Source: Deltaproteobacteria bacterium (GTDB taxonomy: Bacteria; Bdellovibrionota; JACOXK01). From it: a stretch of 64,000 nucleotides of DNA. A program made the translations under genes and the position numbers. Position 1 is the stretch's first letter, and every line of letters begins with the position of its first letter. The notes beneath the pieces are model-generated. The model searched no databases and was not told the origin of the DNA. It worked only from the letters and a program-made list of their open reading frames with translations. The stretch is taken from the NCBI GenBank assembly GCA_016186995.1, contig JACPKQ010000027.1, positions 13,545 to 77,544 on the forward strand, given 5' to 3'. Below are positions 1 through 64,000 of the stretch, piece after piece.

Positions 1-1
1 A

Positions 2-157
2 AAGGTTCAGGACTTACCCCTTAAATTACAGAACAAGCTTAAAACCTCTCCTGAAAGATTTTCGTTCAGAGATCCAGATCTTAATTGGACAAGAGAAAAA
101 ATAATAACTGAACGAACCAAAGTATTAAAAAATCCTATTCAGTCTGTTTTCTTATAA
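2..157 (+). CDS. 3' end of an unidentified gene (partial)
   Basis: An open frame runs from the window edge to a TAA at 155-157 and would encode at least 51 C-terminal residues, rich in Lys, Arg and Phe, ending in SVFL. Its codon choice (CTT, AAA, GAA, AGA) resembles that of neighbouring genes. It converges on ftsZ and overlaps its 3' end by 23 bases. I do not recognise a family. It may be the tail of a real plus-strand gene or a chance open frame; the short length prevents a firm decision. Confidence 0.35.
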   Translation, partial: KVQDLPLKLQNKLKTSPERFSFRDPDLNWTREKIITERTKVLKNPIQSVFL

Positions 158-1316
158 ACGTCGGAATATCATACTCGTCATCACCCAAGCCCAATTCTTT
201 TGCTGCACGGCGAGCTTGTTCAATTTCTTCGCTTCGTTTCTGACGAATCACAGTGGGAATATCTACATCGTCTTTCTTAATAACATCTTGAGCTTGAATA
301 AGTGGTTGTTGCTTTAAATTTGTTGTTGGTTGCGTTTTTTCTATTACTTTTTGAGAATGGGCTGAATTAAAACCTGTTGCAATAACAGTTACTCGTACTT
401 CATCTTTAAGAGATGGATCAATCACGGCTCCAAAAATAATATCTGCTTCATCATGTGCAGCGTCATGAATAAGAGAAGAAGCAGCGTTCACTTCATGAAG
501 GGTTAAATTTGGCCCTCCTGTAATATTAATAATAATCCCCATAGCCCCATCAATCGCAACATCTTCTAAAAGAGGGGAAGAAATAGCAAGATTGGCCGCT
601 TCAATAGCGCGGTTTGTTCCACTTGCAACTCCGGTTCCCATAAGAGCAAGGCCTTTATTAGACATAATAGTTCGGACATCAGCAAAATCTAAATTAATAA
701 GACCTCGAATGCTAATCAAATCAGAAATACCTTTCACTGCTTTTAAAAGAACTTCATCTGCTTTTTTGAAAGCATCAATCATAGAAGTATCTTGCCCTGT
801 AATAGAAAGAAGTCTTTGATTAGGAATAACAATTAAAGTATCAACACTTTCTTTAAGCTCAATAATACCTTGTTCTGCTTGACGCATTCTTTTTTTGCCT
901 TCAAACATAAAAGGCTTTGTCACAACCCCCACAGTTAATGCACCCACTTCCTTAGCAGCATCAGCAATAACAGGAGCACCTCCAGTACCTGTTCCACCAC
1001 CCATCCCTGCAGTGATAAAAACCATGTCTGTACCTTGTAGTGTTTCAACAATCACAGAATAATCTTCTAAAGCTGCATTGCGCCCTACTTCAGGATCAGC
1101 TCCAGCACCTAAACCTCGTGTCAACTCTGTGCCTAATTGAAGTCTATTTTCAGTAGGTGCTGCAAAAAGAGCTTGTTTATCTGTGTTGGCTACATAAAAA
1201 TCAACACCTTTCAATTTTGATTCAATCATGGTGCTAATGGCATTGCCACCACCACCACCTACTCCGATAACTCGAATTTTTGCTCCGGAATGTGGACTGT
1301 CATCAAATTCAAACAT
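135..1316 (-). CDS. ftsZ: Cell division protein FtsZ
   Basis: Tubulin-like GTPase that polymerises at mid-cell and scaffolds the divisome. The GTP-binding signature GGGTGTG lies at residues 106-112, preceded by the Gly-rich N-terminal nucleotide loop (about 18-25). A spacer of roughly 50 residues leads to a C-terminal peptide with the [10 protein letters not shown] motif, the expected docking site for FtsA and other partners. The length of 393 aa is normal. The ATG is supported by AGGAGG five bases upstream. It is the last gene of the dcw operon, 9 bp after ftsA. No terminator is visible in the 134 bases beyond it. Confidence 0.98.
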
Positions 1317-1325
1317 AGGGGCCTC

Positions 1326-2552
1326 CTAAAAAATTTCTTTCATCCAATTCGTCATAACCGTTTTAACTTTGCTGTAAATATTTTCTTCTCTAATTTTAAA
1401 TAAAGCACTTTGTTGGTTCTTGGCTCCGTAAAGAACCAACCCAACACCTGTTGAATAAATGGGACTATTGACTACATCCGTAAGTCCCCCAATCCCTTGG
1501 GGTAACCCACGTTTCACAGGTAAATCAAAAATATATTCTGCAAGCTCTGGTATACCCTCAAGTAAGGTAGATCCACCTGTAATAACAATACCAGAGGCAA
1601 GAAGTTCTTCATAACCACTTTTAATGATCTCTCTTTGAACAAGGGCAAAAATTTCCTCAACACGAGGTTCTAAAATTTCGGCTAATACTTTTCGTGTAAC
1701 AATACGAGGTTCTCTTCCTCCAACAGTGGGCACTTCAATAGTTTCATCTTTATCAACCATTGAAGTAAGTGCACACCCCGAAATACATTTAATTCTTTCT
1801 GCTTCTGCGGTAGGGGTACGTAATCCAACTGCAATATCATTAGTAAGATGGTTGCCTCCTAAGGAAAGTACAGCAGTATGAACAATGCTTCCTTCAGAAA
1901 AAATGGCAATATCAGTCGTACCACCACCAATATCAACCATGGCCACCCCTAGTTCTTTTTCATCTTCAGAAAGAACTGCTTCACTTGAAGCTAACTGTTG
2001 AAGAACAATATCAACAACATTAAGCCCAGTACGATTAGCACACTTAATAATATTTTGAGCTGAAGAAACAGCAGCCGTTACAATATGAACTTTAGCTTCA
2101 AGACGAACGCCACTCATTCCCAAAGGCTCTTTAATCCCATCTTGATCATCAATAATATATTCTTGAGGAATAATATGGATGACTTCTCGATCTAAAGGAA
2201 TGGCAACAGCTTTTGCGGCATCAATGACTCTTTGGATATCCGCAGCTTTAATTTCTTTGTCTTTCACAGCAACAATGCCGTGGCTATTAAAACCTTTGAT
2301 GTGCCCACCTGCAATACCACAATAGATAGATGATATTTCACACCCTGCGGTGAGTTCTGCTTCTTCGATTGCTTTTTTGATAGATTCAACGGTGCTTTCG
2401 ATGTTGATAACAACACCTTTACGAAGCCCATGAGAAGGACTTGAGCCAACACCAACTATATTGATACCGTTGTCAGTTACTTCACCAACAATAGCACAAA
2501 TTTTTGTTGTACCAATATCAAGGCCAACAACTAGTTCATCCTTTTTCGCCAT
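1326..2552 (-). CDS. ftsA: Cell division protein FtsA
   Basis: Actin-like ATPase that tethers FtsZ filaments to the membrane. The N-terminal phosphate-1 motif (VGLDIGTTK) and a second phosphate loop (DIGGGTTDIAIF) are present, and the chain ends in a short amphipathic-looking segment (VMTNWMKEIF), the expected membrane-targeting helix. I chose the ATG at 2552, preceded by AGAGG at good spacing, rather than a TTG seven codons upstream; this gives 408 aa. It lies between ftsQ (106 bp upstream) and ftsZ, the standard order. Confidence 0.97.
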   Translation of the reverse strand: MAKKDELVVGLDIGTTKICAIVGEVTDNGINIVGVGSSPSHGLRKGVVINIESTVESIKKAIEEAELTAGCEISSIYCGIAGGHIKGFNSHGIVAVKDKEIKAADIQRVIDAAKAVAIPLDREVIHIIPQEYIIDDQDGIKEPLGMSGVRLEAKVHIVTAAVSSAQNIIKCANRTGLNVVDIVLQQLASSEAVLSEDEKELGVAMVDIGGGTTDIAIFSEGSIVHTAVLSLGGNHLTNDIAVGLRTPTAEAERIKCISGCALTSMVDKDETIEVPTVGGREPRIVTRKVLAEILEPRVEEIFALVQREIIKSGYEELLASGIVITGGSTLLEGIPELAEYIFDLPVKRGLPQGIGGLTDVVNSPIYSTGVGLVLYGAKNQQSALFKIREENIYSKVKTVMTNWMKEIF

Positions 2553-2658
2553 AAACAATACCTCTTTTGACAACTTCCAACTCCATCAGCATTGAACCCC
2601 TTCTACAACTACTTATATAAGTACAAAAATAACATAAGACGGCGATTATACTTAAAGA

Positions 2659-3453
2659 TTAAGATTTTTTTAGGGTTTTTACAACCACTTTTTTAGAGAA
2701 GTTAAGATCAATTTCACGAGCTAAGATGTGTTTTTGGGAGAGATCATCCAATACCTTTTCAACTCGGGTGATTTTCTTTTCCAAATTTTGAGACCCCATC
2801 TTAACTCGAGTTGAGTGTGGTAATAAGTAAACTGTAAGCCCTTTAGACTCTTCAAGATGAATTTCTGAGATTTTTTTAACGTTCAAATACTGTAAACTTT
2901 CTGCTTTCTCAAGCAACCAAAGTGCTTTTTGATAGTAATTAACCTCTTCCTGATCCCTAGAAGTACTTGTAATTATTGGGAAATCTAAACCCTCTTCTTT
3001 TTTTGCCTCTTTAATAAGCTCTCCACTCTTTTCTATGTAATAAAGTTTTTTTTCTTTTTGTAAAAGCGCAAAAACTTCTTTTTCTTGCAGGTTAATTTTA
3101 ATTTTATGGGGGAGAATTCTAAAAAGCTTCACTTCTTTTATCCAGGGATTTTCATAAATTCTTTTTTCAACATCCTTTAAATTTAAAGAAATAATATTCA
3201 CATGCGGAGCAATATGGGCAAGTTGTAAAACTTGTGTATGAGACACCCTTGTTGTGGGTGAAATAGCAATTTCTTTAAGATAAAAAAAAGAAGATTTTAA
3301 AAGATACTGATAAAAAAAATACACTCCCATAATAAGAATAAAAAAACAAACAAGCGATAAAGCAGTTTGACCACTTACTTTAAACATTGTTTTAGTTTTT
3401 TCTTTTTGGGCCTGAATACTGCTTAATTTTCTATTTACTTTATTTCGTAACAT
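2659..3453 (-). CDS. ftsQ: Cell division protein FtsQ (POTRA domain)
   Basis: Bitopic divisome protein that links early and late division proteins. A basic cytoplasmic N-terminus (about 1-27) is followed by one membrane segment (about 28-51), a POTRA-like domain (about 54-125) and a beta-rich FtsQ domain. Sequence conservation is low, as usual for FtsQ. The call rests on topology, on motifs such as NPWIKEVKL and on position between ddl and ftsA. Its start overlaps the end of ddl by 14 bases, suggesting coupled translation. Confidence 0.9.
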   Translation of the reverse strand: MLRNKVNRKLSSIQAQKEKTKTMFKVSGQTALSLVCFFILIMGVYFFYQYLLKSSFFYLKEIAISPTTRVSHTQVLQLAHIAPHVNIISLNLKDVEKRIYENPWIKEVKLFRILPHKIKINLQEKEVFALLQKEKKLYYIEKSGELIKEAKKEEGLDFPIITSTSRDQEEVNYYQKALWLLEKAESLQYLNVKKISEIHLEESKGLTVYLLPHSTRVKMGSQNLEKKITRVEKVLDDLSQKHILAREIDLNFSKKVVVKTLKKS

Positions 3454-4378
3454 AAGAGTCTAAGGAAGCTGTTTCTAAAATCTTTTCAACAACACTTTCA
3501 AATGAAACACCTTGTGCTTTTGCAGCCTTAGGAACAAGACTTGTTTCAGTCATCCCAGGAAGTGTATTGATCTCTAAAAAATAGGCCTTGTTATTCTTAT
3601 CAAGAATATAATCAGCTCGAGCCACCCCTCGACATTTTAAAACCTTGAAAGCTTTTTTTGTATTTTCTTGAACGGTTTTGGTAACTTGAGGTGGTAAATG
3701 TGCAGGACATAAATATTCTGTTTTTCCTTTGGTATATTTTGATTCATAATCATAAAAACCACTTTTAGGTCTGATTTCAACGAGTGGATAAGCTTCCCCA
3801 TCTAAAACAGTACACGTAAGTTCTCTCCCCTCAATAAATTGTTCCACCATAACAGAAGAATCATGCTTCGCCGCTTCTTCTAAAGCTTCGCTTAGTTTTT
3901 CTTTCTCTTTAACAATACTCACTCCCACTGTAGAACCTTGAGCTTCTGGCTTAACCACAAGAGGCACTGTCACTTTAAGCTTGTTTAAAAAATTTTCTCG
4001 TTTTTGTTTTGAAACAACCCACACTTCACCGCGTGGGGTAAGAATACCATGAGAATGAACAATGTTTTTTGTTTTTACCTTTGCCATACAAAGAGCGGAA
4101 GATTCAACTCCGCTTCCTGTATAGGGAATTTTCATTTCTTCTAAAATTTTTTGGACTTGTCCATCTTCGCCAAAAACACCGTGAAGAGCATTAAAGATAA
4201 CATCAACTTTTATTTTTCGAACATTTTCTTCTAAAGGATGCCTCAGATCTATGGCTTCTACTTTATAACCTCTTGCTTGAAGAGCTTCAAACACAGCCTT
4301 ACCCGTCTTGAGAGAGATCTCTCTTTCAGAAGATTCCCCCCCCATGAGAACCCCTATTTTTTTATTTTTAAAATTCAT
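3440..4378 (-). CDS. ddl: D-alanine--D-alanine ligase
   Basis: ATP-grasp enzyme that makes D-Ala-D-Ala, the substrate of MurF. The N-terminal domain opens with the Ddl signature IGVLMGGESSEREISL and the LHGVFGEDG motif follows. The ATP-grasp region carries VVKPEAQGSTVGV and the metal-binding C-terminal motif EINTLPGMTETSLVP. I prefer the ATG at 4378 (312 aa) because the signature begins about seven residues later; the longer frame starts at a TTG at 4429 and adds 17 residues with no family match. It lies between murB and ftsQ. Confidence 0.96.
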   Translation of the reverse strand: MNFKNKKIGVLMGGESSEREISLKTGKAVFEALQARGYKVEAIDLRHPLEENVRKIKVDVIFNALHGVFGEDGQVQKILEEMKIPYTGSGVESSALCMAKVKTKNIVHSHGILTPRGEVWVVSKQKRENFLNKLKVTVPLVVKPEAQGSTVGVSIVKEKEKLSEALEEAAKHDSSVMVEQFIEGRELTCTVLDGEAYPLVEIRPKSGFYDYESKYTKGKTEYLCPAHLPPQVTKTVQENTKKAFKVLKCRGVARADYILDKNNKAYFLEINTLPGMTETSLVPKAAKAQGVSFESVVEKILETASLDSYVTK

Positions 4379-4453
4379 GGTCTGCCTGAAAAATACACCA
4401 GGTAACTTTATGTGTACTAACCATTTCAAGAACCTAAGGTTGAATGCTTTTTG

Positions 4454-5314
4454 CTATGTCCAAATTTGTACTTCTTCTTCTAGTGTAACAGAAAATTGTT
4501 TTTTGACAGCTTCTTTGACATGAGAAATGAGATCAAAAATATTTCTAGAGGTTGCTCCTCCTAAATTTACAATAAAGTTAGCGTGTTTTTCCGAAACCCG
4601 AGCAGCCCCTATTTGCATTTTCTTTAAACCTGCCATTTCAATAAGCTTTCCTGCACTTTCTCTTTTCCCATCTACAAATGGATTTTTAAAAATACATCCA
4701 CAATTAGCTTGGGTTACGGGTTGCATTGCATTTCTTCTTTGAATAATTTCTTTAACCTTATTGTGAATATCTTCTTGGTTTGCTTTTTTAAACTTTAAAA
4801 TACCACTATAAATCAATTCACCTTCTTTTAAAGTAAGTTTTCGGTAATCAAAACTAAGATCTTCTTTTGAATAAACCTTTGTTTCTGCCTGACTATTTAA
4901 AACAATAAGCTCTTCTGTGAGAGAGGCAAAATCGCCCAACTGAGTTCCTGCATTCATAGCCCAACCACCACCTAAGTTTCCAGGAATACCTGCAAGAAAT
5001 TCTCCTCCGGTAAGCCCTTTCTTCATACAAAACTGTAAGAGACCTTGTTTTGTAACATTAGCTGTTGCCTTCACATAAACTACATCTTGCTCTTCCTTAT
5101 ATATATCAAGATAGATCGGCATAGAACTTAGCTTAAGTACTGGTTTAGAAAGATAAGTATCTTCAGCCAAAATATTACTTCCACCACCTAGTACATAGTA
5201 ATCTCTAGCTTCTTTTAAAGTCTTTTGAAGTTCAAATACATTGTGAGGGTAAAAAAACTGTCTTGGCATACCCCCTACTCGGAGGGTTGTATGATTTTTT
5301 AAAGCTTCATCCAT
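4454..5314 (-). CDS. murB: UDP-N-acetylenolpyruvoylglucosamine reductase MurB
   Basis: FAD-dependent enzyme that reduces UDP-GlcNAc-enolpyruvate to UDP-MurNAc. The FAD-binding part shows VLGGGSNIL (about 41-49) and the middle part AGIPGNLGGGWAMNAG. The catalytic proton-donor position, usually serine in a GS.FKNP context, is cysteine here (Cys207 in NCGCIFKNP). Cys variants occur naturally in this family, so the enzyme is probably active. At 286 aa it fits the shorter type II form. Its ATG overlaps the end of murC by 8 bases. Confidence 0.96.
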   Translation of the reverse strand: MDEALKNHTTLRVGGMPRQFFYPHNVFELQKTLKEARDYYVLGGGSNILAEDTYLSKPVLKLSSMPIYLDIYKEEQDVVYVKATANVTKQGLLQFCMKKGLTGGEFLAGIPGNLGGGWAMNAGTQLGDFASLTEELIVLNSQAETKVYSKEDLSFDYRKLTLKEGELIYSGILKFKKANQEDIHNKVKEIIQRRNAMQPVTQANCGCIFKNPFVDGKRESAGKLIEMAGLKKMQIGAARVSEKHANFIVNLGGATSRNIFDLISHVKEAVKKQFSVTLEEEVQIWT

Positions 5315-6674
5315 CTAAAAATTTCTCTCCTATTTGATAAATGTTACCAGCCCCTAACGTTAAGACAATATCATTTTTTTGAACAAGCCCTTTTAAAACT
5401 TCTAAAGCATTTTGTAAATCCCCAACATACTCAGCATTATGAGAGTTTTTATTGATTTCTTCAACAAGTTTTGTTGCATGAATACCTTGAATGGGCTTTT
5501 CACTAGCCGCATAAATATCAATAACTAAAAGCTTATCGGCGCAGAAAAAAGCCTTTCCAAACTCTTTGAATAAATCCTTTGTTCTTGTAAAACGGTGTGG
5601 TTGAAACAAAACAACAAGTCGCCTCTCTGGCCAACAGTCTTTAAAAGTTTTAAGGGTGACACTAATTTCTGTAGGGTGATGACCATAATCATCCATAACA
5701 AGAATACCTTCTTTTTCACCCTTGGTTTGAAATCTTCTTTCAACCCCATGAAACTCAGAAAGAGATTTTTTAATTTCTGAAAAAGCAATACCACACTCTA
5801 AAGCCACAATAATAGTAGCTAAAGAATTAAGAATATTATGATCTCCAGGTATGGAAAGTACAATCTCACCTATTTTTTTCTTATGATGGTAAAAATCAAA
5901 ATAGCTTTTTGTACCGTAATGTTTAATGTTTTTAACCGTGTAATCACAATCATTTGTCATTCCATAAGTAACATATTTTTTTTTGAGTCTTGGTAAAATC
6001 TCAACAACATGAGCATCGTCACCACAAGCAACAATGAGTCCATCTTCGGGAACACGATTTAAAAAAGATACATAGGTATCCTGAATATCTTTAAGATCAC
6101 GATAGTGATCCATGTGTTCTAAATCGATATTCGTCACAACAGAAATTTTCGGATTGAGTTTCAAAAAAGATTTGTCACTTTCATCAGCTTCTGCAATGAG
6201 ATATTTTCCTTTGCCAAGTTTGGCATTAGAACCGATGCCTTTGACTCGCCCGCCTACAATAGCTGTTGGATCGAGGCCTGCATGTTCAAAAACCATGGCA
6301 GTCAAGGAAGTAGTTGTTGTCTTTCCGTGCATACCAGAAATAGCAATTCCTTCTTTCATATTCATAAGTTCAGACAACATCTGAGCCCTGGGAACAACAG
6401 GAATTTTAAGTTTTTTAGCTTTAAGAACTTCAGGGTTATCTGAAGATACCGCCGTTGAAGTCACAACAAGATCTTGATCATAAACATTTTTTTCGTTATG
6501 GCCTTGAAAAACCGTTGCTCCCAAACTTTGCAAACGCTTTACAAGTGGAGAAAGATTGAGATCAGAGCCTGTTATCTTATAACCTAAATTAAGAAGCACT
6601 TCGGCAATGCCACTCATCCCAATACCGCCAATACCTATAAAATGAATTTTCTTAAGCTTCACATCCATTTTCAT
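5307..6674 (-). CDS. murC: UDP-N-acetylmuramate--L-alanine ligase MurC
   Basis: Cytoplasmic Mur ligase that adds L-Ala to UDP-MurNAc. The N-terminal Rossmann motif HFIGIGGIGMSGIAE identifies MurC, followed by the ATP-binding GMHGKTTTT motif, the central-domain DESD motif and a C-terminal domain with DDYGHHPTEI and QPHRFTRT. Its length of 455 aa is normal. It lies between murG (7 bp upstream) and murB (8-bp overlap). Confidence 0.97.
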   Translation of the reverse strand: MKMDVKLKKIHFIGIGGIGMSGIAEVLLNLGYKITGSDLNLSPLVKRLQSLGATVFQGHNEKNVYDQDLVVTSTAVSSDNPEVLKAKKLKIPVVPRAQMLSELMNMKEGIAISGMHGKTTTTSLTAMVFEHAGLDPTAIVGGRVKGIGSNAKLGKGKYLIAEADESDKSFLKLNPKISVVTNIDLEHMDHYRDLKDIQDTYVSFLNRVPEDGLIVACGDDAHVVEILPRLKKKYVTYGMTNDCDYTVKNIKHYGTKSYFDFYHHKKKIGEIVLSIPGDHNILNSLATIIVALECGIAFSEIKKSLSEFHGVERRFQTKGEKEGILVMDDYGHHPTEISVTLKTFKDCWPERRLVVLFQPHRFTRTKDLFKEFGKAFFCADKLLVIDIYAASEKPIQGIHATKLVEEINKNSHNAEYVGDLQNALEVLKGLVQKNDIVLTLGAGNIYQIGEKFLDG

Positions 6675-6681
6675 AAGTTAT

Positions 6682-7767
6682 TCATAACTTTCCTGTTTTA
6701 CAATAGCTTGTGATGAAGTTCACAATTTTTTCGGCTGGATTTCCCCACTCAAAACTGTGAAGTGCTTCTTTCATTTTTTCACATGCATGCTCATAAGTCA
6801 TAAGTTGTTTAATAATATTAAAAAGCTTCTCTCCTGAAAGATCTTGCTGAAGAACAACACGGGTAGCACCCTTTTTTTCCAACTCTTCAGCATTATAAAT
6901 TTGATGAGACTTGGCATAAGGATAGGGAATAAGAATAGAAGGAGTCTCAGTCATAATGAGTTCAGAAACTGTTCCAGCTCCAGCTCGACCGATAACAAGA
7001 TCAGCTTCTTTGTAAGAAGAAGCCATGTCAGCGATGAAAGGGAGAACCTCTGCTTGAAATTTTTTTTCAGCATATTCTTTCTTTACAAACTCATAATCTA
7101 AACTTCCCGTTTGATGAGTCAGTTTAATAGATCGAGGTAAATCTTTAAAATAAGAAACCGCCTCTGTCACAGCTACATTCACCATATGAGCACCCTGACT
7201 GCCACCCACTACAAAAATATGAAAATCTTTGTGATGGGCCCGAGGGATGACAGGAGTATTTAAAAAGCTTTTCCTCACAGGGTTGCCGGTAACAACACAG
7301 GCTGATTTTGAAAAGTAATTTGTGGTTGATTCAAAAGAAACAAAAATGTGATGCGCAAAATAAGAAAGAATTTTGTTCGTAAGCCCTGGTTGAGCATTTT
7401 GTTCTTGTAAAAAGGTAGGAATTTTAAGTCGAGAGGCTGCAAAAAGCACAGGAGCTGAAGCATAACCACCCACTCCTAAAACTGCGTGAGGGGCAAACTC
7501 TTTTAAATATTTTTTTGCTAACTTAATTGTTTGTGGAAGTGTTGAAAGAGTTTTTATTTTTTCTTTAAAAGACTTTCCTACAAAGGGCGCTTTAGGGATA
7601 TAGTGAATAGGATAATGATGTTCAGGTACTACTTGTGCTTCTAAACCCTCTTTTGTCCCTATAAAAAGAATTTGGTTAGTATCATCTTTTTCTAGAAACT
7701 CTTCTGCAACAGCCAATGCTGGAAAAACATGTCCACCGGTTCCACCTCCAGCTATTACAAGTTTCAC
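6682..7767 (-). CDS. murG: UDP-GlcNAc:lipid I N-acetylglucosamine transferase MurG
   Basis: Peripheral membrane GT28 glycosyltransferase that converts lipid I to lipid II. Family motifs are visible: GGGTGGHVFPALAVAEE at the N-terminus, the second glycine loop GVGGYASAPVLFAA, EQNAQPGLTNK, GGSQGAHMVN and the donor-binding GRAGAGTVSEL. The length of 361 aa is typical. It overlaps the 3' end of ftsW by 4 bases, so translation is probably coupled to its flippase/polymerase neighbour. Confidence 0.97.
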   Translation of the reverse strand: MKLVIAGGGTGGHVFPALAVAEEFLEKDDTNQILFIGTKEGLEAQVVPEHHYPIHYIPKAPFVGKSFKEKIKTLSTLPQTIKLAKKYLKEFAPHAVLGVGGYASAPVLFAASRLKIPTFLQEQNAQPGLTNKILSYFAHHIFVSFESTTNYFSKSACVVTGNPVRKSFLNTPVIPRAHHKDFHIFVVGGSQGAHMVNVAVTEAVSYFKDLPRSIKLTHQTGSLDYEFVKKEYAEKKFQAEVLPFIADMASSYKEADLVIGRAGAGTVSELIMTETPSILIPYPYAKSHQIYNAEELEKKGATRVVLQQDLSGEKLFNIIKQLMTYEHACEKMKEALHSFEWGNPAEKIVNFITSYCKTGKL

Positions 7768-8864
7768 AGCTGAGTCTCCTCTACATATTTTGAAATGTTA
7801 AGCAGTATTCCAATTCCGATAAGATTTATAAAAAGAGAAGTGCCCCCAAAACTGACGAAAGGCAGAGGTAATCCTTTAGTAGGTAAAAGCCCTGTTACCA
7901 CAGCCATATTCATAAAAGCTTCAATACCTATCATTCCTGTAATACCTGCCCCTAAACAGAAGAGAAACGGTGTTGGAGCACGTAAAGAAATTCTTGTTCC
8001 TTGATAAATAATATAAATAAACCCCGCCAAAACAGCAAAACTTCCTATGAAGCCTAACTCTTCACCCAAACTTGAAAAAATAAAATCGGTATGCGCTTCT
8101 GGAAGATAAAAAAGCTTTGTTCTTCCCTCACCCAAACCTCTTCCTAAAAGCCCACCTGAAAAAAAGGCAAGATATGATTGAATAATTTGATAACCTGAGT
8201 TTTGAGGATCATTCCAAGGATTTAAAAAAGATAAAATTCTTTTTCTTCTATAACCCTCACTAAACGCTAAATAATAAATAAAAGGAGTTGATACAAGAAA
8301 ACTTACTAAAATATAGGGAAAACGAATACCTCCGATAAAAATAAGAAGGAAAATAAGACCCAAGTAAATAACAACATTTCCAAAATCAGGTTGAAGATAA
8401 AGATTAAGCAAAATCAATGAAACCAAAAAAAAGTGCGGTAAGAGTTTATGAAAGACCCTCTCTACCCAATTCTTTTCCGTAATAATATAAGCAAGATAAA
8501 AAATAAGCGCTAATTTCATAAGTTCAGAGGGTTGAAAACGAACGGCTCCTACTTTAATCCACCGTGCTGCAATTCCTACTTTCTGACCAATACCTGGCAC
8601 GAAAACAAGAAAGAGCAAAATTAAACTTAAGAAAAAAAGAGGATAGGCACCTTTTTTGAAAAGATCTTTAGGAAGCCATATAATGGCGCACATGAGGACA
8701 ATAGAAACAAAAGCATAAATGAGATGGCGTTTGAAAAAGTAAAAAGAGTCCCCAAATCTTTCCTGAGCATAAATAGCGCTTGTGCTGTAAACAAGAACAA
8801 TACCTACGAGAACGAGGTAAATGGTTGTCAACAAAAGCCCATAGTGAAAACGAGTTTTTTTCAC
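7764..8864 (-). CDS. ftsW: SEDS-family peptidoglycan polymerase FtsW
   Basis: Integral membrane SEDS glycosyltransferase that polymerises lipid II at the septum with its cognate class B PBP. About ten hydrophobic segments are visible. Family motifs include FQPSELMKLALI, QPDFGNVV, the SYLAFFSGGLLGRGLGEG stretch, LPEAHTDFIFSSLGEELG and LPFVSFGGTSL near the end. The length of 366 aa is normal. The partner PBP (ftsI) lies upstream in the same operon. Confidence 0.96.
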   Translation of the reverse strand: MKKTRFHYGLLLTTIYLVLVGIVLVYSTSAIYAQERFGDSFYFFKRHLIYAFVSIVLMCAIIWLPKDLFKKGAYPLFFLSLILLFLVFVPGIGQKVGIAARWIKVGAVRFQPSELMKLALIFYLAYIITEKNWVERVFHKLLPHFFLVSLILLNLYLQPDFGNVVIYLGLIFLLIFIGGIRFPYILVSFLVSTPFIYYLAFSEGYRRKRILSFLNPWNDPQNSGYQIIQSYLAFFSGGLLGRGLGEGRTKLFYLPEAHTDFIFSSLGEELGFIGSFAVLAGFIYIIYQGTRISLRAPTPFLFCLGAGITGMIGIEAFMNMAVVTGLLPTKGLPLPFVSFGGTSLFINLIGIGILLNISKYVEETQL

Positions 8865-8872
8865 AATTTTAA

Positions 8873-10219
8873 TTATAAATTAAAAACCAACTTCTTAAAA
8901 GCTTCTCCACGCTCAGCATAATTTGTATACATGTCATGACTTGAACATCCAGGACAAAAAACAATATTATCATCAAATCGTGATTTCTGATAAGCATAGA
9001 GAACAGCTTCTTCAAGAGTTCCCACAACAAAAGTTTCGGTATAGTCTCCCAAAACACGATTGAGTTTTTCTTTTGCCTCTCCCATAAGAATAAGCATTTT
9101 TACTTTTTGGTGAATAATATCTTTGAGAACGGAATAATCCCCACCTTTTTCTCGCCCACCTGCAATCAGAATAACAGGACGAGAAAAGTTTTGAAGAATC
9201 TTTGCAATAGAATCAATGTTTGTTCCTTTCGAATCATTAAAAAAGTTGACCCTATTTTTACGAGCGACAAATTCAAAACGATGTTCAAGACCCTTAAATT
9301 CATCGATTGTTTTTTGAACTGCTTTCTTAGAAACCCCTAAAGAAAAAGCAATAGAGGAAGCAGCCATAATGTTTTCAAGGTTATGAATACCTTTTAATTT
9401 CATGTTTTGAAGTTCTAATTGTTTTTTTCCAAACTTCTTAGAATGAAACATGAGTTTCATGTCTTCATAATGAATTCCTTCTCCTTCAAAAGGATATTTT
9501 GAAAAGAAAAGCGCTTCGCTTTGAATGTGAAGACCTAAATCTTTCACGACTCGATCATCATAATTCAAAACAGCAACGTCATCTTGGGTTTGATTTTCAA
9601 ACACAAGACCTTTTACAGCCACATATTCTTCGAAAGTCCCATGTCGATCTAAATGATCAGGGGTAACATTAAGAAGTGCCGCTACTTGTGGACGAAATGT
9701 TTTACAAGCCTCAAGCTGATAACTACTGATTTCACACACAATGTGTTTTACTTTTGGTTTTTCAATTAAATAATCTACAAGAGGTTTTCCAATGTTCCCT
9801 CCCAAAAATACTTTATCACCATCATTCTCAATCATTTTTGCAACAAGTTCAGACGTTGTTGTTTTTCCGTTTGTGCCTGCAATAGCAATAATAGGTTTTC
9901 GAATAAATCGTGAAGCCAGTTCAATTTCAGAAATAACAGGAACCCCTTTATTGATAGCAATTTCAAGTGGCTCTAAATCAAAAGGCACGCCAGGGCTGAC
10001 AACAATGAGATCTGAATCATTAAAGCGTTTTTGAATATAAGTTCCCAAATCATACTTGATATCGTATTTTTCAAGAGGCTCGAGAAGATGTCTCAAATCC
10101 AATTTACTTTTATAATCTGTAAGCGTAACTTTTGCTTTACTTTCAGCTAAAAAACGAGCCGTACTAATACCTGTCACACCGCAACCCACAACAAGAATTT
10201 CTTTCCCTTTTACATCCAT
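8873..10219 (-). CDS. murD: UDP-N-acetylmuramoylalanine--D-glutamate ligase MurD
   Basis: Cytoplasmic Mur ligase that adds D-Glu. The N-terminal Rossmann-like domain starts VVGCGVTGISTARFL. The ATP loop reads AGTNGKTTTSEL, the central domain has NVTPDHLDRH, and the C-terminal domain has FNDSKGTN and ILIAGGREKGGDY. The length of 448 aa is typical. The ATG is preceded by GGAGGTGAGGGT. It lies between mraY and ftsW, the common dcw order. Confidence 0.97.
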   Translation of the reverse strand: MDVKGKEILVVGCGVTGISTARFLAESKAKVTLTDYKSKLDLRHLLEPLEKYDIKYDLGTYIQKRFNDSDLIVVSPGVPFDLEPLEIAINKGVPVISEIELASRFIRKPIIAIAGTNGKTTTSELVAKMIENDGDKVFLGGNIGKPLVDYLIEKPKVKHIVCEISSYQLEACKTFRPQVAALLNVTPDHLDRHGTFEEYVAVKGLVFENQTQDDVAVLNYDDRVVKDLGLHIQSEALFFSKYPFEGEGIHYEDMKLMFHSKKFGKKQLELQNMKLKGIHNLENIMAASSIAFSLGVSKKAVQKTIDEFKGLEHRFEFVARKNRVNFFNDSKGTNIDSIAKILQNFSRPVILIAGGREKGGDYSVLKDIIHQKVKMLILMGEAKEKLNRVLGDYTETFVVGTLEEAVLYAYQKSRFDDNIVFCPGCSSHDMYTNYAERGEAFKKLVFNL

Positions 10220-10237
10220 ACCCTCACCTCCAAACTA

Positions 10238-11314
10238 CTATCTTAATTTCAAGGTACTCAGCGCAATGAGCGCTAAGATAATTGAGATAATCCAAAAACG
10301 AACAATCACTTTAGGTTCAGCCCATCCCTTCAATTCAAAATGATGATGAAGGGGCGCCATCTTAAAAACTCTTCTTTTCCATAATTTATAAGAAAAGACT
10401 TGTGTCATAACAGATAAAGCTTCAAGAACAAAAATACCCCCTACAATCACAAGCAAAAGCTCACTTTTACAAATAGTAGCAACAATGGCTAAAGCCCCAC
10501 CTAAAGCAAGAGAGCCAATATCACCCATAAAAACGGTAGCTGGATAAGCATTATACCAAAGAAATCCAAGCCCACTAGCCACAATCGCAGCACAAAAAAT
10601 TGAAAGTTCTCCAGCACCTGGAATATAAGGAATTTGCAAATACTCTGCTATTTTAAAGTGCCCCGCAACATAAACAAAAATCAAAAAAGTTGTAAAAGCA
10701 ATCATAATAGGACCTATCGCTAAACCGTCCAGCCCATCTGTAAGATTCACAGCATTAGAGGTTCCAACAATCACAAAAAGTATAAAAGGAATATAAAACC
10801 AACCTAAATCAATCACAATATTTTTAAAGAAAGGAAAATTAAGCCGTGTATCCACACCCACATCTTGGTAAAGAAACCACACCACAATAAAACCAAAAAA
10901 CATTTGTCCTAATATTTTATATCGACCAGGAATGCCTTTTGGATTTTTACGAATCACTTTAAGATAATCATCAACAAATCCCACCAATCCATAAAAAAAT
11001 GTAATAGCTAGAGAAAGCCAGATATAAAGATTTGAGAGATCTGCCCAAAGCAGAGTAGCTACAAAAACTGAAATCAAAATGAGAAGCCCACCCATAGTAG
11101 GCGTACCTGCCTTTGTTAAATGTGTTGGAGGTCCATCGGTTCTTATAACCTGACGAGCTTGTTTTTTTGTTAAGTATTTAATGAAAAAAGGACCTAAGAT
11201 AAAACACACTGTTAAAGCTGTAAGACTTGCACCCAACGTTCTAAAAGTAATGTATTTAAAAACATTAAAGATAGAATACGAAGTCGAAAACGAATAGAGA
11301 AAATGGTATAACAA
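10238..11314 (-). CDS. mraY: Phospho-N-acetylmuramoyl-pentapeptide transferase MraY
   Basis: Ten-helix membrane enzyme that moves phospho-MurNAc-pentapeptide to undecaprenyl phosphate, giving lipid I. Motifs include [30 protein letters not shown] and the [15 protein letters not shown] segment. It appears to start with TTG at 11314: the encoded MLYHFLYSF matches the usual MraY N-terminus and an AAGGG sits eight bases upstream. The length is 358 aa. It follows murF by 4 bp. Confidence 0.97.
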
Positions 11315-11318
11315 CGAA

Positions 11319-12680
11319 TCAACCCTTTTTTAATTTTTGTTTTAATAACTCAACAACAACTTCCATTTTCATGCCTCTGGATCCTTTTACCAAAACTAAG
11401 GTGGGTTGATCAAGTCTTTTTATGAAATCATTAACAATATCAATAGGTTGCTTGCCAGCTTGAGTGTGCTGAATACTTGTCTCGCCTATCATTTCTTGAG
11501 AATACTCACCTAAAGTATAAAGGGTATGAATTTTAAGTTGAGAAATAAACCTTCCTATTTCTTGATGAAATTTTTTTGTTTTATACCCAAGCTCAAACAT
11601 ATCTCCTAAAATAGCAACTGTTTTAAAACCCAATGTTTTTCCTGCTTCACTTAAATACTCAAGCGAAGCTCGCATGGAATCTGGATTAGCATTATAAGTA
11701 TCATCTAAAATTTTAACGCGACCCAAATCATGAATTTCGCATCGACCTGGACTCGTGGTTAAATGAGAAAGTCCATTTTCAATATCCTCTAACTTCACTC
11801 CTAAACGATGTGCCACCCCTACTGCTAAAAGCACATTTCTCACATGATGCTTTCCACCCACATTGAGTACAACAGGAATTGTATCTTTGTTCAAAAGAAT
11901 TTCAAAAGACGTTTTGCCAAGTTCGAGTACTTTAAAATTTTTTGTATAAATATCTGCCTTTCTTTCAAGAGAAACACTTGTAACATGATTCTTACCTTGC
12001 GCCCATTGTGCTAAGAAAGGGTCATCAATATTTACAATAAGATGATGCTCTTTTTTATGAAGAAACTCAAAAAGAGCAATTTTTTCTTTAAAAATTTCTT
12101 CAAGATTTTTAAGCCCTTCTAAATGAGCAATCCCAATATGAGTAATAACACCTAGAGTAGGTTCTACTATTTCTGTAAGTCTTTTAATCTCACCCAATTG
12201 GTTTGTTCCCATCTCAACAACTGCAGCTTGATGGTCTTTTTTAAGATTCAAAAGGGTTAAAGGAACGCCAATCAAATTATTAAAATTAGCTTTACTTTTA
12301 TGAACAACAAACTTTTGAGCTAAAAGAGAAGCTACCATGTCTTTTGTTGTTGTTTTCCCATTCGATCCTGTAATACCCACAATGGGAATTTTAAATTTTC
12401 TTCGATAGGCTCTGGCAATGTTTCCTAAAGCTTCCAATGTATCTTTGACAACTAAACAACTCACGGGAACTTTCGTATCAACAATACAAAACTGAGCCCC
12501 CTTCTCAAAAGCTTCTTTGACAAATTGATGCCCATCAAATTTTGTGCCACGTAGAGCAATAAAAATATCTCCTTTTTTCAAAGTACGAGTATCTGTTGAA
12601 ACTTTTTCAAAAGAAAAATTTCTGGGAGCATTGAAAAACGTCCCGTTTACTTCTTTGTGAATTTCATTAAGTGTGAGCAA
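11319..12680 (-). CDS. murF: UDP-MurNAc-tripeptide--D-Ala-D-Ala ligase MurF
   Basis: Mur ligase that adds D-Ala-D-Ala to the UDP-MurNAc-tripeptide. The N-terminal domain carries the [18 protein letters not shown] motif, the ATP loop is [14 protein letters not shown], and the central domain has [13 protein letters not shown] and [10 protein letters not shown]. The C-terminal domain starts near [17 protein letters not shown]. Translation appears to begin at TTG 12680 behind a GGAGG; no in-frame ATG lies nearby. It is 453 aa, 31 bp downstream of murE. Confidence 0.96.
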
Positions 12681-12711
12681 CCGCCCCTCCCATCTACCCT
12701 AAAAGGCCAGG

Positions 12712-14205
12712 CTATTTTAGGGATAAACATTCTAAAGCCTTTTCTCGATCATCAAAGTGAATTTTTTGAGTCCCTAAAATTTGGTAATCTTCATGCCCTT
12801 TACCCGCAATCAGCACAACGTCTTCTTTTTTAGCTAAAGAAATAGCCTTGTAAATAGCCTGAGTTCGATCTGCCTCAATCATGACAGAAGAATTTAAAGT
12901 AAGCCCTTTTTTAATATCTTCAATAATAGAAAGTGGATCTTCTGTTCTTGGGTTATCTGAAGTAACAAAGATAACATCTGAATTTTCTTGAGCCACTTTT
13001 CCCATTAAAGGACGTTTTGTTTTATCCCTATCACCTCCACACCCAAAAACAGTAATAATTTTGCCTTGTGGCTTTAAATCATGGAGAGCTTTTAAAACAT
13101 TTTTAAGAGCATCATCGGTATGTGCATAATCGACAAAAACTTGCGGACCATCTTGAGCCTCAACCTTTTCTAAACGCCCTGGAATATTTTTAAGATTTTC
13201 TATACCCCGCAAGATTTTTTCTTGAGAAATTTTTAAATGAGAAGCAGCACAAAGAGCAGCCACAATGTTACTTAAATTGTGCTCTCCTACAAGATTGGTT
13301 TTTATTTCTGCACTCCACCGTGGCGTTTTTATAAAGGCTTTTGTTCCATAGACATTCATTTCACGAATGTGAGCTTGAAATAAAGCTTTTTCAGAATGCA
13401 ATCCAAAACTGAGTAAACTTACTTCACCCTCTCCCTGCCCTCTCCCATCAAGGGAGAGGAGTAATTTTTGTCCGTAAGAATCATCACCATTAATAATACT
13501 TGCTTTATTTTTCTTTTTTGAATTCTTCAAGTAATCTGTAAAAAAAGATTTTTTAGCAACATAGTATTCTTCAAAAGTCTTATGATAATCCAGATGATCA
13601 CGCGTTAAATTAGTAAAAACTGCAACATCGAAATGTACCCCTTCTACTCTTCTTTGCGAAAGAGCATGGGAAGAAACCTCCATAATAATGTGTGTTGCTC
13701 CCATTTCAACAAACTGACTCAAAAGCCTTTGTAGATCTAAGGATTGCGGCGTGGTGTGTGTTGCATTCCAGGTTTTTTCTTGGAAACGATAGTTGACTGT
13801 ACCTATCACTGCAGGCTTTAATCCATTTTCTTTTAAAATGGATTCGATTAAATAAGTAATAGTTGTTTTTCCATTTGTTCCTGTAATCCCTATAACAGGA
13901 ACTTTTAAGGAAGGATTTTCATAAAAACGACAAGCAAGCCCTGGTAAAACATCTTTTGTGTTTTCAACTTGAATAATGGTTACTTTTTCATCTTCAAATT
14001 TTATGTGAGTGAGAATAGCAGTAGCCCCATTTTCTTTTGCTTGCCCAATAAAAGAGTGTCCATCTTCATGTTCTCCTTTAAATGCTACAAACAAACCACC
14101 GGGTTTGATAAGCCTAGAATCATAGTGAATGTTGGAAATATCAAGTGAAAGAGAGCCTTGAACTTTTTTTATTTGAAGACCTTCTAATAAATGTTCAAGC
14201 TTCAT
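12712..14205 (-). CDS. murE: UDP-MurNAc-L-Ala-D-Glu--meso-DAP ligase MurE
   Basis: Mur ligase that adds the third amino acid of the stem peptide. The ATP loop is GITGTNGKTTITYL. The substrate motif DNPR (in TSDNPRTEDP) is the signature of meso-diaminopimelate enzymes, which fits a diderm cell wall. An unusual feature is residues 249-262, a Gly/Glu-rich run (SLDGRGQGEGEVS) encoded by a palindromic repeat inserted in frame between the NGDDSYGQKLL helix and the LLSFGL strand. The frame is intact and all key motifs remain, so the enzyme is probably functional. Its start overlaps the ftsI stop by 1 base. Confidence 0.96.
   Translation of the reverse strand: MKLEHLLEGLQIKKVQGSLSLDISNIHYDSRLIKPGGLFVAFKGEHEDGHSFIGQAKENGATAILTHIKFEDEKVTIIQVENTKDVLPGLACRFYENPSLKVPVIGITGTNGKTTITYLIESILKENGLKPAVIGTVNYRFQEKTWNATHTTPQSLDLQRLLSQFVEMGATHIIMEVSSHALSQRRVEGVHFDVAVFTNLTRDHLDYHKTFEEYYVAKKSFFTDYLKNSKKKNKASIINGDDSYGQKLLLSLDGRGQGEGEVSLLSFGLHSEKALFQAHIREMNVYGTKAFIKTPRWSAEIKTNLVGEHNLSNIVAALCAASHLKISQEKILRGIENLKNIPGRLEKVEAQDGPQVFVDYAHTDDALKNVLKALHDLKPQGKIITVFGCGGDRDKTKRPLMGKVAQENSDVIFVTSDNPRTEDPLSIIEDIKKGLTLNSSVMIEADRTQAIYKAISLAKKEDVVLIAGKGHEDYQILGTQKIHFDDREKALECLSLK
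13422..13461. repeat. Palindromic repeat inserted in murE
   Basis: A 40-base element with a CTCTCCC/GGGAGAG palindrome preceded by CACCCTCTCCCTGCC. It matches in plan the intergenic element at 18123-18163. It is GC-rich against an AT-rich gene and encodes 13-14 residues without a stop. Confidence 0.75.
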
Positions 14206-16169
14206 TATGAATCGGGTTTAAGTAAAACTTTTAAAGCACTTCCAATACTCACTTCTGTACCAGGTTTTGGATCTTGTGTCACAACTTTTCCATATCCTTG
14301 AATATCCATAACAACAGGTGCATCTTTAGAAAATTTTAAAACCTCTCTTAAAGTAAGGCCCTGAAAATTAGGAATGGTGAGTTTATTGTGAGTTTGAGAA
14401 ATCTTCCAATCTATTTCTTGTAAAACTTTTCGAAGAAGTTTGTCATAGTGACCACTTTTAGGTTGAGGCCCCTGAAGTGTTCCAGCCAATACGTATTTCT
14501 GAAATTTTTTGCTGTAAAGACGTACAATAGATTGGGTTATTTTTTTGAAAACAGGAGCAGCAACCCTGGAAGAGTAATGTTCTTTCTTAGGGGCATCTAC
14601 AACCACAAGCATGGTATACATAGGATTATCACTTGGGAAAAAGCCAATAAAAGAAGAAACATAGTCATGGGTGGAATAGCCTTTTCCACTTACACTAGGT
14701 TTTTGAGCTGTTCCTGTTTTACCTGCTATATGAAAGTACGGAAGGGACGCTTTATAACCTGTACCATCTTCAGATGTAACCCGAACTAACATTTTTTTTA
14801 AGGTTTGTGCTGTTTCATACGAGATAACACGTGTTTTTTCTTTAGGCTTAGCTTCATAAATTCTTTGCCCTTTTCGGTTTGTAATTTCCTTCACAAGATA
14901 GGGTTCCATAAGAACTCCGTCATGAGCAATAGCAGAATAAGCTGTAATCAGTTGCAAAGCACTCACAGAAATACCCTGTCCAAAAGCAGCAGTTGCTAAA
15001 TCAATTTCTTTCCACTCCTTTAAAGGCCTTAAAAGGCCTGGGCTTTCCCCCTGAAAATGAATTCCTGTTTTAGAACCAAAACCAAACTCTGTTATTTTTT
15101 TGAAATATTTTTCTGATCCTACATGAAAAGCTATTTTAGCAGCCCCGATATTACTTGAATGTTTAAGAATATCTTCCGCAGTAAGCCATTTCCATTTATG
15201 GTTTTGTGCTTCTCCAATCGTACGATTAAGCACTTTCAAACTGCCATCTTCACAATAAAATTGATCATGGGGTTTTACAAGCCCTTCATCCAAGGCTGCT
15301 GCCATGAGAAATGTTTTAAAGGTAGATCCTGGTTCAAAAATATCTACAAAAGCTCTGTTTCTCCAAAGAGCATGTGTGGTTTTTGAAAAATAATTAGGAT
15401 TAAAACTAGGATAATGAGCCAGGGTTATAATTTCTCCGGTGTGAGGCTCTAAAATAATAACGCTTCCTCGTTCAGCCTGAAATTCTTTGACCGCATTTTC
15501 AATTTCTTTTTCTGCTAAGTACTGAAGTGATTTATCAAGAGTCAAAATAAGAGAAGATTCTGACTCTCTTAAATTTTTTCGATAAGTTGAAGTCACAGGC
15601 CTGCCGTAAGCATCTGTCAAACCTTGAAAATATCTTCTCTCACCTTTTAAAAATTTGTCATAGGCAAGCTCAAGCCCTTCTAAACCTTGCCCATCAATGC
15701 CTACAAAACCCAAAACTTGGGCTGCTAAACCATTATTAGGATAACGCCTTTGAGGTTCTGGAAACACTCCAACCCCTACTAATTTTTCTTTTTTTACTTT
15801 TTGTCCCAACTCTTTAGGAAACTGCCTTACAATCCACACAAAAGGTTTTTTCTGGCTTAACTTTCTATAAACATCATCAACATTTAAACTGAGTGCCTTA
15901 GAAAGAATAAATGCCGTTCTTTTTTTATCTTTAATGAGGGGGGGGTGAGCATAAACAGAAGCACTTTCAACACTTATGGCAAGTTCTTCACCAAAACGAT
16001 CATAAATGAGACCTCTTTTAGTTCTGACTGCAATATTTCTTGAGAATTGAGAACGAGAAAGATTTTCTAGCTTTTCATCGTTTAAAAGTTGCAAACGAAA
16101 AATTCGTACGAAAATAACACTTGAGACAATAAGGAAAACGAAAAAAATAAGAATCAGTCGATTCTTCAC
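14205..16169 (-). CDS. ftsI: Class B penicillin-binding protein FtsI with C-terminal PASTA domain
   Basis: Septal DD-transpeptidase that cross-links peptidoglycan made by FtsW. One N-terminal membrane segment (about 4-24) is followed by the PBP dimerisation domain (from about 48, RGLIYDRFGEELA) and the transpeptidase domain. The active-site triad is complete: Ser282 in GSTFK, SSN at 338-340 and KTG at 484-486. One PASTA-like domain (about 594-654) ends the protein, an architecture seen in Spo VD/Pbp2X-like and some deltaproteobacterial FtsI proteins. Its length is 654 aa. It overlaps ftsL by 4 bases. Confidence 0.96.
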   Translation of the reverse strand: MKNRLILIFFVFLIVSSVIFVRIFRLQLLNDEKLENLSRSQFSRNIAVRTKRGLIYDRFGEELAISVESASVYAHPPLIKDKKRTAFILSKALSLNVDDVYRKLSQKKPFVWIVRQFPKELGQKVKKEKLVGVGVFPEPQRRYPNNGLAAQVLGFVGIDGQGLEGLELAYDKFLKGERRYFQGLTDAYGRPVTSTYRKNLRESESSLILTLDKSLQYLAEKEIENAVKEFQAERGSVIILEPHTGEIITLAHYPSFNPNYFSKTTHALWRNRAFVDIFEPGSTFKTFLMAAALDEGLVKPHDQFYCEDGSLKVLNRTIGEAQNHKWKWLTAEDILKHSSNIGAAKIAFHVGSEKYFKKITEFGFGSKTGIHFQGESPGLLRPLKEWKEIDLATAAFGQGISVSALQLITAYSAIAHDGVLMEPYLVKEITNRKGQRIYEAKPKEKTRVISYETAQTLKKMLVRVTSEDGTGYKASLPYFHIAGKTGTAQKPSVSGKGYSTHDYVSSFIGFFPSDNPMYTMLVVVDAPKKEHYSSRVAAPVFKKITQSIVRLYSKKFQKYVLAGTLQGPQPKSGHYDKLLRKVLQEIDWKISQTHNKLTIPNFQGLTLREVLKFSKDAPVVMDIQGYGKVVTQDPKPGTEVSIGSALKVLLKPDS

Positions 16170-16492
16170 TTTAAATAAATAACTTGTGTAGAAACCGGAT
16201 CTTTCAGATCAAGTTGGTTTTTTGCAATAAATTCAATACGACTTGGAGATTTAAGGGTTGCAAGTTTTAATCTCAATTTTTGATTCTGTTGCAAAACCTC
16301 TTTTTCCACTTTTGAGACTTCAACAATAGAATAATGTAAAGACATAACTTGTATCCTTGTCCAAGCGTAAAACCAGAGAGAACAAGATATGAATATCATA
16401 AGTATTAAAGAAGGAATAATCTTTTGAAATTGAGGTGCTCTATTTTGAATTCTTTGTTTTCCTAATAAACCCATATGTGTTGCCATTCTCAT
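16166..16492 (-). CDS. ftsL: FtsL-like divisome protein
   Basis: A small bitopic protein of 108 aa: basic N-terminus, one membrane segment (about 28-46), then a heptad-rich coiled coil (about 52-85) and a short tail, the FtsL/DivIC plan. It probably pairs with FtsQ and a DivIC partner and activates FtsW-FtsI. I chose the ATG at 16492: it forms an ATGA overlap with the rsmH stop and has AGAGGG seven bases upstream. The frame stays open 37 codons further upstream inside rsmH, with no reason to start there. The call rests on topology and on position between rsmH and ftsI. Confidence 0.88.
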   Translation of the reverse strand: MRMATHMGLLGKQRIQNRAPQFQKIIPSLILMIFISCSLWFYAWTRIQVMSLHYSIVEVSKVEKEVLQQNQKLRLKLATLKSPSRIEFIAKNQLDLKDPVSTQVIYLK

Positions 16493-17418
16493 AAACAAAC
16501 CCTCTCTGCCACACGTAGTTTTGCGCTGCGCGCACGTGGATTGTGGAAAAGCTCCTCTCTGCTCGGGGTTATGGGTCTTTTTGTCAGAACTTTGACGGTA
16601 CATTTCTTATGACACCTACAAACTGGAAAATCATCTGGGCAAACACACTCTTTTTCGGCATATGCAAAGGTTTGCTTTACTAAACGATCTTCAAGTGAGT
16701 GAAACGAAATAACACAGAAACGCCCACCCTCTTTTAAAACATCAAGCCCATTGTGAAGTACTTCTTTCAAACTTTCTAACTCCTCATTTACCGCGATTCT
16801 TAACGCTTGGAAAATTTGAGTTGCGGGATGCTTTCCAGGTTTTCCAGGCCCCTTTATTTTTTTAATAATACTGACTAACTCTAAAGTAGTGTGAATAGGG
16901 CGCTCTTCAATTATTTTTTTAGCAATTCTTCTGGATTCTTTTTCCTCACCATATTCATAAAAAATTCTTGCAAGTTCTTGTTCAGAGTTTTTATTTAAAA
17001 TGTCGCCTGCTGTTGTTTTATTGTGTGTATTCATTCTCATATCAAGAGGCCCTTCTTCTAAAAAACTAAATCCCCTCTTTCCATCTTCTAATTGAAAAGA
17101 AGAAACACCTACATCTAAAAGAATACCGTCTATCTTTTCTATTTCTAAAGATTTAAGAATAAGTTTTATATTTTTAAAATTATCATGGATAAGATGCAAG
17201 TTTTTTCTTAGATCCCGGGTCTTGTCCTGCGAGACAACAGAAGCTCTTTGAATGGCTTCTAAATCCTGATCGACAGCAATAACCCGACATTGATGGTGTG
17301 TTTTATTTAAAATACTTTGAGTGTGCTCACCACCCCCAAAAGTACCATCAAAATAAACACCACCTGATTGAGGTTTCAAAAATTCTATAACTTCATTAAG
17401 TAAAACAGCTTTATGCAT
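16489..17418 (-). CDS. rsmH: 16S rRNA (cytosine-1402-N4)-methyltransferase RsmH (MraW)
   Basis: SAM-dependent methyltransferase that modifies C1402 of 16S rRNA. It shows the N-terminal HKAVLLNEVIEFL signature, the SAM-binding FDGTFGGGEHT loop, the DGILLDVGVSSFQL motif with the following DMRMN segment, and the late HSLEDRLVKQ motif. A Cys-rich stretch near residues 265-280 (ECVCPDDFPVCRCHKK) is a common feature of this family. It directly follows mraZ, with adjacent stop and start. Confidence 0.97.
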   Translation of the reverse strand: MHKAVLLNEVIEFLKPQSGGVYFDGTFGGGEHTQSILNKTHHQCRVIAVDQDLEAIQRASVVSQDKTRDLRKNLHLIHDNFKNIKLILKSLEIEKIDGILLDVGVSSFQLEDGKRGFSFLEEGPLDMRMNTHNKTTAGDILNKNSEQELARIFYEYGEEKESRRIAKKIIEERPIHTTLELVSIIKKIKGPGKPGKHPATQIFQALRIAVNEELESLKEVLHNGLDVLKEGGRFCVISFHSLEDRLVKQTFAYAEKECVCPDDFPVCRCHKKCTVKVLTKRPITPSREELFHNPRARSAKLRVAERVCL

Positions 17419-17871
17419 TTATAACCCCATCTCACTTAAGCTCAACATAATATTTTCAAAATCTTCTTCAGCCTTCTTAAAGATTCTTTCCCATTTCTCT
17501 TTTGACCACAGCTCTATTTTATTTAACATTCCTACAACAACAACTTCTTTTTCAAGTCCTGCATATTCACGAAGACCTGAAGGAATGAGGATTCTTCCAG
17601 CTTTATCAAGATGACTATCAGAAGCTTGTGATAAATAATATCTTTGAAAGTTTTGCACTTCAGTTTTAACTTGAGAAAGCGTGCTCACCTTTTTTTCAAT
17701 TTCTTCCCAACGATAAAGAGGAAAAATATCTAAAAATCTTTCTCCGTTTGAAATAGAATTAGTCATCACAAGCGTGTTTTCCTCTCGCTCCTTTAAATAC
17801 TCACGAAATTTAGAAGGAACACTCAGGCGCCCTTTGAGATCTACATTATGGTCAAACTTGCCTCGAAACAA
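17419..17871 (-). CDS. mraZ: Transcriptional regulator MraZ
   Basis: AbrB-fold DNA-binding protein that represses the dcw operon from direct repeats near its own promoter. Two MraZ/SpoVT-like repeats are visible, each with the expected core: DLKGRLSVPSKFRE near the N-terminus and LDKAGRILIPSGLREYAGL (about 88-106). Its length of 150 aa is normal. Translation appears to start at TTG 17871 with AAGGGG six bases upstream. Matching operator boxes lie just upstream (17892-17916), so autoregulation is likely. Confidence 0.96.
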   Translation of the reverse strand: MFRGKFDHNVDLKGRLSVPSKFREYLKEREENTLVMTNSISNGERFLDIFPLYRWEEIEKKVSTLSQVKTEVQNFQRYYLSQASDSHLDKAGRILIPSGLREYAGLEKEVVVVGMLNKIELWSKEKWERIFKKAEEDFENIMLSLSEMGL

Positions 17872-17891
17872 TGAGTTCCCCTTTTATTTTA

Positions 17892-17916
17892 CCACTTCAT
17901 CCCACTCCATACCACT
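17892..17916 (-). promoter_or_regulatory. MraZ operator: three direct boxes
   Basis: On the minus strand AGTGG occurs three times at exactly 10-bp spacing (CCACT at 17892, 17902 and 17912 on the plus strand). Known MraZ sites are short G-rich repeats (TGGG or GTGG type) spaced by five bases. The boxes lie between the -10 and the mraZ start, the right place for repression. Confidence 0.8.
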
Positions 17917-17926
17917 CCTCGGTTTA

Positions 17927-17955
17927 AGGTTAATAGTACTTAAGTGAGGTGTCAA
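17927..17955 (-). promoter_or_regulatory. Promoter of the dcw operon
   Basis: The minus strand has a perfect -35 TTGACA (17950-17955), a 17-base spacer and a weak -10 TAACCT (17927-17932). Transcription would start near 17920, at the edge of the MraZ boxes. Confidence 0.6.
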
Positions 17956-18031
17956 TGTTATTGAAATTGCTAGCTTTTTTTCTATTCAATAAGTTTGCTC
18001 CTTGAAATGATTACAAACTAACTCATAGTGG

Positions 18032-18362
18032 GCCAAGCCAGATTATCTTCCGACACGACCCTCTGTAAGTACTATCCCTATCTCTCAGAATAAAACATTC
18101 GAGTCCATGAGAGAGAGGGGGATTCACCCTCACCTCAGATCCTCTCCCCTCGAGGGAGAGGAAGGAAAGGAGAGGGGGACAGAATTCGAGTCTATGTGAA
18201 GATGGGCTGGAGGTTTTGAAGGGGAGGATCCACACCGGGCGGAGGGGCCACTGAGGAACCTCCAGGCCATCAAGAACTTAAGTATCGAAAAAACACCCTC
18301 CCTACTCAGAACCAAGGTTGTTGGAAGAAGATGGCTCCCGGACAGTGTAAACTGGCTTGGCC
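18032..18362. other. GC-rich gene-free element closed by an 11-bp inverted repeat
   Basis: This 331-base stretch has no convincing gene and is much richer in G+C than its surroundings. Its ends are exact inverted repeats (GGCCAAGCCAG at 18032-18042, CTGGCTTGGCC at 18352-18362). Just inside lie TCTTCC (from 18047) and GGAAGA (about 18323), which could extend the closing helix. Internally there is CTGGAGGTT/AACCTCCAG (18207-18215 with 18257-18265), and a near-direct repeat ATTCGAGTC(C/T)ATG at about 18098 and 18184 flanking a palindromic repeat. It may be a structured RNA or a small mobile element. I searched by eye for RNase P, tmRNA and SRP signatures and found none. Confidence 0.5.
18123..18163. 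repeat. Palindromic repeat, same family as in murE
   Basis: It has CTCTCCCCTCGAGGGAGAG preceded by TTCACCCTCACCT. The arrangement matches the murE insertion at 13422-13461. It sits inside the element at 18032-18362 between two copies of ATTCGAGTC(C/T)ATG. Confidence 0.7.
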
Positions 18363-18398
18363 TTGTATTTACGCATATTTAGGCTATTTTTAAGTTCT

Positions 18399-20066
18399 AT
18401 GAAAATAGCACTGTGTCAAATCAACCCAACTGTTGGAGCCCTTCAAGCCAATGCCCACAAAATTTTGAATTTTACAGAGCTTGCACATAAAAAAGGGGCA
18501 GAGTTAGCTGTGTTTCCAGAACTTGCACTGTGCGGATACCCACCACGGGATCTTCTCGATAAACCTGAGTTCGTTCAAAAAAATCTTGAAATGGTGAAAT
18601 ACATTCAAAGTGAAGCTAAACTTCCACTTCTTTTTGGTTATGTGGATGAGAATACACTTTCAGTTGGCAAACCTCTTCATAACTCTGCAGCTCTCATCAA
18701 TGAAAAAAAAGAAAAACTTACCTATCACAAAACTCTTTTGCCCACGACCGATGTCTTTGATGAAAAAAGATATTTTGAATCGAATCCACAACCAAAAACA
18801 CTTACATTTCATTTACAAAAAATGGGGGTTCTTATTTGTGAAGACTCTTGGGCTGGAGAAGTTTATTGGGAGAAAACACTTTATAATATTAATCCTCACA
18901 ATATTCTCAATCAAGAAAACCCAGATTTTTTTATAAATATTTCAGCTTCTCCTTTTTTTATGGGTCGTTATCAAAAAAGAATAGAAATCTTTAAAAAAGA
19001 CGCCATTCAATCTCAAAAAGCATTTATTTATGTCAATCAAGTAGGCGGCAATGACGATCTTATTTTTGATGGTGGAAGTTTTGCACTTAACAAAAAAGGT
19101 AAAGTTGTAGCTCAAGCAAAAATGTTTGAAGAAGACCTTATTCTTTTTGATACAGAAAAAGAAAGTGGAGAAATCCACGATACTCCACAGAACGATCTAG
19201 CCCTTGTCTATAAAGCTCTTTGTCTAGGACTTAAAGATTATGTTCAAAAATGTGGTTTTAAAAAAGTAATTCTTGGACTTTCAGGTGGGATTGATTCATC
19301 CCTTGTCGCTGCCATTGCAAGAGATGCTTTAGGAAGTGACAATGTTGTAGGAATGATGATGCCCTCACAATTTAATACAGAAGCAAGTTTTAAAGATGCC
19401 GACGATTTAGCAAAAAATCTTAAAATACAAACTCATACACTTTCCATTCAAGAAATTTTTGATTGTTACAACAAAACTCTTAAAAAAGTTTTTGTAAAAA
19501 CCCAATTTGATACTACTGAAGAAAACCTCCAGGCTCGTATTCGTGGAAACTTACTCATGGCTTTTTCAAATAAATATGGGTACCTCGTTTTAGCAACAGG
19601 CAATAAATCAGAATTGGCTGTAGGTTATTGCACCCTTTATGGGGACATGTCCGGTGGGCTTTCTGTTATCGGAGATGTTCCTAAAACCCTTGTTTATAAA
19701 TTGTGTCATTACAGGAATTCGATTCCCGCCTCCACGGAAATGACAGGGCCTGTTATACCTCACAATGTTCTTACTAAAGCCCCCTCTGCAGAATTAAGAC
19801 ATCATCAAACAGATCAAGATTCACTTCCACCTTATGATGTTTTAGATGGAATTCTCGAAGCCTATATTGTTAACCATCTTCCTATTCCAAAAATTATCGA
19901 ATTGGGTTATGAAGCCTCTGTCGTTAAAAGCGTCATTAAAATGGTGGATCTTAATGAATACAAACGTAGACAAGCCGCCATGACTTTAAGGATTACCTCC
20001 AAGGCCTTTGGAACGGGACGAAGGCTTCCCGTAGCACAAGCCTTTACACAAGAAATTTTAAAATGA
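18399..20066 (+). CDS. nadE: Glutamine-dependent NAD+ synthetase NadE
   Basis: It converts nicotinate adenine dinucleotide to NAD+ using glutamine-derived ammonia. The N-terminal nitrilase-type glutaminase domain carries the expected Glu (FPELALCGYPP), Lys (YHKTLLP) and Cys (GVLICEDSW). The C-terminal synthetase domain has the P-loop LSGGIDSSLVAA and the ATGNKSELAVGY motif. I chose ATG 18399, directly before KIALCQINPTVG; the longer frame begins at a TTG. Residues of about 437-450 are encoded by a palindromic repeat inserted in frame just before the VIPHNVLTKAPSAELR loop. It is 555 aa and overlaps ribF by 4 bases. Confidence 0.96.
   Translation: MKIALCQINPTVGALQANAHKILNFTELAHKKGAELAVFPELALCGYPPRDLLDKPEFVQKNLEMVKYIQSEAKLPLLFGYVDENTLSVGKPLHNSAALINEKKEKLTYHKTLLPTTDVFDEKRYFESNPQPKTLTFHLQKMGVLICEDSWAGEVYWEKTLYNINPHNILNQENPDFFINISASPFFMGRYQKRIEIFKKDAIQSQKAFIYVNQVGGNDDLIFDGGSFALNKKGKVVAQAKMFEEDLILFDTEKESGEIHDTPQNDLALVYKALCLGLKDYVQKCGFKKVILGLSGGIDSSLVAAIARDALGSDNVVGMMMPSQFNTEASFKDADDLAKNLKIQTHTLSIQEIFDCYNKTLKKVFVKTQFDTTEENLQARIRGNLLMAFSNKYGYLVLATGNKSELAVGYCTLYGDMSGGLSVIGDVPKTLVYKLCHYRNSIPASTEMTGPVIPHNVLTKAPSAELRHHQTDQDSLPPYDVLDGILEAYIVNHLPIPKIIELGYEASVVKSVIKMVDLNEYKRRQAAMTLRITSKAFGTGRRLPVAQAFTQEILK
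19704..19745. repeat. 42-bp palindromic repeat inside nadE
   Basis: The ends are exact inverted repeats TGTCATT (19704-19710) and AATGACA (19739-19745), with an inner GGAAT/ATTCC. The length of 42 bases keeps the frame. It encodes a stretch around HYRNSIPASTEMTG that fits the family poorly. Confidence 0.7.
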
Positions 20067-20992
20067 AAGTTATTAACGGCGTTTCTCAACTTAAAAAAGC
20101 TTTACCCAAAACTGTTCTTACCATCGGAAATTTTGATGGTCTTCATTTAGGACATCAAGAAATTATTAAAACACTTTTGAAAGCCCAGAAAAAAAATAAA
20201 ACTCGGGGAGCTGTTATGACATTTGATCCCCACCCTTCTCAAATATTAACTCCTCATAAATATTTACATCGAATCAATACCCTTTCTGAAAAAAAAGAAC
20301 TTCTTCAAAAATGGAACATTGATTATTTTATTGTTGAACCTTTCACACTAAAACTAGCCTCACAAACACCAGAGTTTTTTTTCTATGAAATACTTTTAAA
20401 AAAAATGAACCCACAGGTGATTGTCGTTGGACACGATTTCAACTTTGGCAAAAATAGAAGTGGAAATATCGAGCTTCTTAAAAAACTTGGGTACAAAGAA
20501 AATATTGAAATTATTGTTGTCCCTCCTTTTAAAAAAGATGGGGAGATAGTCAGTTCGAGCTTTATTCGAAAGCTTATTCAAGAGGGCAATGTTGAAAAAG
20601 CACATCGTTTTTTAGGGCGTCCTTTTTTTATTGAGGGAAAAGTAGTTCATGGCTCAGGACGTGGCAAAAAAATAAAAACACCAACGGCAAATTTAAGAAC
20701 TGAAGATCGTCTTGTTCCTCAAGATGGTGTTTATATTATTGAAACAGAATGTGATGGAAAGAGATACCCAAGTTGTGGAAGCATAGGATATAACATTACC
20801 TTCTCAGAAAAAGAACCCCACACCATTGAAGTTTTTATTTTAGATTTTGATAAAGATCTTTATGACAAAACATTGCGGCTCCATTATATGAAAAAAATAA
20901 GGGCAATGGAAAAGTTTTCAAATGTTGAAAAACTGCAACAAGCTATAGAAAGCGATATTCAAAAAACACGAGTTTTCTTCCATGAACGATAA
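20063..20992 (+). CDS. ribF: Bifunctional riboflavin kinase / FAD synthetase RibF
   Basis: It makes FMN and then FAD from riboflavin. The N-terminal adenylyltransferase domain has TIGNFDGLHLGHQEII, TFDPHP and VGHDFNFGKNRSGN. The C-terminal flavokinase domain begins near FFIEGKVVHGSGRGKKIKTPTAN and ends with the HYMKKIRAMEKF segment. Its 309 aa are normal. The ATG overlaps the nadE stop (ATGA) and its 3' end overlaps aroE by 11 bases, so nadE-ribF-aroE are probably one transcript. Confidence 0.96.
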   Translation: MKVINGVSQLKKALPKTVLTIGNFDGLHLGHQEIIKTLLKAQKKNKTRGAVMTFDPHPSQILTPHKYLHRINTLSEKKELLQKWNIDYFIVEPFTLKLASQTPEFFFYEILLKKMNPQVIVVGHDFNFGKNRSGNIELLKKLGYKENIEIIVVPPFKKDGEIVSSSFIRKLIQEGNVEKAHRFLGRPFFIEGKVVHGSGRGKKIKTPTANLRTEDRLVPQDGVYIIETECDGKRYPSCGSIGYNITFSEKEPHTIEVFILDFDKDLYDKTLRLHYMKKIRAMEKFSNVEKLQQAIESDIQKTRVFFHER

Positions 20993-21788
20993 ACAGTTTT
21001 GTGTGATTGGCTGGCCTCTTTCTTTTACTCTTTCTCCTTTTATTTTCAATACACTTTTTGATGAACTTAAACTCAATGCTTCTTACAGTAGAAATCCTCT
21101 TAAAAAAGAAGAACTTCAAAGTTTCGTACATTCAAAAAAAGTTACTGGCTTTAATGTCACAACACCTTATAAAAAAGAAATACTTCCTTATTTAGAAAGT
21201 TTAAGTGAAGAAGCTCATCAAACAGGTTGTGTCAATCTTGTTTATGAAGAAAATCAGAAACTTGTAGGACATAACACAGATGGCCTTGGATTCATTCATA
21301 TCTTAAAAAAACAAGATATAAGTCTTGAAAAGAAAAATATTGTTATTATGGGTGCCGGGGGGCTTTCTCAAACCTTAGCTTATAAATGCTCAGAACATAA
21401 AGCTAAACATGTTTTTATCGTCAATAGAACACTTGAAAAAGCACAAAAAATTTGCACGCAATTTAAATATTGTGAACAAACACAGCTTACTTCTTCTCAT
21501 CTGAAAGATCTTAAAAATGCTCTTTTAGAAACAGACATTATCTTAAATACAACACCTCTTTATTTTTCTCATTTTAAAAACCTTTCTCGTAACACTGTTT
21601 TGATGGATTTTACATATGACAGAATAGAAACACCCTATGAAATAGAATTTAAAAGAAATAAAGTAAACTTTATTAATGGAAAAACTTTTCTTATAGCTCA
21701 AGCTTTATACAGCTTTCAGAAGTTTTTTCCTCAATATGAAGACATTTTCCAATATGAGAAAAAATTACAAAATACACTTAACTGTTGA
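20982..21788 (+). CDS. aroE: Shikimate dehydrogenase AroE
   Basis: NADPH-dependent reduction of 3-dehydroshikimate in the aromatic amino acid pathway. The substrate-binding N-terminal domain has IGWPLSFTLSP, the catalytic Lys motif NVTTPYKKEI and the GCVNLVY and GHNTDGLGF motifs. The nucleotide-binding domain begins VIMGAGGLSQTLAY, followed by NRTLEKAQ. It is 268 aa, normal length, and overlaps the end of ribF. It diverges moderately from well-known enzymes but keeps the key residues. Confidence 0.94.
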   Translation: MNDKQFCVIGWPLSFTLSPFIFNTLFDELKLNASYSRNPLKKEELQSFVHSKKVTGFNVTTPYKKEILPYLESLSEEAHQTGCVNLVYEENQKLVGHNTDGLGFIHILKKQDISLEKKNIVIMGAGGLSQTLAYKCSEHKAKHVFIVNRTLEKAQKICTQFKYCEQTQLTSSHLKDLKNALLETDIILNTTPLYFSHFKNLSRNTVLMDFTYDRIETPYEIEFKRNKVNFINGKTFLIAQALYSFQKFFPQYEDIFQYEKKLQNTLNC

Positions 21789-21902
21789 ATAAAAAAGGTT
21801 TTTTTTCTTCTGTGAGTTTAAAAATTAAAAAAAATGACAAAGTTTCTGACGCTTTATATTTTAATACTGCCAACACTTTCATCATTTCTTAGATCTGAGA
21901 CT

Positions 21903-21931
21903 CTTAACATAAATTAATTACAAATGTTAAG
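21903..21931. promoter_or_regulatory. Dyad: candidate enhancer for the sigma-54 promoter at 22012
   Basis: CTTAACAT (21903-21910) and ATGTTAAG (21924-21931) form an exact inverted repeat with a 13-base spacer. It lies about 80-110 bases upstream of the sigma-54 promoter, where NtrC-family activators usually bind. No other gene starts in the gap. Confidence 0.55.
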
Positions 21932-22011
21932 CCTAAAAAAGAGACAAAAATTCTTAAAAATTCAAAAAATTCTACTTTGTTTACAAAATTTTTATTCTTT
22001 TTGGCATAGTT

Positions 22012-22027
22012 TGGCACCTGCTTTGCA
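22012..22027 (+). promoter_or_regulatory. Sigma-54 promoter
   Basis: TGGCACCTGCTTTGCA matches the -24/-12 consensus TGGCAC-N5-TTGCA exactly. Transcription would start near 22038 and leave a leader of about 87 bases before the gene at 22125. The 336-bp gap 21789-22124 otherwise holds only the dyad at 21903. Confidence 0.85.
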
Positions 22028-22124
22028 TTGAGCACAGATCGGTTCTCGTTATTAACGAAATAAGGTATCAGCTTCAGCCTTTTGCCACACTGAAGTTGTC
22101 CGACACAGACACGAAGGAGGTCTT

Positions 22125-22916
22125 ATGAGTCGAAAAATCATTTCGGGATTAGTGGTCTTCCTGTTTCTTATGACCGCACACGCAGTGGAGCGTGATTATT
22201 ATGGCGTTCCGCTTCCAAAAAAAGAACTTACCGTTTTTGATCTATCTAATGCTTCTGATGATGTGGATCAAGAATTAGGTTCTTTTGAATCAACGGTCAG
22301 AGGTGCAGGATACACTGGTGAAGTTCTTATGGATGGAACTATCGGTGGTGAAGAAACTTATGTTGTTATCGGTTTGAATGATACAGCAGAGTTTGTTGAC
22401 AGTCGCTTACGTGATAGCGGATCTGCTTTTAAAGGCATGATTTTTGATGCTCCTGAACACCTAGAAGAAGCATTCTTAGACAGTCCTGCTCGTACTGGAA
22501 GAAAAATCGGAAGAAAAGCAGCCAAAAACTGGAACAGAGCTGTAAGCTGGCTTGATGAACACATGTCTGAGGCTGGAAGAAGCTTAGAAGTTCACAAAGC
22601 TCATGGTCTTCCATTAGCTGTAGGACGTGCTGTTGTTGCTGTTACAGGAAGTACTGCTGTTCTTGTTCTAAGACTCCCTGTTGAAGGAGCCATTGAACTT
22701 ACAAAAGGGCTCTTAAGAAGTACATGGGCTCTTACAAAAGATCCAGTATCTGGAACTCTTCACTTAGGTACTGCTGCTGCTAGTGGTGCTTATGGTGCTG
22801 GTAGTTCTGTTGCTGGAGCTGTTGTTTCTGGCAGTATTACACTTGTGGCTGCCACATTAGAAGGAGTTGCATTGCTTTTCACTGCACCAAGAAAACTCTT
22901 AAAAGTATTGTTCTAA
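22125..22916 (+). CDS. Exported protein of unknown function, sigma-54 controlled
   Basis: I do not recognise a family. The 263-aa protein starts with a clear signal peptide (MSRKIISGLVVFLFLMTAHA, likely cleavage after Ala20). The mature N-terminal half is acidic and mixed. A basic stretch (about 125-140) follows, and the last 80 residues are Gly/Ala/Val/Ser-rich and hydrophobic (for example AAASGAYGAGSSVAGAVV), resembling glycine-zipper or membrane-inserting segments. The gene has a strong ribosome site (GGAGG), a consensus sigma-54 promoter and its own terminator, so it is a single-gene unit likely to be strongly expressed. Its base composition is somewhat GC-richer than its neighbours. Confidence 0.85.
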   Translation: MSRKIISGLVVFLFLMTAHAVERDYYGVPLPKKELTVFDLSNASDDVDQELGSFESTVRGAGYTGEVLMDGTIGGEETYVVIGLNDTAEFVDSRLRDSGSAFKGMIFDAPEHLEEAFLDSPARTGRKIGRKAAKNWNRAVSWLDEHMSEAGRSLEVHKAHGLPLAVGRAVVAVTGSTAVLVLRLPVEGAIELTKGLLRSTWALTKDPVSGTLHLGTAAASGAYGAGSSVAGAVVSGSITLVAATLEGVALLFTAPRKLLKVLF

Positions 22917-22945
22917 TCTTAACTAAACACAAGCAATTAAACCTG

Positions 22946-22973
22946 AAAAAGGCGCTCATGGGAGCGCCTTTTT
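22946..22973 (+). terminator. Rho-independent terminator
   Basis: A perfect 12-bp stem (AAAAAGGCGCTC with GAGCGCCTTTTT) and a 4-base loop, ending in a T run. It lies 30 bases after the exported protein gene and near the end of the convergent gene at 22987. Confidence 0.9.
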
Positions 22974-22986
22974 CTTTGGGGTTCCC

Positions 22987-23889
22987 TTAAAAAGTAGGTT
23001 TATACCACTCATACTCTTTTAACCCTTCTGAAAGAGGGGTGAGATTCACATGGAAAAGTTTATGGAGCTTTTGATTATCACAAATATTATTTGTTTTAAG
23101 CATGAGAAGTTGATCCCGGGTTATTAAAAAAGGTTTAGGGAGCTTTTCTAAAAACTTTATTTGAAATTGAATAACCGAAAGCGGAATATGAATAAAAGGT
23201 CTCCACGTGCCACAAGCCTTTAAAAAAATCTTCATAATATCTTTAAACTCCAGCTGCTCAGGCCCCCCTAGTTCAATAATTTCATTTTTTATTGTTTCAT
23301 TTTCAAGGGTTTGAAGAATACAAGAAACAAGATCATGAACATTAAGCGGTTGCATTTTATATTTTCCATCTCCAATAACAGGAAAAAAAGGTAAAAATCG
23401 AATCACAGTATAAAACTGATTTAAAAAATCATCTTCTTTTCCAATCAAAACAGAAGGTCTAAAAATGACATATTCAAGACCACTTTTAATAATAGCTTGT
23501 TCTGCTTTATATTTAGCTTGGTGATAAAGGCTTTGTGCATTCTCATGTGTGCCTAAACCACTTATATAAATTATTTTTTTAACATGATTTTTAAGACATG
23601 CTTTAACAAGGTTTTCTGTTCCTTCTATAACGATTTTTTGGTGGGTTATATGGGGTAGTTTTTCTTGGAGAATCCCAACACAATGAACAACAGTATCAAC
23701 CGATTCAGTTGCTTTTTCTAAGGAAGGAGAATCTGTGATGTCCCCATAGGCAACCTCTACAGAACCCAATTGAAATTGATTGTGGTAGCTTTTTTCACGT
23801 ACTAAACACTTTAAAGGCTTATGATTATCAATAAGAATTTGAACGAGATTTCCGCCTAAAAACCCAGTTCCCCCAATCACTAAGATCAT
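22987..23889 (-). CDS. NAD(P)-binding epimerase/NmrA-like protein (NDUFA9-type SDR)
   Basis: Extended short-chain dehydrogenase fold. The Rossmann motif GGTGFLGGNLV is at residues 7-17, followed by VEVAYGDITD and VDTVVHCVG. The YHQAKYKAEQ stretch holds the Tyr-x3-Lys-like pair and FRPSVLIGKEDDF follows. This pattern is typical of NDUFA9-like or atypical SDR proteins, often annotated as NAD-dependent epimerases; the substrate cannot be told. I chose ATG 23889 because the Rossmann strand begins immediately; another ATG at 23925 adds 12 residues and cannot be excluded. It stands alone, convergent with the exported protein gene. Confidence 0.85.
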   Translation of the reverse strand: MILVIGGTGFLGGNLVQILIDNHKPLKCLVREKSYHNQFQLGSVEVAYGDITDSPSLEKATESVDTVVHCVGILQEKLPHITHQKIVIEGTENLVKACLKNHVKKIIYISGLGTHENAQSLYHQAKYKAEQAIIKSGLEYVIFRPSVLIGKEDDFLNQFYTVIRFLPFFPVIGDGKYKMQPLNVHDLVSCILQTLENETIKNEIIELGGPEQLEFKDIMKIFLKACGTWRPFIHIPLSVIQFQIKFLEKLPKPFLITRDQLLMLKTNNICDNQKLHKLFHVNLTPLSEGLKEYEWYKPTF

Positions 23890-23994
23890 AAATATGATAG
23901 TATGCTTAAATTCTTCCCCTGTCATTCTAATGAAATTTTTTTAATAAATACAATAAGTTAGATGTTGTACTGCTTAAAATTGTCACTTTTTTGC

Positions 23995-24024
23995 TTGCCC
24001 TAAATTGTCACCGAATGATATAAT
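23995..24024 (+). promoter_or_regulatory. Candidate sigma-70 promoter for pilS-pilR
   Basis: A TTGCCC -35, an 18-base spacer and a perfect TATAAT -10 (24019-24024). The -10 lies about 57 bases before the kinase start. The -35 is weak. Confidence 0.5.
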
Positions 24025-24080
24025 TAAGCTTGTGTTGTGGGGGATTTCCAAAAATTAAATCTTAACATTACGAAGTGACT

Positions 24081-25688
24081 ATGAACGAAGTATTAAGTTT
24101 CTTTCCATCTTTCGATGGAGAAAAGCTATCTCATGAAAATAAAGATAAACTTTCTTGGTTTATCTTTTTAAGACTTGGAGTTATAACCTCACTTCTTGCT
24201 TTTTTTATATTTTTTAAACTCAAAGCTACAACTACCCACCTCACAACAGAAATTTCAAGAAATCTGATTGCTGTCTATTTCCTTTTAACTATAACTTACC
24301 TCGTCAGTTTCTTTTATGCGATTTATCTTAATCGAGTTAAAAATGTTGTTGCTTATATCAGTTCTCAAATTGGTTACGACATTATTTTTGTCACAGCTTT
24401 GATCTATCTTTTAAACACCCCTGAAAGTATTTTTAATATTCTTTATTCAGTTACTATTATTTTAGCGAGCCTCGTTTTTCAAAGGTCAGGTGCCCTTCTT
24501 ACAGCTTGTTTTTGTACTATCTGCTTTAGTCTTTATCTCATTTATAATCCCATTATTGATTCACAACGTCATCTCTATGTTCTTTTTATTAATAATTTTA
24601 CTTTTTTTCTTGTGGCTATTGCTAGTGGTACCATGGCAGACCAACTTAAAAACATTGGTATAAAACTTAAAGAAAAAGAAAGTTTTACAGATGCTATTTT
24701 AGATAATATGTCCAGTGGTCTTTTAACTATTAACGCTCAAAGTGAAATCACTTATTATAATGCCGCAGCCCAAGAAATCACAGGTAAATCCTATCAAGAA
24801 GTGTATAATTATAAACTTTCTCAAATTTTTCCAGAATTTGCAGAGTTTTTAAGAAAAAAAGTTGATCCCAAAACACGCCCTGAAATTAAATATATGCGAG
24901 AGGGAAGTATACTTTCTTTAGGAATAGTCTCTTCTCCACTCAAAGACCACGAAAACGCAACCAAAGGACAAATTATTATTTTTCAAGATCTCACTAAACT
25001 TAAAAAAATGGAAGAAGAAATGAGAGTGAGCGACAAACTTGCTGCCGTTGGAAAATTAGCAGCAGGTATTGCCCATGAAATTAGAAACCCACTTGCTTCT
25101 ATGAGTGGTTCTATAGAAATGCTTAAGACAAACATTCACATGTCTCAAGAAGATAAAAAGCTCATGGATATTGCTCTTAAAGAAACTGAAAGGCTTAATA
25201 CTTTGATTACTGAATTTCTTACTTTTGTAAAGCCAAGCGTTCTTCGAAAAGAAAAAATTAAAATTAAAGAATATATAGAGAACATGATAGCTACTTTTAA
25301 AATTAACCCTCAGTTCAAAAAAAATATTTCTATAACTACCAAAGGAAAAGATATCGAATTTTATTTTGATCCAGAAAGGGGTAAGCAAATTCTTTGGAAT
25401 CTTCTTATTAATGCATCTCAAGCCATGAGAGAAGGGGGTACAATAGAAATATCCTGGAATGAAGATCAAAATAAAAATATTCTATGTATCAAAGATCATG
25501 GGTGTGGCATCCCGGAAAATATTCGTGAAAAGATTTTTGATCCCTTTTTTACAACTAAAGAAGGAGGAACAGGGCTCGGCCTTGCAACGGTTTATAAAAT
25601 TATTGAAGCCCATGGCGGCCGTATTGATGTCACAAGTAAAGTAAATCAAGGAACAACTTTTAATATCGAGTTTCCAAACAAGGAGTAA
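24081..25688 (+). CDS. pilS: PilS/NtrB-like sensor histidine kinase
   Basis: Membrane sensor kinase of about 535 aa. Six hydrophobic segments (about 28-185) form a PilS-like sensor region, followed by a PAS domain (about 203-305), a HisKA domain with the phospho-accepting His in [16 protein letters not shown] (residue 334 if counted from the upstream GTG), and an HATPase domain with [17 protein letters not shown] and [13 protein letters not shown]. The start is ATG 24081 or GTG 24075. Partner response regulator, pilin-like and prepilin peptidase genes follow directly, which supports PilS rather than nitrogen control. Confidence 0.88.
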
Positions 25689-25692
25689 ATTT

Positions 25693-27075
25693 ATGTCACA
25701 TGCAAGAATTCTTGTCGTTGATGATGAACAAAGCATCCGAGAGCTTTTAGAAATCATGCTTAAAAGAGAAAAGTATGATGTTGTCACTGCCGAAAATGGT
25801 AAAAAAGCTCTCAAAAAACTTGAGAAAGAAAGCTTTGATATTGTTATTACAGATATTCAAATGCCAGAGCTTTCAGGAATTGAACTACTTGAGAAAACCA
25901 AAAACATGAATGAAGACATCGTTGTTATGATGATTACAGCTTATGGTTCTACAGAATCTGCAGTTCATGCCATGAAGTTAGGAGCTTATGACTATATTAC
26001 AAAACCCTTTAAAGTAGATGAACTTAAAATTATTGTTAGAAAAGCCTTAGATAGTAGAAATCTTAAAAGAGAAAATATACAACTGAAAAAGGCATTAGAA
26101 TCAAAATATTCGTTCCAAAATATTGTTGGGAGTGCTCCTGTCATGGTGAAACTTTACGACATGATTGAAAGAGTTTCTCAAACAAAATCAAATATTCTTA
26201 TCACAGGAGAAAGTGGAACAGGTAAAGAGCTTATTGCTAAAGCCATTCACTATAATGGCCCACTTAAAGACAAACCTTTCGTGACCATTAACTGTGGGGC
26301 TATCCCAGAAAACCTTATGGAAAGTGAAATGTTTGGTCATAAAAAAGGGTCTTTCACAGGAGCTATTGTAGAAAAAACAGGGCTTTTTGAAATAGCTCAC
26401 AAAGGAACAATCTTTCTTGATGAGGTGGGAGATCTTCCACTTTCTATTCAAGTAAAACTTTTAAGAGCTATTCAAGAAAGAACATTTAGAAAAGTAGGTG
26501 GTACTCAAGATATTAGTGTTGATGTTCGAGTGATTTGTGCCACAAACAAAGATCTTGAAAAAGAAGTTAAAGAAGGCCGATTCCGAGAAGATCTTTATTA
26601 TAGACTCAACGTTATTCATCTTAATTCTTCCCCTTTAAGAGAAAGAAAAGAAGATATCCCAACTCTCACCCTTCACTTCTTAGAAAAATACAACAAAGAA
26701 TTTGGAAAGGATGTTAAAAAAATAAGTCAAGAAGCCATGGAAGCACTTAAAAATTATCATTTTCCAGGTAACGTAAGAGAACTTGAAAACATTATTGAAA
26801 GAACGGTAGCACTGACAGATAACCTCGCTATTCTTCCTGAACACCTTCCTCCTCAAGTGTTTAATTTACCTTCTGGAAACTCTTTGACTTCTTTAGGAGC
26901 TCTTAAAATTGGGGATGAACCTATTGATTTGGAGGGCATTGTAGGAAGAATTGAAAAAGATCTTTTAGTAAGAGCCCTTGCAAAAACAGGCGGGGTTAAA
27001 AAGAAAGCTGCTAAACTTTTAGGTATTAGCTTTAGATCGATGAGGTATCGACTTGAAAAACACAACATGGAATAA
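25693..27075 (+). CDS. pilR: PilR/NtrC-family sigma-54-dependent response regulator
   Basis: Three-domain activator of 460 aa. The receiver domain has phospho-acceptor Asp54 (VITDIQMPEL). The AAA+ domain has Walker A GESGTGKELIA, the sigma-54 contact loop GSFTGA (a GAFTGA variant), Walker B GTIFLDEVGDLP and an arginine-finger region. The C-terminal Fis-type helix-turn-helix (about 415-458) ends at KKAAKLLGISFRSMRYRL. It starts 4 bases after pilS. It is the only NtrC-family activator in the window, so it is a candidate regulator of the three sigma-54 promoters seen here; this link is inference. Confidence 0.93.
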   Translation: MSHARILVVDDEQSIRELLEIMLKREKYDVVTAENGKKALKKLEKESFDIVITDIQMPELSGIELLEKTKNMNEDIVVMMITAYGSTESAVHAMKLGAYDYITKPFKVDELKIIVRKALDSRNLKRENIQLKKALESKYSFQNIVGSAPVMVKLYDMIERVSQTKSNILITGESGTGKELIAKAIHYNGPLKDKPFVTINCGAIPENLMESEMFGHKKGSFTGAIVEKTGLFEIAHKGTIFLDEVGDLPLSIQVKLLRAIQERTFRKVGGTQDISVDVRVICATNKDLEKEVKEGRFREDLYYRLNVIHLNSSPLRERKEDIPTLTLHFLEKYNKEFGKDVKKISQEAMEALKNYHFPGNVRELENIIERTVALTDNLAILPEHLPPQVFNLPSGNSLTSLGALKIGDEPIDLEGIVGRIEKDLLVRALAKTGGVKKKAAKLLGISFRSMRYRLEKHNME

Positions 27076-27499
27076 AAATTCAAAACCTAGATCCCGGATA
27101 GCACTATCGTGCTTCCGGGATGACAAGAGGAGAGGAAAAGGGTCTCTCTTTTTTATTATGATCTTAGGTATTGCTGTATTCAGCATGCTTCTCGCTATGT
27201 TTATTCCAAATTATATAAAATATAATAAACTTAAAAAACAAGAATTAGCTCAGAGAGATCTTTTTAAACTTTACTATGCTGAGCTGATTCATTTTAAAGA
27301 CAATGGAAGGTTTACTGCAAGCATTCCACATCTTAACGTAGAACTTTCCAAAGATTATAAATACGAAATTATAAGAACCTCTTCTAAAACGTTTATTATT
27401 CGGGCTACAGGCAACATCGATAAAGATAAAACTCTTGATGTGTGGGAAATTAACGAAAAAGGCATCGTTTTTTCAAAAAGTAATGATATCTTAGAATAA
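27053..27499 (+). CDS. Type IV pilin-like protein with a repeat-derived leader
   Basis: Pilin-like protein of 148 aa. A charged leader ending RRGKG (about residue 30) precedes a hydrophobic helix (FIMILGIAVFSMLLAMF) and IPNYIKYN, as in prepilins cleaved after Gly. Glu5 of classical pilins is absent. The start is uncertain. The frame begins with TTG 27053, which overlaps the end of pilR and has a GAGG at good spacing; the next in-frame ATG (27158) would remove the leader and lacks a ribosome site. A palindromic repeat at 27090-27125 encodes about 12 leader residues. Prepilin peptidase follows with a 1-base overlap, so a secreted pilin or pseudopilin role is likely. Confidence 0.7.
   Translation: MKNTTWNKNSKPRSRIALSCFRDDKRRGKGSLFFIMILGIAVFSMLLAMFIPNYIKYNKLKKQELAQRDLFKLYYAELIHFKDNGRFTASIPHLNVELSKDYKYEIIRTSSKTFIIRATGNIDKDKTLDVWEINEKGIVFSKSNDILE
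27090..27125. repeat. CCCGG-type palindromic repeat in the pilin leader
   Basis: 36 bases with ATCCCGGATAGCAC and a matching GTGCTTCCGGGAT arm. The same element occurs at 61819-61855, 63079-63114 and 63242-63276. Confidence 0.8.
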
Positions 27500-28266
27500 T
27501 GGAACTCTTTTTCATTATTATTTTAAGCCTCCTTATAGGAAGCTTTCTCAATGTTTGTATTTATAGGATTCCTAAGAAAGAAAGTATTATTCTTCCACGT
27601 TCTCATTGTCCATCGTGCCAAAAAACGTTAGAAGTATTTGATCTTATACCTATCTTTTCATATCTTTTCCTTAAGGGAAAATGCCGTTTCTGTAAGCACC
27701 CTATTTCTTTTACTTACCCTCTTGTTGAAATACTCACTTCTTTAGGAAGTGTTTTCCTTTTTTTAAATTTTTCTCTTTCATCAGTATTTTTTCTTTATTC
27801 TTTTCTTTTTTATGTACTTGTTGTTATTACTTTTATTGATCTTAAACATTTCATTATTCCAGATGTAATCACTCTTCCAAATATACTTTTAGGTTTTTTA
27901 CTTTCTTTATTTGGCCTTTCAACAACGTCGAGTGACTCTCTTTTAGGAATACTCATAGGGGGTGGCATTCTTTATGGCATGGGCACTTTATATTATGTTT
28001 TTACAAAAAAAGAAGGAATGGGTGGTGGAGATATCAAGCTTATGGCTATGCTTGGAGCCTTTTTGGGAAGTAAAGCTGCCCTTTTTATTATACTTATAAG
28101 CTCTGTTTTAGGAGCCTTTGGAGGCTTTCTTATTCTTTTTGTGACTCGGCAATCGAAAGAAACACCCATACCTTTTGGGCCTTATATTGCCCTAGCCTCT
28201 ATGATTTATATTTTCTACGGAGAGCTTATTATAAAATGGTATTTTGGAGACCTTTTCTTCACATAA
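27499..28266 (+). CDS. pilD: Prepilin peptidase / leader peptidase PilD
   Basis: Inner membrane aspartic protease that cleaves prepilin leaders and methylates the new N-terminus. The cytoplasmic loop has the two zinc-binding CxxC pairs (Cys37/Cys40 and Cys62/Cys65). The catalytic aspartates are Asp114 in FIDLKHFIIPD and Asp178 in GMGGGDIKLMA. About eight membrane segments follow the usual plan. Its 255 aa are normal. It overlaps the pilin-like gene by one base. No pilus ATPase or secretin genes are in the window. Confidence 0.94.
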   Translation: MELFFIIILSLLIGSFLNVCIYRIPKKESIILPRSHCPSCQKTLEVFDLIPIFSYLFLKGKCRFCKHPISFTYPLVEILTSLGSVFLFLNFSLSSVFFLYSFLFYVLVVITFIDLKHFIIPDVITLPNILLGFLLSLFGLSTTSSDSLLGILIGGGILYGMGTLYYVFTKKEGMGGGDIKLMAMLGAFLGSKAALFIILISSVLGAFGGFLILFVTRQSKETPIPFGPYIALASMIYIFYGELIIKWYFGDLFFT

Positions 28267-28275
28267 ACTCGAATG

Positions 28276-28406
28276 CCGTCATTCTGAGCGTTCCCTCTGT
28301 CAACGAATTAGGTAACCTTTACAATTCTGAACATTTTTTTTGTCATCTTGAGCGCAGCGAAAGATATACTTCGCTCTATACCCTTCGTTTGCACTCAGGG
28401 TGACAA
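28276..28406. repeat. Intergenic palindromic repeats
   Basis: Two GTCATTCTGAGCG-type half elements (28278 and 28341, the latter TGTCATCTTGAGCGCAGCGAAAGAT). The second is closed by CACTCAGGGTGACA (28392-28405). They fill most of the 256-bp gap between pilD and the TPR gene. Confidence 0.7.
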
Positions 28407-28522
28407 GGAAAGGACTTGAGACCATTTTAAGAACTTAAGTTTAAAAATACACAGGCTTTTTGAACACAATCATTGTGAGACTAATGTTTGTCAAAATAGC
28501 TTTGCGTGCTATCGTTTGATTA

Positions 28523-31489
28523 ATGGCACAAACTTTTTATGCACTTCTTAAGAAGCACAAGATAGATAAAAATAAAAAATTTCTTATCAAAAAAGGGGAT
28601 TCTTCTATCCTAGGCCCTTATAATGCAGCTCAAATGGCAGAACTTATTAAAAGGGGGGATGTTAAAGAAGAGGATTACGTTTCAGAATACCCCAGAGAAA
28701 AATGGCACAATATAGCTCTTCATCCACTTTTCTATGACATTATTCTTTATATTCTTGATGAAGGAGAAATTCCTCTCAAAAGGAAAACAGAACTCAAAAA
28801 AATCGTTAAGAACCCACAATTAGAAAAAGAAGAAAAGACTGAAAAATTAAAAACTCTTGAAAAACCTCAAGGTGAAAAAACGGTTGTTCAAAAAGTAATT
28901 CCGCCTGAAAAGGCTCCCCATAAACCAAAACAAGCAGCCCCAAAACGAAAAAAAATATTATTTTTATCTCTACTTGTTATCATTGGAATTTATTTTCTTA
29001 CTCAAAAAAAAGAAGAAAGCTCTTATCTTATAATCGAACTCCCTCCACAAAAAGTAGAAAAAATAAATGTAGAAGAGGGGGACAGCCTTTTTGGAGAAGG
29101 CTTACAATATTATTCAGAAGATAACTTTTCTGGTTATAAAAAGGCTGTAAAACTTTTTCTTGGGTCTTTGAAAAACAATCCAGATCAACCAGGAAAAGCT
29201 CTTTCTTACTTGTTCCTTACTTACAGTGAGCTATGGGATCTTACTTCACAAAGAAAAGAAGATAAAGAAAAGCTTTTAGAACTTCTTACTAGAATTCAAA
29301 GTGGAAATTCCCAATTCGTTGAATATTTTATAACAAACGCACTTTTTGAAATTAAAATTACAAAAGATCTTTTTCAAGCTTCTAAAATCTTGAAAGAAGC
29401 TCTGCAAAAATATTCTAAAAGTGCTTACTTAAACTATCTTTTAGGAATTGTTGCACTCGAAGACAAAGATACAATGGCTGCTCTTCAATACTTTGATAAG
29501 TCCATTCAACTTGATTCTTCTTTTATTAAAGCTTACTTTGAAAAAGCGAAGCTTTATCTTGTAAGAAATAATATTCAACTCGCTGAAGAGTCTTTCCAAG
29601 AAGCTCTCGACATTAAACCTGATCACATTGGAACTCAACTTGAGCTTTCTATTATACAATACCTTCATAGAAAGGAACTTTCTGTTGCACGAGATAACTT
29701 AAAAAATATTCTTGAAAAAAAAGATATGCTTTTTCCTACACAAACAGCCAAAGCCTATTTTTATCTTGGGAAAATCTTTCAAGATATTAAATCATTTGAT
29801 CTTGCCCTTAAAAATTACAAATTAGCTTTGGTATATGATCCTAAAAATACACTTTACAACGAGGCCTACACACAGCTTTCTGCAGGAGGAGAGCTTGCAC
29901 TGCCTGATTTTCACAAACAAGATCTTTCTTATTTCATTAATTTAGGACAAATTCACTTAAAACAAAAAGAATATCATACGGCACTTCAAAAATTCCAAAT
30001 TGCTCAAGCTCTCGACTCAAAAAACTTTGAACCTTACTACTATTTGGGAGAAATTTACTCTCACACAGAAACAAGAAATGTTGAAAAAGCCATTGAAGCT
30101 TATGAAAACGCTGTGCGCTTTAAAGCTAACCATGGTCCTTCTTACTTAAGCTTAGCACATCTTTATTTAGAACAGTACAATCTTAAAAAGGCTAAAGATC
30201 TTTTAAGAAGATCAGAAAAACTTGTCTCAGATACAGCCGAATTTCATTTTACAAGCGCTCTCCTTTTTGAAAGGGGGGGGCAAAGTGAAAGAGCCTTAAA
30301 CGAATATGAGAAAACTTTAAGTATCAATAATGCTCATGAAGAGGCTCTGTGGAGTTTGGCATCGCTTTGGACACAGAAGAAAGATTATGGCAAAGCAGAG
30401 GTTTATCTTAAAAGATTGATTCAAATACAACCTGAAAACTATAAAGCTTATGTAAAGTTAGCAGAATATAAACTTCTTCAAGGCTTTCCTCAATCAGCAC
30501 TTTCTTATCTTCAAAATCTCATTAAAAACTCCCCCCACAATGCCGTGTTTTATGCAGGACTTGGAAAAATTTACTTTCTTTCTGATAAACAAAAATTGGC
30601 TGCGGAAGAAATGACAAAAGCGCTTGGAAAAGACTCACAAAACATATTTGTACAAGAAATTGTAGCCGAATATTATAAATCCCAAGGAAATCGTATTTTA
30701 GCTTATGGGGCTCTTAAAAATATGCAGACCCTTCAAAAATACAAAACCTCGCTTTATTATGATGCTGCGCAATTATTAGTAGAAGAGGCTCAAAATACAT
30801 TCTCAAATTCTGTTTGCGGGGAATATAGAAAGCAATGCGAGCTTAATAAAATACTCCTTCCTCAAAACATCTGTGTTCATTTACTTAAATCCTGTCATGA
30901 CGAAAATGGAAATGAAGTGCTTTCTAAAATGAGAACTCTTTATCAAGAAGCACACAATAATCTTCAAACTCTTATAGGAACTCCTCACAAACAAGGACTT
31001 AATCCACAATATCCAGAAGCACATTTTCTTATGGGTGAAATTTATTCAGGTATGGGAGAAGCTACAGCTTCCATTAAAGAATATCAAAAAGAAATTGAAA
31101 TCAATAAACAAACAGAAAATAACATTGATTTAAGTATTGTTTATCTTAAATTAGGAGACAGTTATTATTTTTCAAATCGTTATAAAGATGCCATTCAAAA
31201 TTACGCAAAGGCTATTCAAATGAATCGAGATCTTGAAGGCGCTTATTTAAAATTGGGTGTTTCCCATTTCTTTTCAAATCAATTCGATGTGGCAGAATCT
31301 TATTTACAAACCGCCAAAAAGCACCAACCTGAAGAACCACAAATTTATTACTTTCTTGCACAAATTTATAAATATAAAGATCAAAAAGATCAAACTATTG
31401 AAGCCTTGAGTGATTTTTTAAGGGTGGACCCTTTAACACCTTTAAGATCTATCATTGCTCAAGAAATTGAGGATTTAAAAAAATTCTAA
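28523..31489 (+). CDS. Large TPR protein with N-terminal GYF_2-like domain and one membrane segment
   Basis: A 988-aa protein. The N-terminal part (about 20-75) resembles a GYF_2-type domain (LGPYNAAQMAELIKRGDV, then W/H residues). A Lys/Glu/Pro-rich linker leads to one membrane helix (about 144-160, KKILFLSLLVIIGIYFL). The rest is a long solenoid of TPR-like repeats (about 180-975), with typical W/L/G/Y/A/P positions such as AYLKLGVSHFFSNQFDVAESYL. This plan, cytoplasmic domain plus membrane helix plus periplasmic TPRs, resembles motility or envelope scaffold proteins. A specific function cannot be assigned. It follows the pil genes but is separated by repeats. Confidence 0.85.
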   Translation: MAQTFYALLKKHKIDKNKKFLIKKGDSSILGPYNAAQMAELIKRGDVKEEDYVSEYPREKWHNIALHPLFYDIILYILDEGEIPLKRKTELKKIVKNPQLEKEEKTEKLKTLEKPQGEKTVVQKVIPPEKAPHKPKQAAPKRKKILFLSLLVIIGIYFLTQKKEESSYLIIELPPQKVEKINVEEGDSLFGEGLQYYSEDNFSGYKKAVKLFLGSLKNNPDQPGKALSYLFLTYSELWDLTSQRKEDKEKLLELLTRIQSGNSQFVEYFITNALFEIKITKDLFQASKILKEALQKYSKSAYLNYLLGIVALEDKDTMAALQYFDKSIQLDSSFIKAYFEKAKLYLVRNNIQLAEESFQEALDIKPDHIGTQLELSIIQYLHRKELSVARDNLKNILEKKDMLFPTQTAKAYFYLGKIFQDIKSFDLALKNYKLALVYDPKNTLYNEAYTQLSAGGELALPDFHKQDLSYFINLGQIHLKQKEYHTALQKFQIAQALDSKNFEPYYYLGEIYSHTETRNVEKAIEAYENAVRFKANHGPSYLSLAHLYLEQYNLKKAKDLLRRSEKLVSDTAEFHFTSALLFERGGQSERALNEYEKTLSINNAHEEALWSLASLWTQKKDYGKAEVYLKRLIQIQPENYKAYVKLAEYKLLQGFPQSALSYLQNLIKNSPHNAVFYAGLGKIYFLSDKQKLAAEEMTKALGKDSQNIFVQEIVAEYYKSQGNRILAYGALKNMQTLQKYKTSLYYDAAQLLVEEAQNTFSNSVCGEYRKQCELNKILLPQNICVHLLKSCHDENGNEVLSKMRTLYQEAHNNLQTLIGTPHKQGLNPQYPEAHFLMGEIYSGMGEATASIKEYQKEIEINKQTENNIDLSIVYLKLGDSYYFSNRYKDAIQNYAKAIQMNRDLEGAYLKLGVSHFFSNQFDVAESYLQTAKKHQPEEPQIYYFLAQIYKYKDQKDQTIEALSDFLRVDPLTPLRSIIAQEIEDLKKF

Positions 31490-31536
31490 AGGACTGTCCT
31501 TCGAGGGACAGCAGTGAGACTCATAGATTTATAGAT

Positions 31537-31911
31537 TTATTTATTTGGAAGGTACTTTTTGATCACTTCGGAAAGTTGTGAAAACTCAAAAGGCTTTGTC
31601 ACGTAATCATCTGCTCCTATTTCCATCCCCCAAAACTTATCTGATTCCTGAGCTTTGGCGGTCAGCATGACAACGGGAATATCTTTAAGATTGTCATCTT
31701 GCTTAAGCTTTCGACATACTTGATAACCATTGAGTTCAGGCATCATAACATCCAAAAGAACAATATCAGGCTTTTCAGACTTTATTTTTTCTAAACCCTC
31801 TGTTCCATTCAAAGCTGCACTCACTTCATAGCCTTCATTTTCAAGCCGTAATGTGAGCAGATCGATCAAATCTTGCTCATCATCGATGATTAAAACCTTC
31901 TTTTTATCCAT
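31537..31911 (-). CDS. CheY-like single-domain response regulator
   Basis: A 124-aa receiver domain with no output domain. The acidic pair Asp10/Asp11, phospho-acceptor Asp54 (VLLDVMMPELNG), the Thr/Ala switch residue (MLTAKAQ) and the Lys of TKPFEF are all present, so it should be phosphorylatable. It is divergent from the histidine kinase at 32080, which is a plausible partner. Output is probably by protein-protein interaction. Confidence 0.92.
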   Translation of the reverse strand: MDKKKVLIIDDEQDLIDLLTLRLENEGYEVSAALNGTEGLEKIKSEKPDIVLLDVMMPELNGYQVCRKLKQDDNLKDIPVVMLTAKAQESDKFWGMEIGADDYVTKPFEFSQLSEVIKKYLPNK

Positions 31912-32012
31912 AAATTAATTCCCCTCTAGCCCTCTTATCGGGAATTGTTCTTAAATTCTTAATAAAGAATGATCTTCAAACAGAGCTAGGTAATAAAACC
32001 TTTAATTTCAAA

Positions 32013-32040
32013 TAGTTAGCGTAAATTAAAGTTATGTCAA
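32013..32040 (-). promoter_or_regulatory. Candidate promoter for the CheY-like gene
   Basis: On the minus strand a perfect TTGACA -35 (32035-32040), a 16-base spacer and TAACTA as -10 (32013-32018). It leaves a leader of about 95 bases. Confidence 0.4.
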
Positions 32041-32079
32041 ATTCTATCCGATATGTATTATGAAAAAGTGTACCAATAA

Positions 32080-33999
32080 ATGAAGACAAATAATCTTAAA
32101 AAATTAAAAAAAGAAAATAGAGAACTCAAACAAACCTTAAAGCAACGGGTGCTTGAACTTGAAGTGGCCTCTGCAGTACTACAAGTTGTTGATATTGAAA
32201 ATGACCTTCCACCTCTATTGAACTATTTTTTAGAGTTCATTTATCACACAATTCAACCTACATCTACAAGCTGCCTTTTTATTCTAGAAAAAAACCAACA
32301 GTGGATTATTAAAGGTGAACCTTTAAAAAAAGCTTTACTTAAGAAATTAAAAAAAGAAACTCTTTCTTATTATAATAACCTCACAATAGAGAAAATAACT
32401 GAAGCCACAGCCCCAGAAATTCAATGGCACAATGATGAAGAAAGAAAACACAAGAAAAAAAATAAAAGTGCTGGACACTTTTACTCTAGGCAATCTGTAC
32501 CCATTTATGATGACGGAAAAGCTATCGGTACAATTGGCATTTTTCATACATCTCCAAATCAATTTTCGTCCAAAGAAAAAACCTCACTACAAACAGTTGC
32601 TGACTATATCTCATTAAGTCTTCACCGATTACGCCAATCTGCTTCTATAGAAAATCTCAAAAAAGAATTTATTTTAAGTAATATTAATCAAGGAGTGGCT
32701 TTTGTAGACAAATTCAAAAGATCTGTGGTCTATAATCCAGCAGCCAGAAAAATATTAATCAGAAGCGAACAGAAAGAACAATATGAAGATCTCATAAACT
32801 ATTTAAACTTTGATCCCATTGAATATCTTGAAAATAGCAACAGAAAGGTAACCCATAAGACAGTTAACATAAATTCATTTCCTTATAAACTCATCATTTA
32901 CGCTCTTGAAGATAAAGAAAAAAAACGATTTGGCACCATGATTGTCGTACAAGAAATATCAGATGAAATTGAGTTGGAACGCATGGTAACCGAGTTTATT
33001 TCTATCGCCTCCCATGAACTTCGCACACCTATGTCTGTGATTAAGAGTTCGATTGAACTTTTAAAGATGAGCAACTTGGAAGTTAACAAAAAAACAGAAT
33101 TAATGGGAAGAGCTGAATCGCATATTAATAGATTGCAATCGATGGTAACAAAACTTTCAGATATTTATAATTTTGAGATGAAAAAACACTCAATTTCAAA
33201 AAAGAAAATTTTATTTAATAACAAAATAGATCTGAATCTTCTTCCTTACCAAAAAATAATAAAATCAAAAGAAATTAAATGGACTTTGGAGATTCCGGAC
33301 AATCCTGTTTATATAAGAGCAAATACCGAAGGATTAAACAAAATATTTAAAGAAATATTAGATAATGCGATTAGGGCAACATCAGCAAAAGGAGAAATCA
33401 TTATCCGAAGCTCTATAAATGAGAAACATTTAAAAGTAGAAATACAGGATTTTGGCCCCGGAATAAGATTAGAAGATCAAAAGATTATTTTTGAAAAATT
33501 TAAACAATCAGAACATTATTTAGAACGAACTATTCAAGGCCTTGGTCTAGGGTTACCCTTGGCCAAATTGATTGTAGAATCCTTTGGAGGAGAAATTGGA
33601 GTTCAGAGTCATCCTGGTAAAGGAAGCATTTTTTTCTTCACACTTCCACTGAGCAATAAGTATCGTATTTTAAACATTGGAAATGGAAACAAACATCTGG
33701 AAAAAGCGCTCCCTTCTCATCTATTTCAAGTTATTTCGTCGAAAAATAGCACTCAAATACCCTCTCACTTAAATAAGAACGATTTTGACCTTATTGTGAT
33801 GTCAGAAAACAATGAAGAAATTATAAGACAATTAAAGTGTAGCGCTTTCTTACAACCTGTTCCTATCCTCTATGTCGGAAACTATACGTGCGAAGATAGA
33901 AGAAGACAAAACACTCTTCAAATATCTCTTGAAGAACATACCCCTGAAAATTTGATTGAAAAGATACTCCCTCAAATTCTCGAAGACTACGAAAATTAA
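32080..33999 (+). CDS. GAF-domain sensor histidine kinase with degenerate receiver
   Basis: A soluble kinase of 639 aa with no membrane segment. It begins with a short coiled coil (about 1-35), then a GAF-like domain (about 40-185), a PAS-like region (about 195-290), a HisKA domain with His312 (ASHELRTPMSV) and an HATPase domain with EILDNAIRAT, DFGPGI and GLGLGLPLAKLIV. The last 130 residues have a receiver-like alternation (NDFDLIVMSENN, VPILYVGN) but lack the expected Asp-Asp and Lys residues, so this is probably a pseudo-receiver. It is divergent from a CheY-like gene, a possible target. Confidence 0.88.
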   Translation: MKTNNLKKLKKENRELKQTLKQRVLELEVASAVLQVVDIENDLPPLLNYFLEFIYHTIQPTSTSCLFILEKNQQWIIKGEPLKKALLKKLKKETLSYYNNLTIEKITEATAPEIQWHNDEERKHKKKNKSAGHFYSRQSVPIYDDGKAIGTIGIFHTSPNQFSSKEKTSLQTVADYISLSLHRLRQSASIENLKKEFILSNINQGVAFVDKFKRSVVYNPAARKILIRSEQKEQYEDLINYLNFDPIEYLENSNRKVTHKTVNINSFPYKLIIYALEDKEKKRFGTMIVVQEISDEIELERMVTEFISIASHELRTPMSVIKSSIELLKMSNLEVNKKTELMGRAESHINRLQSMVTKLSDIYNFEMKKHSISKKKILFNNKIDLNLLPYQKIIKSKEIKWTLEIPDNPVYIRANTEGLNKIFKEILDNAIRATSAKGEIIIRSSINEKHLKVEIQDFGPGIRLEDQKIIFEKFKQSEHYLERTIQGLGLGLPLAKLIVESFGGEIGVQSHPGKGSIFFFTLPLSNKYRILNIGNGNKHLEKALPSHLFQVISSKNSTQIPSHLNKNDFDLIVMSENNEEIIRQLKCSAFLQPVPILYVGNYTCEDRRRQNTLQISLEEHTPENLIEKILPQILEDYEN

Positions 34000-34025
34000 T
34001 AGTAAATTTTTTGAAGATTTTGCAA

Positions 34026-36359
34026 TTATGCTGCCTTAATCTTTTGTCTCATCTCTTCAATTTCTCTGTGAAGTTTCTCCACCTGTGACTCTCTATTTAA
34101 AGTTAACTCAGCTAATTCTAATTCTTTAATTTTGAGTTGAAGCTCATCTCGAGATCTTTCCAACTCAGCCATTCTATTTGAAATTTCAGTTTCTAAGCTT
34201 TCTTTTTGCTCTGCAAGCATGTGTGTCGACACTTTCTTCTCCGGCTTAGCATGTTCTTTTTTCTTTTCTAAACTCTCTACTCTCCGTTCAAGATCTTTAT
34301 TAAGAGACTCAATTTTTTTATACTTTCTATTCATCTCTGCTAACTCTTGATGTTTTTCTAAAATTCTTTCTTGTAAATCATTATTGATAGCTTCCAACTC
34401 TTTGACTCCCGCACCCGTTTCCGTTCCTTTTTGCTCCAAGATATGCTTCAGCTCTTCTAATTCATTATTTTTTTCAGCCATCTGTAACTCTAAATTATTA
34501 TTAGCTTCTTGTAACTCTTTGGTCTTCTCTGTTTCCGTTCCTTTTTGCTCCAAGATATGCTTCAGCTCTTCTAATTCATTATTTTTTTCAGCCATCTGTA
34601 ACTCTAAATTGTTATTAGCTTCTTGCAATTCTTTGGTCTTCTCTGCCACAAGTTCATCAATATTTTCTCCTACCCCTACACCCGCTTCAGCTCCTTTTTC
34701 TTCTAAAGTTCGCTTCAGCTCTTCCAACTCATTATTTTTTTCAGAAACTTCTAATTGTAAATGACGACTTGTTTCCTCGAGAGATCCAACTTTTTCTGCT
34801 ATTTGAGTTTGCATGGTTTTCTTCAATTCTTCTAATTCTTTATCTTTACTTGCAATTTCTGAAGTAAGGCGCTTTTTAACCTGTTCAAGCTCCATTTGTT
34901 TTGACCCCCTTATATCTTGAGCTATACACACAAGTGCCACAACATTTTGTTTCTCATCTCTCATCACTGAACCAGAAAATGACACAGGAATCTCTTCACC
35001 AGATTTTGTTTTAAAAATAGTCTCTTGATTATGAAGAATACCTTTTTCCATAATCTTCTTGAGAGGTGTTATAAGATGTGAATCTGCCTTGCCCTCTTCT
35101 TTCATGATGACAAGAGCTTCTTTATCAAGAAGCTCGACCCCTTCATAACCCACAAGACTCAGCAATTCCTTATTAAAGGATTTAATTCTTTTTTGAGGGG
35201 TTAGAACGATCATTGGATCTGCTAAAGATGAGATCACGTTGTCGCTATAGTCCTTCGAGGCCTTGGCTTTCATAAACTCTTTTACTTGCTTTTCTACTTC
35301 TGTTTCTTGAAGTTTAAATTTTCGGAAAAAATAAACAAGAAGTCCGAGGAGTAAGGATATAGCAATCCCCATCACCCAGATTGCTACGGGCACTACTTGT
35401 GCCTGCCAGGCAGCAAGTGACAATAAAGTTCCACTACTTGCAACTCCAATGGGAAGTTTTTCTTCTTTTACTTCTAATTTTTCTTTTTTAGTTTCTTCTT
35501 GGGTCACTTCCATTAACTCTTCTTCTTTTATTTCTTCTTTTTTAGTTTCTTCTTTAAACTTTTCTAACTCTGCCGCTAACACTTTTTCTTCTTTTTTTTG
35601 AGGCATTTCTTCTTTAGCTTTCATTTCAACTTTTTCCTCGGTCTTCTTTTCTGCACCCATAACTGCCGCAGGAGACTTTTTCTTTTCCTGAGTAACTTTA
35701 ACCTCTTTTTTCTCTTTAACCTCTTTTTCCTCTTTTAAGTTTTGCCTTATCATGGCATGAAAAAGAGTTGCTAAGCCTACAGCGATAAAAGCCACTGCCG
35801 TGATTTCTGCCCTTTGTTCTTTCCATGCAAACTCTGTTCTTGAGGCGGAATGAGTACCCAAAAATGGGATGACCCCTAAGGCAAATATTATAAAACCTAA
35901 CGCAAACTTAAAAATAAGAGCTCTTCTCATATGAGCGCATAATAAAGCTAACCCTATAATGCTAAATCCAAGTGCAGAATGAAAATACATGCGCCCTAGA
36001 TAAGATGACTCTGTTGTAATAAACGGTTCAATGAGAAGCGTATCAATTCCTAGTTCTAAACCATACACATATTCAAGAACCGTCATGCTGCCCAGTAAAA
36101 CAACAAGCAAACCACATAAAAAGGATACTATTCGAATACGAAGGCTAAGAGCCACGAGCCCCAAGCCACATAAAAACAGGCCTAATGCACCATTGGGCTG
36201 AATAAAACCAGAGGATTCAGGTATTAATTGAACAAGAGAAATATCATGCTTCAGCCAACCATACAGTACGATCGCCCCAAGACAGGCACATAAAACTCCA
36301 ATAATAAAAACGACCCATGTAAAAAATGTGGAAAGAGCATTTCCTCTATTATGTTTCAT
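34026..36359 (-). CDS. Membrane protein with PAS domain and long coiled coils
   Basis: A 777-aa protein. Seven or so hydrophobic segments (about 10-205) form an N-terminal membrane sensor-like region. A Lys/Glu-rich linker (about 205-305), another membrane helix (about 322-343) and a PAS domain (about 365-480, with IAQDIRGSKQMELEQ) follow. The C-terminal 290 residues are heptad coiled coil with tandem 38-residue repeats. There is no kinase, GGDEF or methyl-accepting domain, so it is a sensor or scaffold without a visible output. Its location beside two signalling genes suggests it works with them. It ends 27 bases from the kinase stop (convergent). Confidence 0.8.
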   Translation of the reverse strand: MKHNRGNALSTFFTWVVFIIGVLCACLGAIVLYGWLKHDISLVQLIPESSGFIQPNGALGLFLCGLGLVALSLRIRIVSFLCGLLVVLLGSMTVLEYVYGLELGIDTLLIEPFITTESSYLGRMYFHSALGFSIIGLALLCAHMRRALIFKFALGFIIFALGVIPFLGTHSASRTEFAWKEQRAEITAVAFIAVGLATLFHAMIRQNLKEEKEVKEKKEVKVTQEKKKSPAAVMGAEKKTEEKVEMKAKEEMPQKKEEKVLAAELEKFKEETKKEEIKEEELMEVTQEETKKEKLEVKEEKLPIGVASSGTLLSLAAWQAQVVPVAIWVMGIAISLLLGLLVYFFRKFKLQETEVEKQVKEFMKAKASKDYSDNVISSLADPMIVLTPQKRIKSFNKELLSLVGYEGVELLDKEALVIMKEEGKADSHLITPLKKIMEKGILHNQETIFKTKSGEEIPVSFSGSVMRDEKQNVVALVCIAQDIRGSKQMELEQVKKRLTSEIASKDKELEELKKTMQTQIAEKVGSLEETSRHLQLEVSEKNNELEELKRTLEEKGAEAGVGVGENIDELVAEKTKELQEANNNLELQMAEKNNELEELKHILEQKGTETEKTKELQEANNNLELQMAEKNNELEELKHILEQKGTETGAGVKELEAINNDLQERILEKHQELAEMNRKYKKIESLNKDLERRVESLEKKKEHAKPEKKVSTHMLAEQKESLETEISNRMAELERSRDELQLKIKELELAELTLNRESQVEKLHREIEEMRQKIKAA
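34417..34644. repeat. Tandem 114-bp repeat in the coiled-coil gene
   Basis: Two nearly identical 114-base units (34417-34530 and 34531-34644), each encoding 38 residues that include ELQEANNNLELQMAEKNNEL. They differ at only a few positions. A diverged third unit lies near 34685-34760. Recent duplication is likely. Confidence 0.9.
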
Positions 36360-36491
36360 AGAGTCCCTCTAAGATATTGAATTCATTAGTCTTTTTAAAA
36401 TCCCTCTCAATACTTTCTTCTCATATACTTGTATCGGACAATCAAGCACAAAAATTGAATATTTTTTAAGATGTTGCGATTGTGGCGCATC

Positions 36492-36595
36492 TGTCATCAC
36501 GAGCCCGCAGGGCGTGGTGATCCCATCACCAAAGGTGATGAGATTGCTTCGTCGCTACGCTCCTCGCAATGACGGGGGAGGTGCTCGCAATGACG
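36492..36595. repeat. Intergenic TGTCATCACGAG / GCAATGACGGG palindromic repeats
   Basis: Compound element starting TGTCATCACGAGCCC with inner TGGTGATCCCATCACC and ending in two GCAATGACGGG copies. It belongs to the family found inside rnr (57884-57963). It touches the stop of the outer-membrane gene at 36598. Confidence 0.8.
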
Positions 36596-36597
36596 GG

Positions 36598-39009
36598 CTA
36601 GAACAAAATATATTCGAAATAAATATTGCCATTCCAAGACTTATCTTTATCCACCCCTAATTCGCGCTCATATTTGAAATCGGTTGTGAGATAAAAATTA
36701 GAAAAAAGCTCATAGGCAAGAACTCCTCTCAATTCATATGCATAAGTAACACCAAAGTTTCCATGATCATCGCTTCTCTCAAATTGAAGCTTAAGATCAA
36801 CAAGAAGCTTTTCCAACCATCTATCCTTAAAATTTGCACTCATTCTATGTCTCTTCTCTGTAGGGTGATTGATCGTATAATACTCATAACCAAGTTTCAT
36901 CTGTGCCCAAAAAGGAAGCTTATAAAAAAAAGCTCCTGAAAGCTCATCCTTATCAACAGCTGTAGCTGGATGGTAGTCGTTATAAAAATAAGAACCTATG
37001 ACTTCACTATAATCTGAAACACCATAACCAAGAGACCCACCAAAAACATCCAAAGGCCGAATCACAAAAGAGCTTGTCCCTGAAACCGATTCAGGATCTT
37101 CTTGTCGAAGAACACTCAGATTCATATCAAAATTTTCCTGGGTCCATCGGAAGATACCAAAGCCCGTAAACATTTGCTTTACTTCAAGAATAAAGGCCGC
37201 TGAAGAATCCTCATTTTTAAATTCATTCCAATCGAGGCGTCCTCTAAAATAAGTATAGTCCGAAAATGGAACTTGCCCTCCTAAAGAAACAGTATTTTGA
37301 CTATAATGATGCCTCGTTGAATGATCTGAAGGCCTTTCTCTCTTAAAATTAGAATACTGATACCTTCCACTGAAATCTAATTGAGGAGTCCATTTATAAG
37401 TAAAAAGAAGTGATCCTCGTTCTGATGTGTCTACCCGTGTCACAGCACGCGTCGCCGGACTAGCGTCAAAAAGATCTTCCTTAAAAGAATTGTACCTCGT
37501 CTGTAATGTTGGAGCCTTTGCTTTTTCCAGGTTTTCTAAATCGTGAACGGCTTCAAAATTTTTAGGTTGGATCTTTAAACTCTGATGATATAGTTTTTCT
37601 GACTCTGTCCACTCACCATTGTAATAAAGCACTCTGGCATATCCATTAAGTATATCGATATTGTCGGGGGCCATTTTTAAAGCTCTTTTAAAAAGACTCT
37701 TTGCCTCGTCAATATTTCTTTGCCAACCATATACACGTCCCAAAGCAACATAATTTAAAATGTTTGTGTCATCTAATTCAATAGATTTTTTTAAAGCGGT
37801 CGCTGCATCATCAACACGTGCCGAATAAGAATAAAGAACACCTAAACCTGCATGAATTTCAGCTCGTTGTGGTTCTATTTCAGCAGCTTGATTATACCAA
37901 TAAATAGCTTTATCAATCTCCCCCCTTTGAGAATACATAGCTCCCAGTTTCATCATACTATCAATATTTTTAGGAGAGCGCTTTAATACTTCTAGATGTA
38001 TCGAAATACTTTTTCCAAGCTCCCCACTCCATTGGTAGGCTTCAGCTAAACCCATCTGGGCGTCTAGATTTGTGGGCTCTCTCTTCAGAATCTCTTTGTA
38101 AGTTTGAACTGAATTTGGATACTGCTTATCCCAGGCATAAACTCTACCAAGCATTAAAAATGCTTCGTCACTTTTGGGATAGATTTTCACTACCTCATTC
38201 AGGTGTTCTATAGCTTTCTTGTAAAAACCCGCCCAGGCATAAGCGCGTCCCTTCCCCATAAGAGCTTCATAGTGTTTAGGATTTTTTGCTAAAACCTGAT
38301 CATACCCTTGCAAAGCCATTTTATACTGTCCATCCCAGCTGTAGACTTGCGCAAGTAACAGAACAACATCCAAATCTTCCGGATCCATGTTATAAGCTTT
38401 TTTCACATGGATTAAGGCTTTGTCATATTCTCTTTTGGCAATAAGTTTCTGAGCTAGCGCCACTCGTAAATCTTTATCATCTGGTTTTGTCTCAAGCTCT
38501 TTTAAAAGTTTTTCCAAACTCTCACGAACATATATGGATGCCACTTTGACATCCAACATTTTAGCAAGACCTTGTTGTGCCTGATAATTTTCTGAATCAA
38601 TTTTTAGCACACGGTTATAATATTCTTTTGCCTTGTCAAAATCTTCACCCCAGTAATAGGCTTGCGCAATATTTAAAAGAGCTGATATATTTTGAGGCTC
38701 ATATTTTAGAATTTTTTCACACGTCTCAATACTTTTTTTAAACATCTGCTTCCACGCATAAGCATGCGCTAATCCTAAATAGGCATCCGTATGCTTGGGG
38801 TCATCAGCAATAATTTTTTGATATATTTTGATGGCTTCATCATATTGGCCATCCCAGCCTAAAAATTGAGCAAGCTTAAACAAATGCTCTGGGTGACCAG
38901 GACTGCGGGTAAGAGCATCTCTATGATATTTAATTTGCTCTTTAAAACTTTGAGCATGGACAACAAAGGTCACAACGAAAATCAGAAAAAAGAGAAAGAT
39001 TGTCCTCAC
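36598..39009 (-). CDS. TPR / beta-barrel outer membrane protein (PgaA-like polysaccharide exporter)
   Basis: An 803-aa protein with a signal peptide (cleavage near VHAQ, residues 18-21), about 14 TPR-like repeats (about 25-505) and a C-terminal region (about 510-803) of alternating aromatic strands ending in YFEYILF. A terminal Phe is the usual outer-membrane barrel signal. This arrangement matches PgaA and BcsC-type exporters, where periplasmic TPRs guide polysaccharide to a barrel. It is the last gene of the exosortase operon, directly abutting the EpsI fusion gene. The barrel is shorter (about 290 residues) than a classical 16-strand PgaA but could hold 12-16 strands. The polysaccharide is unknown. 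Confidence 0.8.
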   Translation of the reverse strand: MRTIFLFFLIFVVTFVVHAQSFKEQIKYHRDALTRSPGHPEHLFKLAQFLGWDGQYDEAIKIYQKIIADDPKHTDAYLGLAHAYAWKQMFKKSIETCEKILKYEPQNISALLNIAQAYYWGEDFDKAKEYYNRVLKIDSENYQAQQGLAKMLDVKVASIYVRESLEKLLKELETKPDDKDLRVALAQKLIAKREYDKALIHVKKAYNMDPEDLDVVLLLAQVYSWDGQYKMALQGYDQVLAKNPKHYEALMGKGRAYAWAGFYKKAIEHLNEVVKIYPKSDEAFLMLGRVYAWDKQYPNSVQTYKEILKREPTNLDAQMGLAEAYQWSGELGKSISIHLEVLKRSPKNIDSMMKLGAMYSQRGEIDKAIYWYNQAAEIEPQRAEIHAGLGVLYSYSARVDDAATALKKSIELDDTNILNYVALGRVYGWQRNIDEAKSLFKRALKMAPDNIDILNGYARVLYYNGEWTESEKLYHQSLKIQPKNFEAVHDLENLEKAKAPTLQTRYNSFKEDLFDASPATRAVTRVDTSERGSLLFTYKWTPQLDFSGRYQYSNFKRERPSDHSTRHHYSQNTVSLGGQVPFSDYTYFRGRLDWNEFKNEDSSAAFILEVKQMFTGFGIFRWTQENFDMNLSVLRQEDPESVSGTSSFVIRPLDVFGGSLGYGVSDYSEVIGSYFYNDYHPATAVDKDELSGAFFYKLPFWAQMKLGYEYYTINHPTEKRHRMSANFKDRWLEKLLVDLKLQFERSDDHGNFGVTYAYELRGVLAYELFSNFYLTTDFKYERELGVDKDKSWNGNIYFEYILF

Positions 39010-41070
39010 TCATCCACCCCAGAATAAATTATTGATATCATCGTCATTCAGAGCAGAAAGAGCAATGATGAGCCAGGCCGTTCCAGCAACAGAAGGATTA
39101 ATAGAAAAGTTAAAAGGAATATTTTTATTCGCATAAAGAAACCCACCGTTTTCTGTTTGATACGCCAAAATATTTTCGATAATGTTGATAGCTTGAGAGC
39201 GTTGTCCCAGTTTGATGTGAGCAAGTGCAACTCCAATAGTTCCCTCTGGCCATACCACTTCTAAATCATCCCATTTCGTTTTCGGATTTTTTGAAAAATA
39301 AAATTGCCCAACCTCTTCATCTTCAAAAAGGATTTGATCTCGATAGGGTGTGTAAGCAGTTTTGTTTTTCTCTGGATCAAAAACTTTGTAATTGTCGGTT
39401 GCTTTGAGAGCTTGTAATGCCTTTGCTTTGTCACCGAGTGATGCTAAAAGAATTGCCCCCCATGAAGCGGTATCTAAAGCTTGTGCTGTATCTGCACCAT
39501 CCAGTCGCTGCCCCTGGTTAAATTGTTGTAATTTTTCATTCCATGCTTTTGATAAAAGAACATCCTTAATAGTTTGTGCCGCACTCACATATCTTTGACT
39601 CCCCGTAAGTCTTCCTAAATCTCTCAAGAAATAATAAATATCAATGTTATGCTCAACACTCGCCCACATAACTTTTTCCTTGGAAAACTTTTCTACAACC
39701 TGCCCCCGCTCTTTTTTAAGGTAGTACCAACCTTCTCCGCCCGTCACAAAACCCAACCTTGGATCTCCTTTCTGGGTCACTTGAAATTCTAATAGATAGT
39801 CTGCCATTTTCTGAGCCAGGTTTAAATAATCTCTCAACTCCTGATCTTTATTGATAAGATCTGGGTCTTTCAAGAGACGCGTTCTCAAATAATAAGTAAT
39901 GGCATAGCCCATCCATCCATTGGCACCACTTCTGATAATGGCCCCATAACTATCCTTAGATGACGGCCATTCGTTATTGGTATTATAACCAAACCACAGA
40001 TGCCCACTCTGTTCATAAAGCCTCTTAAAGGCATCTATCATGAGCCTGGCCTGATCAAGGTTGTTTGTCATGGTGAACGCAATAATAGCAAGTGCATTAT
40101 CATAGATAAAGGATCTACCAAACATAAACCTAAAATTCTTATCAACATCACCCACAGGTTTCTCACGATTGAGCTCAAAACTGAGAATCAAATTCCGCCG
40201 ATCCATTTGAGGTTCAGGAATGATTGCGTTGGGAACGACCTGTCTCTTCATCCAGTTAAGAGCTCTTGCCTGCGCAATTTTTAATTTTTGCCGGGTTGTG
40301 AGTTTCTGATCCATGGTAGGGAGAACAACAGGCTTATAGGTAATAAACTCAGGCTCTTTTTCACGTTTTTCTTCTTCAAACTTCAAACTTAAAATCTGTC
40401 TAATAAAATCAATGCTTTTATTTTCTGCTTCTTCAATGCCAGCCTCTTCATCAACATTAAAAGCCACTCGAAACAGAACAGCGCCATCACTCATTTTTCT
40501 TAATGAATTTGGCCACATGTACCAGTACAGGAGAAGTTGTAAGGTCTTGCTCTTAGGGCTTCGTGCCAGCATGTATCTCACTCGAAACTCTTCCCCTTTA
40601 AGCTTAATAGACTTAATCTTTCGCGTAATAATTTCCCAACCATCATTAGCATAACAAATTTCAGGGGTGTGAAACGTGACTTCATTTTCTCCATACACTG
40701 AGATAAACCAAATTTTATTCTTTTTTTGATCTGTATAACGCCTATAATGGACTAATTCCTTAAACGTAGGATTATAATCCACACCTTTCCATTCACCTAA
40801 CTGACGAGGTATCTTTTTTAATTGATCAACAGAAAAAAAATTCCAGTTTGAAACTATTTTTCCTTCATGAGAAGTAAAATGATAATAACCAACATCCGTG
40901 ATAAACTTGTGTTCTCTGGATAAATCTAATTGCAACGCAGTTTTAGGAATATCTAATTTATAGGTTTGAAATTTCCTGTTTAAATTCCATGTTACAAAAA
41001 GATTAAAAGACGTAACAACAATAATACTAGCCCACACGAGCCGTCCAGAAAGTTTTGTTTGCGTTATCAT
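39010..41070 (-). CDS. EpsI (exosortase-associated) domain fused to a putative glycosidase-like toroid
   Basis: A 686-aa protein. A membrane anchor (about 12-29) is followed by an EpsI/DUF3485-like domain (about 60-235), with motifs LGEWKGVDY, VYGENEVTFHTPEICYA and LLLYWYMWPNS that are typical of exosortase partners. After a linker (about 236-285) comes a second domain (about 290-686) with repeated helical motifs such as SGANGWMGYAITYYLRTR, WASVEHNIDIYYFLRDLG and VVWPEGTIGVALAHIKLG, suggestive of an (alpha/alpha)6 barrel like many glycosidases and lyases. EpsI is normally a separate protein; the fusion suggests polysaccharide processing linked to anchoring. Enzyme activity is inference. It overlaps the exosortase stop by 4 bases. 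Confidence 0.75.
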   Translation of the reverse strand: MITQTKLSGRLVWASIIVVTSFNLFVTWNLNRKFQTYKLDIPKTALQLDLSREHKFITDVGYYHFTSHEGKIVSNWNFFSVDQLKKIPRQLGEWKGVDYNPTFKELVHYRRYTDQKKNKIWFISVYGENEVTFHTPEICYANDGWEIITRKIKSIKLKGEEFRVRYMLARSPKSKTLQLLLYWYMWPNSLRKMSDGAVLFRVAFNVDEEAGIEEAENKSIDFIRQILSLKFEEEKREKEPEFITYKPVVLPTMDQKLTTRQKLKIAQARALNWMKRQVVPNAIIPEPQMDRRNLILSFELNREKPVGDVDKNFRFMFGRSFIYDNALAIIAFTMTNNLDQARLMIDAFKRLYEQSGHLWFGYNTNNEWPSSKDSYGAIIRSGANGWMGYAITYYLRTRLLKDPDLINKDQELRDYLNLAQKMADYLLEFQVTQKGDPRLGFVTGGEGWYYLKKERGQVVEKFSKEKVMWASVEHNIDIYYFLRDLGRLTGSQRYVSAAQTIKDVLLSKAWNEKLQQFNQGQRLDGADTAQALDTASWGAILLASLGDKAKALQALKATDNYKVFDPEKNKTAYTPYRDQILFEDEEVGQFYFSKNPKTKWDDLEVVWPEGTIGVALAHIKLGQRSQAINIIENILAYQTENGGFLYANKNIPFNFSINPSVAGTAWLIIALSALNDDDINNLFWGG

Positions 41071-41933
41071 AACTCGGCACGCCCTACTTTACCCCGAACT
41101 AAAATGAGCCACACAATCAACATACTCAAGAGTGCTGAAAAATAAAAGAAATACCCAGAAAAGATATGCCAGTATTTCATGGCACTTTCTACTCCGTAGT
41201 AATTGCTTATTAAAAGGACTAAAGTAATTCTTAAAAAATTACTCACCATGGCAATAGGCAAAGTGAGAAACATGAGTGTCACCTCAACCCATTTTGGCAT
41301 TCTCATTAAATAAATGAGCAAAATCATGAGTGTTAAAAGTATAATGAGAGAATTAAAACCAACACACGCTGGTGAAATCTGAAACCAGGATCCTCTAATA
41401 GCTATACGAGAACCAAGCTCTGCCATCTCATAACCCAAGGCAGAAAGTAAGAGGGTAATAAGTTTTGCCAACCACAACTGCAGTATGTTGGTGATCTCGG
41501 GTAAATACGGAAGGGGTATCGTTAAAGCCGGAAAAAAAACAGGAAAATTGAATTGTTGTGAAGTCTCCCGTCCATATAAAAAATGAAGCCACGCCCTAAA
41601 AAGAAATAAAAGCCCTAAAATAAGGCAAAAATTCAGCTTAAAATACGTGCCACACACAATCAGAGGAATCGCAAGAAATAACCACGGAAGTGATGCGGGC
41701 AATTTTTTAAGGGAGAATTGAGGATATTCTATATCACCTCTTTTGACAGATTTACCCAGCTTAAGACAAAACAAAAAAACTGAAAGCACTATGACAAGAG
41801 GAGAATGCGCATAAGTGGGGTTTGCTTTCCAGGACAAAACCAACCACGAGACTGCGTCAAAAAAAACAAACCCCGCCACAAAACATACAAGAAGATTTAA
41901 GAGAACATGAGTGAGAAAAACCCCCATCTTCAT
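41067..41933 (-). CDS. Exosortase (Xrt family)
   Basis: Integral membrane transpeptidase-like enzyme that processes C-terminal sorting signals on exported proteins. About eight membrane helices are visible. The three invariant residues fit: Cys190 in ISPACVGFNSL, Arg235 in SNFLRITLVLL and His256 in MKYWHIFSGY. The YAHSPLV segment near residue 42 is also typical. Length 288 aa. The preceding gene encodes a protein with a matching type of C-terminal anchor and the following one carries an EpsI domain, so the functional set is complete. The subtype is unclear. Confidence 0.92.
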   Translation of the reverse strand: MKMGVFLTHVLLNLLVCFVAGFVFFDAVSWLVLSWKANPTYAHSPLVIVLSVFLFCLKLGKSVKRGDIEYPQFSLKKLPASLPWLFLAIPLIVCGTYFKLNFCLILGLLFLFRAWLHFLYGRETSQQFNFPVFFPALTIPLPYLPEITNILQLWLAKLITLLLSALGYEMAELGSRIAIRGSWFQISPACVGFNSLIILLTLMILLIYLMRMPKWVEVTLMFLTLPIAMVSNFLRITLVLLISNYYGVESAMKYWHIFSGYFFYFSALLSMLIVWLILVRGKVGRAEL

Positions 41934-41943
41934 CTTTTTTCGG

Positions 41944-42384
41944 CTATACCTTGCGACGTCTTAAAAAGGCAACAACAAGAATAACCGCAAGGAGCAATAA
42001 GAAGCCCCCAATAAACATTGTTGGTGTTGAAATTTCAAAAACTTCAGGTGGCTCATCATCATCATGATGATGACCAAAACCCAGACCTTTACCATGTTGA
42101 CCTTCACCAGTTTCATCGTGACCTTTACCTGGACTATCCTCGTGACCTGGTCCATGAACGCCCTCTTCCTTATGGTGGCCCTCACCAAGATCATCGTGCG
42201 TTATGGGAACATCCGGACTGTCCTCAGTTTCGTCTGCAAAAACCATCAGAGAACTGACAATGTCATAGGAAACACTGATGGAAGCATCATCATCCGCATT
42301 AAAATCAAACTGAAAACCGGCCAATCCAAAAGAAATAATCAGAAAAGCAAATAAAGATACGAACACCTTCACAAGTTTCTTCAT
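41944..42384 (-). CDS. His/Asp/Gly-rich exported protein with sortase-like C-terminal anchor
   Basis: Small exported protein of 146 aa, a likely exosortase substrate. A signal peptide (about 1-24), an acidic middle, a repetitive His/Gly/Asp/Glu-rich stretch (about 60-110) and a C-terminal tripartite tail: EPPEVFEISTPT, a hydrophobic helix (about 123-140) and RRRKV. This resembles PEP-CTERM signals but lacks the VPEP core, so the recognition motif may differ. The ATG at 42384 has AGGAGGG five bases upstream; a longer frame from 42426 is less likely. It lies 10 bp before the exosortase. The His/Asp runs could bind metal; this is inference. Confidence 0.8.
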   Translation of the reverse strand: MKKLVKVFVSLFAFLIISFGLAGFQFDFNADDDASISVSYDIVSSLMVFADETEDSPDVPITHDDLGEGHHKEEGVHGPGHEDSPGKGHDETGEGQHGKGLGFGHHHDDDEPPEVFEISTPTMFIGGFLLLLAVILVVAFLRRRKV

Positions 42385-42422
42385 AGATACCCTCCTGTCT
42401 GAAAAATAGTATAACAAGTGAC

Positions 42423-43253
42423 TCAATCTTTGACTAGTTCTGTTTTAAGAATAAAAGCAACGGGGAAAATCCACTGCAAAAGAGGATCGATCGTAAGAAT
42501 CACTTGTGGGTGAGCCTCAATTTTATAGTTAATAATATCAAAGGTATCGATATCCCACTTTTCACCACTTGAGCCATCCCAATCACCTTTCATACCAAGA
42601 GCCCGATCATTGAGAAGACTACTGCTTCCATTGCCAGGTATAGCATGCCCGCCAATAAGACTGATCTTTGAAGCAAAGTACTTTTCTTTACCTTCGGTAA
42701 GCTTCATATAGTAAAGCTCACCCGGTTTGAGGCGAGCCACCCCAGCTTTAATAATGATACTACTATTTTTAGCTGCCTCTTGATCCTCATATACAACAGC
42801 CATCGCCCAGCCAGCATTTTCATAGGTTTCCGAAAACAAGCCTTCAACCCCATACTTTCCCTGGCCGCTAAAAAGCGCTGTAACGTCTGAAAAACAGGCA
42901 TAAATATCTTGCGCAAGTTTTATTTTTTTTGACTCGATAAAGTGTTTCTTTTTTTGTGGATCAACAAAAATAATTTTATTGATATTTTTATAATCTTTTC
43001 CGATGACTCCTGACCAAAACAACCACACAGAAAGAATTTTATATTTTTTCATATCTGGTACTTCTACAGTGGCTTCTTTTAATAACTGCCCACTCTTAAG
43101 CATGCTCGTTCCAAAAACATGAAATCCAAGTTTTTGATTGTGAGCCTCAAAAACCGTCTCAAAACCTCGCATCTCTCGTGGAGGAATTTCTTTTGTTTCT
43201 GCGAAAACACTATGGAAACATAAAACCAGACTGACGATAATAGCTTTCTTCAT
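42423..43253 (-). CDS. Exported protein resembling the N-terminal domain of surface repeat proteins
   Basis: A 276-aa exported protein with a signal peptide (cleavage near FAE, residue 18-19). The middle has LSVWLFWSGVIG, then FSDVTALFSGQGKYGVEGLF and NAGWAMAVVYEDQEAAKNSSIIIKAG (reported here only by its GWAMAVVYEDQ core). This combination of a WSG strand, a turn and an AxVVYED strand is familiar from bacterial surface proteins (DUF3344-like or adhesin modules), from memory only. It lies between a TPR gene (4-base overlap) and the anchor-bearing gene, so it is probably an envelope component of the same system. Confidence 0.7.
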   Translation of the reverse strand: MKKAIIVSLVLCFHSVFAETKEIPPREMRGFETVFEAHNQKLGFHVFGTSMLKSGQLLKEATVEVPDMKKYKILSVWLFWSGVIGKDYKNINKIIFVDPQKKKHFIESKKIKLAQDIYACFSDVTALFSGQGKYGVEGLFSETYENAGWAMAVVYEDQEAAKNSSIIIKAGVARLKPGELYYMKLTEGKEKYFASKISLIGGHAIPGNGSSSLLNDRALGMKGDWDGSSGEKWDIDTFDIINYKIEAHPQVILTIDPLLQWIFPVAFILKTELVKD

Positions 43254-44266
43254 TTCATTTTCTCTTTCACATCACTGTATTCTTCGATAACTTCTTGATT
43301 CTGAGGATACTCAAGAGCCACTTTTCTTAAAATTTGAAAACTTTGATTCATCAACCCTTGCCATTTATAAACTCTGGCTAAACCAAGTTGCGCTTCCAGG
43401 TGATAGGGTGCTTTTTCAATAACTTCTTGAAATAATTTCATCGACTTTTTAAAGTTTTTCACCCACCCGTAAACCATGGCCAAATGTGCTTTTATATCCA
43501 TGTTATCAGGATACTTCTCAAGAAGCTCCTCATAGATTCCGGTTGCTTTGTCATATTGTTTATTTTCATCATAGGCTTTGGCCAGTAAAAAATAGGGCAT
43601 CTCATCTTTAGAGTGAATATCGATAAACTCTCTAAGATTATTGATAGCTTCCCGATACTCCTTTCTTAAAAGATGCACTTCTCCCAATCTTAAAAGTGCT
43701 TCAAGATATTCTTCTTTCCATTTATAACCCACCCCGTACTTCAGAAGAAATTTTGTAACACCACTCGGATGCATCGTGATTTTTTGATAATGATTAACGA
43801 CTTCACCATAGTTTTTTTTCACTAAATTGACTCGAGCTAGTTGAAAGTGTGCTGGCAAATCATCACTTTTGATTTCAAGAATGGATTCAAAGCATTTTTT
43901 AGCCAGATCATACTCTTTTTCCCAAATATAAACCCTACCCAAATGATAGAGGATATTTGTATTCGTAGGCTGCATTCTTAAAATTTCCTGGTAAACAGCA
44001 ATGGCTTCATCATATTTTTCTATCCATCTTAAAACATGGGCTAATCCGAGCTTGACCTCAACATAGCCAGGTTTTTCAATAAGAATGCGGCGATAGATTT
44101 CTTCAACACGGCGAAACCTTTTCTCTTTTTTATACTTCTCAGCCTGCTCTAAGAGATCAACAAAAACCCCTTCAACGCGGCGGAATTCGCGGTAGGAATG
44201 CCAGGAAAACAAAATAAGAGAAATGTTTATTACAAATATAGCAAGTAGAATAAGAATCTTTCTCAT
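43250..44266 (-). CDS. Membrane-anchored TPR protein
   Basis: A 338-aa protein. An N-terminal hydrophobic segment (about 4-22) probably anchors it in the inner membrane, with a periplasmic array of about eight TPR-like repeats (about 42-330), for example VKLGLAHVLRWIEKYDEAIA and DIKAHLAMVYGWVKNFKKSM. Aromatic residues before the second helix (WIEKYDEA, WEKEYDLA) recur in the neighbouring TPR proteins of the operon, so these may be related by duplication. It probably scaffolds the polysaccharide machinery. Start overlaps nothing upstream (4-bp gap). Confidence 0.8.
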   Translation of the reverse strand: MRKILILLAIFVINISLILFSWHSYREFRRVEGVFVDLLEQAEKYKKEKRFRRVEEIYRRILIEKPGYVEVKLGLAHVLRWIEKYDEAIAVYQEILRMQPTNTNILYHLGRVYIWEKEYDLAKKCFESILEIKSDDLPAHFQLARVNLVKKNYGEVVNHYQKITMHPSGVTKFLLKYGVGYKWKEEYLEALLRLGEVHLLRKEYREAINNLREFIDIHSKDEMPYFLLAKAYDENKQYDKATGIYEELLEKYPDNMDIKAHLAMVYGWVKNFKKSMKLFQEVIEKAPYHLEAQLGLARVYKWQGLMNQSFQILRKVALEYPQNQEVIEEYSDVKEKMK

Positions 44267-44270
44267 AAAA

Positions 44271-45041
44271 TTACTTTTTTAGTAATTCTAAAGCTTGTTT
44301 ATTTTTAGGATCCAGTTTCAAAATCTCTTGTACAACTTCTTGAGATTTTAAAGATTTACCATACCACTTATAGTACCGCGCTAATGACAACATAACATCA
44401 ATATTATTGGGATGTTTTTTTAAAACCTCTTGAGCTGTAGCAATGCTTCTGTGATACTCTCCCTTTTGAGCGTAGACATTTCCCAGAAGAATCCAGGCTT
44501 CAACATAGTCAGGTGCTTCTTTAATAACTTCATTAAGATACTTTTCAGCCTTATCGGGCTGCTTATCCCAAAAATAAATTTTACCCACTAAAACTTTCAC
44601 ATCAACATTTGTTGGATGGTAACTTAAGACTTCTTCATAATCTTTGATAGCTTCTTTGAATTTTTCTTCAGAAACCTTTTTCTCAGCTGACTCCAGAAGT
44701 GACATGATTTTTTCGTCTTTCTGGAGATGGAGAGGTAATTGTTCATATTGTTTTTGCCATTTAAGAACATTTTCAATAGATACCTTGGCATCAGTATTAT
44801 CTGGATCAAGAGCTAAAATTCTACGGTAATCATTCAGTGCTGCTGTAAATCTTTTTTCTTTAGCAGCTTTTCGAGCAGACTCAAACAAGGTGTTGACCTC
44901 GCCTAATTTTTGAAGTCGTATTGCTTCTTGCTCTCTTATAGCCTCAAACCGTGGATCTCTTTTAATAGCAAAATAAGTCATTAAGGTTCCCAGTAAAAAA
45001 ACCAACAAAACTGCAATCATTAGTAGGTGTTTTCTACTCAT
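44271..45041 (-). CDS. Membrane-anchored TPR protein, second copy
   Basis: A 256-aa protein with an N-terminal membrane segment (about 5-25), a coiled linker and about five TPR-like repeats (for example YEEVLSYHPTNVDVKVLVGK). The repeats share the WDKQPDKAEKYL-type second helix with the genes at 43250 and 36598. The start is ATG 45041, with GAGGGG seven bases upstream, overlapping the glycosyltransferase 3' end by 8 bases. A TTG at 45056 is an unlikely alternative. Role probably as for its neighbour. Confidence 0.8.
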   Translation of the reverse strand: MSRKHLLMIAVLLVFLLGTLMTYFAIKRDPRFEAIREQEAIRLQKLGEVNTLFESARKAAKEKRFTAALNDYRRILALDPDNTDAKVSIENVLKWQKQYEQLPLHLQKDEKIMSLLESAEKKVSEEKFKEAIKDYEEVLSYHPTNVDVKVLVGKIYFWDKQPDKAEKYLNEVIKEAPDYVEAWILLGNVYAQKGEYHRSIATAQEVLKKHPNNIDVMLSLARYYKWYGKSLKSQEVVQEILKLDPKNKQALELLKK

Positions 45042-46554
45042 TTTCTTGCCCCTCAAAGCCGCGACGTTTTATGTCACCCCAGTGTTTTTTGCCTCTGATA
45101 AGTGACCACAATCCACTCACTGAAAACAAGAGGGTGATCTGTCTAAACCAAACATTACTCGTGATACCTGCAATCAACAACTTCATTATATCCCACACAC
45201 TCGTGTATTGAAATATTGATACCTGAGATGAAGGATTTCGATATTCTTGTTCCGATGATACTCCTAAGAGAACAGCCATAATCGAGAGGAAAGAGCCATA
45301 CAAAACAGAAACAGTCATAAAGAGAATTAAATATTCAATCTGAAGTCGGCCTGTCAGCCATGCGATGGGTATAAAAAGATACCCAATTAACTCAAGAAAA
45401 GGACCAAAGGCTTCAAAAATCACTTGTAGAGGCATTGCAAGAAATCCCATCTGCTTATGAGTAGGATTTAAAAACATTTCTCTATGCATATAAAGCACCT
45501 CAAGAAGCCCTCGGTACCATCTATTACGTTGTTTTGCTAAGTCGCTATAATGCTCAGGGACCTCTGTCCAGGCAATGGGTACTGGAGAATATTTAATTTT
45601 CATATTTAAATCATTCTCATAAATGTATCGAATGAGGCGCACAATCACCTCCATATCCTCACACACTGTGGTGCGTTTTCCACAGTATTCAAGAGCCACT
45701 TTTGATTGAGTATGATGACTTAAATACCCCCCAATCTTTAATAAGAGATCTTTTCTAAAAATTGAAAAAACACCGGATAAGACAAGAAGAGAGTTTAAAC
45801 TTGAAAGTGCGGTTCTCCCCATTGTAAAAGTTCTTAAATATTCTACCAACTGATTTATCACGATCCACTTCCTGGACACCTCTGACTTAATAAGCTTTCC
45901 ATCTTTAATTTTAAAACCATTAGAAACCCCTACCTGCCCTCCAACTGCGGCAACTTCTTCTCTATTTTCCAAAAGCGGTTGCATGGCATATAAAAGGGCA
46001 TTGGGTTCCATAATAGAATCTGAATCCATCGTGCAAACATAAGAACACGTAGCTGCATTGATTCCAGCGTTCAAAGCATCTGATTTGCCTCCGTTCTCTT
46101 TATCAATGAGAACAAGATCTATAATTCTTGAATCTTGAATGGGCGCAGCGTAAACATCTGTTATTTTCCCTGTTTTGAGCACGTCTTCATATTTTATTTC
46201 TCGCCCCTCAAAATGGAATGCCTTAATCAATTTTTCTAAGGTGTTGTCTGTCGAACCATCGTTGACAACGATAATTTCAAATTTTGGAAAATGCATTTTT
46301 AAGAGAGACTCAACACACCTCACAATGATTTTTCCTTCATTGTAGGCTGGAACAACGAGCGAAACTGGAGGAAGATCAGGAATATCATAAATAATATCTG
46401 GATCAAGAACGATGAGCTTTCTTAAGTGCAACTTAATGGACACAAAAGCCACGATAAGAAGAAAAAAATTAAAAGAGTTGTAGACAAAAAAATACGTAAT
46501 GATCAAGATTTGCAAAAACTGAACGACAATAGGTATGATGGCCTCAATGTTCAT
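45034..46554 (-). CDS. Processive family 2 glycosyltransferase (PgaC/BcsA-like)
   Basis: Membrane GT2 enzyme of 506 aa. Two N-terminal helices precede the catalytic domain with VVPAYNEGKIIV, Asp99 (NDGSTDN), the DxD-like MDSDS (Asp177, Asp179), an acceptor-site Asp300 in CEDMEV and the QRNRW motif (342-346), the processive-polymerase signature. Three or four C-terminal helices follow (about 370-490). This is the plan of PgaC, hyaluronan and cellulose synthases. There is no PilZ domain. Together with a PgaA-like barrel in the operon it supports a secreted homopolymer, perhaps of an amino sugar; the product is not determined by sequence. Confidence 0.88.
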   Translation of the reverse strand: MNIEAIIPIVVQFLQILIITYFFVYNSFNFFLLIVAFVSIKLHLRKLIVLDPDIIYDIPDLPPVSLVVPAYNEGKIIVRCVESLLKMHFPKFEIIVVNDGSTDNTLEKLIKAFHFEGREIKYEDVLKTGKITDVYAAPIQDSRIIDLVLIDKENGGKSDALNAGINAATCSYVCTMDSDSIMEPNALLYAMQPLLENREEVAAVGGQVGVSNGFKIKDGKLIKSEVSRKWIVINQLVEYLRTFTMGRTALSSLNSLLVLSGVFSIFRKDLLLKIGGYLSHHTQSKVALEYCGKRTTVCEDMEVIVRLIRYIYENDLNMKIKYSPVPIAWTEVPEHYSDLAKQRNRWYRGLLEVLYMHREMFLNPTHKQMGFLAMPLQVIFEAFGPFLELIGYLFIPIAWLTGRLQIEYLILFMTVSVLYGSFLSIMAVLLGVSSEQEYRNPSSQVSIFQYTSVWDIMKLLIAGITSNVWFRQITLLFSVSGLWSLIRGKKHWGDIKRRGFEGQENE

Positions 46555-46556
46555 GA

Positions 46557-49500
46557 TTAACTGGCAACCTTGGTTTTTTTCATCTTCAAAATTTCTGAGG
46601 CCTTCTTTTTCACTTCTGTCATAGGCTCTCTCACCATGAGTTCCTCAATGGCTTCGGCAACCTCTTTCAGGTCTTCAACTTCTTTCAAACTTTCCAATGC
46701 TTCTAATCGAACATCACTGTTAGGATCTTTTAAGGCTTTTAAAAGAATATCTTTATACTTGGCTGGGTTAACAAGTCCAAAAAGCTTCACAGCGCCTGTA
46801 CGCCTGGAAACATCTTTATCGACAGAAATAATATTTTCTAAATCCTCAATAACACCTTTTGTTTCAAGCTCACTCTCAAGTTTCAATTTTGCTTCAGATG
46901 TTAAATCCTTATAACTTCGTGCGACATGGGTGAAAGCATCACTGCTTCCAATTCTAAAAAGTGAAATTAAGGCCTGAGTTTGAACACTTTGTTTTCGATC
47001 TTCACTGAGTTGCTTTAAAACTCTAATGACTTTATCATCGCACGAAAGCTTCGTATTAATAAAATTTATGAGCACTTCAGCAACCGTAGCTCGAACTGTC
47101 TCAACCGGGTCAAAACTTAAACGAATGAGTGCATCTAAAACATCTCTTTCAATAAGCTCGGCTAAAGCTTGAACGGTACTGATACGTACCTCTTCATTCG
47201 GATCATTCATGGCCGATAAAAAAGTTTCTACTCCTTTGAAACCTCCCTTTTTACCCAATTCAATGGTAGCGGCTGCTTTAAGAGCACTATCCGAGCCTGG
47301 TTTTAAGAATTGGCTGAGAAGTTGTGACGTTTTTGTATCTTCTACTTTTCCAAGTGTCATAATAAGACCTAAAAGGACGTTTTTGTCTTCGGTGCCCATA
47401 ATTAAATTCGTGATGTCACTTGCATCTTCTTTATTGATTTCTGCTAACGCATCACTCAAAGCTTCTCGTGTTTTTCTATCATTTATATCAAAACAAGAAA
47501 CCAAAGCTTCATTAGCAGCTTTTAAACCTAAGCCTCCAAGTTTTTGAATAGCACCCATTCGCACCTTATTGGAAGTATCGCCTAAAGCCTCTATCAGAGT
47601 TTTACAGGTATCTTCTGGATTTGCGAGGTGAGTCAAAACCTCAATAGCTCTCAAGCGAACCTCTGGAGAAGGATCCCTCAAAACACTTCGAGCCACTGAT
47701 TTCCAGGCTGCGCTATCCCCAATCAACTCTAACGCACTCAAAGCTCGACTGCGCTCTTCAAGGGATAAAGATCCTCGAAGAGTCCTTTCATACTGGACTG
47801 CAAAATCCTGGTCTGTGATACCTCTTTCTTTACGCAGATACAGGCGATAATCGACATCGAGAAAACTAAAAAATTGGCGCATACACTCACTGTCTTCTTT
47901 TTCTAAAATAATAAGAACTTCTTTTTTTATTTTTTCATCCTTGAAATGGTTCATGACATCCGAAAAGAATTTTTTGTTGCCGATCATGGAAATTCCTATG
48001 ACGGCTGAGGCAACCAGGGAGAGATCTCTGTGTTTCAAAAGAAGAGAAAGTCCTGCTAAAGCTTCTTCTGAATGAAGATATCCTAGGGCTATACACGCTT
48101 TTTTCCTCACATGAATATCGGGATCACTCAGAGTCTTTAAAATAGGTTTCACGGCTGAAGTGTTTTTTAATTGCCCTAAAGCAATCACACTTTCAGCCCT
48201 GACCCATTCACTGGCATCTTCGAGATGTTTCAAGAGAGCTTCAAGGGAACTTGAATCCTTGATCTGCGAGAGTGCAGTGGCTGCTGCAACTCTCACCTTT
48301 TCTTCTGCATCTTCTATAAATATGTGCAGAAGTTTCACAACGGCAGGATGAACTGGATGTTTTATTTTTCCAAGTGTCAAACAAGCCCCAACGCGTGAGA
48401 GCATATCTCTTAACTCCATCAAATGATCTACAAGATCTTGTGGTTCTATCTTGATAGTGGCCAAAGACTCTGAAACAATTTCACGAAGCTTATCATCAGC
48501 ATCTTTAAATAATTGAATTAAAGGTTTAATCACAGTTTGATCTGCCATTTTTCGCAAACTTAAAACTGCTTCAATTTGAACCTCTTGCTCTTCATCTTTG
48601 AGCATATCAACTAAAAATATCATAGCCTTCGGGTCTTTTAATTTGCCGAGGGCTTGCGCAACAATTCTTCTTACTTCGCTATCAGAATCAACTCTAGCCT
48701 CCATAATTTCAGGGATTATTTTTCCATCTGCAAACCTTATCAAAACCTTAAAAGCACTCCGGCGAATATAAAAATTAGGATCTTTAAGAGCAGGACGAAG
48801 CTTATCAAGAACACCTTTCAACTGCGCTACATCAATACGAGAGAAAAGCTCTACAGCTTTTTCACGCACAGTTTCTTCATCATCGGAAAGCGCTGTGATC
48901 AGCTCATCTACAATGTGTACCCCTTTTATTTTTGCAAGTGCACTTAATGCCTCTGCCCGAACACCCCATTCATTATCTTTCACTGCTCTTATGAGACTGT
49001 CTTGAGCTTGAGGGTTTCCAACTTGACCCAAGATTTCACATAACAAAGCACGCACCTGAAAATTGTCATGAGAGTGACAATAATTTTTCATTGCCTGGAG
49101 AGCGCCACTTTTGCCAATATTTATTAAAAAGTCTTTACTTATTCGGCGAGTTTCTTGATCTTGAGAAGCGAGAGCCCTGATATTTTCTTGAACAACACCT
49201 AATCTCTCTAAAGCAGTTGCTGCCCGATACCTAATCTCCTTATGAGTATCATCCAATGCTTTTTCCAGAAGAGCCTGAGCTTTCGGACCAATCATTTCAA
49301 GTGCTTCAACAGCATGAATTCTTGTCCAGTGACTGGGGTCATTAAGCACCTGAACAAGAGGAGCAAGTGCCTTTTCATCGGCAATCTTTCCCAAAGCAGC
49401 AGCTGCTGCAAGACGCACATTAGGTATCGAATCATAAAGCATAAGATTGATCAGAGGGTTCACGGCCTCCCTATCTTCTATTTTTCCCAACGCAACAACG

Positions 49501-50249
49501 CAGGCTTCACGAACTAATTCGCTCATGTCAGAGAGCTCTTGAATCAAAGAAGGTATAGCTTCAAGCGACTGAATCTCACCGAGTATGTGAGCAGCGTTAA
49601 TACGCACATTTTCATTTTTTGGATCTTTCAACTTTGGAAGTACTGCTGGTATCACTTTTTTTCCAAAGCCAACTAAAGCATTCACAATAAGAGGTGTTGA
49701 AACAGCATCAACTTGAGAGAGAGAATCTACCAGAAAAGGAATAGCAGCTTCATCATGAATAAGACGAAGTGCATCAGAACAACACCTTTTAACATTGGCT
49801 TCTTCTTCTGGATCCTGAAGATGTTTAATGAGCACTTTAACAGCTTGACTATGACCAATCCACCCAAGTTTTTTCGCTGCATGGGCACGGTGGCTCCACT
49901 CAGAAGATTCTTCCAACTCCTTGATATCAAAACTTATAAGATCTAATTTTTCATAAAGATTTCTTAATTTAACCTTTTGCTCAGGAGAACTTTTTTCAAA
50001 AGCTTCATCCAAAACTGGCTCAATAATGCTTAAGTCATATTTTTTGAGGATATAAGAAACTAACTGATCGTATTCAGATTCCGGACGAATACCAATATCT
50101 TCAAAAAACTCTTTACATTCTTGTACTTTTTTTTCTGTTTGTTGACGTAAAAACTTCTTCCACAGCTCACTCATGAGCACAAGGAGAATACTCACGGAGA
50201 TAACCCCCGCAAGAATATAAATTAAAAGTAATATCGTACGTTCTGGCAT
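46557..50249 (-). CDS. Giant HEAT-repeat membrane protein
   Basis: About 1230 aa. One N-terminal membrane helix (about 6-29) is followed by a short linker and some 30 HEAT/PBS-lyase-like repeats of about 31 residues over nearly the whole length (for example VRINAAHILGEIQSLEAIPSL and VRAESVIALGQLKNTSAVKPI). These form a solenoid for protein binding; no enzymatic domain is visible. I chose ATG 50249; the longer frame begins at a TTG at 50315. It is the first gene of the operon and ends 2 bp before the glycosyltransferase. It may be a cytoplasmic or periplasmic scaffold for the synthase, but this is inference. Confidence 0.85.
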   Translation of the reverse strand: MPERTILLLIYILAGVISVSILLVLMSELWKKFLRQQTEKKVQECKEFFEDIGIRPESEYDQLVSYILKKYDLSIIEPVLDEAFEKSSPEQKVKLRNLYEKLDLISFDIKELEESSEWSHRAHAAKKLGWIGHSQAVKVLIKHLQDPEEEANVKRCCSDALRLIHDEAAIPFLVDSLSQVDAVSTPLIVNALVGFGKKVIPAVLPKLKDPKNENVRINAAHILGEIQSLEAIPSLIQELSDMSELVREACVVALGKIEDREAVNPLINLMLYDSIPNVRLAAAAALGKIADEKALAPLVQVLNDPSHWTRIHAVEALEMIGPKAQALLEKALDDTHKEIRYRAATALERLGVVQENIRALASQDQETRRISKDFLINIGKSGALQAMKNYCHSHDNFQVRALLCEILGQVGNPQAQDSLIRAVKDNEWGVRAEALSALAKIKGVHIVDELITALSDDEETVREKAVELFSRIDVAQLKGVLDKLRPALKDPNFYIRRSAFKVLIRFADGKIIPEIMEARVDSDSEVRRIVAQALGKLKDPKAMIFLVDMLKDEEQEVQIEAVLSLRKMADQTVIKPLIQLFKDADDKLREIVSESLATIKIEPQDLVDHLMELRDMLSRVGACLTLGKIKHPVHPAVVKLLHIFIEDAEEKVRVAAATALSQIKDSSSLEALLKHLEDASEWVRAESVIALGQLKNTSAVKPILKTLSDPDIHVRKKACIALGYLHSEEALAGLSLLLKHRDLSLVASAVIGISMIGNKKFFSDVMNHFKDEKIKKEVLIILEKEDSECMRQFFSFLDVDYRLYLRKERGITDQDFAVQYERTLRGSLSLEERSRALSALELIGDSAAWKSVARSVLRDPSPEVRLRAIEVLTHLANPEDTCKTLIEALGDTSNKVRMGAIQKLGGLGLKAANEALVSCFDINDRKTREALSDALAEINKEDASDITNLIMGTEDKNVLLGLIMTLGKVEDTKTSQLLSQFLKPGSDSALKAAATIELGKKGGFKGVETFLSAMNDPNEEVRISTVQALAELIERDVLDALIRLSFDPVETVRATVAEVLINFINTKLSCDDKVIRVLKQLSEDRKQSVQTQALISLFRIGSSDAFTHVARSYKDLTSEAKLKLESELETKGVIEDLENIISVDKDVSRRTGAVKLFGLVNPAKYKDILLKALKDPNSDVRLEALESLKEVEDLKEVAEAIEELMVREPMTEVKKKASEILKMKKTKVAS

Positions 50250-50348
50250 GGTTTCTTTCCAGATAACGTATCGGCATTTTCCCTTGTTATCCTGAGGACT
50301 TGTTGAGGACCCCAAGGACAGTTCTTTGTGATTGGGATTCTACAATTG

Positions 50349-50385
50349 TGGCGGAGAGGGAGGGATTCGAACCCACGGAGCCGTC
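50349..50385 (-). pseudogene. tRNA-Ser 3' fragment
   Basis: The minus strand has a serine-type variable arm (ACGGCTCCGT), a T arm (GGGTTCGAATCCC) and an acceptor end with CCA. The last 28 bases match tRNA-Ser(GCT) at 50583 exactly. The 5' half (acceptor, D arm, anticodon) is absent upstream. Its variable arm differs from that of the intact gene, so it descends from a different serine tRNA. Confidence 0.75.
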
Positions 50386-50411
50386 TACAATTAAAAATTT
50401 ATATAGATACT

Positions 50412-50458
50412 TGATCTTAGCGAAGTTGCGAGAGAACGGAGCAACTGAGCTTAGATCA
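50412..50458. repeat. Imperfect inverted repeat next to the tRNA fragment
   Basis: TGATCTTAGCGAAGTTGC pairs with GCAACTGAGCTTAGATCA across an 11-base loop, with three mismatches. It lies where the missing 5' half of the tRNA would be. The rest of the gap 50386-50582 shows no other feature. Confidence 0.5.
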
Positions 50459-50582
50459 ATAGGCGTAAACTCTTTTCATTCAATGAGAGCGAGCCTGAAA
50501 GGCGAAGATCGAATTAGAAAAGAGGGTATGAGATATTTGTGAGCGGGAAAAAAAGAACTGGGTGCATTGTAAATGAGGAATG

Positions 50583-50675
50583 TGGCGGAGAGGGAGGGAT
50601 TCGAACCCTCGATACACCTTTTGAGTGTATAACGGTTTAGCAAACCGCCGCCTTCGGCCTCTCGGCCACCTCTCC
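50583..50675 (-). tRNA. tRNA-Ser(GCT)
   Basis: A 93-base gene with acceptor GGAGAGG/CCTCTCC, long serine variable arm (TACAC...GTGTA), T loop TTCGAAT, encoded CCA and the anticodon loop TTGCTAA. It reads AGC/AGT codons. Its 5' end is only a few bases after the upstream terminator. Confidence 0.95.
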
Positions 50676-50676
50676 A

Positions 50677-50709
50677 AGAAAAAAAGATTCCCCGGTTAAA
50701 CCGAGGAAT
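50677..50709 (-). terminator. Rho-independent terminator of the lipoprotein gene
   Basis: On the minus strand an ATTCCTCGG...CCGGGGAAT hairpin (one mismatch) at 50687-50709 is followed by CTTTTTTTCTT. It separates the lipoprotein gene from tRNA-Ser. Confidence 0.8.
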
Positions 50710-50755
50710 GACGTTGAATATTCAAGCATTAAACTTAAAAAGGCTCAAGACAAAT

Positions 50756-52195
50756 TTAAAAGAGAATCTCTAAAAGCTCTTTTACACCGTCCCAATGGTA
50801 AGGTTCGCCACCTTCTTTCACAACTTCATTAAGAATATGGTTTGGGTCTTTAAAGTATCCATTAAGCCCTAGAAAATGTCCAAGCTCACGAGTTAAAATA
50901 CGAGTCATATCGTATCTTTCATCTGAATCTAAACACACATTTTCAGTACCTAATGAACCTTCTTTCAAAAAACTTTCAACATCTTGACGAACACAAAAAC
51001 CCTTTTCTTGATTCAGAATGAAAACATCTTTTTCTTCAAGCATAAGGTATTCATAAGTAAAAGACCCATGGCCTTGCTTAGAAATAGCGATTGGATCCGA
51101 TATTTTTCTCATATCATCTTTTTCCGGAAAGTTAGAAACTAAAAGCAAAGCATTAACTCCATCAGGATAAAGAACATGAGTGTTTCCAAGAGAAGCATTT
51201 AAAGACTCAACAAAGAACTGAATCCTACTTGGATCTTTTTTTGCTTCATCGTCTAACATTTTTTGAGTTGCTGCATCTTCGTCAAAACTTCTTAAACGAA
51301 CATGTGCCGGAAGAACTTTTTGCCATTCAGAAAGTGCATATTTTAAAGAAGCTCTGAAAAGTTCATTGCCTAAGATTTGTGAGTCCACTGCTAAATGAAA
51401 GCTTCTGTTCTGAGTTGGAAATTCTTCTGTATTTTCATTTGCCTTTGATGGATTTGTGATATCTCGTATTAAATCATTAAGCGCGCCACTACCTTGAGAT
51501 CTAAAAGATTTAATATTTAAAACGTCAGAAACTTTTGTTTTTAAACTGTCTGAAAGAAGATTGATTTCTTCATATGCATAACCATGAGTTGTTTCCTTCT
51601 TATAGAGATGCCAACCTTGAGCCACATTTTTACTAAACATAGATTGAACAACCTTCTCGTGTTTTCCAATTCTTTCTAAAGCTTCAAAAAGCTTTTGATA
51701 AAGTTGAGTAAAAACTAAATGGGTTGTTTCAAGTTGCTTGCGTGCTTCCAATTGTTCTTTTGTAAGTTGAGACAAGTCCCCCAGCCCCTCTCTTTCAAAT
51801 AAGTTAGAAATAAGACTTCTAAAATGATCAAGATGCTCTTGTTTCTGGCTCCAAAATTGCTGTTCTTTCTCAAGGCTTAATGCATCACTACTTTTTATAA
51901 GCTGATTAACATAATTACGGTAGGAATCCACATCAAATAATGAATTCAAAGCAGCTTCTAATTGAGCTATCGAAACATCACTTATATAAAATTCTTTATT
52001 GGGAATATTCTTTTCAATCTCTAAAACTCGATCGACTGTCGTTTTTAAAGCAGCAATCTTATTGTATTCTTCACTTAACACTACGTGAATGGCCTCTGTC
52101 TTTTTTTCGAGTGAAAATGATTGTTTTAATTTATCAATAGCACCACACGAAATAAAACCAAAACTTAACAAACCTAATATTAGAATTCTTCTCAT
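50756..52195 (-). CDS. Lipoprotein with degenerate metzincin motif
   Basis: A 479-aa lipoprotein. The signal peptide ends in FISC (Cys17) with Gly after it. The N-terminal half is helical. The C-terminal part resembles a metzincin protease region: RELGHFLGLNG (436-446) has the Glu, the second His and the Gly of HExxHxxGxxH, but the first His is Arg and the third is Gly, so zinc binding and catalysis are probably lost. It has a strong ribosome site (AAGGAG), a sigma-54 promoter at 52287 and its own terminator. It may bind protein or peptidoglycan; the real function is unknown. Confidence 0.8.
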   Translation of the reverse strand: MRRILILGLLSFGFISCGAIDKLKQSFSLEKKTEAIHVVLSEEYNKIAALKTTVDRVLEIEKNIPNKEFYISDVSIAQLEAALNSLFDVDSYRNYVNQLIKSSDALSLEKEQQFWSQKQEHLDHFRSLISNLFEREGLGDLSQLTKEQLEARKQLETTHLVFTQLYQKLFEALERIGKHEKVVQSMFSKNVAQGWHLYKKETTHGYAYEEINLLSDSLKTKVSDVLNIKSFRSQGSGALNDLIRDITNPSKANENTEEFPTQNRSFHLAVDSQILGNELFRASLKYALSEWQKVLPAHVRLRSFDEDAATQKMLDDEAKKDPSRIQFFVESLNASLGNTHVLYPDGVNALLLVSNFPEKDDMRKISDPIAISKQGHGSFTYEYLMLEEKDVFILNQEKGFCVRQDVESFLKEGSLGTENVCLDSDERYDMTRILTRELGHFLGLNGYFKDPNHILNEVVKEGGEPYHWDGVKELLEILF

Positions 52196-52286
52196 TTTTT
52201 AAACTCCTTTTACAAAGTGGCGTCGCTTTTTAGATCCCCGTCGTTGCCTTCGATAAACTATTTCTATACCCAACAGAGCTTAAGTT

Positions 52287-52302
52287 AGCAACCATCGTGC
52301 CA
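52287..52302 (-). promoter_or_regulatory. Sigma-54 promoter of the lipoprotein gene
   Basis: Minus strand TGGCACGATGGTTGCT fits TGGCAC-N5-TTGCW, with the required 10 bases between GG and GC. It leaves a leader of about 80 bases before 52195. Confidence 0.8.
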
Positions 52303-52402
52303 AAATAAAAAGAATGTTAACTATTGAGAAATATTAAGAAATGAGTTTTGGACTCATTATAAAAAGCTCATTTTGAGCCCTTAAAAAGACATTTTTTGAC
52401 GC

Positions 52403-54772
52403 TTATTTTTGAAGAACAACTTCAACGCGGAAGACTTTCTTTTGCTTGGGGGTTGGAACGATATTCCCTTTTAACTTCTTACCATTTAAAGTTATGTGGG
52501 GCTTGCCTTTTTCTAAACCATGAGGATTTTTAACATGAATATGGTACACAGAACCTCTAAAAATTCTTTTTACTTTAAACTCTTTCCAGTTTTTGGGAAT
52601 AACAGGATCCATCATAAGCCCTTCATAAGTAGGCTTTATACCTAAAATCCATTGATGGGCTGCCATAAACATCCAAGCAGCTGTTCCTGTATTCCAGGTA
52701 AAAGCCCCTTCTCCCATTTCACGATTATCGTGTCCTAAAACATATTCTGGATAAACATAAGGCTCTGTTTTATAAATATCTAAAGTTTTTTCCGGGTTAA
52801 AAGGTGTTATCTTTTTAAAAAGCTCATAAGCCTTGTTTCCTAAACCAGCCTTAGCATAAGCAACAATCATAAAAGCACAGGCATGAGAAAAAATAGCTGC
52901 GTTTTCTTTTGTACCGGGGGCAAAAGCTGTGATTCGCCCAATTGTAGGATCATATTTTTTATAAGAAGGTGAAAAAAGATAAGGACCAAACTCTGTTTCT
53001 AAATTTTTTTCAACCGCAGTGAGAAGTTTTTTCTGCCTCCATTCATCACAGACGTCCGCTAAAATAGCCCAGCTTTGCGGGTTTAAATAAATTTTTCCTT
53101 CTTTATTTTTATGCGATCCAATTATTTTCCCCTCATCTGTAAAAAGAGAAATATACCAATCTCCATCCCAAGCTTTATCGTTTAAAATTTTTGCACTCTT
53201 CTCTGCTTCCCTTTTAAACCGTTTAGCCCATTTATTTCTTTTAAGATAAAATGAAAGTTCTTCCATCTGCCTTAAGGCACGAACATAAGCCATACCTAAC
53301 CAAATAGATTCCCCTTTTCCTTTAATACCACAACGATCAAAAGCATCATTCCAATCCGCTTTCCAAAACAAAGGTAGTCCATGGGGACCTACAGCCCCCT
53401 TAAAATGCTCCATCGCTTGTACACAGTGTTCCCATACTGTTGCTTCTTTACCTCTCAAATAAGAAATTTTTTCTTTGAGAAAATCAAAATCGCCTGTTTC
53501 TTTAAGATAAGCGGTCACCAGGTAAGGAATCCACACGGCAACATCCCCCTTTCCTAAAATACCTGTGCTTGAACCCATCTCCCAAGGGCCTTCAATTTCA
53601 GAAAATCCTGCTACAGCATGCCCCGTTTCATATTGATTTTGTAAAAGCATTTTTATTTTTTCTTTAGCCTGAGCTGAATCTAAAGCACAGAAGGCTTCTG
53701 TATCTTGTGCTGTGTCTCTAAACCCACGTCCACCTTCACCAGGATTATAAGGTGCAGCCGAACGCCACTGGGTAACTTGAATAAGCTGATACTTCCCCCA
53801 ATAATTATTCATAAGATCAAATTCAGAATCGGGTGTTTCAACATGACACACACCCAAACGTTTTTGCCATATTTGCTTCACTTCTTTTAATTCTTTTTGT
53901 GTCGTTTGAAGATTGTGATATTTTTTAACTAATTTTTGTATTTCTTTTTTATCTTCAGCAAAGCCAAGGCAAAAAGTCATTTCTTTTTCTTCACCTGGTT
54001 TCAGTTCAATATCTAGTTTAAGAACACCCACCAGTTCTTTACCCCTAGTAGGTGTGTTAGATACTTTGTTATTTTTAACTGCTTCTGGGGCACAAAGATA
54101 ACCATAGTTTCCTAAAAACTTTTCACTATCCACTTCAAACCCATCTACTTTTTCTGATGAGGTTAAAAACCCATAAGTCTCATAAGGCCTTGCTGAGGTT
54201 GGGTGTTTAAAAGCAACGAGTGTATTGTTTTCTTGCTCAAAATATCCTTCATTATAAAGAACAAGAATATTTTTAAAATTCTGTTCCATATAAAAATCAC
54301 CCAATAAAAAAGAAACATAAGGAAAAATGCTTAAACTTTTTTTGGTATGAGAATTATTTTTAATTTTAAAACACCACACCTCACAAGGATCATCGTTTGG
54401 AACAAAATAAGTTGTTTCTGTTTCAATATTATTGTTTGAGGCTTTAAGAACAGCATAACCAAAACCATAAGTCATTCGCCAAGAATCTAAATCTTTACAA
54501 AGTGGTTGCCATTGAGGCGTCCAAAAATCTTTTGTTTCATTCTCTCGAATATAAATATAACGTCCTGGACGATCACTTCTTTGATCAATGTAGTTTAAAA
54601 TTCGGTGAAGTTTACAGTCTTTATAATAACTATAGCCTCCTCCTGTGTGGGATAAAATAGCGTGGTAAACATGGTTACTTAAATAATGGTACCAAGGACG
54701 CGGGGTATTGGGTTGAGTGATAACGTACTCTTTCCCATCTTTGTCAAAATATCCAATACTAGCTAACCCCAT
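52403..54772 (-). CDS. GH94 family disaccharide phosphorylase (cellobiose/chitobiose type)
   Basis: Cytoplasmic inverting phosphorylase of 789 aa that splits a beta-linked disaccharide with phosphate. The N-terminal beta-sandwich begins IGYFDKDGKEYVITQPNTP and has AGGYSYY-like HTGGGYSYYKDCKLHRI. The catalytic (alpha/alpha)6 barrel holds GGRGFRDTAQDTEAF, the general-acid Asp in FWKADWNDAFDR, and later GENAAIFSHA-like motif KENAAIFSHACAFMI and EYVLGHD. The N-terminus looks like the cellobiose/chitobiose group of GH94. Substrate is not certain. It precedes no obvious partner; the transketolase pair lies 46 bp upstream, so they may be cotranscribed. Confidence 0.92.
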   Translation of the reverse strand: MGLASIGYFDKDGKEYVITQPNTPRPWYHYLSNHVYHAILSHTGGGYSYYKDCKLHRILNYIDQRSDRPGRYIYIRENETKDFWTPQWQPLCKDLDSWRMTYGFGYAVLKASNNNIETETTYFVPNDDPCEVWCFKIKNNSHTKKSLSIFPYVSFLLGDFYMEQNFKNILVLYNEGYFEQENNTLVAFKHPTSARPYETYGFLTSSEKVDGFEVDSEKFLGNYGYLCAPEAVKNNKVSNTPTRGKELVGVLKLDIELKPGEEKEMTFCLGFAEDKKEIQKLVKKYHNLQTTQKELKEVKQIWQKRLGVCHVETPDSEFDLMNNYWGKYQLIQVTQWRSAAPYNPGEGGRGFRDTAQDTEAFCALDSAQAKEKIKMLLQNQYETGHAVAGFSEIEGPWEMGSSTGILGKGDVAVWIPYLVTAYLKETGDFDFLKEKISYLRGKEATVWEHCVQAMEHFKGAVGPHGLPLFWKADWNDAFDRCGIKGKGESIWLGMAYVRALRQMEELSFYLKRNKWAKRFKREAEKSAKILNDKAWDGDWYISLFTDEGKIIGSHKNKEGKIYLNPQSWAILADVCDEWRQKKLLTAVEKNLETEFGPYLFSPSYKKYDPTIGRITAFAPGTKENAAIFSHACAFMIVAYAKAGLGNKAYELFKKITPFNPEKTLDIYKTEPYVYPEYVLGHDNREMGEGAFTWNTGTAAWMFMAAHQWILGIKPTYEGLMMDPVIPKNWKEFKVKRIFRGSVYHIHVKNPHGLEKGKPHITLNGKKLKGNIVPTPKQKKVFRVEVVLQK

Positions 54773-54818
54773 CAGCCTTCTTATCGGCTATTTGGAATAG
54801 AATTTTAAAGAGGATATA

Positions 54819-55745
54819 TTACTTTTGAAGAAACTTTTTAATTTTTGAAAAGATACCTTCAGCATCAAGACCATATTTTTTATAAACATCTTCGGGCGTC
54901 CCGCTTTCAGCATACACATCATTCACGCCAATTCTTAAAAGTTTTCGTGGGGTTTGTTCTGAAAGTGCTTCAGCTACAGCACCTCCTAGCCCACCATAAA
55001 TATTATGGTCTTCAACAGTCACAAATTTTTCAATCTTTTTAGATAAATTAAAAATAAGCTCTTTATCTAAAGGTTTAATGGTGTGAATATTAACAACAGT
55101 TGCTTTAACACCAAGCTTTTCAAGCTCTTCTGCCGCTTGAAGTGTATTATAAACAACTCCACCCGTTGCTAAAAGGGCAACATCTTTTCCTTCTTTTAAA
55201 ACATCACCTTTACCAAACTGAAATTTGTATCTGAGAGTGTGAACATCTTCTAACGCTTGACGAGTAAGCCTTATGTAAACTGGGCCTTTGTGTTGGAGCA
55301 TGTATTCAATACATTGTTTTGTCTCAATTTCATCAGCAGGTTGAACAATACTCATCTCAGGTAGAGATCGCATGCAGGCAATATCTTCAAGTGACATTTG
55401 GGTATAACCATCTTCACCAATACCAATACCACAGTGGGTTCCCACCATTTTTACATTAGCTCGGTTGTAAGCTAGAGATATGCGAATGGTTTCAAATCGG
55501 CCTATGAGAAAACAAGCAAAACTACAAACGAAAGGTTTTTTTCCAGCTAAAGCAAGCCCAGCTCCGATACCAATCATGTTAGCTTCAGCAATACCTACTT
55601 CAAACCAACGATGTGGAAATTTTTTTGAAAACTTTTGTGTTTGAGTTGATTTTGAAAGATCAGCATCTAAAACAATAAGATCTTTGTCTTTTTCACCCAA
55701 TTCTAAAATAGCTTCTCCAAAAGCAGCTCGCGTTGCCTTAGCCAT
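54819..55745 (-). CDS. Transketolase, C-terminal subunit
   Basis: The pyrimidine-binding and C-terminal domains of a split transketolase, 308 aa. It begins ATRAAFGEAILELGEKD, has the LDADLSKST motif, the Glu-containing FEVGIAEANMIGIGAGLA stretch and DGYTQMSLEDIA. It works with the N-terminal subunit encoded just upstream (8-base overlap) as a thiamine-diphosphate enzyme of the pentose phosphate pathway. The split form is common in many bacteria and archaea. A 1-deoxyxylulose-type enzyme is an alternative, less likely. Confidence 0.93.
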   Translation of the reverse strand: MAKATRAAFGEAILELGEKDKDLIVLDADLSKSTQTQKFSKKFPHRWFEVGIAEANMIGIGAGLALAGKKPFVCSFACFLIGRFETIRISLAYNRANVKMVGTHCGIGIGEDGYTQMSLEDIACMRSLPEMSIVQPADEIETKQCIEYMLQHKGPVYIRLTRQALEDVHTLRYKFQFGKGDVLKEGKDVALLATGGVVYNTLQAAEELEKLGVKATVVNIHTIKPLDKELIFNLSKKIEKFVTVEDHNIYGGLGGAVAEALSEQTPRKLLRIGVNDVYAESGTPEDVYKKYGLDAEGIFSKIKKFLQK

Positions 55746-56565
55746 TTAAAATCTCCTTAATTGCCTTTTCCCCTTCTTCTTGTGAAGGTGCTTTACCATG
55801 CCAATCAATCACGCCCTCCATAAAAGAAACACCTTTTCCTTTAACAGTGTGTGCAATAATAAAAGTGGGTTTGTCTTTGATGGAATCAGCTTCATATAAA
55901 GCATTCAAAATTTCTTCTAAATTGTGCCCGTTGATTTCAATAACATGCCAATTAAAAGATTTTAATTTTTCAGCAATAGGTTCAATATCCATAACTTCTT
56001 TTACAGGCCCATCAATTTGTCCTTGATTATAATCAAGAATGCACACCAAATTATCTAACTTAAATTTAGGAGCACTCATGAAAGCCTCCCACATTTGCCC
56101 TTCTTGAATTTCACCATCACCGATCATGCAATAAGTTTTATAGTTTTTTTCATCAATTTTAGCTGCCAATGCCATACCTTGAGCAATGGATAAGCCCACC
56201 CCTAAAGAGCCAGCTGAAGTTTCCATTAAAGGAAGTCTGAAATGATCTGGATGGCCTTGCATACGGCTGTTAATTTTCCGAAGGGTCATCACCTCTTTTT
56301 CTTCTAAATACCCGGCCTTCACAAGCGTTGCGTAAAGTGCAGGAACACCATGGCCTTTTGATAAAACAAAACGATCTCTTAAAGGGTCTGTAGGGTCGTA
56401 ATTCATTTTATGAAAATAAAGACAGGTAAGAATATCAGTTGCTGAAAGGGAACCACCGGGATGGCCAGAGCCAGCCTCTACAAGCATTTTGATAATGAGA
56501 ACACGAATATCGCGTGCTCTATTTTTCAAAGACTCTAACTTTTTTACATTCATTCTCGCGCTCAT
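55738..56565 (-). CDS. Transketolase, N-terminal subunit
   Basis: The thiamine-diphosphate-binding half of transketolase, about 275 aa. It has the family start ARDIRVLIIKMLVEAGSGHPGGSLSATD, of which AGSGHPGGSLS is the signature, FVLSKGHGVPALY and the ThDP motif GDGEIQEGQMWEA followed by DYNQGQIDG. The start is uncertain: ATG 56565 or 56553; the longer frame from 56607 adds unrelated hydrophobic residues. Its stop overlaps the C-terminal subunit start by 8 bases. It is divergent from tRNA-Leu. Confidence 0.93.
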   Translation of the reverse strand: MSARMNVKKLESLKNRARDIRVLIIKMLVEAGSGHPGGSLSATDILTCLYFHKMNYDPTDPLRDRFVLSKGHGVPALYATLVKAGYLEEKEVMTLRKINSRMQGHPDHFRLPLMETSAGSLGVGLSIAQGMALAAKIDEKNYKTYCMIGDGEIQEGQMWEAFMSAPKFKLDNLVCILDYNQGQIDGPVKEVMDIEPIAEKLKSFNWHVIEINGHNLEEILNALYEADSIKDKPTFIIAHTVKGKGVSFMEGVIDWHGKAPSQEEGEKAIKEILNG

Positions 56566-56647
56566 TTTAATGAGGAGGAAGATACTGGAAATCCTCAAAG
56601 AAAACAAGCTTGCTATTTCACGTCTGACGTTGCATAAAAAGTTTAAG

Positions 56648-56730
56648 GCCCAGGTGGCGGAACGGCAGACGCGCTCGTTTCAGGGGCGAGTGGGAGTGAT
56701 CCCGTAAGAGTTCAAATCTCTTCCTGGGCA
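56648..56730 (+). tRNA. tRNA-Leu(CAG)
   Basis: An 83-base gene with acceptor GCCCAGG/CCTGGGC, anticodon loop TTCAGGG, long variable arm (TGGGAGTGATCCCG) and T loop TTCAAAT. CCA is not encoded, unlike the tRNA-Ser in this window. RNase R begins 24 bases after it. Confidence 0.95.
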
Positions 56731-56753
56731 AATATTCATGATAGGATAAAAAA

Positions 56754-58937
56754 ATGAATGTTAGATACCAAGACATTTTAAAACTTTTGCAATCTCCTCA
56801 TTACAAACCCTGTTCTTTTTCTGAACTGGCTTCTTATTTAAGAATACCTCGTAAAAGCAAAAGACAACTTCGAAAACTTCTTAAAGATTTAGAAAATCAG
56901 GGGAAAATCACCATCAATAAAAACAAATGCTATGAACGAGCACGTGAAGATAACTTTACAACAGGCACTATTTCAAAGCATGCTCGCGGCTTTGCATTTC
57001 TTTTGCCTGATGATCAAAAAATTGAAGATATTTTTATTAAACCAAGCGATCTTAAAGATGCTATGAGTGGCGATAAAGTTGCAGTGAGCGTAAGGCAGTT
57101 TCAAAGAAAAGGGGGAAAAAGTTTACGTGGACAGGTTATTAAAATTATTGAACGGGCCCACAAAATAGCAAGTGGTGTTCTTACCCAAAAAGGATATGAA
57201 TATCTTGTTCAAACAGGCTTTGGCGAAAATTTTAGAATATCTAAAAAAAATCTTGGCATGGCACAAGTAAAAGATCTTGTTAAAATCGAAGTTATTGTCT
57301 TTCCAAGAGTCCACCAAATAGGTGAAGCAAAGGTTATTCAAGTTCTAGGTCCACAAGGACACCCCCAAGCAGAAACAGAATCTATTATTGCAAATCATAA
57401 ACTTTATACAGAGTTTCACCCACACACTCTTCATGAAGTACAAAGCTTGCCAGAAAAAATAGATGAAAAAGATTTAGAACGAAGAAAAGATTTAAGAGAA
57501 CTACCCTTTGTGACTATCGATGGAGAAGATGCCAGAGATTTTGATGATGCTGTTTATGTTCAAAAAAAAGATATGGGTTTTAAACTTTTCGTATCCATAG
57601 CCGATGTTGCCCATTACGTTAAAAATGGCAGCCCTACTGATAAAGATGCTTACTTACGAGGTTGTAGCACTTATTTTCCAGATAAAGTACTTCCTATGTT
57701 ACCTGAAAAGCTTTCTAACAACCTGTGTAGTTTAAGACCTGGGGAAGATAGACTTACTCTGACCTGCGAAATGGATTTTTTAAATGATGGAACACGATCA
57801 CGTTATAAAATTTATGAAAGTGTCATTCGAAGCCAAGCACGTCTTACCTATACAGAAATACAATCTCTTTTTGAGCAAACAACTGTCATTGCGAGTGACA
57901 CGAAGCAATCCCATCGCGATAGCGATGAGATCACCACGGTCGTTACACTCCCTCGTGATGACAATCCCAGTTTTAAAAATGCTTATGAGCTTTTTAAAAT
58001 TCTAAAAGACCAAAAAACAAAAAGAGGAGCTCTTGATTTTGATCTTCCAGAACCTTACGTCATAGTGGACGAAACAGGAAAAACAACAGATATCAAAAAA
58101 AGAGCACGATATGAATCACACATGCTTATTGAAGAATTTATGATTGCGGCTAACGAAGCAGTAGCTTGTGAACTTATTCAAAAAAATATTCCAGCACTTT
58201 TTAGAACCCATGAGAAACCTGATAAGGAAAAAACACATGCTTTAAGAATTCTCCTTCATAATTTAGGTTATCAAGGGCTTTTAACCGGAGAAAGTGTTCA
58301 AGAGTTTTCAAGAGTTCTCGATGAAATAAGTGGAAAACCAGAAGAACATTTTATTAATTTTGTCCTTTTAAGATCTATGAAGCAAGCTTGCTATACCCCT
58401 GATAATCCTAAGCATTTTGCCCTTGCAAGCCCCTATTATACGCACTTTACCTCACCTATACGAAGATACCCAGACTTGATTGTTCACAGGCATCTTAAAT
58501 ATCTTAATAAAAACACTCCTTTAGCCGATAAAGAATTGCATCAAATAAAAAAAATATTGGTCGAAAAAGGAAGGCATCTTTCAGAAAGAGAAAGAATTTC
58601 ACAAGAAGCAGAACGTGAAGTTGTTCTTTATAAACAAGTTCTCTTCATGAAAGATAAAGAAGGGGAAGAATTTCACGGAAGAATCTCTGGCGTTAAAGAA
58701 TTTGGAATTTTCGTTGAACTTGGAGAATATTTTGTAGAGGGTCTCATTCCAATAGGCGCACTTACAGATGATTATTACCAATTTTCAGAAAGTGAATTTT
58801 TATTAAGAGGCATGAAATTTAATAAAGAATATAAATTAGGAAACCCTCTTAAAGTAAGAATTCAAAGTGTCAATGTCGCCAAAAGAGAAATTGATCTCAT
58901 TGTCATTCTGAGTGATAGCGAAGAATCTAAAGTATGA
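56754..58937 (+). CDS. rnr: Ribonuclease R with in-frame repeat insertion
   Basis: 3'-5' exoribonuclease of the RNB family, 727 aa. A winged helix-like N-terminus (about 1-70), cold-shock domains (about 75-220), the RNB domain with TIDGEDARDFDDAVYV (catalytic Asp cluster), LRSMKQACYTP and HFTSPIRRYPDLIVHR, and a C-terminal S1 domain (about 635-715) are present. Residues of about 377-403 (from TVIASDTKQS to LPRDDN) are encoded by a palindromic repeat at 57884-57963, in the RNB domain before NAYELFKILKD. The last residues (VILSDSEESKV) come from half of another repeat. The frame is intact. It overlaps the next gene by 4 bases. Confidence 0.95.
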   Translation: MNVRYQDILKLLQSPHYKPCSFSELASYLRIPRKSKRQLRKLLKDLENQGKITINKNKCYERAREDNFTTGTISKHARGFAFLLPDDQKIEDIFIKPSDLKDAMSGDKVAVSVRQFQRKGGKSLRGQVIKIIERAHKIASGVLTQKGYEYLVQTGFGENFRISKKNLGMAQVKDLVKIEVIVFPRVHQIGEAKVIQVLGPQGHPQAETESIIANHKLYTEFHPHTLHEVQSLPEKIDEKDLERRKDLRELPFVTIDGEDARDFDDAVYVQKKDMGFKLFVSIADVAHYVKNGSPTDKDAYLRGCSTYFPDKVLPMLPEKLSNNLCSLRPGEDRLTLTCEMDFLNDGTRSRYKIYESVIRSQARLTYTEIQSLFEQTTVIASDTKQSHRDSDEITTVVTLPRDDNPSFKNAYELFKILKDQKTKRGALDFDLPEPYVIVDETGKTTDIKKRARYESHMLIEEFMIAANEAVACELIQKNIPALFRTHEKPDKEKTHALRILLHNLGYQGLLTGESVQEFSRVLDEISGKPEEHFINFVLLRSMKQACYTPDNPKHFALASPYYTHFTSPIRRYPDLIVHRHLKYLNKNTPLADKELHQIKKILVEKGRHLSERERISQEAEREVVLYKQVLFMKDKEGEEFHGRISGVKEFGIFVELGEYFVEGLIPIGALTDDYYQFSESEFLLRGMKFNKEYKLGNPLKVRIQSVNVAKREIDLIVILSDSEESKV
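57884..57963. repeat. About 80-bp palindromic repeat inside rnr
   Basis: It starts TGTCATTGCGAGTGACACG, has GCGATAGCGATGAG in the middle and ends CGTGATGACA. Motifs CATTGCGAG and GAAGCAATC match the repeat at 36492-36595. The insert stays in frame. Confidence 0.8.
58901..58937. repeat. Half repeat at the end of rnr
   Basis: TGTCATTCTGAGTGATAGCG and the following GAAGAATCT fit a common GTCATTCTGAG...GAATCT family also seen at 28276. It supplies the last codons of rnr and its stop, next to the ubiB start. Confidence 0.65.
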
Positions 58938-60604
58938 AGGTTTTTAAAATTGGATCACAGATTGGTCAAACAGTACGAAACGTAGGACGTTTCCGTACCA
59001 TTCTTTCTGTTTTTGCAAAACATGGCTTTGGTGAAATTGTTGAAAGGGTGAACCTTTCAAGATTTCTTCCTTTTAAACTGAGAAGAAAAAAAGAAGATCT
59101 TAAAAAATTAAGTGTGGCCGAAAGGCTTCGCATTTGTTTTGAAGATTTAGGACCTACTTTTGTAAAATTAGGGCAGCTTTTAAGTACACGTCCTGACATG
59201 ATTCCAGAAGATTTGTGCAACGAACTCAAAAAACTTCAAGACCAAGTTCCTCCTCTTGAATTTGAAAAAATAAAACCTTTTATTGAAAAAGAATTTGGAA
59301 AACCCATCCACGAAGTTTTTTCGAAATTTAAAGATATTCCTTTTGCCGCTGCTTCAATTGCTCAAGTTCATGAAGCAGAGCTTCTAACAGGAGAAGAGGT
59401 TGTTGTTAAAATCAGGCGCCCTGACATCGAAGATAGGGTTAAAACAGATGTTCAACTTCTTCACATTATAGCCGGGCTTCTTGATAAATATATTCCAGAG
59501 GTAAAACCTTTTAATCCTATGGGTCAAGTGAATGAATTTGAACGTTCTTTAAAACAAGAACTTAATTTTCTTATTGAAGCTAATAATATGATACGAATTA
59601 AAGAAAATATGAAAGATGTTGAAGATGTCCTGATCCCTCATGTCTACAAAGAATTGACTACCTCACATATTCTCACCCAGGAAAAAATTAAAGGTATTCG
59701 TCTTTCAAATATTAAAAAAATTAAATCACAAAAAAATATAAATACCAAAAAGCTTACCCACACAGGGGTTCAAGCTTTTTACAAACAAGTCATGATTGAC
59801 GGACTTTTCCACGGAGATCTTCATGCAGGAAATCTCTTTGTCATAGAAGATTCAAAATTGGGTATGGTTGATTTTGGAATTGTAGGACATCTTACAAAAC
59901 AAATTCGCACAGCTCTTACAAATATGTTTTTGTGCCTTATCAGTGAAGACTACGAAACCCTTGTATATGAGTTTTTAGATATCGGTTCTCAAAAAGGAAA
60001 GGTAAACATTCAAGCTTTGCAAAGTGATATTAAAGCACTTTTAGAACCCTACTATGGAATGCCCCTTAAAGATTTTAATGTGGGACGTCTCTTACTGGAC
60101 CTCACCGTGTGTGCAAGCAGGCATAATATTCAAATGTCTCAAGATCTTATGCTTGTTTCAAAAGCTATTATTACTATTGAAGGCATGGGAAAAGAACTTG
60201 ATCCTGAATTCGATTTACTTTCAGAAATGACATACTTTTCAAAAGAAATTTTTAAAGATCGATACAACCCAGCCAAACTTGGAAAAGAAATGATCTGGTT
60301 ACTTCAAGATTTTTCTGGGGTTTTAAGAACCTTGCCCAGATACCTTAAACAAATCATTCGAAAACAAACCTCAGATGATTTTACCTACCGTGTTGAAATC
60401 GAACACCTTGAAAACCTTATGAAAGAGCTTTCTCAAAGCCATAAATATCAAGGCCACATGATGTTTGCTTCATTTTTGGTTCTTTCTTCCACCCTTCTCA
60501 TTATTTACAAAATTGGCCCTATCTTTTTAGGATTTTCTCTTTGTGGTGTTTTTGGTTTAGGATTTTCGCTCTTTTTAGCCCTTATTTTATTCCTTCGCTC
60601 ATAG
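58934..60604 (+). CDS. ubiB: UbiB/ABC1/ADCK-family atypical kinase
   Basis: Membrane-associated protein-kinase-like ATPase linked to quinone or lipid metabolism, 556 aa. Family motifs: FVKLGQLLSTRPDMIP (the KxGQ motif), FAAASIAQVHEA, VVVKIRRPDIE, HGDLHAGNLFV and VDFGIVG. Two hydrophobic helices close the protein (about 505-553), as in UbiB. Its ATG overlaps the rnr stop (ATGA). In bacteria without ubiquinone related proteins act on other lipids, so the precise role is open. Confidence 0.9.
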   Translation: MKVFKIGSQIGQTVRNVGRFRTILSVFAKHGFGEIVERVNLSRFLPFKLRRKKEDLKKLSVAERLRICFEDLGPTFVKLGQLLSTRPDMIPEDLCNELKKLQDQVPPLEFEKIKPFIEKEFGKPIHEVFSKFKDIPFAAASIAQVHEAELLTGEEVVVKIRRPDIEDRVKTDVQLLHIIAGLLDKYIPEVKPFNPMGQVNEFERSLKQELNFLIEANNMIRIKENMKDVEDVLIPHVYKELTTSHILTQEKIKGIRLSNIKKIKSQKNINTKKLTHTGVQAFYKQVMIDGLFHGDLHAGNLFVIEDSKLGMVDFGIVGHLTKQIRTALTNMFLCLISEDYETLVYEFLDIGSQKGKVNIQALQSDIKALLEPYYGMPLKDFNVGRLLLDLTVCASRHNIQMSQDLMLVSKAIITIEGMGKELDPEFDLLSEMTYFSKEIFKDRYNPAKLGKEMIWLLQDFSGVLRTLPRYLKQIIRKQTSDDFTYRVEIEHLENLMKELSQSHKYQGHMMFASFLVLSSTLLIIYKIGPIFLGFSLCGVFGLGFSLFLALILFLRS

Positions 60605-60690
60605 ACCATTTTGGGCTTTAAAACCCATTTTTGTCACCCCGAATACCTTACTTAAAATCTTAACTATCTAAAATTATTTAACTTTCTTTC

Positions 60691-60706
60691 TGGCATGGGT
60701 CTTGCC
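60691..60706 (+). promoter_or_regulatory. Sigma-54 promoter of the lipoprotein pair
   Basis: TGGCATGGGTCTTGCC fits TGGCAY-N5-TTGC with 10 bases between GG and GC. A start near 60718 would leave a very short leader with GGAGG before the ATG at 60733. Confidence 0.75.
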
Positions 60707-60732
60707 TTAAGCCTTACTAGGAGGAAGTTAAA

Positions 60733-61317
60733 ATGAAAAAATTTATCTCTATAACTAGTTTTTTATTTCTCATGGGAGCACTGTCTCATTGTGGAGTTTC
60801 AAATAAAGAAAGCGAAACATTTAAAACATGGCTTGATAAGGCCCAAACACATATTGCAACAGAAGTGATCGCAACTGAAAACAAAGAAACCCTTTCTGAG
60901 CTCACAGTTGATCAAGTTAAAGAAAAACTATCTTTCGTGTGGTCTTTAGAAAAAGTAGTGGAACCAACACAAGAAGAAAAAGAACTTAAAGAAGAAGTTT
61001 TTATGGCTTTTAATAGTGAGGGTTTTACTAAAAAGCTCACAAGAGAAGAGCTTAAAGAAGATTTTGATAATTCTCTTGAAACAATGACTCAAGGGTTAAG
61101 TGGAGAGAGTGTTGATGAAGACTATTTTGATAAGTACGAAATTGAAGGATTAACCCTTACATTCAAACTTAAAGAAAACCAAAAAAAAATAATGAAGATT
61201 TTAAGCATCTCTGAAGACACACTTGTTTTAGCTGAAATGGATGGAGAAATCTTTACTAAAACAGAAACTTGGAAAAAAATAGAAAAGGAAGAAGAGAAGA
61301 AAAATGAAGAAAAGTAA
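60733..61317 (+). CDS. Putative lipoprotein, first of a pair
   Basis: A 194-aa protein of unknown family. The signal peptide ends near ALSHC (Cys20), a likely but imperfect lipobox with His before Cys. The mature part is strongly charged, with Lys/Glu-rich segments and an all-charged tail (EKEEEKKNEEK). A short WSL-type strand near residue 76 (SFVWSLEK) recalls GTWSL in the following gene, so the two could be distant homologues. It has a strong ribosome site, a sigma-54 promoter and overlaps the next gene by 14 bases. Confidence 0.75.
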   Translation: MKKFISITSFLFLMGALSHCGVSNKESETFKTWLDKAQTHIATEVIATENKETLSELTVDQVKEKLSFVWSLEKVVEPTQEEKELKEEVFMAFNSEGFTKKLTREELKEDFDNSLETMTQGLSGESVDEDYFDKYEIEGLTLTFKLKENQKKIMKILSISEDTLVLAEMDGEIFTKTETWKKIEKEEEKKNEEK

Positions 61318-61798
61318 TATATTTATAATTGTTTTTTTGATACTCGTACTGGCCTCTTGTGCAGATCGTTTTAAAAGCCGGCTTGATCTTGTTCAAGATA
61401 ACTTTGCACAGACACAGCAAGAAGAAACAGTTTCAGAAATACTTACAAAAGAAAAAGATGTTGTTCTTACAACAACTATTCTGAAATCTTTGGTTTCTAC
61501 TCTTAAGTTTGGTCTTAAAGAAGAGAGTGCATCTTTAAAAGAAAAGATACAAGGGACATGGTCTCTTTTTCATGCAGAGTCTATCAAAGAAGTCTCTATT
61601 GATGTGTTTACAACTTTTGATGAAGAAAACAATTTTAAAAATCTTAAGAAAAACAAATTCTCTGTAGATAAGGAAAAATATGAAATTCTTTTTATTGATA
61701 AAAAAATACTTATCACTGGACAAATAGAAGAAAGAGAAAACGAAGAAAAGCTTCTTAAAACATTGCAAATTTGGGAAAAAAATTCCCCATCTTTTTAA
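61304..61798 (+). CDS. Putative lipoprotein, second of a pair
   Basis: A 164-aa protein with a classical lipobox LASC (Cys19). The mature chain is Glu/Lys-rich with a helical first half and beta-rich second half (IQGTWSLFHAE, then short strands), possibly lipocalin-like, though no family is recognised. It begins inside the preceding gene (14-base overlap), consistent with coupled expression from the sigma-54 promoter at 60691. Function unknown, presumably at the outer membrane. Confidence 0.75.
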   Translation: MKKSNIFIIVFLILVLASCADRFKSRLDLVQDNFAQTQQEETVSEILTKEKDVVLTTTILKSLVSTLKFGLKEESASLKEKIQGTWSLFHAESIKEVSIDVFTTFDEENNFKNLKKNKFSVDKEKYEILFIDKKILITGQIEERENEEKLLKTLQIWEKNSPSF

Positions 61799-61818
61799 GC
61801 TTACCGGCGGGGTCTTCT

Positions 61819-61956
61819 GGATCCCGGATAGTGCTAACGCACTTCCGGGATGACAGAAAAAATGTCATTCCAGAAGTCCGAAGGACTATCTGGAATCCAG
61901 GAATTCAATAAATACTAGATCCCCGCTTGTGCCTGCGGCTTCAGGCGGGGATGACA
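61819..61956. repeat. Cluster of three palindromic repeats
   Basis: Three consecutive elements: CCCGG-type 61819-61855, GTCATTCCAGAAGTCC...GGAATCC (about 61864-61903) and a GATCCCCGC...GCGGGGATGACA unit (about 61919-61956). They fill the gap between two convergent genes. Confidence 0.8.
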
Positions 61957-61966
61957 GAAGCCTAGG

Positions 61967-62443
61967 TCAATTTAAACTATTTTTGATAAACTCTGTAAGA
62001 TAGTAACGAACAAGCGCTTGCGCTGTTACAGGTTGCGATTTGAACTTCCATTGAGCATCATTAAAAGGCCCTAATTCTGCTTCTAAATAATCACTTCCTT
62101 CATCATTAGCAGATTTTAAACCACCACGAAGACTTGTAAAACTCAGGCTTATAGTCCCAGGTCTTTCTTTAGCAACAATCAGTTTTAAAGAGTTTCTAAA
62201 AACAAGAAAGTCAGATTCTGTTCCCTGAATACCATAAATTTTGATCGTATTTCTTTGTTCACCCCGATAGGTATTAAAAGAGTTGATACAAGTCGTAAAC
62301 TCTCTTCTTAAATCATAGAGAAATTGGAGGGCTAATTCTTCAAGAAGCTTTTGTTCGTCTTGCCGGCGGTGAAGGTCAAATTCGCCTGTTTCTTCGATGC
62401 TAATCTCTTCTTTAGCTAATTTCTCTATCCATTCACGACCCAT
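61967..62443 (-). CDS. Hypothetical protein, possibly leaderless
   Basis: A 158-aa protein with no recognised family. There is no signal peptide or membrane segment, so it is probably cytoplasmic. An Arg/Glu/Lys-rich helical N-terminus (about 1-55) precedes a beta-rich region (IKIYGIQG, TISLSFTSLRGG) and a final helix (VRYYLTEFIKN). A good sigma-70 promoter lies so close upstream (62450-62478) that transcription would start at or next to the ATG. It stands alone between repeats and 6S RNA. Confidence 0.75.
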   Translation of the reverse strand: MGREWIEKLAKEEISIEETGEFDLHRRQDEQKLLEELALQFLYDLRREFTTCINSFNTYRGEQRNTIKIYGIQGTESDFLVFRNSLKLIVAKERPGTISLSFTSLRGGLKSANDEGSDYLEAELGPFNDAQWKFKSQPVTAQALVRYYLTEFIKNSLN

Positions 62444-62449
62444 GCTTTC

Positions 62450-62478
62450 ATCCTAGGCTATTTTAAAAATAGCGTCAA
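62450..62478 (-). promoter_or_regulatory. Sigma-70 promoter, leaderless type
   Basis: Minus strand TTGACG (62473-62478), a 17-base spacer and TAGGAT (62450-62455). Only six bases separate the -10 from the ATG at 62443, so the message would lack a 5' leader. Confidence 0.6.
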
Positions 62479-62594
62479 GAAATGGGCGCTAACTACCTAA
62501 AAACAGGAAGAATTTAAAAAAGGGATTATTTTTTATTTGTCAATATTGCATCTTTTAAAGGGGGGGATAAAATGGAGGTGTAAATAAGAGAAAA

Positions 62595-62774
62595 GTTTCC
62601 CTATCCAGTTATTTGGGTTAAAAACTTTGATCTATGTTTATATAAAAGGGAACTGTCCCTTGCTGTGGTGTGCATGCCCTCCTTAAAATGAGGGAAGCCT
62701 AAAGCAGCAAAATGGTACCCACTTGGAAAAAGGTATCAAAGGTTTTTGACAAATAATGCTCAAGATAGGGAATT
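62595..62774 (+). ncRNA. ssrS: 6S RNA
   Basis: Regulatory RNA that mimics an open promoter and binds sigma-70 RNA polymerase. A long closing helix pairs TTTCCCTATC (from 62596) with GATAGGGAA (62764-62772), TTATTTG with CAAATAA and TAAAAACTTTGATC with GTATCAAAGGTTTTTG. A large central bubble follows, then TTGCTG/CAGCAA and an apical CCCTC/GAGGG hairpin. GCATGC, GGGAAGCCTAAAGC and the later CCACTTGG segment match in order the well-known 6S sequence (GCATGC, GAGAAGCCTTAAAAC). About 180 bases, with a terminator directly after. Exact ends are estimates. Confidence 0.8.
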
Positions 62775-62806
62775 AAAAGCCCCGAGAAATTCTCGGGGCT
62801 TTTTTA
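62775..62806 (+). terminator. Rho-independent terminator of 6S RNA
   Basis: A perfect 13-bp stem (AAAAGCCCCGAGA with TCTCGGGGCTTTT), 3-base loop and T run. Confidence 0.92.
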
Positions 62807-62815
62807 TACATATCG

Positions 62816-62845
62816 TTGACAGTTTAATTTATAAAATAGTAGTTT
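62816..62845 (+). promoter_or_regulatory. Candidate promoter for the receiver gene
   Basis: TTGACA (62816-62821), an 18-base spacer and TAGTTT (62840-62845). It lies seven bases before the ATG at 62853, so it too would give an almost leaderless message. Confidence 0.4.
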
Positions 62846-62852
62846 TAGAGGC

Positions 62853-63428
62853 ATGTCTCTATCACAAAAAGTCCTTATAGCAGAAAAGAGTATTACTATC
62901 CAAAAAGCCATTCACATTGCATTAAAAAACGCTTCATTTGAAATAAAAAGTGTTTCTTCTTTTGAAGATCTTGAAAAACTTGCTCACGCTTGGCACCCCA
63001 ATTTCATACTTTTAGATACTAAAATTCTAAAAAACTCTTGTCAAAGCTCTTGCGAAGGGCTCAGAAAAAATCTTCAAGTGTCATCCCGGAAATGCGAAGC
63101 ATTATCCGGGATAAAAATTGTTTTATTACACAGCCCACTTGAAGATTTAGATGCAAAAAATATCCACATGTTAGGGGCTGATGAAGCTTTGATGAAGCCT
63201 TTCGATGCAGAGAGTTTACTAAAAAAACTGGTTCCTTTAAATGTCATCCCGGAAGCACAAAGTGCTATCCGGGATCCAGAACCCCTGGATTCCTGCCTTC
63301 ACATAGAACCCCAAATTGAAAAACTGGCAAAAGAAATTGTCGAAAAAATCACCTGGGAAGTTGTTCCCCGCCTCTCTGAACAAATGATTCGTGAAGAACT
63401 TAATAAACTCCTTAAAAAACCATCTTAA
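62853..63428 (+). CDS. Receiver-domain protein with two in-frame repeat insertions
   Basis: A 191-aa protein. The first part has a receiver fold (VLIAEKSITIQKAI, FILLDTKI with the phospho-acceptor Asp55, IVLLHSPLEDL, the Lys of LMKPFDAESL), although the acidic pocket is reduced to Glu11. The C-terminal segment (about 151-188, EKLAKEIVEKITWEVVPRLS) resembles the helical tail of some deltaproteobacterial response regulators. Residues 76-88 (VSSRKCEALSGIK) and about 130-149 (from NVIPEAQ to DSCLH) are encoded by palindromic repeats and would make loops beside the domain. The protein may be functional or decaying. nadC follows 3 bp later. Confidence 0.82.
   Translation: MSLSQKVLIAEKSITIQKAIHIALKNASFEIKSVSSFEDLEKLAHAWHPNFILLDTKILKNSCQSSCEGLRKNLQVSSRKCEALSGIKIVLLHSPLEDLDAKNIHMLGADEALMKPFDAESLLKKLVPLNVIPEAQSAIRDPEPLDSCLHIEPQIEKLAKEIVEKITWEVVPRLSEQMIREELNKLLKKPS
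63079..63114. repeat. CCCGG-type repeat inside the receiver gene
   Basis: TGTCATCCCGGAAATGCG with a matching GCATTATCCGGGATA arm. It is 36 bases (12 codons) long and preserves the frame. Confidence 0.8.
63242..63276. repeat. Second CCCGG-type repeat inside the receiver gene
   Basis: TGTCATCCCGGAAGCAC with a matching GTGCTATCCGGGATCC arm, again without a stop codon. Repeat-like sequence (CCTGGATTCCTGCC) continues to about 63300. Confidence 0.8.
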
Positions 63429-63431
63429 AAA

Positions 63432-64000
63432 ATGCTTTTATCAAAAAAAGAAGTTCAAACTCTAGTTCAAAAAGCTCTCAAAGAAGATATTGGAAAGGGT
63501 GATATGACAGCTCTTGCTCTTATTCCTCAGAATTTGAAAGGGGTTGCAACTGTTACTTTAAAAGAAGAGGCGATTATTTGTGGACTTTTTCTTTTAAAAT
63601 ATTTTTTTCCAAAATCTTTTGAGGTTACCTGCCATTACAAAGATGGAAAACGTATCAAAAAAAATACTGTTCTTCTTAAAATAAAAGGCAACTATAGAAT
63701 CCTTCTTGAACGTGAACGAACTTTTTTGAATTTTCTAGGTCATCTTTCAGGAATTGCAACCCTGACTCATCACTTTGTTACATCGTGTAACAATAAAGAT
63801 ATTAAAATTATGGATACCAGAAAAACAACTCCTCTTTTAAGAGGACTTCAAAAATACGCTGTTAAAATAGGAGGGGGGTCTAACCACAGAAAAGGTCTTT
63901 ATGATGAGGTGCTTATAAAAGAAAATCATATCAATGCTGTAGGCGGGGTTTACAAGGCCGTTTCACGTGCTCATCAAAAATACCCCAATAAAAAAATTGA
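63432..64000 (+). CDS. nadC: Nicotinate-nucleotide pyrophosphorylase NadC (partial)
   Basis: Quinolinate phosphoribosyltransferase of NAD synthesis; the first 189 codons are in the window and the gene runs off the edge. Motifs: ALKEDIGKGDMT near the N-terminus, RTFLNFLGHLSGIAT, MDTRKTTPLLRGLQKYAVKIGGG and HRKGLYDEVLIKENHI. All are typical of the family. It lies 3 bp after the receiver gene. NadE also occurs in the window at 18399. Confidence 0.95.
   Translation, partial: MLLSKKEVQTLVQKALKEDIGKGDMTALALIPQNLKGVATVTLKEEAIICGLFLLKYFFPKSFEVTCHYKDGKRIKKNTVLLKIKGNYRILLERERTFLNFLGHLSGIATLTHHFVTSCNNKDIKIMDTRKTTPLLRGLQKYAVKIGGGSNHRKGLYDEVLIKENHINAVGGVYKAVSRAHQKYPNKKI

Follow-up and report, generated by a model that had tools for sequence, protein, structure and literature searches.

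A retained sigma-54 promoter candidate ahead of an orphan exported-protein gene in a 'Deltaproteobacteria'-type bacterium

An orphan gene in the 64,000-nt stretch of DNA analysed here (the window) probably forms a one-gene sigma-54 unit that would belong to a cell-exterior regulon and encode an exported, lineage-specific component of the envelope. The host is a small, AT-rich 'Deltaproteobacteria'-type bacterium. Four elements of this picture are established at the sequence level: the sigma-54 site, the excess of such sites over controls, retention of the site in an ortholog, and the gene unit (Table 1).

Table 1. Features of the orphan gene and its upstream region in the window
Feature	Position	Strand	Details
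Dyad CTTAACAT-N13-ATGTTAAG	21903-21931	.	Candidate regulator site, about 120 bp upstream of the predicted start
Sigma-54 -24/-12 core TGGCAC-CTGCT-TTGCA (TGGCACCTGCTTTGCA)	22012-22027	+	GG at 22013-14, GC at 22025-26
Predicted leader, 87 nt	22038-22124	+	Start placed 12 nt after the -12 GC from promoter geometry
Shine-Dalgarno sequence AAGGAGG	22114-22120	+	4 nt upstream of the ATG
Orphan exported-protein gene, 263 aa	22125-22916	+	ORF; signal peptide 1-20, hydrophobic 164-182 and 233-251
Intrinsic terminator hairpin with T-run	22945-22974	+	-22.1 kcal/mol, z -6.3

The sigma-54 core and its retention

A sequence-only reading of this DNA had claimed a perfect sigma-54 site. That claim holds: TGGCAC-N5-TTGCA is read at the position given in Table 1, is kept in the ortholog and belongs to a genome-wide excess of such sites (see below). 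The longer sigma-54 consensus is TGGCACG-N4-TTGCW, from which the core departs at base 7 only (C for G). The window contains two perfect core matches, this one included, and five sites when up to one mismatch is allowed, where 1.58 would be expected. The other perfect site (52287-52302, - strand) lies upstream of an orphan lipoprotein gene (50756-52195), whose predicted product, a lipoprotein of 479 aa, matches nothing in Pfam.

The only ortholog found (51-52% identity) is encoded at locus L003 of genome G001, with its 3′ end beyond the contig end. In this single ortholog, a perfect core, TGGCACACTCATTGCA, again stands upstream of the start (L003:1350-1365). Besides the sigma-54 site and the ribosome site, words common to the two upstream regions are almost all A/T-rich. 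Because the remaining upstream DNA has diverged between the window gene and L003, the sigma-54 site is the stand-out retained element.

The genome that contains the window (1.68 Mb, 30 contigs) has 26 exact matches to TGGCAC-N5-TTGC, compared with none for a reversed control pattern. Similar figures were obtained for G001-G007, seven genomes belonging to the same class or family, with 16-37 core sites vs 0-2 for the control. Other genomes in the phylum have a smaller excess, in some cases close to none (11 vs 8 in G038, 6 vs 5 in G041). A single rpoN was present in each genome of a set of seven searched for it, own genome included, and the own genome also yielded 11 Sigma54_activat matches, eight of them strong, corresponding to enhancer-binding proteins. 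Retention of the site in the ortholog, the genome-wide excess, rpoN and the enhancer-binding proteins together make sigma-54 control well supported. The core is very likely functional as a sigma-54 promoter and, judged by comparison with the ortholog, the predicted promoter is evolutionarily retained and of the ordinary sigma-54 kind. Sigma-54 promoters generally require an activator; the 'tight control' that had been suggested for this gene stands to that extent and has no further basis.

A candidate regulon directed at the cell exterior

Hydrophobic N-termini are more frequent behind the sigma-54 sites (20 of 26 ORFs) than among other ORFs of the window (21 of 46; Fisher p 0.009), in a comparison that uses a crude scoring rule and, as control, a single window rich in membrane proteins and holding one further sigma-54 target. 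In the same tally, site L059 of the own genome was not scored as exported, the script having chosen a late start, and L057 has no clear gene.

Pfam was run on the window gene product and on 20 of the 25 other downstream proteins (the products of L020, L028, L052, L056 and L057 were left out). The matches include LpxC, a sigma-70-family factor, a Kelch lipoprotein, a T2SSF protein, a GGDEF response regulator, an AMIN/STN secretin-like protein, a secretin, an AAT-type acyltransferase and an M6 peptidase. Several lipobox proteins or lipoproteins are also among the targets, and several of the lipoproteins have no Pfam match. Two perfect sites on contig 4 (L008:1501 and L016:1501) lie 21-27 bp upstream of lpxC and of the sigma-70-family factor gene, which suggests that sigma-54 feeds into both the synthesis of lipid A and a second sigma factor.

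When the 26 own-genome downstream proteins were compared by blastp with those of G001 (a protein was obtained for 14 of its 16 sites), three pairs were found, the window gene and L003 being by far the strongest. Tallies of G001 upstream regions exclude duplicate loci, namely L011, which overlaps L003, and in some cases also L015, which overlaps L013. Since most of the 26 sites precede envelope-protein genes, we count the window promoter among those of a sigma-54 'cell exterior' regulon. The regulon, as predicted from these sites, probably comprises about 26 candidate promoters and is surface-directed, which is a known theme.

The transcription unit

Two further claims of the sequence-only reading, a strong ribosome site and a terminator belonging to the gene itself, were both borne out by the features listed in Table 1. 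The terminator hairpin indicates that the window gene is a single transcription unit. Rfam returned sub-threshold matches only, all around the terminator, and the fold of the leader is unexceptional (z 0.13). At the ribosome site, AAGGAGGT is common to the window leader and the ortholog leader. The suggestion that the protein is abundant gains nothing from codon use: by codon adaptation the gene ranks 19th of 47 ORFs, on an index that hardly separates ribosomal genes here.

The leader of the ortholog is longer than that of the window gene and contains a perfect palindrome of 46 bp (L003:1392-1437). The two palindrome arms of 23 bp recur as the termini of a 181-bp element at another place in G001 (L087, around 1501-1681), which is likely a small inverted-repeat mobile element. 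Because its arms bound that element, we read the L003 palindrome as the remnant of a mobile-element insertion.

The upstream dyad and the PilS/PilR neighbours

It had also been proposed that a dyad upstream of the promoter serves as an enhancer. The dyad itself is present, and in the 223 bp upstream no other perfect dyad has arms of at least 6 bp that include a G/C and a spacer of 3-14; the enhancer role fared less well, as no such dyad precedes the G001 ortholog and the chance level is about 10%. Perfect 8+8 dyads whose halves each carry two or more G/C, with spacers of 0-20, turned up in 9.9% of 1000 shuffles of the 223-bp region, and in 47% once the G/C requirement was dropped. Searching the genome for the dyad, a check proposed along with it, gave a single exact copy, at this locus, and the dyad as a whole is absent from the other 25 sigma-54 promoters of the own genome; no promoter of pilA was recognized.

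Parts of the dyad recur more widely. The octamer CTTAACAT occurs before four of the 26 sigma-54 sites (at -109, -98, -129 and -218) vs 0.4 expected, a count that concerns one among many words tested and owes one of its four cases to the window itself. Because other words equal or exceed its k-mer enrichment score, we treat the octamer as a lead only. With up to three mismatches the dyad matches 19 places in the genome, against seven for a control, and three of the three-mismatch matches (C1, C10 and C19) coincide with the edge of a repeat of about 190 bp that is present in many copies. This dispersed repeat has inverted repeats at its ends, a partial copy in the window (18030-18085) and full copies elsewhere (e.g. 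L026:856-1046). It gives 37 matches in the own genome, many of them partial, and none in G001 or G002; Rfam had no match in two loci carrying it. Taken together, the dyad is real but constitutes weak evidence for an activator site.

The dyad might alternatively be bound by a regulator of a class other than enhancer-binding proteins, such as a repressor dimer, or might be a product of chance or a relic, with sigma-54 control being a separate matter. To this we assign a low but appreciable probability. In its favour are the 21 bp (two helical turns) between the starts of the half-sites, the shuffling result and the matches at the repeat edge; on the other hand, no copy of the 190-bp repeat is listed at the dyad site and no particular repressor is indicated.

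The genes for PilS and PilR lie near the window gene (24075-27075), and it is conceivable, though clearly unlikely, that phosphorylated PilR binds the dyad and activates the window promoter. This proximity, the lack of any other such perfect dyad in the upstream region and the occurrence of the octamer before sigma-54 sites would all agree with such an arrangement. The half-site CTTAACAT is moreover found again at 24061-24068, 14 bp upstream of the start listed for the pilS ORF, perhaps by chance. However, G001 keeps both PilS and PilR, adjoining the same SDR gene as in the own genome, and its ortholog nevertheless has no dyad. The complete dyad occurs nowhere else in the genome, its chance level is near 10%, and the octamer count carries the limits given above. 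In addition, the N13 spacer of the dyad is wider than those of two inverted repeats described for NtrC-like activators, GCGCA-N5-TGCGC (PMC11841059) and yGTCA-N6-TGACr (PMC4641369). The idea of a PilR-like activator acting through the dyad thus found no support in either the ortholog or the other 25 promoters, and at least eight activators in the own genome are candidates for the window promoter.

Any lone motif match can be chance, but that the sigma-54 core is such a match, with the window gene read from another promoter, is very improbable given 26 sites vs 0 in the genome and the perfect core that stands in a similar position upstream of the ortholog.

The exported protein

Inspection and hydropathy identify an N-terminal Sec-type signal peptide (residues 1-20) with an AxA motif, and the junction is kept between the window protein (AHA followed by VERDYYGVPL) and the ortholog (AQA followed by VERDRYGVPL). 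Export, which the sequence-only reading had also put forward, is well supported by this predicted signal and its conserved junction. The Gly/Ala-rich hydrophobic C-terminus that it described is likewise seen: hydropathy marks residues 4-22 (the signal) and two stretches in the C-terminal half (164-182 and 233-251), and Gly and Ala make up 29% of residues 160-263.

Neither Pfam nor NCBIfam has a match for the window protein, and its best PHROG match has an E value of 0.38. A sequence search of solved structures gave nothing usable (best E 0.38), and no relative was found in viral contigs, plasmids or phages. An AlphaFold2 model built from a three-sequence alignment was worthless (mean pLDDT 32), and the membrane claim accordingly draws on hydropathy alone. 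By that measure the product is most likely a membrane-docked envelope protein.

Relatives and a fusion with a PLD-like protein

Relatives of the window protein are rare. A profile search found them in two of 368 genomes of the phylum, own genome counted. Genome contigs scanned with the single protein as query gave nothing, and a scan with the alignment gave two loci, both in one groundwater MAG that carries the label 'Deltaproteobacteria bacterium', with no relative beyond G001. The other G001 relative, at 26-28% identity, makes up the C-terminal portion of a PLD-like protein of 684 aa (L065:4597-6651). This protein has an N-terminal signal and two PLDc_2 (PF13091) stretches, in which both HxKxxxxD motifs are intact.

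Relatives of the PLD part occur in G002-G007, where matches end at about residue 424 and the open frames are 402-452 aa long. These class-mates yielded no relative of the window domain. In the own genome, the search for a PLD relative returned the window gene itself as sole match; Pfam shows no PLD domain in the window protein, and the HxKxxxxD motifs were seen only in the G001 fusion. With the PLD part standing alone in G002-G007 and the window domain occurring without PLD in the own genome, the two parts are separable. The fusion could be either an event in G001 or an old arrangement that was retained.

The PLD fusion offers a clue to what the orphan domain does. A speculative and rather unlikely extension would be that the window gene founds a lineage-specific, membrane-docking exported domain, which stands alone under sigma-54 here and was captured by a periplasmic PLD-like enzyme in the sister genome, the whole possibly being a signal-controlled module for membrane-lipid remodelling.

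Proposed mechanism

In the preferred reading, a one-gene sigma-54 unit, RpoN polymerase would bind the core at 22012-22027, and one of the enhancer-binding proteins of the genome would open the promoter. Transcription would begin near 22038 and stop at the hairpin (22945-22974). The product would be exported by Sec and cleaved after AHA, before VERD, and its hydrophobic second half may dock in or on the membrane. It would then act as a lineage-specific envelope component made in response to an environmental signal.

Comparison with known systems

As a promoter the locus is ordinary, and the system as a whole belongs to a known kind; its interest is in the small orphan family with its PLD fusion. 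The closest likeness to exported proteins with PLDc_2 (PF13091) is that the G001 relative forms the C-terminal part of such a PLD-like protein; unlike these proteins, the window protein lacks a PLD domain, and no PLD-like protein was found in the own genome.

Sigma-54 control is described for PilSR-PilA (PMC6058289). The window resembles that system in having a PilS/PilR pair near the gene and a promoter of the sigma-54 type, but it differs in that the product has no pilin family match and the candidate dyad is not conserved.

The broader parallel is with the sigma-54 'bacterial exterior' regulon theme of Francke et al. (PMC3162934), which also appears in the sigma-54 regulome of Desulfovibrio vulgaris (PMC4641369). 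Several targets here, the window gene included, differ from those regulons in being orphans of no known family; like them, the present set has -24/-12 sites before lipoprotein, LPS (LpxC), pili/secretin and other surface genes. The analysis supports the view that sigma-54 mainly governs the cell exterior, here in a lineage that has been little studied and is known through metagenome-type assemblies. It also yields 26 candidate promoters, several of them upstream of orphan lipoproteins.

Follow-up and report, generated by a model that had tools for sequence, protein, structure and literature searches.

Nine minus-strand open reading frames (ORFs) occupy positions 36598 to 50249 of the window, the 64,000-nucleotide stretch of DNA analyzed here. 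They form an operon in which the genes for a processive-type glycosyltransferase and a putative outer-membrane exporter stand together with those for an exosortase, its putative substrate, and a fusion of EpsI with an (alpha/alpha)6 toroid. We propose that this operon encodes a self-contained machine for surface-polymer production and protein sorting (probability, about 0.6), apparently an undescribed variant of the exosortase/EPS systems. The observations that carry the proposal are gene order, gene fusions, sequence motifs, folds, and co-occurrence across genomes.

Gene organization

The genes of the operon and a neighboring gene, discussed below, are as follows.

46557..50249, minus strand: HEAT-repeat protein, 1,230 amino acids from ATG (the TTG-extended ORF reaches 50315)
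45034..46554, minus strand: glycosyltransferase family 2 (GT2) protein of processive type, candidate polymer synthase, 506 amino acids (motifs, Pfam/NCBIfam)
44271..45041, minus strand: TPR protein a, membrane anchored (the TTG-extended ORF reaches 45056)
43250..44266, minus strand: TPR protein b, membrane anchored
42423..43253, minus strand: exported all-beta protein, 276 amino acids, of an exosortase-linked family
41944..42384, minus strand: putative exosortase substrate (the TTG-extended ORF reaches 42426)
41067..41933, minus strand: exosortase, 288 amino acids (PF09721)
39010..41070, minus strand: EpsI-toroid fusion (DUF3485; AlphaFold2/Foldseek)
36598..39009, minus strand: TPR protein with a C-terminal strand-rich domain, putative outer-membrane exporter, GTG start
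52403..54772, minus strand: GH94 glycoside phosphorylase, outside the window operon and separated from it by one unrelated gene

An earlier, sequence-only reading of this DNA had described nine minus-strand genes with gaps or overlaps of at most 38 bases. All nine ORFs were found, with ATG-start junctions of +2, -8, +4, -4, +38, +10, -4, and 0 bp from the HEAT gene onward (range, -8 to +38 bp), and the domains named in that reading were recovered with Pfam/NCBIfam models (HEAT_2, GT2, TPR, DUF3485/EpsI, and Exosortase_EpsH). The operon is isolated, the next protein-coding gene lying 506 bp away upstream and 238 bp away downstream. A search of the 506-bp leader for a c-di-GMP or other riboswitch returned none; it holds instead a tRNA-Ser gene, as well as a terminator-like hairpin (50709-50687). 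Promoter-like sites were no more frequent than expected by chance.

Conservation in related genomes

The core order of GT2, TPR-barrel protein, exported protein, substrate, exosortase, and EpsI-toroid is kept in relatives of the same class (G002, G004, G005, G006, and G007, some of them cut by contig ends) and in Nitrospinota (G369 and G389, with G388 and G386 in part). The genes are adjacent and in the same order across these genomes. This supports the earlier reading in that they form one conserved system, in which a GT2 polymer synthase and a TPR-barrel are combined with a substrate gene and, next to it, an exosortase of its own. Chance adjacency can be rejected because the order is conserved across phyla and because some of the genes are fused. 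A shorter version, HEAT-GT2-exported-substrate-exosortase-EpsI-toroid without the barrel, was found in G084, which belongs to the same phylum but to a distant family. Clusters of HEAT, GT2, and toroid genes that lack an exosortase also exist, in Myxococcota among others, and a second locus in the window's own genome carries exported-Xrt-EpsI-substrate without a GT2.

Exosortases occur in 15 of the 369 genomes of the phylum. All 6 genomes with an EpsI-toroid (hypergeometric P, 1.5e-9) and all 7 with a full-length exported protein (3.7e-11) are among them, both values being calculated with kinship ignored. The operons of the class relatives are extended by genes for a GH94 phosphorylase, a CBM30 protein, and a sugar ABC transporter, which were absent from the sequence-only reading; in G002 and G007, these genes precede the GT2. 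The GH94 proteins have cellobiose phosphorylases as their closest solved relatives, and the window copy shares 56 to 57% identity with its operon homologues. GH94 and ABC transporter genes are absent from the clusters of G084 and Myxococcota.

HEAT protein and glycosyltransferase

The HEAT protein (HEAT_2, 1.5e-135) consists of one N-terminal membrane helix followed by approximately 1,200 residues of HEAT repeats, which are probably cytoplasmic. An N-terminal hydrophobic segment is found in every HEAT protein examined, and full-length collinear relatives adjoin the GT2 and/or the toroid in Polyangiaceae-type genomes. We count the HEAT protein as a member of the system, as had been suggested from the window, because it stays beside the GT2 and the toroid even where the exosortase is absent.

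The GT2 (domain match, 9.3e-28) is the most constant member beside the toroid. It shares 33 to 46% identity with operon GT2s elsewhere, and its motifs NDGS, D[SA]D, ED, and Q(R)xRW are intact in all 11 aligned relatives. Its closest models are PgaC/NodC-like, which together with the Q(R)xRW motif is typical of processive synthases.

EpsI-toroid fusion

The EpsI part of the fusion covers approximately residues 60 to 230 (PF11984, DUF3485/EpsI, 7.7e-12; 45.8 bits against a cut-off of 26.1; TIGR02914, slightly under its cut-off at 36.9 against 42.8), and the (alpha/alpha)6 toroid, probably periplasmic, covers approximately residues 255 to 686. The fusion is conserved in 10 genomes at 36 to 44% identity. 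A sequence search against the PDB gave no match. The AlphaFold2 model of the toroid, mostly with pLDDT values above 90, matched GH15, GH94, GH116, GH63, GH76, epimerases, and MmpH in Foldseek (E values, 1e-9 to 1e-7; target TM score for MmpH, 0.72). The predicted fold resembles that of the (alpha/alpha)6 glycosidases and epimerases, a carbohydrate-active fold, and five acidic residues are invariant (E460, E473, D527, D533, and E609). Fold and conserved acids together suggest that the toroid would act as an enzyme.

In G122, the GT2 and the toroid form a single 942-amino-acid ORF. With the EpsI-toroid fusion of the 10 genomes, this makes a Rosetta-stone chain from EpsI through the toroid to the GT2. 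A single origin of the EpsI-toroid fusion was also considered; the exosortase-linked toroids cluster in the tree, which does not resolve one origin because the exosortase-less G120, G121, and G122 group with G084.

Exosortase, substrate, and exported protein

The exosortase matches PF09721 (Exosortase_EpsH; 2.3e-37; 129 bits against a cut-off of 25.7) and has eight hydrophobic windows, in agreement with the eight membrane helices of the EpsH family. Conserved Cys, Arg, and His residues characterize exosortases (PMC1569441), and alignment places the putative catalytic residues of the window copy at C190, R235, and H256. The catalytic Cys is replaced by Ser in five related copies, those of G084 and four Nitrospinota, so the sorting chemistry in these operons may differ or be lost. 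Among the named NCBIfam subclasses tested (XrtA, V, W, B, T, and others), the window exosortase falls below every cut-off, the best scores being 105 against 313 for XrtV and 104 against 208 for XrtA; against 8TM_EpsH, it scores 82 (cut-off, 105.6). The exosortases of the relatives likewise fall below the named subclass cut-offs.

The putative substrate has a signal peptide, a middle region rich in His, Gly, Asp, and Glu, and a C terminus of E-I-S-T-P-T-M, a helix, and RRRK. With 10 bits (E value, 5.2) against a cut-off of 16, it falls short of the PEP-CTERM model TIGR02595, and a GGIII-CTERM match to this anchor protein was also below threshold. The pattern E-[LMIF]-[PSN]-x3-M precedes the terminal helix in 12 of 12 operon substrates and was not seen beside the other exosortases of the phylum; it would be an unlisted sorting signal. 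In the rest of the genome, the search for substrates used the PEP-CTERM model only; the genome's C24 protein exceeds the cut-off (23.9 bits). The description of a single adjacent substrate holds for the window and has to be widened for the relatives, which have one to three, with three in tandem in one Nitrospinota operon.

The exported protein matched nothing in Pfam or NCBIfam, and a sequence search against the PDB gave no match. Its AlphaFold2 model is a beta-sandwich (pTM, 0.85); matches to double-jelly-roll or PNGase F-like folds were weak (TM score, approximately 0.2 to 0.3) and were not used. All eight full-length copies in the 369 genomes adjoin an exosortase; the protein is a new exosortase-linked family, one without a Pfam or NCBIfam model.

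TPR proteins and putative exporter

TPR proteins a and b, which the earlier reading had listed among the nine genes, do not belong to the conserved set: they have no separate counterparts in the relatives compared and are local to the window operon. The exporter candidate consists of TPRs and a C-terminal strand-rich domain of approximately 300 amino acids, which is conserved in 8 genomes. A profile of this domain matched no family in Pfam, NCBIfam, or the PDB. Its amphipathic strand periodicity exceeded that of shuffled sequences in 6 of the 8 and was weak in the other two; on this periodicity, we regard the protein as a putative outer-membrane exporter.

Comparison with known systems

The export route had been called PgaA/PgaC-like, which can be kept as an analogy only. 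The TPR-barrel protein scores 106 bits against the PgaA cut-off of 367, matching through its TPRs only, and the GT2 scores 118 against 422 for PgaC; neither PgaB nor PgaD is present, and the operon has no deacetylase gene. Membership in the Bcs family was rejected on similar grounds (CelA, 30 against 699; BcsC, 66 against 858; no PilZ match). The (alpha/alpha)6 enzyme of Bcs is the periplasmic BcsZ. The operon shares with Pga and Bcs a GT2 synthase, periplasmic TPRs, a C-terminal barrel (putative here), and a periplasmic (alpha/alpha)6 enzyme; it differs in having no PgaB, PgaD, BcsB, or PilZ, a barrel unrelated by profile, and an added exosortase.

With the PEP-CTERM/exosortase (EpsH, XrtA) EPS loci it shares an EpsH-family enzyme, EpsI, a C-terminal signal, TPRs, and neighboring glycosyltransferases (PMC1569441). 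In those systems, the PEP-CTERM substrates are usually numerous and dispersed, and the EPS loci are large and include chain-length and sugar-transferase genes (Haft 2006, PMC1569441), whereas the operons described here have a single GT2, between one and three neighboring substrates with a non-PEP signal, a HEAT protein, an EpsI-toroid fusion, and an exosortase below the cut-offs of all named subclasses. The cyanoexosortase B/hormogonium polysaccharide locus also places an exosortase beside polysaccharide genes, but with a Wzx/Wzy-type pathway and many substrates in place of a single GT2 and a TPR-barrel; its substrates have been proposed to exit together with the polymer and to keep it on the surface (PMC12188702). 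The XrtG system of Gram-positive bacteria likewise dedicates a GT2 to an exosortase-family protein. The model of that GT2, TIGR03111, ranks second among the NCBIfam models for our GT2 (102 bits against a cut-off of 364); the operon differs in its Gram-negative anatomy of barrel, EpsI, HEAT protein, and toroid. Literature searches for a HEAT repeat with an exosortase and a glycosyltransferase, and for an exosortase with Bdellovibrio, found no papers.

Proposed function

From these observations, we infer polymer synthesis, an export route, substrate cleavage, and a tethering role. The GT2 would make a polysaccharide and extrude it through the inner membrane, and the HEAT protein, tethered to the membrane, would serve the GT2 as a scaffold or regulator on the cytoplasmic side. 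The periplasmic (alpha/alpha)6 enzyme would trim or process the chain, which the TPR-barrel would carry through the outer membrane. The EpsI-toroid fusion would couple this enzyme to the exosortase, which would cut its dedicated small substrate behind the E-[LMI]-x4-M signal. The cut substrate would leave the inner membrane with the polymer and then hold it at the surface; exosortases have been linked to EPS retention at the cell surface (PMC12188702). The weakest part of the proposal is the nature of the polymer, probably of a beta-linked glucan type because GH94 and CBM30 genes neighbor the operon; these genes could instead serve the uptake of foreign beta-glucans. It is also conceivable, if rather improbable, that the exosortase transfers its substrate onto the GT2 polymer or its carrier, the EpsI-toroid generating the acceptor end, to give a covalent protein-polysaccharide conjugate, with Ser replacing Cys in Nitrospinota and G084.

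Instead of an exopolysaccharide, the GT2 and toroid might build or trim a short lipid-linked glycan that is the exosortase's acceptor for the substrate. One GT2, one toroid, and one dedicated substrate would suffice for such an anchor, and the fusion of EpsI to the toroid and the barrel-less operon of G084 fit it; we nevertheless consider it unlikely, given the processive-type motif and closest models of the GT2, the TPR-barrel present in most operons, and the HEAT-GT2-toroid clusters that have neither exosortase nor substrate. Those same clusters, with the GT2-less second locus of the window's genome, would suit two unrelated, co-transcribed modules, one for EPS (HEAT, GT2, toroid, and barrel) and one for generic PEP-CTERM sorting. 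The EpsI-toroid fusion, the same order in two phyla, and a common substrate signal confined to these operons among the phylum's exosortase loci make that very improbable. We give equally little credence to a locus that binds and uses external beta-glucans, with the CBM30 protein, barrel, and substrate in surface binding or uptake and GH94 and the ABC transporter using the products: the gene arrangement of G002 and G007 favors it, but the toroid's most constant neighbor is a GT2 whose synthase motifs are intact, the clusters of G084 and Myxococcota lack GH94 and ABC genes, and the window GH94 lies outside the operon.

Both covalent linkage to polysaccharide and co-export have been proposed for exosortase substrates (PMC12188702). 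Most exosortase systems are hard to dissect because their many substrates are scattered over the genome and their EPS loci are large. The operon described here, with a single gene each for synthase, exosortase, and substrate, offers a compact system for the question of how proteins are attached to a sugar coat, and its fusions tie the sorting enzyme to a polymer enzyme; the question could thus be reduced to a few deletions and one mass-spectrometry measurement. The operon also yields an unlisted candidate sorting signal, a natural group of Cys-to-Ser exosortases, and a new exosortase-linked protein family.

Operon layout and conservation of gene order

All nine minus-strand open reading frames named in the sequence-only reading are present in the order described, and its claim of gaps or overlaps of at most 38 bases holds, the junctions being +2, -8, +4, -4, +38, +10, -4, and 0 bp when ATG starts are used for HEAT (50249), TPRa (45041), and the substrate (42384). 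Profile matches give the same domain identities for HEAT, GT2, TPR, exosortase, and EpsI. For the exported protein, Pfam and NCBIfam profiles gave no family match, and the anchor protein matches only GGIII-CTERM, below threshold. The operon is isolated, with 506 bp free upstream, containing a terminator-like hairpin and tRNA-Ser, and 238 bp free downstream, and its GC content (0.37 to 0.40) is slightly higher than that of its flanks. The 3' 31 bp of the tRNA-Ser gene are duplicated at 97%, 234 bp away, and this repeat has two copies and no others in the genome (1.68 Mb, 93% complete). The duplication looks like an attachment-site scar adjoining the operon.

Features in the window
36598-50249, minus strand, nine-gene operon
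50347-50377, 31-bp repeat, 97 bp before the HEAT start
50581-50611, second copy of the repeat
50583-50675, tRNA-Ser(GCT) gene
62595-62775, plus strand, 6S RNA gene

The proposed check for the same gene order in related genomes found its core in class relatives, in Nitrospinota, and, without the barrel, in G084, from a distant family of the window phylum (HEAT, GT2, exported, substrate, exosortase, EpsI-toroid). The class-relative order, based on G002 (L023/L037/L040; Deltaproteobacteria bacterium GWA2_38_16) and G007 (L024/L036/L044), is HEAT, ABC transporter (a 720-aa protein plus permease), GH94, CBM30, GT2, TPR-barrel, exported, substrate, exosortase, and EpsI-toroid; three further relatives (G004, G005, and G006) have the same layout as far as their contigs reach. 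A scan of the genome_contigs collection revealed HEAT, GT2, CBM30, TPR-barrel, exported, three tandem substrates, exosortase, and EpsI-toroid in L039, a Nitrospinaceae locus. Thus, the single adjacent substrate previously proposed stands for the window but not for L039. EpsI-toroid or its end occurs in four further Nitrospinota genomes, G389 having the complete operon. Neither of the window's two free TPR genes is matched by a separate gene in the loci of the other genomes. The sister genome G001 contains an exosortase without adjacent EpsI, GT2, or substrate, and this protein keeps only the Arg of the three catalytic residues.

Exosortase association and substrates

Exosortase is rare in the phylum (15/369 genomes). 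Among these 15 are all six genomes in which a phylum-wide search (369 genomes) found both EpsI and the toroid (toroid alone, five genomes) and all seven with a full-length exported protein, with hypergeometric values of 1.5e-9 and 3.7e-11, respectively, which are overstated in that they ignore kinship among genomes. Because all eight full-length copies sit directly inside exosortase clusters, the exported protein is an exosortase-linked family and not a polymer gene. This is backed by a second locus of the window genome (L001/L029, contig C24:15606-18492), which contains an exported-family protein, an exosortase (Cys-Arg-Lys versus Cys-Arg-His), free EpsI, and one adjoining, divergent true PEP-CTERM protein; GT2, HEAT, and toroid are absent, and the cluster is a minimal sorting unit without polymer genes. 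In L083 (G311) and L084 (G106), the exported-family domain was matched weakly inside open frames of >1,000 aa, and no exosortase was detected anywhere in these two genomes.

The window exosortase carries Cys190, Arg235, and His256. In four Nitrospinota exosortases and that of G084, Cys is replaced by Ser, with Arg and His kept, and the paired substrates have V-x-E-[LF] in place of A-P-E-[LM]. Since the original description of the family (PMC1569441) reports Cys, Arg, and His as invariant throughout, these forms are, as judged from alignment, a notable departure from it.

Ser-form exosortases
L043, 9150-9986
L039, 9151-9978
L069, 11732-12685
L070, 304-1128
L071, 4199-5080

The operon substrates are alike in having a signal peptide, a central part of low complexity, and the tail, and are otherwise dissimilar. 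E-[LMIF]-[PSN]-x3-M, followed by a helix and basic tail, is found in 12/12 operon substrates (about four independent lineages), and the motif is found in none of the five substrates adjoining other exosortases of the phylum.

Substrate tails
Window, VFEISTPTM
G002, APEMNGLWM
G004, APELSANFM
G007, APELPGDVM
G084, VDELSTAAM
G369 (Nitrospinota), VSELPIQYM
G388 (Nitrospinota), VAELPVQYM

Each of the two window-genome exosortases appears to serve its own neighbor, because the sole PEP-CTERM protein above the cutoff adjoins the second-locus exosortase, and the substrate in the window scores under that cutoff. One-to-one pairs seem common in the phylum; in L053, L055, L056, and L057, a single small PEP-like substrate gene lies next to, or at most two genes from, the exosortase.

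Proposed polymer synthesis and export

HEAT, GT2, and toroid are also grouped without exosortase in several genomes.

Groupings without exosortase
G121, HEAT-GT2-toroid
G120, GT2-toroid; HEAT position falls at contig end
G122 (L033 7901-10729), HEAT, then a single 942-aa GT2-plus-toroid frame; exosortase absent nearby
Polyangiaceae record, GT2, kinase-like protein, receiver, 1,209-aa HEAT protein (aligning to window HEAT residues 72-1210), toroid
G620, HEAT-toroid
G418, toroid, TPR protein, GT2, HEAT

EpsI and toroid are fused in one set and GT2 and toroid in another; therefore, the three likely work together. GT2 motifs NDGS, D[SA]D, ED, and Q(R)xRW are kept in 11/11 relatives aligned, as in processive synthases. 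The toroid (about residues 255 to 686; model mostly pLDDT >90) was placed by Foldseek among (alpha/alpha)6 carbohydrate enzymes at about 10% identity, namely, dextran dextrinase, cellobiose/chitobiose phosphorylases, MmpH (target TM, 0.72), GH116, GH63, GH76, and epimerases; E460, E473, H474, D527, D533, and E609 are common to ten toroids. All HEAT proteins examined have a hydrophobic segment at the N terminus, and in the window copy a basic stretch comes next, an arrangement suggestive of a scaffold on the cytoplasmic side of the inner membrane. Receiver-domain genes adjoin HEAT in Nitrospinota and Myxococcota.

A GH94 at window 52403-54772, nearest to cellobiose phosphorylases, is 56 to 57% identical to the operon copies of class relatives. 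The CBM30 protein of relatives, with a domain resembling a cellulase CBM, is missing from the window. From these neighbors, the sole hints, a beta-linked glucan-type polymer whose released disaccharides are recycled is a reasonable guess of low confidence.

The C-terminal ~300 residues of the 803-aa TPR protein are conserved in eight genomes, and their amphipathic strands exceed shuffles in 6/8 sequences (L044 and L041 being not clearly higher). The domain is likely an outer-membrane barrel, with no profile match to barrel families.

Placement and proposed function

Family membership places the operon within the exosortase kind. Every operon exosortase scanned scores below all named subclass cutoffs and below that of 8TM_EpsH, so a named subclass was rejected; all score above TIGR04178, the general signature model. 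Pga and Bcs membership was likewise rejected, and the PgaA/PgaC-like route first suggested was not upheld. No description of such a system was found in the full-text literature searched, from which most subscription papers are absent, and within that bound the system appears undescribed. Its working may be likened to that of the Zoogloea and Nostoc exosortase/EPS systems (summarized in PMC12188702), reduced in the window to one synthase and one substrate. The best-supported account is a single machine by which a polymer would be made, processed, and exported, and a dedicated anchor protein would be released along with it.
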